Positions 1-27,113 of a DNA stretch of 27,113 nt are shown here, piece by piece. The stretch's first letter is position 1; each line of letters opens with the position of its first letter. The DNA is from a virus, in the IMG/VR virus record IMGVR_UViG_3300028883_000119, positions 1 to 27,113 of that record. One strand, written 5' to 3'. A model generated the notes under the pieces. It worked only from the letters and a program-made list of their open reading frames with translations, had not been told where the DNA came from and did not search any database. The translations under genes and the position numbers were made by a program.

Positions 1-116
1 CCCCCCACACAACACACAGTTTATTTCGCGCCACAATCTTTGGCCGGCCGGATGCCGATCCGCGGGGCGGCCCGGCTGATCGCGCGGCGGCACCCGCGGC
101 GATCGATGCAGCATGA

Positions 117-755
117 ATGGCCAAACGATCCGCCAAGAAACCAGCGGCCAAACGATCCGCCAAGAAACCAGCGGCCAAACGATCCGCCAAGAAACCAGCG
201 GCCAAACGTGCGCCGGCCAAACGGGCCACGGCCAAGCGAAAGCCGGTCGCGAGAAAGCCGCGCAAACAGAAACCGCCGCAGCCGCAGCTGCCAGCCGGAT
301 CGGATCCGCTGATCGAGGATCTGCTATTGCAGCTGGTGCGCGGATGCAGCGCGGACCAGGCGGAGCGGCTGGCGATCAAACGGCTGGACGTGGACCCGCA
401 GGTGGCCGGCCTGCTGGTGACCGAGGCACGGCGACGGCTGACGATCGCCGCGGACTATTCCCGGGACGAGGTGCTGGCCACCGGAATAGAACGGCTGAAC
501 GCAATCTATCAGGCGGGGCTGGACCAGGACGATCTGCGGACCAGCCTGGCGGCGCAGAAGGAGCTGCACAAGCTATTTGCCCTGTATCACCCGCTGATGC
601 CCGGCGCTGCAAGTCCGCCAGGCGAGCAGATCGAGGAGCTGGAGGCGGTTCGCGCACACCTCGAGGCGCTCGACCTGGGAAACGAAGTTACCGCAACCGA
701 GGAGCTGGCGCGCCGTGCCGCAGCTGAAATCATTACCCACCGCGCAACGAAATAA
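117..755 (+). CDS. Putative terminase small subunit with histone-H1-like basic N-terminus
   Basis: This 212-residue protein probably recognises phage DNA and hands it to the large terminase encoded immediately downstream; the role is inferred mainly from position. Residues 1-60 are almost entirely Ala, Lys, Arg and Pro, built from three identical AKRSAKKPA units and degenerate copies, like the lysine-rich tail of histone H1 or chlamydial Hc2. Residues from about 63 to the end are predicted helical and acidic/basic mixed, with a possible helix-turn-helix around residues 65-105 and a helical, possibly oligomerising segment near 115-150. The ATG at 117 is preferred over the ATG at 113 because only this frame gives a sensible protein and continues to the terminase overlap. 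The 3' end overlaps the next gene by 41 bases. It could instead be a separate DNA-binding protein if TerS lies elsewhere. Confidence 0.7.
   Translation: MAKRSAKKPAAKRSAKKPAAKRSAKKPAAKRAPAKRATAKRKPVARKPRKQKPPQPQLPAGSDPLIEDLLLQLVRGCSADQAERLAIKRLDVDPQVAGLLVTEARRRLTIAADYSRDEVLATGIERLNAIYQAGLDQDDLRTSLAAQKELHKLFALYHPLMPGAASPPGEQIEELEAVRAHLEALDLGNEVTATEELARRAAAEIITHRATK
120..200 (+). repeat. 27-bp perfect tandem repeat, three copies, in frame in the terminase small subunit gene
   Basis: Three identical 27-base units occupy 120-146, 147-173 and 174-200, followed by degenerate partial copies to about 235. Each unit encodes nine residues (AKRSAKKPA), so copy number could change by slippage without breaking the reading frame. 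Confidence 0.95.
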
Positions 756-2802
756 GCCGGGCAGCTACCTCCGCCACCGGCAGAAGATGGCAGCCCGCGC
801 GCAAACGCAGTCCGCGCTGGGCCGCGAGCTGGGGCGTATGCCGGCGGTAAAGGATCCACGGCGCAAGCTGGCCGGGATGCGGTCCCTGCGGACATTCTGC
901 GAAAGCTATTTCCCCGAGGTATTCTATCTGCCCTGGTCCGCGGACCACCTGGCGGTGATCGAAACCCTGGAGCGGGTGATTATCGAGGGGGGGCTATTTG
1001 CCCTGGCGATGCCGAGGGCCTCGGGCAAATCGGCGCTACTTAAAGCGGCGGTGATCTGGGCGGTGCTGCGGGGATCCCGCCAATACTGCTGTTTGATTGC
1101 CGCGGAAGCCGGGCACGCGGAGCGCCTGCTGGAGGGAATCAAAGCCGAGCTGGAAACAAACGATCGCCTGGCCGAGGACTGGCCGGAGGCGATCTGGCCG
1201 ATCCGCGAGCTGGAGGGCATCCACAACCGGGCCGCCGGCCAGCGCTTTCTCGGCGCCTCCACCCATATCGGAATCAAAGCGGATGAGCTGGAGTTTCCGA
1301 CAATCCCCGGCAGCCTGGCCAGCGGCGCGGTAATCCACGTTGCCGGAATTCTTGGCAGCGTGCGCGGAATGCAACATTCACGGCCCGATGGGCGGACGGT
1401 GCGGCCCGACCTGGTGCTGGTGGACGATCCGCAGACCGACGAATCCGCCCGCAGCCCCGCGCAGAATGACCGGCGGGAGCAGATCGTGGCCGCGGCGATC
1501 CTCGGCCTGGCCGGGCCAGGTGTGAAGATCTCCGGAATTATGCTGGGAACGGTGATTGCCCGGGACGATATGGTGGACCGCCTGCTGGACCGCAGCAAGC
1601 ACCCAGAATGGCAGGGCACCCGCACGAAGATGATCTACAGTTTCCCCGCGCGGGAGGATCTCTGGGGGCAATATGCAGAGATCCGCGCCGAAGGGCTGCG
1701 ATCCGGCCGCGGCCTGGCCGATGCCACGCGATTCTACCGCCGCAACCAAAAAGCAATGGACGAAGGCGCGGAGGTGGCCTGGCCGCAGCGCTACGACCAG
1801 GACGAAATATCGGCAATTCAGCACGCGCTGAACCTGAAGCTACGGGACGAGCGGGCCTTTTTTTCGGAGTATCAAAACGACCCGCAGGACGATCGGCCGG
1901 AAGCCACGCAGCTATCAGCCGCGGAGATCGCCAGCAAGCAAAACGGCCTGAAGCGCGGCCAGGTGCCGGCCGGGGCCGAGGTGCTAACGCTGTTTGCGGA
2001 CCTTCACGATAACCTGATCTATTGGGCCGCCTGCGCGTGGCGCCGGGACTTTACCGGATGGCTGCTGGATTACGGGACTTACCCCAAGCAGTCCGTCCCG
2101 TATTTCCTGCTGCGCGACGCCAAGCGGACGCTGAAACAAGCAGCCGGCCGCGGCGGCCGGGAATCCGCGATTTGGCAGGGCCTGGAGGCGATCTGCGGCG
2201 AGCTGCTCGAGCGGAACTGGACGCGCGAGGATGGCGGCGCGGCGCGGATCGAGCTGGCAATGGTCGATGGCAACTGGCAAACGGACCTGGTGCGCGAATT
2301 CTGCCACCGGACGAAATGGCGGGGGCAGCTGCTGCCAAGCCACGGCCGCTACTACGGGGCCAGCAGCCGGCCGCTAACCGAGGCAAAGCCGGAACCGGGA
2401 GAAAAGCTGGGGCTGCAATGGCGGCAGCGGATCACCAAGACGCGGCCGCGGACGCGCTACCTGATTTTTGATAGCAACTGGTGGAAATCGTTTTTACAGG
2501 GCCGCCTGGCGGTCCCGTATCCGGATCCCGGGAATTTCTCTTTGCCAGCCGGCCACCACCGCCTGCTGGCCGATCACCTCACCTCGGAATTTTTCGTGTT
2601 GACCGAGGGCCGCGGGCGAACGGTGGAGGAGTGGAAGCTGCGGCCCGGCTGGGATAACCATTGGCTGGACTGCCTGGTGGGCAACTGTGTGGCGGCGAGC
2701 CTCCGCGGATGCCAGCTGCCGGGACTTGGCGAGGTGAAACGGGTAAGCAGCCGCCGGCGGGTGAGCCTGAGCGAACTGCAACGGCAACGGCGAGGGCAAT
2801 GA
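715..2802 (+). CDS. Phage terminase large subunit (ATPase plus nuclease)
   Basis: TerL is the motor that pumps DNA into the prohead and cuts it. The 695-residue protein has a Walker A-like motif at residues 100-107 (PRASGKSA) and a Walker B motif LVLVDDP with its acidic pair at 237-238. The C-terminal half has the spaced acidic residues expected of the RNase H-like nuclease: LFADLHD near 425, AMVDGNW near 518, and HWLDCLVG near 650. The last motif resembles the end of GpA-type terminases. The GTG at 715 is chosen because a GAGGAG sequence lies 10 bases upstream at 699-704; the next in-frame ATG at 787 has no such site. It overlaps the TerS gene by 41 bases and its TGA overlaps the next ATG (ATGA at 2799), so the three are translationally coupled. 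Confidence 0.9.
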   Translation: MPQLKSLPTAQRNKPGSYLRHRQKMAARAQTQSALGRELGRMPAVKDPRRKLAGMRSLRTFCESYFPEVFYLPWSADHLAVIETLERVIIEGGLFALAMPRASGKSALLKAAVIWAVLRGSRQYCCLIAAEAGHAERLLEGIKAELETNDRLAEDWPEAIWPIRELEGIHNRAAGQRFLGASTHIGIKADELEFPTIPGSLASGAVIHVAGILGSVRGMQHSRPDGRTVRPDLVLVDDPQTDESARSPAQNDRREQIVAAAILGLAGPGVKISGIMLGTVIARDDMVDRLLDRSKHPEWQGTRTKMIYSFPAREDLWGQYAEIRAEGLRSGRGLADATRFYRRNQKAMDEGAEVAWPQRYDQDEISAIQHALNLKLRDERAFFSEYQNDPQDDRPEATQLSAAEIASKQNGLKRGQVPAGAEVLTLFADLHDNLIYWAACAWRRDFTGWLLDYGTYPKQSVPYFLLRDAKRTLKQAAGRGGRESAIWQGLEAICGELLERNWTREDGGAARIELAMVDGNWQTDLVREFCHRTKWRGQLLPSHGRYYGASSRPLTEAKPEPGEKLGLQWRQRITKTRPRTRYLIFDSNWWKSFLQGRLAVPYPDPGNFSLPAGHHRLLADHLTSEFFVLTEGRGRTVEEWKLRPGWDNHWLDCLVGNCVAASLRGCQLPGLGEVKRVSSRRRVSLSELQRQRRGQ

Positions 2803-2996
2803 TCGAAACAATGGCAACGGACCGCGATCAGCAGCAAGAGGAAAACGGGCTGCGCTGCCGCAGCTGCGGCTGCCGCCACCTGCCTGTCCTCGAGACGCGC
2901 AAACGGCCAGGCGGGCGGATCGTGCGCCGCCGGATCTGCCGCCACTGTGGCCGGCGGATGCTGACGTATGAGCGGGAAGCGGGGACGCCGGAATGA
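2799..2996 (+). CDS. Small zinc-ribbon protein, NrdR-like N-terminal motif
   Basis: This 65-residue protein contains two paired cysteine knuckles, CRSCGC near residue 20 and CRHCGRR near residue 48, with an arginine-rich linker ending in RRRICRHCGRRMLTYE. The arrangement closely follows the zinc ribbon at the N-terminus of the NrdR repressor, whose consensus has CxxC, then a basic stretch, then CxxCGxRFTTYE. The ATP-cone domain of NrdR is absent, so it is not NrdR itself. Ogr/Delta-like phage activators are another possible relative. The start is the ATG that overlaps the terminase stop codon, and its own stop overlaps the next ATG at 2993. It sits exactly between the terminase and the glycan-modification cassette. 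DNA or RNA binding is likely but the target is unknown. Confidence 0.75.
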   Translation: MIETMATDRDQQQEENGLRCRSCGCRHLPVLETRKRPGGRIVRRRICRHCGRRMLTYEREAGTPE

Positions 2997-3775
2997 ACAA
3001 GTACACCCATTCGGTACTGATAACCCACCGCAATCGCCACCAGCAGCTGCGGCTGTGTATATGGTCCCTAGTGGAGGCGGCAAAGGCCTCCGGACATTGG
3101 AACTGGGAGCTGGTGATTGTGGACAACGGATCGGACTATGGCCTGAAACAGCTGGCGTGGATGCCGCAGCGTATGCGCGTGATCGAGGATCTCCGGCCGA
3201 TGCCGATCTTCAACAAGCCGGCGCTTTGGAACGTGGCGATCGAGGCGGCCCGGGGCGAGGTGCTGACCTTTCTTGACGCGGACGCGATTCTTGGGCCGCG
3301 GTTTCTCGAGGGAGCGGAGCTGCTGCGGGATCCGGACCTGGTGCGGCTGTGCTATCGGGTGATGTACCTCGAGCAGGACTGGCTGGAGCGGCTGGGGCCG
3401 GAGCGTGGCCGGCTGGAGCTGGTCCGCGATCTATTTGCCCGATACTACAGCGGGGACTTCCGCCGGGCCTATGAGGCCTATGGCGGACACAACAACAACG
3501 AGTGGGCCGCCGGCGGCGCGGTATGGGGCAATTCTCAATTCTCGATCACGCGGGAGAACCTCCGCGACTGCCGGCCCGATGAGCGGTTTGCTGGGCGTGG
3601 GTTTGAGGATCTGGACTTCCTGCGGCAGATCGAGCGGTCCTGGGGCGACCGCTACCGCGGCCGCCTGGTAGAGGATGCGGATCGCAATATGTTCCACCTC
3701 GAGCATGAGCGGACCGCGGACTGGCACCAGCCGGAGCTGGTGGCGCGAAACCTGCAGCTATACCGGGAGGGCTGA
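2993..3775 (+). CDS. GT-A fold (family 2-like) glycosyltransferase
   Basis: The 260-residue protein has the layout of a nucleotide-sugar-dependent glycosyltransferase. The N-terminal strand-turn motif ITHRNR is at residues 10-15, a VDNGSD motif is at 43-48, and the metal-binding DxD motif (LDADA) is at 94-98. A GRGFEDLDF motif near residue 200 resembles the GxGxEDxDF acceptor/catalytic motif of galactosyltransferase-type GT-A enzymes, and an HLEHERT segment follows near the C-terminus. No transmembrane segment is seen, so the enzyme should be cytoplasmic and act on a lipid-linked, protein or nucleotide acceptor. Its ATG overlaps the preceding TGA. It is the first of six cassette genes. The sugar and the acceptor cannot be told from sequence. 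Confidence 0.87.
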   Translation: MNKYTHSVLITHRNRHQQLRLCIWSLVEAAKASGHWNWELVIVDNGSDYGLKQLAWMPQRMRVIEDLRPMPIFNKPALWNVAIEAARGEVLTFLDADAILGPRFLEGAELLRDPDLVRLCYRVMYLEQDWLERLGPERGRLELVRDLFARYYSGDFRRAYEAYGGHNNNEWAAGGAVWGNSQFSITRENLRDCRPDERFAGRGFEDLDFLRQIERSWGDRYRGRLVEDADRNMFHLEHERTADWHQPELVARNLQLYREG

Positions 3776-3778
3776 TCG

Positions 3779-4318
3779 GTGCGAGTGTTTGTGACGGGGA
3801 CGGGCCGCTGCGGATCGGTGACCTGTGCGAAGGCCTGCGGGCATATCAGCAACTACACGGCCGCGCATGAAACCCATTGGGGACGCTGCCAGGTGCCGGA
3901 GGTGGTCCACCCCGATCGACATATTGAGGTGGCCCCGCAGCTGGTGCTGTGGATCCCCTGGCTGCGCAAACTGTATCCGGATTCTCACTGGGTGCACCTA
4001 ATCCGCGGCGATCAGCTGGGCTGTTGCGAAAGCCTGGCCACCCGCTGCCGGGCATCGATGGAATGCTTCTCAATCCAGTGGTTCGGCCTCCGCGGCGATC
4101 CGGACGCGGCGGCCAGCTGCTTTTATGATGCGATCAACGATTTATGCGCGGCCCTGATGCCGACAGACCGGACGGAGATCCTGCTGGAGGATCCCGAGCC
4201 TGGCTGGCGGCAATTCTGGCAGGCGATCGGCGCCGAGGGGAACCTGGAGGCGGCCCTGGCCACCTGGCGGACAAAACACAACGCGCGCAGCCCCGGGGAA
4301 CGGTGCGATGCTCGGTAG
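3779..4318 (+). CDS. Sulfotransferase-like protein (short)
   Basis: The 179-residue protein starts at GTG 3779, six bases after a GGGAGGG ribosome binding site at 3766-3772. Residues 3-13 (VFVTGTGRCGS) match the 5'-phosphosulfate-binding loop of PAPS-dependent sulfotransferases, and HWVHLIRGDQLGCCESL at about 70-86 matches the 3'-phosphate-binding motif with Arg76 and Ser85. The protein is shorter than typical sulfotransferases (about 250 residues or more), mainly after the second motif, so activity is less certain than for the second sulfotransferase downstream. It is predicted to transfer sulfate from PAPS to a hydroxyl on a glycan or small molecule. Its 3' end overlaps the next gene by 11 bases, indicating coupled translation. 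Confidence 0.75.
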   Translation: MRVFVTGTGRCGSVTCAKACGHISNYTAAHETHWGRCQVPEVVHPDRHIEVAPQLVLWIPWLRKLYPDSHWVHLIRGDQLGCCESLATRCRASMECFSIQWFGLRGDPDAAASCFYDAINDLCAALMPTDRTEILLEDPEPGWRQFWQAIGAEGNLEAALATWRTKHNARSPGERCDAR

Positions 4319-5132
4319 GTACATTGCACGGCCGCTGCTTTCGGTCCTGATGCCCGCACTGAGCAGCCGGCGGCACCTTTGGCAAAGGCTGATCGGTGAG
4401 CTGCGGCGGCAGGCGGCGGCGATTCCCTGGCGGGTGGAGATCCTGACCGAGGAAGATGACGGCCAGCGACCGAGCGGAGCGAAACGCAACGCGCTGCTTT
4501 CCCGCGCGCGGGGCCACTATGTGGTCCAGGTTGATGATGACGACTGGGTTTCGGACGAATATCTGGCCGCACTGTGCGAGGTGATCTATTGCAGCCGGCC
4601 GGACGTGGTGGGGCTGCGGGCCTGGCGAACCGGCGGCAACGCGGACCGAATCCACGAATTCGCGCTAAATCACGGCGACAAACAGCAGCTGGGATGGATC
4701 GCCAACCCCGCGGGGATCCAGGTTCGGCTGATGGCCTTTCAGGCGAACCACCTTTGCGCGTGGCGCCGCGAGCTGGCCACCGCCTGCCGGTTTCCGGACC
4801 ACCTCGGATATAACGACGATTTGTTTTGGTATCAGCCGCTGATCGCCTCGGGCCTGGCCAAACGCGGTGAGGTGATCGAGCGGGTGCTGTACTATTACCG
4901 CTACGATCCCCAGGGATCGGCCAACCAGTCCGCGGAATCGAGGGCGAGGACGCGCCGCTGGGCCGCCGGCGGGGTGGAACACTTCTGGCACGCGGGGCGG
5001 ATCTGCCGCGCGGAGGTGGGCCGCGACGATAACCGGGACGCGGATCCGATCGTGGTGATCGATCCGGAAGGCCGGCGGCACCTGGTCCGCCGCGATGAGT
5101 GCCGGCAGATCTGCACGGTAAACATGAGGTGA
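4308..5132 (+). CDS. GT2-like glycosyltransferase
   Basis: This 274-residue protein begins with a short strand LSVLMPAL typical of family 2 glycosyltransferases and carries an acidic metal-binding cluster VQVDDDDWVSDEYL with DDDD at residues 76-79. A segment resembling the acceptor-binding region, HLGYNDDLFWYQPL near residue 165, contains a possible catalytic Asp pair. The basic SGAKRNALL segment at 56-64 matches the nucleotide-contacting helix that precedes the DxD in this family. No membrane segment is seen. The ATG at 4308 lies inside the 3' end of the sulfotransferase gene. It is the second of three glycosyltransferase-like genes in the cassette, and all three differ in sequence, suggesting stepwise assembly of one glycan rather than simple duplication. 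Confidence 0.83.
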   Translation: MLGRYIARPLLSVLMPALSSRRHLWQRLIGELRRQAAAIPWRVEILTEEDDGQRPSGAKRNALLSRARGHYVVQVDDDDWVSDEYLAALCEVIYCSRPDVVGLRAWRTGGNADRIHEFALNHGDKQQLGWIANPAGIQVRLMAFQANHLCAWRRELATACRFPDHLGYNDDLFWYQPLIASGLAKRGEVIERVLYYYRYDPQGSANQSAESRARTRRWAAGGVEHFWHAGRICRAEVGRDDNRDADPIVVIDPEGRRHLVRRDECRQICTVNMR

Positions 5133-5136
5133 TTTT

Positions 5137-5895
5137 GTGGACGAGTCCCCGATCCTGATTGCAGGCCCGCCGCGGTCTGGGAATACCTGGATGCAGCACG
5201 CGCTGGATCTCCACCCGCTGCTGGCGATTCGGGGGCACTTTCCGCGACTTACGGGCGACGATCTGCAGAACTGGCTGGAAAAGCTGCTGGCGGCCGGAGA
5301 GCTGGCCGCCCGCTGGAATGAAAGCCTGGCCTACCAGGTGCCGCATTTTGCCGGGGCCAGCGAGCAGACCACGCTGGAGGCCTTCCGCGGGATGCTGCGG
5401 CAGCTGTGGATCGGTGACCTCGGCCGGCGGCCGGCCAGGTGGGGCGCCTCGATCAAGTGGGAGCCGCCCGCAATGTGGAAACGGCTATGGCCGGCGGCAC
5501 GGTTTGTGATCTGCCTGCGCGATCCGTTTAAGGCGTTAGAGTCCGCTACCAACAATTTCACCTCCCCTGTAGGCCCGCGGGCATTTCTGGAGCGGTGGGT
5601 GGCGGCGGCGAAGTTTGGCCTGGCCGGGGAGCGGGCAACCTGCTGGCTGACGGACCAGGTGGCCGGCTGGACGCGGCAGGAACGGCGGGAGGCGATGGCG
5701 ATCCTGCTGGAGTGGCTGGAACTGCCCGAGGATGCCGCGGTGCTGAAGTTTGCCGCGGACTATCCGCGAATTCACGGCCTTAAACCGCGGGCGGAGTATC
5801 AATTCACGGTCACCGCGCAGCAGCGGGCGAACTACCTCGAGCGTGTGCCGGAGCTGCGGGCGACTATGGCGCGGCTGATGTATGCGGTGGACTGA
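5137..5895 (+). CDS. PAPS-dependent sulfotransferase
   Basis: The 252-residue protein has both cofactor motifs in good form. The 5'-phosphosulfate loop is at residues 8-18 (IAGPPRSGNTW), and the 3'-phosphate site is FVICLRDPFKALESA at about 123-137 with Arg128 and Ser136. Length is normal for bacterial and cytosolic sulfotransferases, and there is no signal peptide or anchor. It would sulfate a hydroxyl or amine on a sugar, protein or small molecule in the cytoplasm using host PAPS. The start is GTG 5137 with a GAGGTGA site just upstream. The gene follows the GT2-like gene with a four-base gap and precedes the radical SAM gene, whose ribosome binding site is a strong GAGGAGG. Confidence 0.87.
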   Translation: MDESPILIAGPPRSGNTWMQHALDLHPLLAIRGHFPRLTGDDLQNWLEKLLAAGELAARWNESLAYQVPHFAGASEQTTLEAFRGMLRQLWIGDLGRRPARWGASIKWEPPAMWKRLWPAARFVICLRDPFKALESATNNFTSPVGPRAFLERWVAAAKFGLAGERATCWLTDQVAGWTRQERREAMAILLEWLELPEDAAVLKFAADYPRIHGLKPRAEYQFTVTAQQRANYLERVPELRATMARLMYAVD

Positions 5896-5913
5896 GCAGA
5901 GGAGGACCTGGGG

Positions 5914-6762
5914 ATGATTGATACCGCGCAACAATGGTGCCAGCAAATCGACGTGACCAACCTTTGCCCCCGCCGCTGCAGCAACTGCACGCGAATGCTT
6001 ACCCACGCCAGAAACGGCTGGGCAATGGATCCGGACACCTTCCGCCAGGCGGTGGCGGCCCTGGCGGACTTCCCCGAGCAATCCCCGCCGGATCTTTACA
6101 ATCGGCATAAGGTGATCGGGCTGATCGGCGGAGAGCCGCTGCTGCATCCGCAATTCCCCAATCTGTGCCGGATCTTTGCCGAGCTGGTCCCCGATCGTGC
6201 GCGGCGCGGCCTGTGGACCTCTGCCGATCTGGATGGCCACCCCTACCAGCAGCTGATCGGGGAAACCTTCGGATATCTGAACCACAACCCGCACCAGCAG
6301 CAGGTGGTCCACCAGCCGATCCTGGTGGCGGTCCGCGAGCTGGTGGAGGATCCGGCCGATATGTGGCGGCTGATCGAGGACTGCTGGCTGCAGAAGATGT
6401 GGAGCGGGGCGATCACGCCAAAGGGCTACTTCTACTGCGAGGTGGCGGCTGCTTTCGATGCGATCTTTGACGGCCCCGGCGGCCTGCCGATCGAGCCGGG
6501 CTGCTGGGCGCGCCCGCTGGACGATCACCGCGAGCTGATCGAGCGCTGGTGTATACGGTGCGGCGCCTGTGTGCCGCTGGAAGGCCGGGACGACTGGCAG
6601 CAACGGGACGATATCTCACCGGGCAACCTCGAGGAGCTGAAGCGGCTGCGATCGCCGCGGGTCCGCCGCGGGGAGGTTGTCCTGTTCGACGCGGCCGGCT
6701 GGTGCGCCGAGGCCAACCGGCCTGGCTGGAATCCGCAGCGGTATCTAAGGGGCGAGCGATGA
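5914..6762 (+). CDS. Radical SAM protein with C-terminal cysteine cluster
   Basis: Residues 18-25 (CPRRCSNC) form the canonical CxxxCxxC motif that holds the SAM-binding 4Fe-4S cluster, and residues 72-75 are the GGEP motif that contacts the SAM amino group. The C-terminal third has further cysteines, including FYCEV near residue 173 and WCIRCGACVPL near 210, which could bind an auxiliary cluster as in SPASM or Twitch domains. At 282 residues it is compact for this group. The reaction cannot be assigned: sugar epimerisation or dehydration, peptide modification and nucleotide modification are all known for relatives. Placement between a sulfotransferase and a glycosyltransferase favours a sugar or a glycosylated acceptor. 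The start has a GAGGAGG site at about 5898-5905, and the TGA overlaps the next ATG. Confidence 0.87.
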   Translation: MIDTAQQWCQQIDVTNLCPRRCSNCTRMLTHARNGWAMDPDTFRQAVAALADFPEQSPPDLYNRHKVIGLIGGEPLLHPQFPNLCRIFAELVPDRARRGLWTSADLDGHPYQQLIGETFGYLNHNPHQQQVVHQPILVAVRELVEDPADMWRLIEDCWLQKMWSGAITPKGYFYCEVAAAFDAIFDGPGGLPIEPGCWARPLDDHRELIERWCIRCGACVPLEGRDDWQQRDDISPGNLEELKRLRSPRVRRGEVVLFDAAGWCAEANRPGWNPQRYLRGER

Positions 6763-7523
6763 GCGGAATAGATCTGGCGGTCGTGGTGTGTGTGGAGTTT
6801 GACGATCTCCTGGCGCTGAGCCTGCCGCGGCTGCTGCGGCATTGTGGCCATGTGCGGATCGTGACCAGCCCCGCCGACAAACCGACGCAGGAGCTGATCC
6901 GCGGATACGGGCTGGCCGGCTATCCTGTTTCCTGTTTGCAGACCGGGGCCTTTTATGAGCGGGGCGCGGCATTCAACAAAGGGGCGGCGATCCTCCGCTG
7001 CTTGGAATCCGTGGAGCTGCACGGGTGGATTGCCCTGGCCGATGCCGATACCCTGTGGCCGGCGGAGATCTGCTGGGAGTTTCTCGAGATCGGCAACCTT
7101 TACACGCCACCGCGGCGGATCGTGCACCCCGCCGAGGACTTCAACGAGGCCACCGACTGGGCCGCCTGGCCGCGCTGCGAAGATCGAGAGTTTGCCGGCT
7201 ATACCCAGATTTTCCACGCGGGCGATCCTCGGTTTCGCCAGGCGGCGAAGCTGTACCCCGACAACTGGCGACACGCGGGCGGCGCCGATTCTTTGTTTCA
7301 GGATCGCTGGCCTGTAGCCCGCAAGCTCCGGCCACCCTTCGAGGTGTTACACTTGGGGACACCCTGGGCAAACTGGCACGGACGCTGGGAGGCCCGCCTG
7401 GACGGCCGGGAGATCCCCGAGGCGGCCGCGCGCTGCTGGGCGCAGCAGGAAATGAGGCGGGCCAGGCGGTCTTACGGTTTCGCGCTGGAGCTGCTCGAGG
7501 ATACCGATCCGCCAGCGAACTGA
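6759..7523 (+). CDS. GT-A fold glycosyltransferase-like protein
   Basis: This 254-residue protein begins at the ATG overlapping the radical SAM stop codon. An N-terminal strand (AVVVCVEF) is followed by FNKGAA at residues 72-77, a typical segment preceding the metal site in GT-A enzymes, and by LADADTLW with the DxD at 95-97. A C-terminal HLGTPWANWHGRW segment with two histidines and tryptophans is similar to the metal-coordinating tail of such enzymes. No membrane segment is visible. It is the last gene of the cassette and is followed by a 322-base non-coding gap. The donor sugar and acceptor are unknown. It is distinct in sequence from the two upstream glycosyltransferase-like proteins. Confidence 0.75.
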   Translation: MSGIDLAVVVCVEFDDLLALSLPRLLRHCGHVRIVTSPADKPTQELIRGYGLAGYPVSCLQTGAFYERGAAFNKGAAILRCLESVELHGWIALADADTLWPAEICWEFLEIGNLYTPPRRIVHPAEDFNEATDWAAWPRCEDREFAGYTQIFHAGDPRFRQAAKLYPDNWRHAGGADSLFQDRWPVARKLRPPFEVLHLGTPWANWHGRWEARLDGREIPEAAARCWAQQEMRRARRSYGFALELLEDTDPPAN

Positions 7524-7845
7524 TCTATTTGATCTGCCGCGGTAGCCCCGATCCGCGAGATCTGCCACCTCGCAGTCCTGCCTGCCCGCTGCTGGCCGCC
7601 GGCAGCCTCGGGCGAACTGGTGACCCGATCCGGCGAAAGTCCTCCAGAGCGGCCCCTGGGCAGCCCCTGGCGCGCTGTGCCGCACTAGATGTGGGGATAT
7701 TTGCGCCGCTGGCTGTGCAAAAGGCCCAATCGGCCTGGATCGGCGGCCCGGCTAGCGTATAACCGAGGGCAACTGGCCACCGGCGGACGCGCCGGGCCTC
7801 CTAACTACTGGCCGTGCGGGGCCGCACCTCCGCGCGGCCTTTTCT
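7524..7845 (+). other. Non-coding gap between the glycan cassette and the head genes
   Basis: I find no convincing gene in these 322 bases; open frames here are short or are tails of frames shadowing the upstream gene. It contains one GCACTAG heptamer at 7682-7688, the same word that clusters near the attachment region, and a TATAAC hexamer at 7758-7763 that could be a -10 element, although no good -35 is placed 16-18 bases upstream. The gap ends in a terminator-like hairpin directly before the next ATG. It could be the right-hand junction of an inserted cassette and the place where transcription of the head genes restarts. Confidence 0.5.
7820..7843 (+). terminator. Terminator-like hairpin before the head-gene block
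   Basis: A GGCCGC/GCGGCC stem (7820-7825 with 7834-7839) with an eight-base loop is followed directly by TTTTCT. The stem is short and the U-tract modest. It sits within seven bases of the next start codon, so it may act as an attenuator of read-through from the cassette or in the leader of the downstream gene. Confidence 0.5.
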
Positions 7846-8043
7846 ATGTCCGAAAGCCTGGAAAGCGACATCGCCACCGCGGCGGTTTCTCCGAAGTCCG
7901 CCAGCGTGGACGGTAATTCGGTCAATCAGCACCCGCTGGGCGATCAGATCGAGGCGGACAAATACCTGGCCGCCAAGCGAAACGCCACGGCCAAGCGGGT
8001 GGGCATCCGCTTTGCCAAGCTGAAACCCCCAGGCACGATCTAA
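7846..8043 (+). CDS. Small conserved-type head protein upstream of portal (gpW position)
   Basis: The 65-residue protein has no membrane segment or known catalytic motif. It has a central VDGNSVNQHPLGDQIEADKYLAAK segment of about 24 residues and ends in a basic RFAKLKPPGTI tail. It lies directly between the packaging genes and the lambda-type portal, the place occupied in lambda by the head-completion protein gpW, which has a similar size. Function as a head-tail connector component is inferred from size and position only. No clear Shine-Dalgarno sequence precedes the ATG, because the terminator-like hairpin and its T-tract lie there. The coding potential is supported by the close fit to the portal gene (13-base gap) and the ordered acidic/basic composition. 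Confidence 0.65.
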   Translation: MSESLESDIATAAVSPKSASVDGNSVNQHPLGDQIEADKYLAAKRNATAKRVGIRFAKLKPPGTI

Positions 8044-8056
8044 GGGGGACCGGCTG

Positions 8057-9586
8057 ATGGCGCAGCGATCGAGCGGATCGGCGGCGAAGGCCGCGGCGGC
8101 ACGGCCGCGGCGGAGCCTGGCGGCGATGCGAGCCGACGCGCGGACCGCCTCGGCCAGCGTGCGGCGGACCTGGCTGGCGGGAAAGTACGACGCCGCGCAG
8201 ACCGCCGACGAAAACCGCCGCCACTGGGCCAACGCGGACAGCCTGGCCGCCAACGCGGCCGGCAGCCCCTCGGTCCGCCAGATCCTCCGCAACCGCGCCC
8301 GCTACGAGGTGGCGAACAACAGCTATGCGCAGGGCATCCTGCAAACGCTGGCCAACGATCTGATTTCCACCGGGCCGCGGCTGCAGATGCTCACCGCCTC
8401 CGCCGAGGGTAACCGGCGGATCGAGCTGGCCTGGCAGAAGTGGGCGGACGCGATCCACCTGGCGGCCAAGCTGCGGACCGCCAAGCAGGCCAAAGTCCGC
8501 GACGGCGAGGCCTTCGCCCTGCTGGTGACCAATCCCCGGCTGATCGGCCCGGCCAAGCTGGACCTACGGCTGATCGAGGCGGACCAGGTGGCCAGCCCCC
8601 AGCCCCGCTGGGACAAACCCAACGAAACGGACGGGATTCACTTTGACGAGTGGGGAAACCCCGCGGTTTATCTGGTGCTGAAGCAGCACCCCGGGGATAC
8701 CGCGGTTTCCTACCAGGCGGGCGCGGACGAGATCCCCGCCCGCCGGATGCTCCACTGGTTTCGGGTGGATCGGCCTGGCCAATACCGCGGTCTGCCGGAA
8801 CTGATGCCGGCGCTGCCGCTGTTTGCCGAGCTGCGGCGGTATATGCGCGCGGTGGTGGCGGCCGCGGAAACCGCCGCCGACTTTGCCGCGGTCCTGCAGA
8901 CGCAGGCCCCGCAATTCGAGGACGAGGACAGCGACGCGCCGAAGGTGTTGGACGCGATCGAACTGGAGCCTAGGCTGGCCACGGTCCTGCCGGACGGCTA
9001 CCAGCTGGGCCAGATCAAGGCCGAGCAACCGGCCACCACCTTCTCCGAGTTTGTTCGCGCTCTGCTTACCGAGATCGCCCGCTGCCTGAATGTGCCCTAC
9101 AACGTGGCCGCCGGCGACAGCAGCAAACACAATTACAGCAGCGGCCGGCTGGATCACCAGACCTACCACAAGGCCCTGAGCGTGGAGCGGCATGATTGCC
9201 AGGTGGTGATCCTCGAGCGGCTGCTGGATGCCTGGCTGCGGGAATACCTGGCCGAGCTATCCGGTATTTCCCCCGCCGATGTGGACCTGGCCGATTATCC
9301 GCACGAGTGGCGCTGGGACGGTTTCGAGCATGTGGACCCTACCAAAGAGGAAAACGCGCGATTGACCCGGCTGGCAGCCGGAATGACCTCTTACCCGAGC
9401 GAGTTTGCCAAGGACGGGGCCGACTGGGAAGCGGAGTTTGCCAAGCAGGCCCGGGCGCTGGGCGTAACGGTGCCCCAATACCAGGCGATTCTGCGGCAGA
9501 AGCTGCTGGGGACCGGCGGAGCGGCGACGGGTGACAACCAACTAGCGGACCAAGAGGTGGAAGATGAGCCGGCACGCGACCAATAG
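8057..9586 (+). CDS. Lambda-type portal protein
   Basis: The portal forms the dodecameric ring at one vertex through which DNA enters and to which the tail attaches. The 509-residue protein is of the expected size for lambda gpB-like portals. The N-terminal region has RNRARYEVANNSYAQGILQTL near residues 80-100, followed by GPRLQM, which corresponds to the conserved start of the family in which a helical pair precedes an 'IGxGxxLQ' turn. RMLHWFRVDRPGQYRGLPELMPAL around 228-251 is the family's signature 'hxfxxxRxgQxRGxxxLxxxL' region. The C-terminus is acidic and disordered. A GGGGGA ribosome binding site precedes the ATG. The 3' end overlaps the capsid fusion gene by 23 bases. Confidence 0.92.
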   Translation: MAQRSSGSAAKAAAARPRRSLAAMRADARTASASVRRTWLAGKYDAAQTADENRRHWANADSLAANAAGSPSVRQILRNRARYEVANNSYAQGILQTLANDLISTGPRLQMLTASAEGNRRIELAWQKWADAIHLAAKLRTAKQAKVRDGEAFALLVTNPRLIGPAKLDLRLIEADQVASPQPRWDKPNETDGIHFDEWGNPAVYLVLKQHPGDTAVSYQAGADEIPARRMLHWFRVDRPGQYRGLPELMPALPLFAELRRYMRAVVAAAETAADFAAVLQTQAPQFEDEDSDAPKVLDAIELEPRLATVLPDGYQLGQIKAEQPATTFSEFVRALLTEIARCLNVPYNVAAGDSSKHNYSSGRLDHQTYHKALSVERHDCQVVILERLLDAWLREYLAELSGISPADVDLADYPHEWRWDGFEHVDPTKEENARLTRLAAGMTSYPSEFAKDGADWEAEFAKQARALGVTVPQYQAILRQKLLGTGGAATGDNQLADQEVEDEPARDQ

Positions 9587-11735
9587 ATACCCGCGGGAGA
9601 TCCGAGCAGCCGGGGCCACGGTGCGGACCAGGCCCTGGCCGCTGCCCGGCGAGCGGCTGCCGGCGGATCTCACCCTGGCAGCCGGCCAGCGGATCGAGCT
9701 GGCGGCCGCCGAGGCCACCGAGGACGGCAAGCCGAAGCTGCGGACCTTCACTGGCACGGCCTACACCGGCGCGGAAATGGTCCCCGAGGGCTTCTATCGG
9801 CCGGTGATGGTGGACCTGGCCGGCCTGGCGGTGCCGCGGCAGACGGTGCCGATCCTCCGCGGTCACGACCCCGAGCAGGTCCTGGGGCACACCCAGGAGA
9901 TCAAGGTGGACGGCCGGGTGGAGATCTCGGGCGTATTCAGCGGCGCCACCCGCGCCGCGGAGGTGGTGGAACTGGCGGCGGGCGGTTTTCCCTGGCAGCT
10001 GAGTATCGGCGCCAGGATCGAAAAGCTGATCCGCCTGGACGATGGCGAGAAGGCGGACGTAAACGGCCGGCAGGTGACCGGGCCGCTGCTGATCGCCAGG
10101 AAAACGACGTTGCGGGAAGTTTCTTTCGTGCCGATCGGCGCGGACGGGGCCACAAGCGCAAAGATCGCCGCGCAGGCGGCAAACTCTATTTCCGAGGAGG
10201 GAGCGATGGATTTTCAGAAGTGGCTGAAGGCCAAGGGCTGGGACCCTGAGAGCCTCTCGGACGATCAGCGGGCGGTCCTCGAGGCCGCCTGGAAGTCCGA
10301 AACGAACCAGGGCAGCAAGGACGAAGGCGGCGAGCCGAAACCGCAGAAGATCGCCGCGGCGGCCGGAAACGGCCAGCCGGACGATGAGAAGCCGGTGGAC
10401 CTGGTGGCGCAGGCCCGCGCGGAGCTGGCCGCGGAATCCAAGCGGGTGGCCGCGATCCGCAAGATCACCGCGGGCCATGACGAGCTGCAGGCAAAGGCGA
10501 TCGAGGAGGGCTGGACCAGCGAACGGACCGAGCTGGAGATTCTTCGCGCCGAGCGTGGCCGCGGCCCGGCGATCCACACCGGCGGCGAGGACCAGCAGCC
10601 GGCGGTCCTGGAGGCGGCCCTGGCCCGATCGGCTGGCGTGGATCAAACGATCCTCGAGGCCGACTATAGCGAGCAGACACTGGAGGCCGCGGACGGCAGG
10701 CAGTACCGGGCCTATGGCCTCGGGGAGCTGCTGCACGCGGCGATCGGTGCCGCCGGCGGCTATGCCCGCCCGGGCCGGATCACGGACGAAACGATCCGCA
10801 GCGCATTCGACGCGGAGCGGACGTTGCGGGCCAGCGGGTCCTCCACCTTCAGCCTCTCGGGGATCCTCGGCGCGGTGGCCAACAAGTCCCTGCGGGCCGG
10901 CTATCAGAGCGTAGACAACGTGGCCGCGCGGATCGCCAGGATCGGCAGCGTTTCCAATTTCCAAACGCACACCCGATACCTCCTCACCGCCAAGGGCGAG
11001 GTGGAGAAGGTGGGCGCGGACGGTGAACTGAAACACGGCAAGCTTACGGAGGAAAACTACACGATTTCGGCCGACACCTACGGCCGACTCATCGGCCTCA
11101 GCCGCACGGCGCTCGTTAACGACGATATGGACGCGCTATCGCAGATCCCGCGGGACCTGGGGCGTAAGGCGGTGCTGGCGCTGCAAAAGGCCCTGTTTAC
11201 CGCGATTCTGGGCAATGCGTCCAGTTTCTTCGGCAGCGGGAACAGCAACTATATCAGCGGGGCGAGCACCACGCTGCAGATCTCCAGCCTGACCACCGCG
11301 GAGCAGACCTTTATGGATCAGACCGACGCGGACGGCGATCCGGTGGGGATCACCCCCGCGATCCTGCTGGTCCCGACCGCGCTGAAGGTGGCCGCGCAGG
11401 AGATTTACGCGGCGGTGCGGGTGAACGAGTACACCTCGCAAAACAAGAAATCGCCCGACATCAACCCGCACGCGGGCAAGTGGCGGGTGGAGTGCAGCCC
11501 GTACCTCAGCAACAGCAACCTTACCGGATACAGCAGCACCGCCTGGTATCTGCTGGCCGATCCGGCGGACGTGGCGGCCTTCGAGGTGGCATTCCTGAAC
11601 GGGATGCAGGAGCCGCAGGTGGCAACCTCCGATCTCGATTTCGATCAGCTGGGGATTCAGCATCGGGTGGTTTATGACTTTGGTGTGGCCCTGGCCGATC
11701 ACCGCGGCGGAGTAATGAGCAAAGGCGCGGCCTAA
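9564..11735 (+). CDS. Prohead protease - scaffold - major capsid fusion protein
   Basis: One 723-residue frame joins functions that are often separate genes. Residues about 60-200 form an HK97-type prohead protease domain, with candidate catalytic residues His101 in ILRGHDPEQVLGH and Ser147 in WQLSIGA, and a LREVSFVPIGADG segment after it. Residues 215 to about 335 are charged and helical, like a scaffold or delta domain. From about residue 345 to the end is the major capsid domain, with GLSRTALVNDDMDAL and a C-terminal TSDLDFDQLGIQHRVVYDFGVALAD resembling Mu gpT/HK97-fold subunits. An internal ATG at 10206 with a strong ribosome binding site would give a 509-residue protein without the protease, supplying excess capsid subunits. 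The gene overlaps portal by 23 bases and is followed by a strong hairpin. Confidence 0.9.
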   Translation: MSRHATNRYPREIRAAGATVRTRPWPLPGERLPADLTLAAGQRIELAAAEATEDGKPKLRTFTGTAYTGAEMVPEGFYRPVMVDLAGLAVPRQTVPILRGHDPEQVLGHTQEIKVDGRVEISGVFSGATRAAEVVELAAGGFPWQLSIGARIEKLIRLDDGEKADVNGRQVTGPLLIARKTTLREVSFVPIGADGATSAKIAAQAANSISEEGAMDFQKWLKAKGWDPESLSDDQRAVLEAAWKSETNQGSKDEGGEPKPQKIAAAAGNGQPDDEKPVDLVAQARAELAAESKRVAAIRKITAGHDELQAKAIEEGWTSERTELEILRAERGRGPAIHTGGEDQQPAVLEAALARSAGVDQTILEADYSEQTLEAADGRQYRAYGLGELLHAAIGAAGGYARPGRITDETIRSAFDAERTLRASGSSTFSLSGILGAVANKSLRAGYQSVDNVAARIARIGSVSNFQTHTRYLLTAKGEVEKVGADGELKHGKLTEENYTISADTYGRLIGLSRTALVNDDMDALSQIPRDLGRKAVLALQKALFTAILGNASSFFGSGNSNYISGASTTLQISSLTTAEQTFMDQTDADGDPVGITPAILLVPTALKVAAQEIYAAVRVNEYTSQNKKSPDINPHAGKWRVECSPYLSNSNLTGYSSTAWYLLADPADVAAFEVAFLNGMQEPQVATSDLDFDQLGIQHRVVYDFGVALADHRGGVMSKGAA
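10194..10208 (+). promoter_or_regulatory. Internal ribosome binding site and start codon inside the protease/capsid gene
   Basis: The sequence GAGGAGGGAG at 10194-10203 lies three to five bases before an in-frame ATG at 10206-10208 (residue 215 of the fusion). This matches the anti-Shine-Dalgarno better than the gene's own start and lies exactly at the protease/scaffold junction, so a separate scaffold-capsid product is likely. Confidence 0.75.
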
Positions 11736-11752
11736 CGGGGCCTGAGCCTGGC

Positions 11753-11794
11753 GGCAGTCCGCCGGGTGCCCACGGCCCGGCGGCTGCTGCCTTT
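11753..11794 (+). terminator. Strong hairpin after the capsid gene (partial terminator or mRNA stabiliser)
   Basis: An eight-base perfect stem CCGCCGGG/CCCGGCGG (11759-11766 with 11776-11783) is extended by an outer GGCAG/CTGCC stem (11753-11757 with 11787-11791) and followed by TTTC. The T-tract is short, so incomplete termination is more likely than full stop. Confidence 0.65.
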
Positions 11795-11845
11795 CGATCG
11801 TGGGCAAGAACTGCAACCAAACCAAGCGAGCGCGAGGACTGAAAC

Positions 11846-12196
11846 ATGAGCGTTTACTACAACAGCCGCGGCGATACCGTGGACTACACCGCGAGCACCG
11901 CCAAGACGGCCGGGGACGTGGTGGTTCAGAATAACTTGGTTGGCATTGTCACCCAGGACATTGCGGCCAACCAGAAGGGCAGCCTGCGGATCGAGGGCGT
12001 GGCCGAGGTGCCCAAGAGCACCGGCGGATCCACGGCGATCGCCGCAGGGAAGCTGGTTTACTGGGACGCCACCTACAGCGTGGCCACCGAAACCAGCAGC
12101 GGCAACACGGCGATGGGCGTAACGGTCCTGGCGGCCACGGACGCCGCGGCGGTGGTTTACGTCAAGCTGCTGCCGGGTATCAAGGCGGCCCTGTAA
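11846..12196 (+). CDS. DUF2190-like capsid decoration (cement) protein
   Basis: The 116-residue protein is predicted to be mostly beta strand. Its pattern fits the DUF2190 family, small proteins encoded directly after the major capsid and thought to decorate or stabilise the shell. Recognisable elements are the opening NSRGDTVDYTAS segment, VVVQNNLVGIVTQDIAANQKGSLRIEGVAEVPK with a central 'G(L)V.V..D.a.g..g.v...Gv..vpk' rhythm, then VYWDATYSVATETSSGNTAMGV, and a final YVKLLPG. The assignment is family-pattern based and consistent with position. It should be made in large amounts, and it lies between two hairpins (before at 11753-11794, after at 12221-12241), which may set its transcript level separately from its neighbours. 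Confidence 0.85.
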   Translation: MSVYYNSRGDTVDYTASTAKTAGDVVVQNNLVGIVTQDIAANQKGSLRIEGVAEVPKSTGGSTAIAAGKLVYWDATYSVATETSSGNTAMGVTVLAATDAAAVVYVKLLPGIKAAL

Positions 12197-12220
12197 CCGC
12201 CCGAGGATCTCCGCGGGCCG

Positions 12221-12241
12221 GCCGGGCAGGGATCGCCCGGC
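12221..12241 (+). promoter_or_regulatory. Perfect hairpin after the decoration protein gene
   Basis: GCCGGGC at 12221-12227 pairs with GCCCGGC at 12235-12241 across a seven-base loop. No T-tract follows, so it is more likely an mRNA-stabilising or attenuating element than a full terminator. Confidence 0.6.
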
Positions 12242-12283
12242 GGCCCGGGTGGACGCGCGGCCCCGGCGGGCCGGGAGGGGATC

Positions 12284-12661
12284 GTGGCGGACCTGTTGCA
12301 AACCGGATCGCAATGGCTGGCCGGCCAGCTGAAAAGCCACGCGGGCCGATCGGTGATCTATTCGCGCGGATCCTCCACGGTCACGATCACCGCCACCAAG
12401 GGCCAGGCGGACCTGGAGCGGCTGGGGGTGGATCCGGCCACGGTGGAGGATGAAACCGCGGATTGGATCCTGACCGCCGCGGACCTGATCCTGGCCGGCG
12501 CGGTGGCGGAGCCGGCGCTGGGCGATCGGATCACGGAAACGATCGGCAGCACCACGGCAATCTACCAGGTGGTATCGATCGGCGGCGCCAGGGCCTGGCG
12601 CTACACGGACGGCAATCGTTACCAGCTGCGGGTGACCACGCAGCTGATCTCCGAAAGTTGA
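12284..12661 (+). CDS. Putative head-tail joining protein
   Basis: The 125-residue protein lies where head-closure or connector proteins (lambda gpFII or equivalent) are found, between capsid decoration and tail-completion genes. The sequence has a mixed alpha/beta pattern: an N-terminal helix (LLQTGSQWLAGQLKSH), a beta strand pair SVIYSRGSSTVTITATKG, a helix-like acidic middle, and a terminal strand region GDRITETIGSTTAIYQVVSIG and RYQLRVTTQLI. GDRI(x)5GxxxxYxVxxI near residues 83-103 is a pattern common in gpFII-like and ATP-binding-sugar-transporter-like phage head-tail joiners. GTG 12284 is chosen because GGAGGGG lies at 12274-12280. No catalytic motif is present. Confidence 0.68.
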   Translation: MADLLQTGSQWLAGQLKSHAGRSVIYSRGSSTVTITATKGQADLERLGVDPATVEDETADWILTAADLILAGAVAEPALGDRITETIGSTTAIYQVVSIGGARAWRYTDGNRYQLRVTTQLISES

Positions 12662-12665
12662 ATCG

Positions 12666-13124
12666 ATGGCGGATCCCGGCGTGACGATCGCGGAGGCGGT
12701 GAAGGCCGCGCTGGAGGCCGGCAGCTACAGCCAGGCCTTCGACGTGACGCGGACCTACCTGCCGCGGCTATCGCTGGCCTCGGGCGATCTGGACGCGCTG
12801 CAGGTCCTGGTGGTCCCCGGGCCTGCCGAGGGCGCCTGGGCCAACCGCAGCCAGCAGGAACACCTGCACCAGGTGGACGTGGCGGTCTGCAAGAAAGTGG
12901 CCGAGTACACCAACGCCACCCTGGATCCGCTGCTGGGGCTGCTCAGGGAGCTGGCGGACGACCTGGTGGGCGAGCGCCTGGGGCTGGAGGTGCAGCCGGA
13001 CGATCGGGCGATCTGCACCGGCTGGCAGTACCTGACCGGCGCCGAGGCCGGCTATGCGCCCGACCTGCTGGAAAAGCTGACCTTTGTGGCGGTCTGCCGC
13101 CTGACCTATAGGCTGATCCGATGA
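12666..13124 (+). CDS. Putative tail completion / tail terminator protein
   Basis: The 152-residue protein has an N-terminal helix, VTIAEAVKAALEAGSYSQAFDVTRTYLPRL, then a strand LDALQVLVVPG, a polar segment ending in HLHQVDVAVCKK, a helix with LDPLLGLLRELADDLVGERL, and a final strand FVAVCRLTYRLIR. This order (helix, strand, strand, long helix, final strand) matches the fold class of phage tail terminators and minor tail proteins in the gpU/gp17 position. No catalytic motif is visible. Its stop codon overlaps the next gene by four bases (ATGA at 13121), linking it to the HK97 gp10-like gene. Role in capping the tail tube is inferred from position and predicted fold. Confidence 0.65.
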   Translation: MADPGVTIAEAVKAALEAGSYSQAFDVTRTYLPRLSLASGDLDALQVLVVPGPAEGAWANRSQQEHLHQVDVAVCKKVAEYTNATLDPLLGLLRELADDLVGERLGLEVQPDDRAICTGWQYLTGAEAGYAPDLLEKLTFVAVCRLTYRLIR

Positions 13125-13504
13125 TTGCCAGGGCGAGAGGCCGATTGAATACAACCCAGCTGCGGCGGAAGGCCGAGCGGGGAAAATACCGCGGCCTCGG
13201 GCACGCGGCCGGGGCGGTGCGGCTGATCGCCAAGCGATCGATCCGCAAACGCAAGAAAGCGAGCCGGCCGGGGACCCCGCCGAGCACACAGACCAAGCGG
13301 CTGCCGGCGGCGATCCTGTACGCGGTGGAGCCGGACCGGGCGGTGATCGGCCCGGTGGCCTCGATCGTGGGGACCGCCGGCGAGGCCCACGAACACGGCG
13401 GGCGCTACAAGCGCGAAAACTATCCCCAGCGGCCTTTTATGGCGCCTGCCCTGGATAAGGCGCGGCCGCGGCTGCCCGATAACTGGGCGGGCGTGATCCA
13501 CTGA
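13121..13504 (+). CDS. HK97 gp10-like tail completion protein
   Basis: The 127-residue protein is very basic (many Arg and Lys in the first 60 residues). It ends in the segment EHGGRYKRENYPQRPFMAPALDKARPRLPDNW, which matches the conserved end of HK97 gp10-type proteins, where an 'EfGtxxxxarPFLrPAl' motif lies near the C-terminus. The usual N-terminal helical part is replaced by a basic, possibly disordered segment. It belongs to the group of proteins that joins head and tail. It overlaps the preceding gene by four bases and is followed 16 bases later by the GTG start of the tail tube gene. The possible link between its basic N-terminus and DNA is inference. Confidence 0.75.
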   Translation: MIARARGRLNTTQLRRKAERGKYRGLGHAAGAVRLIAKRSIRKRKKASRPGTPPSTQTKRLPAAILYAVEPDRAVIGPVASIVGTAGEAHEHGGRYKRENYPQRPFMAPALDKARPRLPDNWAGVIH

Positions 13505-13520
13505 AACGGAGGACGGAAAC

Positions 13521-13988
13521 GTGAGCAGCAAACTAGGCCTTGATTGCAAACTGTACTATCTCAGCACCGGCACGCGAACCACCTGGGGATCCCCGGCGGC
13601 CGCGCCGGAGAACCTAACCGAGATCGACAACGTGCAGGACCTGACGCTGAACCTGGAACACGGGGAGGCGGACCTGAGCACGCGCGAGAGCAGCTGGCGG
13701 CAGACCGGGCTGGCGCTGAAGGACGGCAGCGTGGAGTTTACCATGCTCTGGGACACCTCCGACGCGGCATTCACCGCGATCAAGGATGCCTGGCTGAACA
13801 AGACCAACATTGCTTTGGCGATCCTGGACGGCAGCAAGGCCACGGTGGGGACCCAGGGCCTGTGGGCCGATTTCGTGGTAACCAGTTTCGGCCGCGAGGA
13901 GCCGCTGGAGGAGGGCGTGACGGTGCCGGTAACGGTTAAGCCGGCCCGATCCACGGTGGCGCCGGAGTGGGTGACGGTGGCAACGTAA
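13521..13988 (+). CDS. Major tail tube protein
   Basis: The 155-residue protein has the hallmarks of a siphovirus tail tube subunit. The N-terminal GLDCKLYY strand is followed by LTEIDNVQDLTLNLEHGEADLSTRESSWRQTGLALKDGSVEFTMLW, which fits the tube family rhythm 'v..v.dv.l.l...eid.t.r...w......l..gsv.f.m.wd'. The sequence then has a helix AFTAIKDAWLNKTNIALAILD and ends in strand pairs including ADFVVTSFGREEPLEEGVTVPVTVKP. The start is GTG 13521 with GGAGG at 13508-13512. It should assemble into stacked hexamers that form the tail channel. It is followed by a nine-base-arm hairpin, consistent with high-level expression separate from the downstream chaperones. Confidence 0.87.
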   Translation: MSSKLGLDCKLYYLSTGTRTTWGSPAAAPENLTEIDNVQDLTLNLEHGEADLSTRESSWRQTGLALKDGSVEFTMLWDTSDAAFTAIKDAWLNKTNIALAILDGSKATVGTQGLWADFVVTSFGREEPLEEGVTVPVTVKPARSTVAPEWVTVAT

Positions 13989-13994
13989 GCCGGT

Positions 13995-14013
13995 GGCCGG
14001 CACGGTGCCGGCC
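13995..14013 (+). promoter_or_regulatory. Perfect 9-base inverted repeat after the tail tube gene
   Basis: GGCCGGCAC at 13995-14003 and GTGCCGGCC at 14005-14013 form an exact inverted repeat separated by one base; as RNA this folds to a seven-pair stem with a five-base loop. No T-tract follows. It lies seven bases after the tail tube stop codon. Confidence 0.6.
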
Positions 14014-14051
14014 GCGGGGAACGGGTGATTCGCAACGTGGGAGCGATCGCA

Positions 14052-14579
14052 ATGGACGAGCAGATGGAAACACCCCGGCAGCCGGACGAGCTGCCGGGGT
14101 TTGAGGATCTCGAGGGCCGCCGCTGGCGGATCCGCCTGGACGTGGGCCTGATCGAGCGGATCCACCAGCAGACGGGCCTGGACTTCCGCCGAGTGCTGGA
14201 GGACAAGGGGGCCGCGGTGCTGCGGCTGGCGGACGATCCGCAGAAGCTGTGCCAGGTGCTGGACCTCTGCCTGGAGGAGCAGTTGGAGCAGAGCGGACTG
14301 GATAAGCAGCAGCTGGCCCGGGCGCTGGACGGCGACACGCTGGAGGCGGCAACCGAGGCCCTGATGGAGGCGATGGTCCGTTTTTTCCCGAGCCGCCGGC
14401 GGCCGCTGTTGCGGGCGCTGGCCGAGCGGATGCACACCGCGGAGGAGGAGCTGATCCGGCGGATGATGAGCAAGCTGGAGGGGGAGGAGATGGGGCGGGC
14501 GATCGAGCGGCAGGCGGACCGGATGGATCGGGAGATCTCTCAAGCGCTGCGGACCTCTGGCGGGAAGTCTACCGAATAG
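14052..14579 (+). CDS. Tail assembly chaperone, zero-frame product (gpG-like)
   Basis: The 175-residue zero-frame product precedes the tape measure gene, where lambda and most siphoviruses encode the chaperone that coats the tape measure protein. It has a beta-rich opening, ELPGFEDLEGRRWRIRLDVGLIERIHQQTGLDFRRVL, then helices, with QKLCQVLDLCLEEQLEQSGLDKQQLARALDGDTLEAATEALMEAMVRFF ending at the slippery site. This matches proteins in which 'L.DG..w.l.i.v..l..v...tG.dl' begins the chaperone. After the slippery heptamer at 14381 the zero frame continues as a charged helical tail for 64 residues. ATG 14052 with GGGAG at 14039-14043 is preferred, but GTG 14025 is also possible and would add nine residues. 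Confidence 0.75.
   Translation: MDEQMETPRQPDELPGFEDLEGRRWRIRLDVGLIERIHQQTGLDFRRVLEDKGAAVLRLADDPQKLCQVLDLCLEEQLEQSGLDKQQLARALDGDTLEAATEALMEAMVRFFPSRRRPLLRALAERMHTAEEELIRRMMSKLEGEEMGRAIERQADRMDREISQALRTSGGKSTE
14381..14387 (+). promoter_or_regulatory. Slippery heptamer TTTTTTC for -1 programmed frameshift
   Basis: In the frame of the upstream chaperone, the heptamer reads T TTT TTC, the exact X XXY YYZ arrangement for a -1 slip. After slippage the next codon starts at 14387 and the new frame is open to 14863. A 12-base GC palindrome at 14392-14403 begins five bases downstream and could contribute a structure. It is the only canonical slippery run I see in the overlap. Confidence 0.75.
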
Positions 14580-14863
14580 CGGGCTACCTCGGCCTGTGTC
14601 CGCGGGGCTATACCCTGCGGGAGCTGGGCTGGATGGCCGAGGGGCGGCTGGAGTGGACGGATCGCGCGGCCTGGAATCATACCGCGGCGATCCTGGCGAT
14701 GCTTTACAACGCCAACCGGGGCAAGGGAAGGCCAAAGCGAAAGCCGCAGCAATTCAACCCCTGGAGCAAGCGGCCGGCCGGGCCGCGGCGAAAGCCGAAA
14801 CCGGCCAAAGTGGACGTTTCGGCACTGAAGGTGTTTCTGCCGCCGGGCAGCCGGGAGCGATAG
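14387..14863 (+). CDS. Tail assembly chaperone, -1 frame extension (gpT-like), made by frameshift
   Basis: The -1 frame is open from the slippery site at 14381-14387 to the TAG at 14863, giving a fusion of about 270 residues with the upstream product. The first 50 codons encode a Gly/Ala/Asp-rich linker. The domain that follows, DLWREVYRIAGYLGL then YTLRELGWMAEGR then AWNHTAAILAMLYNANRGK and QFNPW, matches the C-terminal part of many phage tail chaperones. The only in-frame start codon is ATG 14633, and the conserved domain begins about 27 codons before it, so independent initiation would delete half of the domain. No ATG, GTG or TTG codon occurs in this frame between 14387 and 14633. The tape measure ATG follows the TAG directly. 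Confidence 0.75.
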   Translation, partial: PEPPAAAVAGAGRADAHRGGGADPADDEQAGGGGDGAGDRAAGGPDGSGDLSSAADLWREVYRIAGYLGLCPRGYTLRELGWMAEGRLEWTDRAAWNHTAAILAMLYNANRGKGRPKRKPQQFNPWSKRPAGPRRKPKPAKVDVSALKVFLPPGSRER

Positions 14864-16864
14864 ATGGGCGTAAACGGCCGCGATGTACGATCGGGCGGGG
14901 CCTTTGTGGAGCTGTACCTGCGCGATCACCTCAAGCGCGGCCTGGAGCAAGCCAGCAAGCGGCTAAAGGGCTGGGCGGCCGGGGTGGGGATGCTGGGGGC
15001 CAAGATCTCCGCCGCCGGCGCAGCGATCACCGGGCCGATGCTGGCCGCGGTGCGGCAATTCGCCCAACAGGGCGACGCGCTGGACAAGATGAGCAGCCGG
15101 GTAGGGGCCTCGGTGGAGTTTCTATCGGCCCTGGCCCACGCGGCGGCGATCGGCGGCACCGACCTTAGCGCGATGGAGGTGGGGATCCGCCGGCTGCAGC
15201 GGACGGCCTACGATGCCAGCCGCGGACTGACCACCGCGCAGGAGGCCTTTGCCGATTTGGGGATCGAGATCCGCGGCGCGGACGGGCAGTTGAAAAGCAC
15301 TGAGCAGCTATTCATGGAAGCCGCATCGGCGCTGGCCGCGATGGAAAACAACACACACAAAGCGGCCCTGGCCACGGTGATCTTCGGCCGGGCGGGAACC
15401 CAGCTGTTGCCGATGCTGAAGCAGGGCCGGGCCGGCCTGGTGGCGGTGATGAAAGAGGCCGAGGAGCTGGGTATTGTGCTATCGACCGAGGACGCCACCG
15501 CCGCGGCGGAAATGACCGATGCCTGGACGCGGCTGACCTCGGTGCTGCGGATGGCGATCGCCAAGATCGGCGCGGCCCTGGTGCCGATGCTGCTGGACCT
15601 GGCCGATCGGATCAAGCGGCTGATCCGCCCGGTGCTTGATTGGATCGATGGAAACCGCGAGCTGGTGGCCTGGATCTTCAAGCTGGGCGGAGTGCTGAGC
15701 GTGGCCGGGGTGGCCCTGGCGGCGGTGGCCGGGGTGCTGTTCTCCGCGGGCGTGATCCTCGGCACCCTGGCGAAAGCGGTGGGCCTGGTCACGGGTCTGT
15801 TTTCCACGCTGACCTCGGTGGTGGGATTTCTGCTATCCCCGCTGGGGCTGACGCTGGCCGCGGTGGTGGCCCTGGGCGTGGTCCTGGTGAAGTACACCTC
15901 CGCCGGCGCCGCCGCGATGCAATGGCTGGGAGAGGTGATCGGCGGGCTGGCCGAGCGCTTCGGCACCACGTTTAAGGCGATCGGCAAGGCCCTGGCCGCC
16001 GGAGATCTCCGCGCGGCGCTAAAGGTGTTTGTGGCCTATATCACGATGGAGTTTCAGCGGGCCAGAAACGCGGGCTATCAGATCTGGGTGAAGTTTAAGG
16101 ACTGGTTTGTGGGCCTCTGGACCGGGGCAACCTTCGGCCTGGCCCGCCTGCTCAGCGATGCCTGGTATCGCGGGCAAAAGGCCTTTGCCGATGTGGTCAA
16201 TTCCATGCGGGTCATCTGGAATCGGTTTTGTAGCTGGGCGGGCAATGCCTGGGACGGGACGATCAAGGGCGTGGGCAATTTCATGTATCAGGCCCTGGCC
16301 AAAGCGGGCGTGGTGGACCAGTCTGTGGCCGACGCGATGGGGATGATGCTTGATAACGAAATGGATTCTCAGATCCAGGCCCGCACCGATGCGGCGGACG
16401 CGGAGCTGGCAAAGATCTCCGCCGATTGGGACAAGCAGATTGCCGAACTCGACGCGCAGCAGCAAACAGCCCGCGCGGCGCTGGACCAGGACCAGGCCAA
16501 GCGGGACAAGCAGCGAACGGATCAATACGGCCGGGACCTGGCCGACAGCCAGGCGAAGCTGGACCAGGCGGTGGAGGACTGGCAGGCGGCCGCCAGCGAG
16601 GCCAGCGACCAGCCGCAGGAGGCCCCGCGCTCGAGCATGGCGCAGCAGCGGCTGGACCAGGCCCTGCAGGGCCTCGGGGGCGATGTGACCGGCGGTGCCG
16701 GCGAGCGGCTGAAAAGTATCGGGACTTTCTCCGGCCGCCAGGCGGCCCGGCTGGGTTTCCGCGGCCCCGAGGAGCGGACCGCCAGGGCCACCGAGGCCTC
16801 GGCCAAGCAGCTGGCCGAGCTGAACCGAAAAGCCGATCGCAATACGCTGGTTTTCACCTCGTAA
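14864..16864 (+). CDS. Tail tape measure protein
   Basis: The 666-residue protein sets tail length and is ejected with the DNA. It has a helical N-terminus (LRDHLKRGLEQASKRLKGWAAG), then the family region with ALDKMSSRVGASVEFLSALAHAAA, a phage tape measure domain segment LKSTEQLFMEAASALAAM and ATVIFGRAGTQLLPML. Residues 265-345 hold several hydrophobic segments rich in Gly, Ala, Val and Leu that could cross the membrane at ejection. The region 500-580 is charged coiled coil (ADWDKQIAELDAQQQ and neighbours). The tail length predicted from 666 residues at about 1.5 angstrom per residue is about 100 nm, a short siphovirus tail. It starts directly after the chaperone stop. Confidence 0.92.
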   Translation: MGVNGRDVRSGGAFVELYLRDHLKRGLEQASKRLKGWAAGVGMLGAKISAAGAAITGPMLAAVRQFAQQGDALDKMSSRVGASVEFLSALAHAAAIGGTDLSAMEVGIRRLQRTAYDASRGLTTAQEAFADLGIEIRGADGQLKSTEQLFMEAASALAAMENNTHKAALATVIFGRAGTQLLPMLKQGRAGLVAVMKEAEELGIVLSTEDATAAAEMTDAWTRLTSVLRMAIAKIGAALVPMLLDLADRIKRLIRPVLDWIDGNRELVAWIFKLGGVLSVAGVALAAVAGVLFSAGVILGTLAKAVGLVTGLFSTLTSVVGFLLSPLGLTLAAVVALGVVLVKYTSAGAAAMQWLGEVIGGLAERFGTTFKAIGKALAAGDLRAALKVFVAYITMEFQRARNAGYQIWVKFKDWFVGLWTGATFGLARLLSDAWYRGQKAFADVVNSMRVIWNRFCSWAGNAWDGTIKGVGNFMYQALAKAGVVDQSVADAMGMMLDNEMDSQIQARTDAADAELAKISADWDKQIAELDAQQQTARAALDQDQAKRDKQRTDQYGRDLADSQAKLDQAVEDWQAAASEASDQPQEAPRSSMAQQRLDQALQGLGGDVTGGAGERLKSIGTFSGRQAARLGFRGPEERTARATEASAKQLAELNRKADRNTLVFTS

Positions 16865-16874
16865 GGAAGAAACA

Positions 16875-19550
16875 ATGGCGGTTCACTTTCACAGCGATTT
16901 CTCTACCGCCACGGTAAGTGGATCCGCGGTGGCCGCGGACCAGGTGGGGAACTACCTTTACAGCGCGGGGTTTAGTTCGGGCCTGGCAATTTCCGACTTT
17001 ACCCTTCGGCTGGCTGGCGATGTTTCTGGCGGGGTGGCGCCGATCTATGTTGCCAGCGATACCGGCGGGACCGCGGACCTGCAACCGATCGCCGCGGGCA
17101 TGTGTTTGCGGGGAGTGTTTTATGCCTCCGCCGACAATCGCACGTTTCAGTTTGGCCTGGCCTCCGCGGTGGCCACACCTACCTGGGCCGGCGCGCGGTT
17201 CTACCTTTACGGCCTGGATGCTTCGGCAGTCCCTGGCGCAGGTAAAGCCGAGCATGGAATGTCGATTTTTGAGGGGGCAAGCACTAGCCTGGTAAACCTA
17301 AACCAGGTATTTGGGACCTGGCTGCATCAAGCAGCCTTTCCGGCCGGGTACGATTGCCGGATTCCCATTGAGCTGGCGATTTATATTCGGTCCGCCACCG
17401 AAACCACAAGCGAATGGGAATTTTGGGTTCGCGCGCCGAGCTGGTTTAGAGGCCGCGCCGGCGAGAGCTGGGTGTGTGTATGGAAGTATTCGGCCAGCGT
17501 GGGGACTTCAACAAACGTCACACCATTTATCCGTGCGCAATCTTCTGCACTCCCCTGCCTGAGCGTTTGGTGGGACGGGGCCGGCGCCGGCGAGGTGGAG
17601 GTAACCTCCGCCGGCCAGCTGAAGCTATACGAGGGCGGCGGGCTGGCCTACACGCTGACGCTGAGCGATTACACCTACGTTTACCAGCTATACAACGCAA
17701 TTGTGGGCAACGCAAACTGGCGGGCGGAACTATGCGGCCTATCAATGGCGGATCCAGAAACCTTAGACGTTAAGACGAAGGCCACCTGTACCGGCTGGAG
17801 CGATCGGGAATTTCTGCCGCGCAACGGGGATTTCGGCTGCAAGGAACTCTATTGGGCCAGCGGCGGCTACGATCCTGCCGACTGCACCGGGCACCGAACG
17901 ATCTACTGCACGGCCGATTACTGGGACGATGAGGGCGAGGTGCAAACGCAAGGCCTTGATTATGTGGCCTCGGATGATCGGATGCTGGCACTGTTTCTCC
18001 GCGGTGCCGAAAACGTGAGCGAACTGTATAAGGCGGAGATCCTGCTATACCAATCGACCGACAGCGGGCGGAAAGTCTGGAGCGAAATACAACGGGCGGG
18101 CGGATCTTTGCTGCCAACGGACGGAACCGATCTGGGCTACTTCGGCGCCTCGATGATTGCCAGCGGCGATCTGCTGGCGGTGATGGGCGGCAAGGCCTAC
18201 CGCACCGGCGGCCCGATCTCGGGCGCCGCGGACCGGCTGCCGGCGGTGACGGTTTCCGATGATGGTGGGGCGACCTGGACCGAGCCGGCGGACCTTTATT
18301 CGGTCCTGCCGGCTGCATTGAAGGAAACCGCCCCAACCAAGACGGGTTGCGTGATCGTGCGTCCTGGCCTGCGCATGGCCTCGGGGCGCTGGGTGTTTCC
18401 GTTTCACACCGATACGCTTAAATATGGTTTGCTGTGGTCAGATGCGAGCACCGGCGCGGCCCTGGCCTCGGTGGACAATTGGAACTGCACGGCGGTCAGT
18501 TTGGGAGGGAATAATTGGGCCGAGCAATCCGCGGTGGAGGAATCCGCCGGTGTGCTAACGGTTTACCTCCGCGACCAGGTGGGCCACCGCCACGGCGTGT
18601 TTTACACGATCGAGGCGAACGGCAACGGCTGGGAATCACCTTCGGCACTGACCGAGGCGGACGGCGCCAGCGGGCGGCCGCTGGCCAAGTTTGGGCATGT
18701 TCCGCCGCTGTTGTTGCGGCACCGAAGCTATACCTATCTGATCGCACCGGACCAGCTGGCCTATGCCGCGGCCGACTTTCGGCGCGGTTTCGACTGCCTT
18801 CGCGCGGCGGATGCCGCCGGCGGCGATGCCTGGACCGAATACCGCGCCAAGCAGATCTGGCGGGCTACATCCGGCCACCATACATATCCTTGCGCCGCGG
18901 TGGTGGACGATCAGCTGAGCCTGATCTGGTATCACCACCGCGCGCTGGTAGGGTATTGGCAAGATCCCCGATTCTTCGCCACAAACTACCCTGCAGCCGC
19001 CAACGTGCGCAGCGGCACGGCCTACGGCGACGGATCCACCGGGACCTTGGACCTGCCGGCGGTTTCCGATGTGCGCCAGGCGGTATCATTCGACGGGGAA
19101 ACCAAAACGGGGACCCTGGCCCTGGCGGACGCGGACGAAATTCAGCTGCAATCTATTACGCTGGCGCCACTATCGGCCAGCGTGATTCGCAGCGGACGGG
19201 TCGCGCAAACGGATCTGATTGCCTATCAATACGCGGCGATCGGCCAGCCGGAGGCCCTGCTGCTGGCCTACACCGACGCGGACGGCGAGGCGGTGGACCT
19301 CAGCGGAAAGTCCCTGGCAATGTGCTTTGCGGCGGCGGCCACGCCAGCAACGCTGGCATTTAAGTTGACCACCGCAGACGGTGAACTGACGATCGGCGGC
19401 GCGGAGGGAAACAACATTTTGATACAAGAGAACAGCGACGGAAACACCGACACCGCGGGCGTATATCACTGGGTGCTGAGGGACCTTAGCACCGATGGTG
19501 CTTTGCTGGAGGGGACCCTGCAAGTAATCCCCGCGCCGGACGCTAGCTAA
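16875..19550 (+). CDS. Sialidase-like (Asp-box) tail tip / receptor-processing protein
   Basis: The 891-residue protein directly follows the tape measure, where distal tail proteins lie. An N-terminal third is beta-rich, like a jelly-roll or carbohydrate-binding module. The middle third has a clear Asp-box, TVSDDGGATWTEP near residue 460, and a weaker copy, LLWSDASTG. The segment between EQSAVEESAGVLTVYLRDQ and FYTIEANGNGWESPSAL, near residues 555-590, follows the sialidase rhythm in which a glutamate and an arginine lie one blade before the next box. The protein could therefore bind or hydrolyse an acidic surface sugar. The last 120 residues contain LLAYTDADGEAVDLSGKSLAMCF, similar to the N-terminal domain of BppU-type baseplate proteins, and may provide docking. 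Enzymatic activity is unproven. Confidence 0.7.
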   Translation: MAVHFHSDFSTATVSGSAVAADQVGNYLYSAGFSSGLAISDFTLRLAGDVSGGVAPIYVASDTGGTADLQPIAAGMCLRGVFYASADNRTFQFGLASAVATPTWAGARFYLYGLDASAVPGAGKAEHGMSIFEGASTSLVNLNQVFGTWLHQAAFPAGYDCRIPIELAIYIRSATETTSEWEFWVRAPSWFRGRAGESWVCVWKYSASVGTSTNVTPFIRAQSSALPCLSVWWDGAGAGEVEVTSAGQLKLYEGGGLAYTLTLSDYTYVYQLYNAIVGNANWRAELCGLSMADPETLDVKTKATCTGWSDREFLPRNGDFGCKELYWASGGYDPADCTGHRTIYCTADYWDDEGEVQTQGLDYVASDDRMLALFLRGAENVSELYKAEILLYQSTDSGRKVWSEIQRAGGSLLPTDGTDLGYFGASMIASGDLLAVMGGKAYRTGGPISGAADRLPAVTVSDDGGATWTEPADLYSVLPAALKETAPTKTGCVIVRPGLRMASGRWVFPFHTDTLKYGLLWSDASTGAALASVDNWNCTAVSLGGNNWAEQSAVEESAGVLTVYLRDQVGHRHGVFYTIEANGNGWESPSALTEADGASGRPLAKFGHVPPLLLRHRSYTYLIAPDQLAYAAADFRRGFDCLRAADAAGGDAWTEYRAKQIWRATSGHHTYPCAAVVDDQLSLIWYHHRALVGYWQDPRFFATNYPAAANVRSGTAYGDGSTGTLDLPAVSDVRQAVSFDGETKTGTLALADADEIQLQSITLAPLSASVIRSGRVAQTDLIAYQYAAIGQPEALLLAYTDADGEAVDLSGKSLAMCFAAAATPATLAFKLTTADGELTIGGAEGNNILIQENSDGNTDTAGVYHWVLRDLSTDGALLEGTLQVIPAPDAS

Positions 19551-19562
19551 AAGGGGAAAAGC

Positions 19563-20300
19563 ATGAGCTGGGTAGGCGACGGGTCGCAATACGTTGCAAT
19601 GATCCTAACCGGGCAAAGCGCGTTTGATCTGCCTGGCGATGCCTGGTCTTTGTTCGGATGGGCCAAAAACGGATCCATGACCGCAAACGCGCAATATCAC
19701 CTGCTGAATATCAATGGCTATAGCAGCCCGAACCTGGCAATCCGGATTTACGGCACCGGCCACGCCAGCAATGGAAAAATCAATTTTTATTCGAGGGACG
19801 CAACCGCGAAAACCTTTACCGCCACAACGGCGGCGAGCATTATCGCAACCAAGCCGGGCTGGTATCATATCGCCGCTGTGCGATCCGGCGCCACGTTGAC
19901 GCTATACATAGATGGGGCCTCTTCGGCCAGTAGTGTAAACGGAGATGTTGCCGCCGCAACGATGGCAGACCGCGGCTGCGAGTGGTTTAAGCGGGTATCG
20001 TCCGCCGAACAATTTATCGGCAGCCTTAGCCATTGGGGATTTTCTAAAGCGGCGCTGACCGCGCCGCAACTGGCCGACCTGCAAACCAAGCGGCCGGACA
20101 AGGTGGCCGGGCTAAGCCTGGCCTGGTATTGTCCGATGGATTCTTACACGGAATCGATCGTGCCGCTGACGCTGACAAACAACGGCACCACTATCAGTGG
20201 CGACGGGCCGGCCTTTGCGGTAGATGATCCGCGGGCCACGCGCTACGGCCAGCCGCTGCGAAGAAGCTACCGGCCGCCGATGGTGGCCACGCCAATTTAA
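19563..20300 (+). CDS. LamG / concanavalin-like domain virion protein
   Basis: The 245-residue protein is predicted to be a single beta-sandwich of the laminin-G/concanavalin A-like type. Supporting segments are FDLPGDAWSLFGWAKNG near the start, GWYHIAAVRSGATLTLYIDGA around residues 99-119 (the classic 'W.hia.v..g..l.lYvDG' core), and FIGSLSHWGFSKAALTAPQLADL near 155-177, which matches the 'G.i..v.iy..aLs..ei..l' ending. Such domains bind glycans and are common in tail fibres and tail-tip decorations. It sits 12 bases downstream of the sialidase-like gene, so both probably act on the same surface structure. A start with AAAAGGGGAAAAG upstream is used. Confidence 0.82.
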   Translation: MSWVGDGSQYVAMILTGQSAFDLPGDAWSLFGWAKNGSMTANAQYHLLNINGYSSPNLAIRIYGTGHASNGKINFYSRDATAKTFTATTAASIIATKPGWYHIAAVRSGATLTLYIDGASSASSVNGDVAAATMADRGCEWFKRVSSAEQFIGSLSHWGFSKAALTAPQLADLQTKRPDKVAGLSLAWYCPMDSYTESIVPLTLTNNGTTISGDGPAFAVDDPRATRYGQPLRRSYRPPMVATPI

Positions 20301-20318
20301 AGAGCAAGGGAGCAAACT

Positions 20319-20630
20319 ATGGCAACGGCAACCGGCCGAACGGCGGTATCTGATCGGTCCCTGTATCCGCTGGGGGTGGAAACGATCACAGGACTGAGCA
20401 GCGCAAAGGGCCTGACCGTACCGACGGGCGCGGTTTACGCGCTGATTGCGGTGGAAACGAAGGCGATTCGGTGGAGGGACGATGGGACCAACCCTACGGC
20501 AGCAACGGGGATGCCGCAAGCGGCCGATACGGAACGCCTATACACGGGGGACCTTTCCGCGATCAAACTAATTGAGCAATCGGCCTCCGCCGCGGTGACG
20601 GTGGCCTATTACGGGGTGGGCCAGAGCTGA
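20319..20630 (+). CDS. Small uncharacterised virion-type protein
   Basis: The 103-residue protein is not recognised as a named family. It is predicted beta-rich with strands around VYALIAVETKAIRWRDDG (residues 41-58) and AIKLIEQSASAAVTVAYYGVG near the C-terminus, and it lacks cysteines, membrane segments and catalytic motifs. The layout of two sheets with a DDGTxPT turn between them looks like small phage head or tail decoration proteins that report a value 'x(a)vrwrdDGtaPTa..G' in their sequences. It follows the LamG-like gene by 18 bases, with AAGGGAGC upstream as a ribosome binding site, and precedes a run of unknown structural genes. A role in the virion is inferred from context. Confidence 0.6.
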   Translation: MATATGRTAVSDRSLYPLGVETITGLSSAKGLTVPTGAVYALIAVETKAIRWRDDGTNPTAATGMPQAADTERLYTGDLSAIKLIEQSASAAVTVAYYGVGQS

Positions 20631-20668
20631 TTAGATAACCTCAGTTTGCCAACTAAGGCGGCGAGCCA

Positions 20669-21463
20669 ATGGCGATTACGGTTACCGAAAAGTGGGAAAG
20701 CCGCGCGAGCACCGAGGGCAAGAACCCTACGGTGGATTTGGTGGCGATTGTGGAGGGCACGGACGACGATCTGGCGGCAAAGGCGGCCCTGGCCGCCTGG
20801 CTGCCCGATCGATACGACGGCCTGGCCCTGGCCGATTACAAGCTGCAACGGATCGGCCAGGAGGAGTGGCTGGGAACCGGCCTTTACGATCGCCTCGAGC
20901 ACCAGGAGGTGGGCGATAGTACCTACAATTTTGAGACTGGCGGCGGCACCGAGCACATAACCCAGAGCCTGGAAACGGTGGGGACGTATGCGGCCGCCGG
21001 GGAAACCGCGCCGGCCTTCGGCGGGGCAATTGGCGTGAACGGCCAGGGCGAGGTGGAGGGTGTGGATATACACGCGGCCCAATTCTCGTTTTCCGAAACC
21101 CACATCATTGACGCGGATACGGTGACCGAGGCCTATATCAACGGGTTGTTCGATACCACCGACAAGGTAAACGCGGTCCCGTTTCGAGGGATGGCCGCCG
21201 GCCAGGTGCTTTTCCTGGGGGCCACCGGCAGCAAGCGATCGGAGGAAGATTGGGAGATCACCTTTAAATTTGCCTGCAGCCCCAACGCGCGCAACCTGGT
21301 GATCGGCGGGATCACCGGAATTGATAAAGACGGCTGGGACTATCTTTGGGTCTATTACCGCGAGGCCGAGGACGCCGAGGCCAGCCGGGTGATTCCGCAG
21401 CCAATCGCGGTCTATGTCGAGCGGGTCTACTACCGGGCGCCGTTTACGGCCCTGGGGATCTGA
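20669..21463 (+). CDS. Uncharacterised virion-associated protein
   Basis: The 264-residue protein has no recognised catalytic motif, cysteine cluster or membrane segment. Features are an N-terminal beta strand MAITVTEKW, a VDLVAIVEGTDDDLAAKAALAAWLP segment, a GGGTEHITQSLETVGTY segment near residue 90-106, a region with DIHAAQFSFSETHIIDADTVT that begins the C-terminal half, and a strand/turn pattern around DKDGWDYLWVYYREAEDA. I recall proteins of this kind in prophage-like regions of Planctomycetota, but I cannot confirm it without a search. It follows the tail-tip genes and precedes four unknown genes read in the same direction, so a virion or tail-tip role is the simplest reading. Confidence in coding is high, in function low. 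Confidence 0.7.
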   Translation: MAITVTEKWESRASTEGKNPTVDLVAIVEGTDDDLAAKAALAAWLPDRYDGLALADYKLQRIGQEEWLGTGLYDRLEHQEVGDSTYNFETGGGTEHITQSLETVGTYAAAGETAPAFGGAIGVNGQGEVEGVDIHAAQFSFSETHIIDADTVTEAYINGLFDTTDKVNAVPFRGMAAGQVLFLGATGSKRSEEDWEITFKFACSPNARNLVIGGITGIDKDGWDYLWVYYREAEDAEASRVIPQPIAVYVERVYYRAPFTALGI

Positions 21464-21488
21464 GCACAAGCCAGCGGAGGATCGATAA

Positions 21489-22007
21489 GTGGCAACTAAC
21501 AGGATCGAGGGGGATCTGTACGTCAGCGGGACTGTGACCCCCAAGCTATTCACCCCGCCCGATGGATCGATCGATAATGACGCGATCGCCTCGGGCGATC
21601 CGATCGACGCGGACAAACTCAGCAACCGCCACGCGCAGAGCTATTTTCAGGCGGACGGGTCCGACGTGGCCGCGGCGATCGTGCCGATCGCGGTGATCCG
21701 CGGGACTACCGGCACGCTGAAATCGATCGAGGTTTCTTGCGTGGATGCCCCCAGCGGCGGCGATAAGGCCTTTACGGTGGATCTGCTGGTGGCCGACGAA
21801 ACCACCCCCACCCCCGCCTCGGTGCTTTCGGCGCCGGTGAGCTACAGCAGCACGCAATCGGACTGTGAGGTGGAGGCCGGCACGATCACCAGCGCGGACC
21901 TGGAGGTGGGCGATACGCTGCTGGTCCAGGTTGCCGTTTCGGGAAGTACCGGCACCCAGGGCCAGGGCCTGGTGGTCACGGTTACCTGGGACGAAACCCC
22001 AACCTAA
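21489..22007 (+). CDS. Uncharacterised beta-rich phage structural protein
   Basis: The 172-residue protein begins at GTG 21489, with GGAGGA at 21475-21480 as ribosome binding site. The N-terminal NRIEGDLYVSGTVTPKLFTPPDG is like the trimerising or collar segments seen at the start of short tail-fibre-type proteins, followed by SIDNDAIASGDPIDADKLSN, a helical linker. The rest is a predicted beta-sandwich with alternating Val/Thr/Ala, including VIRGTTGTLKSIEVS and ITSADLEVGDTLLVQVAVSGSTGTQGQGLVVTVTWDE. No catalytic residues are evident. It resembles, from memory, a family that is common in planctomycete phage-like islands. It lies in the unknown structural block between the tail tip and the attachment region. 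Confidence 0.68.
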   Translation: MATNRIEGDLYVSGTVTPKLFTPPDGSIDNDAIASGDPIDADKLSNRHAQSYFQADGSDVAAAIVPIAVIRGTTGTLKSIEVSCVDAPSGGDKAFTVDLLVADETTPTPASVLSAPVSYSSTQSDCEVEAGTITSADLEVGDTLLVQVAVSGSTGTQGQGLVVTVTWDETPT

Positions 22008-22025
22008 GCCGCGCGAGGTGGCCGG

Positions 22026-22772
22026 ATGCCCGGCGATCCTTTGAAACGGGTGCAGGCGGGCAATCCGCTGCGGATCTCCGCCCGCACCTTTAACACGATG
22101 ATCGACGCCACCGAGGCCTGGCTGGCCAGCAGCCGGCCGCGGGCGCGATCTCAGCCCCGGCAGCTGCACCGGCAGCGGGAGCTGGTGCGGATCCGCAACG
22201 ATGGGGCCGCCTGCCCGCGGTGCGGGGTGCTGGGGATCACCGGCTGGATCTTCGGCCCCGACGATAACCTGGCGGAGTTTCTCGGCCAGCCGATGCTGAC
22301 CGGCGCCGAGCCGGCGGAGGCGGATCACAGCGGCAGATTTGCGGTCACCCTGGAGCCGATCGCCGCGGGAAAGATCGGCCTGGCGGTCCTTTCCGGCCTG
22401 GCCGCGGTCCAGATCAACATGGCGGAGGATTGGCACACCTTTGCGGACGTGACCGCCGCGGACAATACCCAATTGATCTCCCTGCCCTGCGGGCCGGCCA
22501 CGATCCTGGCCACCAACGCCACCAGCGGCACTACCTGGGGCCTGGTCCGGCTGGGGTCCCCGGGCGGGCAACACGAATATTTGGCCACGCTGGACGAGGA
22601 TTTGGATTATCAGGATTCCGCCTCGGCCAGCTGCGACACCGGCGGCGGATCGATCACGGTCTATGATGCCTTTCTGGGATCGGGCGAAACCGTGGCCGCC
22701 GACAGTCAGATCATTGCCACCTGGTTTGCCGATGAGCGGAAGTGGTACGCAACGGCCGCGCCGTGCAGCTAA
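22026..22772 (+). CDS. Uncharacterised virion-block protein with CPRCG motif
   Basis: The 248-residue protein has an Arg-rich N-terminal helix region (residues 10-60), a single CPRCG knuckle near residue 61 that could bind half of a zinc site or form a disulphide, and a C-terminal beta-rich region with EAGK-like and DVTAADNTQLISLPCGPATILATNATSGTTWGLVRLG segments. The N-terminus includes RISARTFNTMIDATEAWLAS, a helix with conserved-looking aromatic and Asp residues, which resembles the start of other phage structural proteins that follow tail-tip genes. The start has GAGGTGG upstream at 22014-22020. I do not recognise a known family. The gene continues the tightly spaced structural block. Confidence 0.65.
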   Translation: MPGDPLKRVQAGNPLRISARTFNTMIDATEAWLASSRPRARSQPRQLHRQRELVRIRNDGAACPRCGVLGITGWIFGPDDNLAEFLGQPMLTGAEPAEADHSGRFAVTLEPIAAGKIGLAVLSGLAAVQINMAEDWHTFADVTAADNTQLISLPCGPATILATNATSGTTWGLVRLGSPGGQHEYLATLDEDLDYQDSASASCDTGGGSITVYDAFLGSGETVAADSQIIATWFADERKWYATAAPCS

Positions 22773-22790
22773 GCGGAGGTTTTTTCAAAC

Positions 22791-23327
22791 GTGATCGATC
22801 GCCGCGGCCTGCTGTTGCAGAAACCAAGCTACCCGATGCCAGGCCTGTGGCTGCCGCGGACACAGCTGGCGGCCCCCTGGCGGTTTCTGCCCTGCCAGGA
22901 CTGCTGCACCGAGCCGCATAGCTGCCCCTGCACCGGCGATCTCCCCACCGAGGTTTATTTGACCCTCGGGGGTTTCGGCAACGCCAGCTGCAGCGATTGC
23001 GGCGACTACAACACCACCCACGTCTTGGCGCAGGGCACCCCGGGCGGCTGCACCTACTCCGCGGCGATGCCCTGCAATTGCCTGATGGTTTTTGTCTACA
23101 CCACCAGCGGATCGGATTACTGGTGGTATGTCACCCTGTATTCCACGGACTATTGCATGGGCATTCACCCCGAGGTGAGGTGGCGAAGGAATTGGGGGAC
23201 CAGTCCGCCGAGCTGCACCGGCACCGATCTTAACATTCCCTGGGTATCCGGATCGGCGCTGGTGTGCGTGTCGAACCTTTGCACCTTCAGCGGGACCCCG
23301 ACCTGCCTGTTTACGGCCGCGGCATGA
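22791..23327 (+). CDS. Cysteine-rich uncharacterised virion-block protein
   Basis: This 178-residue protein carries 15 cysteines, far more than any other protein in the window except its downstream neighbour. They occur in clusters: CQDCC, SCPC, CSDC, GGCTY, PCNC and CVSNLC. The spacing does not fit a standard zinc ribbon, and the many Gly, Thr, Ser and Tyr residues suggest a secreted-type or disulphide-rich beta structure, perhaps at the exposed tail tip. No signal peptide is clear. The GTG start at 22791 follows GGAGG at 22774-22779 with an unusually long T-rich spacer of about 12 bases; ATG 22836 is an alternative. It ends in ATGA, overlapping the next gene. Confidence 0.62.
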   Translation: MIDRRGLLLQKPSYPMPGLWLPRTQLAAPWRFLPCQDCCTEPHSCPCTGDLPTEVYLTLGGFGNASCSDCGDYNTTHVLAQGTPGGCTYSAAMPCNCLMVFVYTTSGSDYWWYVTLYSTDYCMGIHPEVRWRRNWGTSPPSCTGTDLNIPWVSGSALVCVSNLCTFSGTPTCLFTAAA

Positions 23328-23716
23328 GCTGCCCCGATAACACGATTTGTGCCCTGCTGCGAAACGCGGAGGGCCTCTGGGCCTGCGAGCTGTGCGGCTG
23401 GGTCTATCCGATCCGCGCAGACCTGCCCCCGCGCCGCAATTGCCCGGCGCTGCCCGGGGCGATCGAGGCGGCCCGCCGGCGGCTGGTCGAGGAGATCCAA
23501 CAGCGGCACCGGCCGGGCCTCCACCAGCCGCTGGCGGTGATCGCCGCGGAGCTGGAGATCTGCCTGGCCTGCCCGCGGTGGGCGCTGCCTGGCCGCTGCA
23601 CCCGCTACGCGGCCGGCTGCGATGGCTGGGACCGATGGCTGCGGGTCCTGCTGCGGGGCCTGTGCCCGCGGCACCGCGGCGCCGAACCTGAGCCGATCAA
23701 TATGCTTGAGCTATAG
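23324..23716 (+). CDS. Cysteine-rich putative zinc-binding protein
   Basis: The 130-residue protein starts at the ATG overlapping the stop of the preceding cysteine-rich gene; the longer upstream frame from 23264 would run through that gene and is unlikely. It has 10 cysteines. WACELCGWVYPI near residues 19-30 is a rubredoxin or zinc-ribbon-like knuckle, and ICLACPRWALPGRCTRYAAGC followed by RGLCPRH is a second and third Cys cluster. The middle is an Arg-rich helix with ARRRLVEEIQQRH. It could bind zinc and nucleic acid or be a virion-linked protein. It is the last + strand gene of the structural block; no recognisable terminator follows. Confidence 0.68.
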   Translation: MSCPDNTICALLRNAEGLWACELCGWVYPIRADLPPRRNCPALPGAIEAARRRLVEEIQQRHRPGLHQPLAVIAAELEICLACPRWALPGRCTRYAAGCDGWDRWLRVLLRGLCPRHRGAEPEPINMLEL

Positions 23717-23876
23717 CCAAGCTGAAACGCAGGATCCAGATCGCACCGGGCGGCCAGGATCGCCCCAGGATGCACGGCAAACACCTCGGCCGACTGCTGA
23801 AACCTGCCGGGCGGGCAACGCAACAGCGAGCCTCCCAGGCGGTCCAGCAGCGACAACCGCGCCAGCCGGCGGCGCT

Positions 23877-23899
23877 GCACTAGTTACAAGACCTAGTGC
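23877..23899 (+). repeat. Inverted repeat GCACTAG-9-CTAGTGC in the intergenic gap
   Basis: GCACTAG at 23877-23883 and CTAGTGC at 23893-23899 form a seven-base perfect inverted repeat separated by nine bases, followed by GC. It shares the words CTAG and AGTGCGC with the repeats at the attachment region 0.9 kb away, so it may be an outlying protein-binding site of the same set. The surrounding gap 23717-23954 has no gene. Confidence 0.6.
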
Positions 23900-23954
23900 G
23901 CCGCGCGGCGGTTTATCGGCGGATCCGGCACGATCGCACGAAATTCGACACGGT

Positions 23955-24527
23955 CTACTCCGCCGCCTGCTTGTTCCCGGCCAGATCCTCGGCCGATCCA
24001 TCGGCCCACACGATCCTTGCCGGGGTGAACGTGCCGGCCAGCGGGTGATCGAACCTTAGCGCGCGGTGTTTGGGGTCCTGGTCCTGGTAATCCAACCGCA
24101 GCACTTCCAGGGCCACCCGCTGGAAGCTGACCCCCGCGCCGTCAAACTCCACCGGCCCCTGCCAGCAGACCTGGCCGGACTTGTCGCAAACCTGGAGCTG
24201 ACCGGCGATCGAGCGGGCGGCCTGCTGGTAGGGCGGGCGGATTGTGATCTCCAGCAACAGCTGGAAGTTTCCCGGGCGATCTCGCAGGTCCAAACCATCA
24301 TAACGCACCTCGGCCGGCCAGGTGCCGCTGCGGATCTGCTCCTGCCGCTGTTTCTCTCGGGCAACCTCCCGGGCCTGGTCCACGCGGTGGCCGAACTCGA
24401 GCAGCCCGCCGCCGAGCAGCAGGAAGCCGCCGCAGACCAGCAACACCAACAGCCCCACACCGAGGAAGATCCCCACCACGGCCCCGCAGCCGCCACCCAT
24501 GCCCGTGCCAAAACTCGACTTGCCCAC
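23955..24527 (-). CDS. Single-pass membrane protein of unknown function (minus strand)
   Basis: This is the only confident minus-strand gene. The GTG start at 24527 is preferred because GGAGGAGGT lies just before it on the minus strand (plus-strand 24531-24539); longer frames start within the repeat region. The 190-residue product has a short Gly-rich N-terminus, then one strongly hydrophobic segment from about residue 15 to 40 (VVGIFLGVGLLVLLVCGGFLLL), and a soluble C-terminal domain of about 130 residues with beta strands (NFQLLLEITIRPP, VCDKSGQVCW, VSFQRVALEVLRLDYQ). It has no known motif. Opposite orientation to the structural genes suggests a lysogenic or moron gene expressed from its own promoter, which would lie in the repeat-rich gap to the right. 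Confidence 0.72.
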   Translation of the reverse strand: MGKSSFGTGMGGGCGAVVGIFLGVGLLVLLVCGGFLLLGGGLLEFGHRVDQAREVAREKQRQEQIRSGTWPAEVRYDGLDLRDRPGNFQLLLEITIRPPYQQAARSIAGQLQVCDKSGQVCWQGPVEFDGAGVSFQRVALEVLRLDYQDQDPKHRALRFDHPLAGTFTPARIVWADGSAEDLAGNKQAAE

Positions 24528-24642
24528 GGTCCACCTCCTCCCGATTGAAACCCTCAGCACCAGGTCCACCAGGCGGCCGGCGATCGGCCCGCCGCGGGCC
24601 AGGGTAACCCCGCGCGGCCCGGGCTTCAACACCCCCTGCAAT

Positions 24643-24729
24643 GGTGCGCCACTGGCATACCCCACCTTTTACGGTCAGTGCGCCACTATTGCGCCTCAGT
24701 GCGCCACTCTGACGTTTCAGTGCGCCACT
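24643..24729 (+). repeat. Phased AGTG-CGC-CACT repeats (operator or integrase-arm sites)
   Basis: The 11-base dyad AGTGCGCCACT (arms AGTG/CACT around CGC) occurs exactly at 24677-24687, 24698-24708 and 24719-24729, and a variant GGTGCGCCACT is at 24643-24653. The three exact copies are spaced by 21 bases, two turns of the helix, so bound proteins would lie on one face of the DNA. The copies at 24677 and 24719 share a longer 20-base context. They lie upstream of the minus-strand membrane gene and next to the attachment site. Confidence 0.8.
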
Positions 24730-24796
24730 ATTGCGCCCAAAACGTATAGAAACGAATTCCGACGACGACGGCGGCGGCGGTGTTGACAACTGTTAA

Positions 24797-24829
24797 CGCG
24801 CACTAGGTAGATCTGGCCCCTAGTGCGCG
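24797..24829 (+). repeat. 11-base-arm perfect inverted repeat CGCGCACTAGG...CCTAGTGCGCG
   Basis: Arms at 24797-24807 and 24819-24829 are exact complements with an 11-base spacer. The arms contain AGTGCGC in opposite orientation, the same half-site as in the phased repeats, plus CTAG. A TTGACA hexamer lies at 24783-24788 and an imperfect palindrome GTTGACAACTGTTAAC overlaps it. It lies 13 bases before the tRNA-like core, so an integrase or accessory protein site is likely. Confidence 0.75.
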
Positions 24830-24841
24830 GGGACTTCACCG

Positions 24842-24896
24842 GGTTCAGGACCTAGTGGGGGTTAACCCCGTGGAGGTTCAAGTCCTCTCTTCGGCA
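24842..24896 (+). other. Probable attP core matching the 3' half of a tRNA-Leu(CAG) gene
   Basis: The block folds as the last part of a class II tRNA: anticodon loop TTCAGGA (24844-24850, anticodon CAG), 3' anticodon stem CCTAG, long variable arm with GGGG-TTAA-CCCC (24858-24869), T stem/loop GGAGG-TTCAAGT-CCTCT (24872-24888), 3' acceptor strand CTTCGGC and discriminator A. The 5' half of a tRNA is missing: the expected CTAGG stem strand and D arm are not present upstream. This is what a phage attachment core looks like when the integrase uses the anticodon region and restores the host tRNA after integration. CCA is not encoded. An 8-pair hairpin at 24900-24918 follows. Confidence 0.8.
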
Positions 24897-24936
24897 CTGC
24901 TGCGCGGGATCCCCGCAGGGATTGCCAAAGCGGAAC

Positions 24937-24952
24937 ATTTGTGTTACAAATC
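24937..24952 (+). promoter_or_regulatory. Operator-like palindrome upstream of the XRE gene
   Basis: ATTTGT-GTT-ACAAAT at 24937-24951 is a perfect six-base inverted repeat. It overlaps a candidate promoter with TTGCCA at 24922-24927 and TTACAA or TACAAA at 24944-24950; with the ATG at 24958 the transcript would be nearly leaderless. A related TGTAACAAATC lies at the other end of the gene (10 of 11 bases shared with 24942-24952). Confidence 0.55.
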
Positions 24953-24957
24953 GGAGT

Positions 24958-25215
24958 ATGAGCACCGTGCCCACCGACGAACAAGCCGCCCGCAATGTGG
25001 CCGCTAATCTCAAGGATATCCTTGACGAGCGGCAGATCTCGCGCCGCCAGCTGGCCCGGCTGACCGGGGACGATCACATGACGATCAACCGCCTTTGCAC
25101 TGCCGAAACCCAGCCTACCATCGGGGTACTGACACGGGTGGCCGATGCCCTGCAAACCTCCATTGACCGGCTGACCGCACCACCCCGGGAGGAAATTTCC
25201 GCGCATCGGGCTTGA
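24958..25215 (+). CDS. XRE/Cro-CI family helix-turn-helix regulator
   Basis: The 85-residue protein is a single HTH_3-type domain. The helix set ILDERQISRRQLARLTGDDHMTINRLCTAETQPTIGVLTRVADALQTSIDRL has the family pattern (recognition helix near DDHMTINRL, followed by P-T-x-x-x-L-x-x-V-A-x-A-L). It has no peptidase or dimerisation domain, so it resembles a Cro or immunity repressor of the small type. ATG 24958 is chosen; a longer frame from 24922 would need to run through the promoter-like sequence. It is flanked by related palindromes at 24937 and 25220, suggesting autoregulation, and has its own terminator at 25242-25284. It lies between the attachment core and the integrase, so control of the lysis-lysogeny switch or of integrase is likely. 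Confidence 0.85.
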   Translation: MSTVPTDEQAARNVAANLKDILDERQISRRQLARLTGDDHMTINRLCTAETQPTIGVLTRVADALQTSIDRLTAPPREEISAHRA

Positions 25216-25219
25216 TGCC

Positions 25220-25237
25220 TGTAACAAATCTGTTACA
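25220..25237 (+). promoter_or_regulatory. Operator-like palindrome after the XRE gene
   Basis: TGTAACA-AATC-TGTTACA is a perfect seven-base inverted repeat, five bases after the XRE stop codon. It lies between a TTGATG at 25212-25217 and a TACACT at 25234-25239, spaced by 16 bases, which could form a promoter reading toward the integrase, although a terminator follows at once. Its left arm plus spacer matches the upstream operator. Confidence 0.55.
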
Positions 25238-25241
25238 CTAG

Positions 25242-25284
25242 CCGCCAAGCGGTCCAGGTGGATCGCCTGGCGGTTTTGGTTTTT
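25242..25284 (+). terminator. Intrinsic terminator after the XRE gene
   Basis: CCGCCA at 25242-25247 pairs with TGGCGG at 25268-25273, with an inner CCAGG/CCTGG option, followed by TTTTGGTTTTT (25274-25284). The strong stem and two T-runs make this the clearest intrinsic terminator in the window. The next 200 bases to the integrase start hold a CTAGTGC word at 25298-25304 and no gene. Confidence 0.8.
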
Positions 25285-25485
25285 CAGGTCTGCCGGACTA
25301 GTGCAGCCGGCCAAACCTTCGGAAACGGCCGCCACGGACTGCAACGCGACCTGCAGCCGGTGGAGCGCGAGGGATGCGAGGACGGAAGCGTGGGCGCAAT
25401 CGGCAGGGATCGCCAGCGGTGAGCTATGCTTTCCGCGGGCCTTTCGATTGTGGTGCTTTTAACCTTTGGTTATGGGGGTGCGAAA

Positions 25486-26430
25486 ATGCTTCGCGCGGAC
25501 CTGGCCTGGGATCCCACGCTGCGGCAACTGCTGGCGGAGTATGCCCGGGAGCGCGAGCTGACCGCGGGCAGCCTGCAACAGCTGCGGATCTCCGCGGATC
25601 AATTCTCACGATGGACGGCCCAGCGGACGGGCCACGCGGCCCGGGTGGCCGATCTATCGCGCGGCGGCCTGCTGGACTGGATGCTGCACCTGGAGCAGCA
25701 GCAGCGGCTGGCGCCGGCCACGATCAACAGCAAGCGGGCGGCCCTGCTGGCCCTGTGGTCCTTTGCCAACGAGCAGGGATACCACCCGCAGCCCGCGCCG
25801 CGGCTGAAACGATTGCGGACCGGAACCGATCCGCCGGTGGCCTGGACGCTGGAGCAATTCGAGCGGCTACTGCAAACAGCCCGCGGCGAGCCGGGCCGCT
25901 GGGCTGGCCTGCCGGCCGGTTTGTGCTGGGAGATCGCGCTGCTTGTGGCCTGGGATACCGGCGCCAGGCTGGCGGAGATCTTCGAGGCCGAGCTGGCCGA
26001 GGTGGACCTGGAGGCCGGCTGCTGGATCGTGACTGCCGCCAAGCGGAAAGGCCGCCGGCGCGGCAAACTCTACCGCCTGCACCCGCAGACCCTGGCCCTG
26101 ATCCGATCCAGCGTGATCGGCGGCGAGCCGCGCCGCCGGCTGATACCCTGGCCCTGGGCACGGCGGAGCGTATGGCCCAACCTCCGGAAGTTGCTGCGGA
26201 AGGCCGGGCTGCCGCACGATCGGCGGCGGCTGTGGCATTGCATCCGGCGAACCGCGGAGAGCTATGCGGCCCTGGAGCGCGGGATTCCCTGGGCGGCCGA
26301 AGCGGTGGGCCACGGCGAGGCGGTGGCCAGGCGCCACTACATCGCGCCGGAGATCGTGCCGCAGCCGAGCCTGGTAGACGCGCTGCCGCGACCGGACATT
26401 TCCGGACAACTGCGGCTGATAAGCGGCTGA
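25486..26430 (+). CDS. Tyrosine recombinase (phage integrase)
   Basis: The 314-residue protein contains the full catalytic set: Arg161 in TGARLAEI, Lys186 or Lys188 in AAKRKGRR, His251 and Arg254 in WHCIRRT, His276 in VGHGEAVARR and nucleophile Tyr285 in HYIAPE. An N-terminal SAM-like core-binding domain (about residues 10-95: LLAEYARERELTAGSLQQLRI and ATINSKRAALLALWSFA) precedes it. ATG 25486 is preferred because GGGGGTG lies about seven bases upstream; starting at 25426 would add an odd hydrophobic tail. There is no clear arm-binding N-terminal domain. It should integrate and excise the phage at the nearby tRNA-Leu core. An intrinsic terminator follows at 26486-26528. Confidence 0.93.
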   Translation: MLRADLAWDPTLRQLLAEYARERELTAGSLQQLRISADQFSRWTAQRTGHAARVADLSRGGLLDWMLHLEQQQRLAPATINSKRAALLALWSFANEQGYHPQPAPRLKRLRTGTDPPVAWTLEQFERLLQTARGEPGRWAGLPAGLCWEIALLVAWDTGARLAEIFEAELAEVDLEAGCWIVTAAKRKGRRRGKLYRLHPQTLALIRSSVIGGEPRRRLIPWPWARRSVWPNLRKLLRKAGLPHDRRRLWHCIRRTAESYAALERGIPWAAEAVGHGEAVARRHYIAPEIVPQPSLVDALPRPDISGQLRLISG

Positions 26431-26485
26431 GCGGGATCGAGCGAAACACCCAGCGGCCGCCTGTGGCTGCTTCAAAACACTCAAT

Positions 26486-26528
26486 CGGGCGGACGGTGCC
26501 CTATCGTGGCGCGGTCTGCCCGTTTCTT
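26486..26528 (+). terminator. Intrinsic terminator after the integrase gene
   Basis: CGGGCGGAC at 26486-26494 pairs with GTCTGCCCG at 26514-26522 (one G-U), with an inner GTGCC/GGCGC stem and a seven-base loop, followed by TTTCTT. It separates integrase transcription from the repeat-containing gene that begins 41 bases later. Confidence 0.75.
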
Positions 26529-26568
26529 ATGCGCGCTGGTGTAGGTTTCAACAAGCGGGGGAATTCTG

Positions 26569-27113
26569 ATGTGTGATTTTCTATCTGGACTGGTGACGAT
26601 CGAGCGGGATCCGCGGATTCTGTGCACGGACTTGCGGAGCCATTCCGCCACGGCCGAAGCGCTGCGGATGCGACCGGAAACGTACCGGGAATGGGAATGG
26701 ACCGCGGACGATGAGGGAAAGTCTCTCATTGTGCGCGCGGCGCCGGGCGAAAATCCGAACGTGCTGAAGTCCGCGATTCTAGCACGATACCCGCGCCGCA
26801 TGGATGCGCTGCGCGAATGTATCGTGCAAGCGGAGAAGGCCGGCGGCACGCTGGACCTCAGCGGGTGCACGCTGCCCGAGGGCCTGAAGCTGCCCGAGCA
26901 AATCGGCGGCGGGCTGGACCTCCGCGGGTGCACGCTGCCCGAGGGCCTGAAGCTGCCCGAGCAAATCGGCGGCGGGCTGGACCTCCGCGGGTGCACGCTG
27001 CCCGAGGGCCTGAAGCTGCCCGAGCAAATCGGCGGCGGGCTGGACCTCCGCGGGTGCACGCTGCCCGAGGGCCTGAAGCTGCCCGAGCAAATCGGCGGCG
27101 GGCTGGACCTCCG
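26569..27113 (+). CDS. Repeat-containing protein of unknown function, truncated by the window edge
   Basis: The frame starts at ATG 26569, preceded by a GCGGGGG sequence, and stays open to the last base (181 codons plus two bases), so the end is missing. Residues 1-94 form a unique N-terminal part with charged helices (YREWEWTADDEGKSLIVRAA, ALRECIVQAEKAGG). From about residue 95 it consists of a 21-residue repeat with consensus LDLRGCTLPEGLKLPEQIGGG, at least four copies. The pattern of L-x-L and LPEGL resembles leucine-rich-like solenoid repeats that I recall from phage and bacterial proteins of type 'LPEGL(T)VGGxLDLxGT'. A protein-binding solenoid is plausible. It lies on the far side of the integrase terminator, so it may begin the next module. 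Confidence 0.8.
   Translation, partial: MCDFLSGLVTIERDPRILCTDLRSHSATAEALRMRPETYREWEWTADDEGKSLIVRAAPGENPNVLKSAILARYPRRMDALRECIVQAEKAGGTLDLSGCTLPEGLKLPEQIGGGLDLRGCTLPEGLKLPEQIGGGLDLRGCTLPEGLKLPEQIGGGLDLRGCTLPEGLKLPEQIGGGLDL
26851..27113 (+). repeat. 63-bp near-perfect tandem repeats encoding a 21-residue unit
   Basis: Units begin at 26851, 26914, 26977, 27040 and 27103 (partial). From the second unit on I see no differences; the first differs at the base that changes Arg to Ser. The array continues past the window edge. Near identity at DNA level means recent expansion or gene conversion. Confidence 0.95.

What the first reader, a model, noticed from the sequence alone, without database searches (positions are those of the whole stretch)
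2799..7523. Six-gene glycosyltransferase/sulfotransferase/radical SAM cassette inserted between terminase and portal
Three GT-A-like glycosyltransferases, two sulfotransferase-like proteins and one radical SAM protein are read as one tight operon inside the packaging/head gene block, which in most phages is compact. Many of the junctions overlap or nearly abut, so the genes move and act as a unit. The enzymes suggest synthesis of a sulfated, possibly unusual sugar. Two readings: conversion of the host surface during lysogeny, or late expression with the virion genes and modification of virion proteins or of the host envelope at the end of infection. Placement in the late operon favours the second. 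I do not know a described phage system with this exact gene set.
Basis: partly seen in the sequence, partly recalled or inferred. Interest (0 to 1): 0.85.

Follow-up and report, generated by a model that had tools for sequence, protein, structure and literature searches.

The report
Phage sulfated-sugar cassette among head genes
An uncultured phage, probably of planctomycete-type bacteria, carries six sugar-building and sugar-decorating enzyme genes between its DNA-packaging and head genes; related cassettes with interchangeable decorating enzymes recur among virion genes of many uncultured phages, suggesting that these viruses coat their own particles with unusual, in some cases sulfated, sugars.

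Summary
The six genes are real: GT, sulfotransferase (ST), GT, ST, radical SAM (rSAM), GT at 2993-7523, junctions -11 to +18 bp. Motifs are intact, and the sixth is confirmed as GT-A by a 95.7-pLDDT model. Most relatives with this terminase and portal have under 0.8 kb between them (empty site); others carry unrelated cargo there. Four further contigs carry related cassettes in this slot with the shared genes in one order (GTa, [STa], GTb, [STb], rSAM, GTc). Methyltransferases, FkbM or a second rSAM are swapped in, and one phage keeps rSAM downstream of its tail genes. The rSAM family is found in 112 IMG/VR contigs, not in cultured phages by tblastn, and in few bacterial genomes searched. It sits beside virion genes in at least four unrelated head modules. 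Its nearest folds are sugar/aminocyclitol rSAM dehydrogenases (SpeY, BtrN). All six proteins look soluble; no Gtr-type membrane partner is present. Best explanation: a late-expressed, modular pathway decorating the phage's own virion proteins with an oxidised, sulfated glycan. Acceptor and product are not shown. A terminator-like hairpin separates the cassette from the head genes. Known kind: mycobacteriophage virion glycosylation. New: rSAM and sulfation chemistry, modularity, breadth.

The parts
715..2802 (+). terminase large subunit (GpA nuclease type), left flank
   Evidence: PF20454 2.9e-23, phrog_38 1.1e-36; 43-52% identical relatives over most of the length in PVC-bacterial MAGs and virus contigs
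2799..2996 (+). 65-aa zinc-ribbon protein, host of the insertion site rather than cassette member
   Evidence: PF22811 8e-8; present in empty-site phage L025 at 52% and in cassette phages upstream (window, L057) or downstream (L142, L062) of the cassette
2993..3775 (+). GTa, GT2-type glycosyltransferase
   Evidence: PF00535 3.9e-11; invariant DAD 95-97 and FED (204-206) in 4 sequences
3779..4318 (+). STa, PAPS-type sulfotransferase-like
   Evidence: Sulfotransfer_3 E 0.006, below cut-off; invariant TGRCG loop and R76...S85 3'-phosphate motif in 5 sequences
4308..5132 (+). GTb, GT2-type glycosyltransferase
   Evidence: PF00535 5.7e-6, phrog_14775 9e-24; invariant DDDD 76-79; relative in mycobacteriophage LittleE beside the capsid gene
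5137..5895 (+). STb, PAPS-type sulfotransferase
   Evidence: PF13469 7.6e-9 above cut-off; PPRSGNTW loop and R128...S136 conserved in L211; profile reaches protein-tyrosine sulfotransferases through the PAPS loop, best 7e-4
5914..6762 (+). radical SAM enzyme, probable twitch type
   Evidence: CX3CX2C, GGEP and four further Cys (C157, C175, C213, C216) invariant in 42 sequences; model nearest SpeY Z 10.5 and BtrN Z 9.2
6759..7523 (+). GTc, GT-A glycosyltransferase without Pfam model
   Evidence: AF2 pLDDT 95.7, pTM 0.91; Foldseek hits K4CP chondroitin polymerase, SpsA, SunS; D95 and D97 invariant in 34 sequences
7810..7839 (+). intrinsic-terminator-like hairpin closing the cassette unit
   Evidence: 12 pairs, 10 GC, then TTTTCT; equivalent hairpins before the same gene in L057, L062, L142
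7846..8043 (+). 65-aa conserved pre-portal protein (gpW-like by position)
   Evidence: 30-51% identical ORFs before the portal in more than 20 relatives
8057..9586 (+). portal protein, right flank
   Evidence: PF05136 3e-61, phrog_21
9564..11735 (+). head protease fused to major head protein
   Evidence: PF25209 4.5e-38, phrog_4523 1e-77

Best explanation
A modular glycan pathway that acts on the phage's own particle. It is transcribed late with the terminase. The soluble GT-A enzymes GTa, GTb and GTc build a short glycan from host sugar nucleotides on a cytoplasmic acceptor, most likely a head or tail protein made at the same time. The twitch-type rSAM oxidises a sugar hydroxyl. STa and STb place sulfate from host PAPS. 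Related phages exchange the tailoring genes (sulfo-, methyl-, FkbM), so virion surface chemistry can change while the core is kept, plausibly changing adsorption, binding to the surroundings or particle recognition. Shown: gene set, motifs, folds of GTc and (moderate confidence) rSAM, conserved order, empty sites, recurrent virion-gene location. Inferred: late timing, glycan acceptor, reaction order, sulfated product, benefit.
For: Empty site with the same flanks in many relatives. Same slot and shared-gene order in L057, L063, L142 and L211; the STb motif scan of all IMG/VR hit one contig only, and it carries the rest of the cassette. rSAM+GT pairs beside major head, scaffold, portal or adaptor genes in P22-like, HK97-like, phrog_9953-type and lambda-portal modules, with rSAM lineages changing head module several times. 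rSAM nearest to sugar/aminocyclitol dehydrogenases SpeY and BtrN. No transmembrane enzyme. Among the closest cultured GTb relatives is one directly after the major head gene of phage LittleE in a multi-GT cassette. Published precedent: mycobacteriophage virion glycosylation (PMC11256854).
Against: No acceptor signature was found in capsid, decoration or tail-tube C termini of cassette versus empty phages. Only 39 of 73 rSAM loci have a labelled virion gene within 5 kb, though many of the rest are unannotated or near tail genes. The terminator-like hairpin shows the cassette is not simply co-transcribed with the capsid genes. One chromosomal relative lies in a cell-surface polysaccharide-type locus. 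PAPS supply depends on an unknown host.
Confidence: 0.58

Rival explanations
1. Host-surface modification late in infection or in lysogens: the enzymes alter host envelope glycans to block superinfection or aid release.
For: Phage GT clusters are usually read this way (pelagimyophages PMC7029224; jumbo cyanophages PMC7824862). The strongest bacterial relative of the rSAM lies beside an ABC exporter and GT-like genes. One related phage has an integrase-like gene near the terminase (L063).
Against: No membrane-bound GtrB/GtrA, flippase or polymerase in the cassette and no TM segment; position among virion genes in unrelated head modules rather than next to integration genes.
Confidence: 0.22
2. 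Maturation of a small peptide or secreted glycopeptide (RiPP-like product): rSAM, GT and ST act on a phage-encoded peptide.
For: rSAM fold neighbours include RiPP maturases (SuiB, PqqE, EpeE) and GTc fold neighbours include the peptide S-glycosyltransferases SunS and ThuS.
Against: No convincing precursor ORF in the cassette or in the 322-bp gap; the best rSAM matches are sugar dehydrogenases; no transporter gene.
Confidence: 0.1
3. DNA hypermodification: GTs and STs decorate modified bases to evade host nucleases.
For: Iyer et al. 2013 is cited for GT- and ST-based base modification in phages (PMC10829341).
Against: No hydroxymethylase, thymidylate synthase or replication gene in the cassette; location with head genes; the contig is partial, so partners elsewhere cannot be excluded.
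Confidence: 0.05

Closest known systems
Mycobacteriophage virion glycosylation (Che8, Rita; Freeman et al. 2023, cited in PMC11256854)
   Same: Phage-encoded glycosyltransferases; glycans covalently attached to major capsid proteins. In mycobacteriophage LittleE a GT cassette lies directly between major head protein and head-tail connector and includes a GTb relative.
   Different: No sulfotransferase or rSAM is annotated in the LittleE cassette; different hosts and head modules; virion glycans unproven here.
Gtr-type seroconversion clusters of temperate phages (general knowledge)
   Same: Phage glycosyltransferases used for glycan change.
   Different: Those use GtrA flippase and membrane GtrB near the integrase; the cassette has neither, and sits among virion genes.
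Twitch radical SAM carbohydrate dehydrogenases SpeY and BtrN
   Same: Closest folds (Z 10.5 and 9.2); CX3CX2C plus extra invariant cysteines.
   Different: About 15-18% identity; substrate unknown; part of a phage cassette, not an antibiotic cluster.
Hypervariable glycan and radical SAM gene regions of pelagimyophages (PMC7029224)
   Same: GT genes and radical SAM gene cassettes in a variable region near structural genes.
   Different: Tail-fibre region of myophages; no ST mentioned; GTs interpreted there as host O-chain change.

Membership tests
PAPS-dependent sulfotransferases | 5'-phosphosulfate loop | tested here: met
   STb PPRSGNTW, STa TGRCG, invariant in relatives
PAPS-dependent sulfotransferases | 3'-phosphate-binding R...S motif | tested here: met
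   STb R128...S136; STa R76...S85
PAPS-dependent sulfotransferases | curated Pfam cut-off | tested here: inconclusive
   STb above (36.6 vs 27 bits), STa below (17.3 vs 27)
Radical SAM superfamily | CX3CX2C and GGE motif | tested here: met
   invariant in 42 sequences
Twitch-type radical SAM enzymes | C-terminal auxiliary-cluster cysteines | tested here: met
   C157, C175, C213, C216 invariant
Twitch-type radical SAM enzymes | twitch-domain fold | tested here: inconclusive
   best matches SpeY and BtrN, but residues 162-189 have pLDDT under 50
GT-A glycosyltransferases | GT-A fold and DxD (GTc) | tested here: met
   pLDDT 95.7 model; K4CP and SpsA hits E 3.5e-7 to 1e-6; D95 and D97 invariant
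Phage virion glycosylation systems | phage-encoded GTs among structural genes | tested here: met
   window and relatives
Phage virion glycosylation systems | covalent glycan on virion proteins | not testable with these tools
   needs mass spectrometry; no acceptor signature seen
Gtr-type host seroconversion | membrane GtrA/GtrB partners | tested here: not met
   no TM-type protein among the six
Gtr-type host seroconversion | location next to integrase/attP | tested here: inconclusive
   not seen in this partial contig; an integrase-like gene lies near the terminase in L063

The most novel reading that the evidence does not exclude
A widespread, so far uncultured class of phages assembles sulfated or otherwise tailored glycans, with a radical-SAM-made oxidised sugar, on its own capsid or tail by a cassette whose tailoring enzymes are exchanged between phages, giving viruses of bacteria a swappable sugar coat.
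Probability: 0.35. Interest if true: 0.85.

Novelty: new variant of a known kind. Interest (0 to 1): 0.66.

Why it matters
Glycosylated virions are reported so far mainly for actinobacterial phages (own knowledge and PMC11256854). A modular cassette adding radical-SAM and sulfation chemistry, recurring in unrelated head modules of uncultured phages, would make virion glycans a general and evolvable trait. It would also give clean gene targets for testing what virion glycans do, and sulfated virions would matter for hosts specialised on sulfated polysaccharides, as many planctomycetes are (own knowledge).

Tried and rejected
The single-sequence viral scan for rSAM found nothing; a degenerate motif from the rSAM conserved block worked. 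tblastn of rSAM, STa, STb and GTc (and of relatives L098 rSAM and L057 GTc) in 50,697 cultured-phage records found nothing. Profile-profile comparison of GTc with GTa and of STa with STb was too weak to use; GTc was settled by structure instead. Sequence search of PDB with the rSAM and GTc profiles gave nothing useful. Search for a glycan acceptor in C termini of capsid, decoration and tail-tube proteins was inconclusive. No precursor peptide was evident. In the rSAM tree one row (L094) was read in the wrong frame and is ignored. Full-text literature search found no paper holding phage, sulfotransferase, radical SAM and glycosyltransferase that describes such a system.

Full report
Observation. 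The window is a partial 27,113-base IMG/VR virus contig. Between the terminase large subunit (715-2802) and the portal (8057-9586) lie a 65-aa zinc-ribbon gene (2799-2996), six enzyme genes (2993-7523), a 322-bp non-coding gap, and a 65-aa conserved pre-portal gene (7846-8043). The six genes are spaced +3, -11, +4, +18 and -4 bp. Downstream come a protease-capsid fusion, a head decoration protein, a major tail protein and a tape measure, so the site is inside the virion block.

Identities. GTa and GTb are GT2-type (Pfam above cut-off), with invariant DAD and DDDD motifs in relatives. STb passes the Sulfotransfer_3 cut-off and has both PAPS loops; its loop resembles protein-tyrosine sulfotransferases. 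STa is below the cut-off, but its TGRCG and R...S motifs are invariant in five sequences. The rSAM is below the Pfam cut-off, yet CX3CX2C, GGEP and four further cysteines (157, 175, 213, 216) are invariant in 42 sequences, the pattern of an auxiliary iron-sulfur cluster. Its model (pLDDT 69) is nearest to SpeY (Z 10.5) and BtrN (Z 9.2), radical SAM dehydrogenases of sugars and aminocyclitols, ahead of RiPP maturases; the region 162-189 is poorly modelled. GTc has no Pfam match, but a 34-sequence model at pLDDT 95.7 is a GT-A fold close to chondroitin polymerase, SpsA and SunS.

Empty sites and alternatives. Twenty-six virus contigs and 24 MAG contigs encode terminase relatives; the MAGs are mostly Planctomycetota and Lentisphaerota, which points to the host group. 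In L003, L004, L005, L018, L021, L022, L025, L030-L035 and L038 the portal match starts under 0.8 kb after the terminase match. L025 keeps zinc ribbon and pre-portal gene with no cassette. In L006, L039 and L048 the same gap holds unrelated cargo, read by eye from translations: AbiE-like genes, a serine recombinase, DNA cytosine methyltransferases. The slot is an accessory-gene site.

Parallel cassettes. L057: TerL-Zn-GTa-GT-MT-FkbM-rSAM2-GTb-rSAM-GTc-preportal-portal. L142: TerL-GTa-STa-MT-GTb-MT-rSAM-GTc-Zn-preportal-capsid. L063: TerL-GTa-GT-rSAM-FkbM-rSAM2-GTc-Zn. L211 with L073 (one contig): GTa-STa-MT-GTb-STb-GTc-preportal-portal-capsid, with rSAM after the tail genes. The shared genes keep one order. 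L062 and L055 start inside a cassette (rSAM, GTc, Zn, portal). The zinc-ribbon gene is before the cassette in the window and L057 and after it in L142, L062, L063 and L055, so either the cassette entered the slot more than once or one side was rearranged. Cassette proteins are about as diverged between these phages (mostly 35-58%) as their portals and capsids (mostly 42-55%), which suggests long co-residence rather than recent passengers. A motif scan for STb over all IMG/VR hit a single contig, the one that also carries the other cassette genes.

Breadth. The rSAM family was matched in 112 viral contigs; 4 of 294 Planctomycetota genomes matched and only one strongly, in a chromosomal locus with an ABC exporter. 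Around some 80 distinct rSAM loci, a second GT-like family occurs in 48, GTc relatives in 18 and an NAD-dependent epimerase in 18; the second family has no Pfam match and is called GT-like from its sequence only. In P22-like phages this GT-rSAM pair follows the major head gene and precedes the head-tail adaptor; in HK97-like and phrog_9953-type phages it also follows the major head gene; in the window's group it lies between terminase and portal. 39 of 73 loci have a labelled virion gene within 5 kb; a scan of unlabelled neighbours gave mainly tail, virion and GT families, but only small counts. In a tree of 38 rSAMs head-module labels change 11 times where 4 is the minimum, so the rSAM moved between head modules while staying among virion genes (one misframed row ignored). 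No relative of rSAM, STa, STb or GTc was found in 50,697 cultured-phage records. The nearest cultured GTb relatives include gp15 of mycobacteriophage LittleE, directly after the major head gene in a cassette of four GTs and a kinase.

Transcription. Terminase, zinc ribbon and cassette are chained by overlaps, so they probably form one unit. A terminator-like hairpin (7810-7839, 12 pairs, T-run) ends it; hairpins with T-runs precede the same gene in L057, L062 and L142, and in empty-site L038. The cassette is therefore late by association with the terminase, not by fusion to the capsid genes. Late timing itself is inferred, not measured.

Mechanism. The six proteins look soluble and no Gtr-type partner or lipid-linked export gene is present, so a cytoplasmic acceptor is likelier than an envelope glycan. 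Combined with the location in unrelated head modules, the best-supported reading is decoration of virion proteins. The acceptor was not identified. Host-surface change remains the main rival. The substrate, the reaction order and the sulfated product are inferences.

Comparison. Virion glycosylation by phage GTs is known for mycobacteriophages (PMC11256854); GT and radical SAM cassettes in variable regions are known in pelagimyophages (PMC7029224). I found no paper describing GT, ST and rSAM together in a phage (the library is partial). Hence: new variant of a known kind.

Noticed in passing
window 7524-7845: 322-bp non-coding gap ending in a strong terminator-like hairpin only 6 bases before the pre-portal gene's ATG; similar hairpins at the same place in L057, L062, L142 and empty-site L038.
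   Followed up: partly
L006 12329-15921; L039 8050-11800; L048 10659-14562: Same terminase-portal slot filled with AbiE-like genes and a DNA cytosine methyltransferase, or a serine recombinase and a DNA cytosine methyltransferase (read by eye, not tested against a family library).
   Followed up: no
L050 545-1491: The terminase reading is interrupted by about 0.9 kb, possibly an intron, intein or assembly fault.
   Followed up: no
L212 (NC_042322.1) 8995-13392: Cultured mycobacteriophage LittleE has four glycosyltransferases and a kinase gene between major head protein and head-tail connector; a tractable model for such cassettes.
   Followed up: partly
L101 11425-12327 and 17 other loci: An NAD-dependent sugar epimerase/dehydratase accompanies the GT-rSAM pair in 18 of about 80 loci, suggesting that some cassettes make their own sugar nucleotide.
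   Followed up: no
L210 (G243) 3773-5221: Chromosomal relative of the rSAM (35% identical) beside an ABC exporter and GT-like genes in a Planctomycetota genome; possible cellular relative of the phage family.
   Followed up: partly
window 16875-20300: Virion-region proteins with a BNR-like and a LamG-like (lectin/glucanase) domain, possible glycan-binding tail parts.
   Followed up: no
window 3000-7500: AT skew falls to about zero across the cassette, against 0.12 to 0.25 in the terminase and most head genes, hinting at different origin or amino-acid make-up.
   Followed up: no
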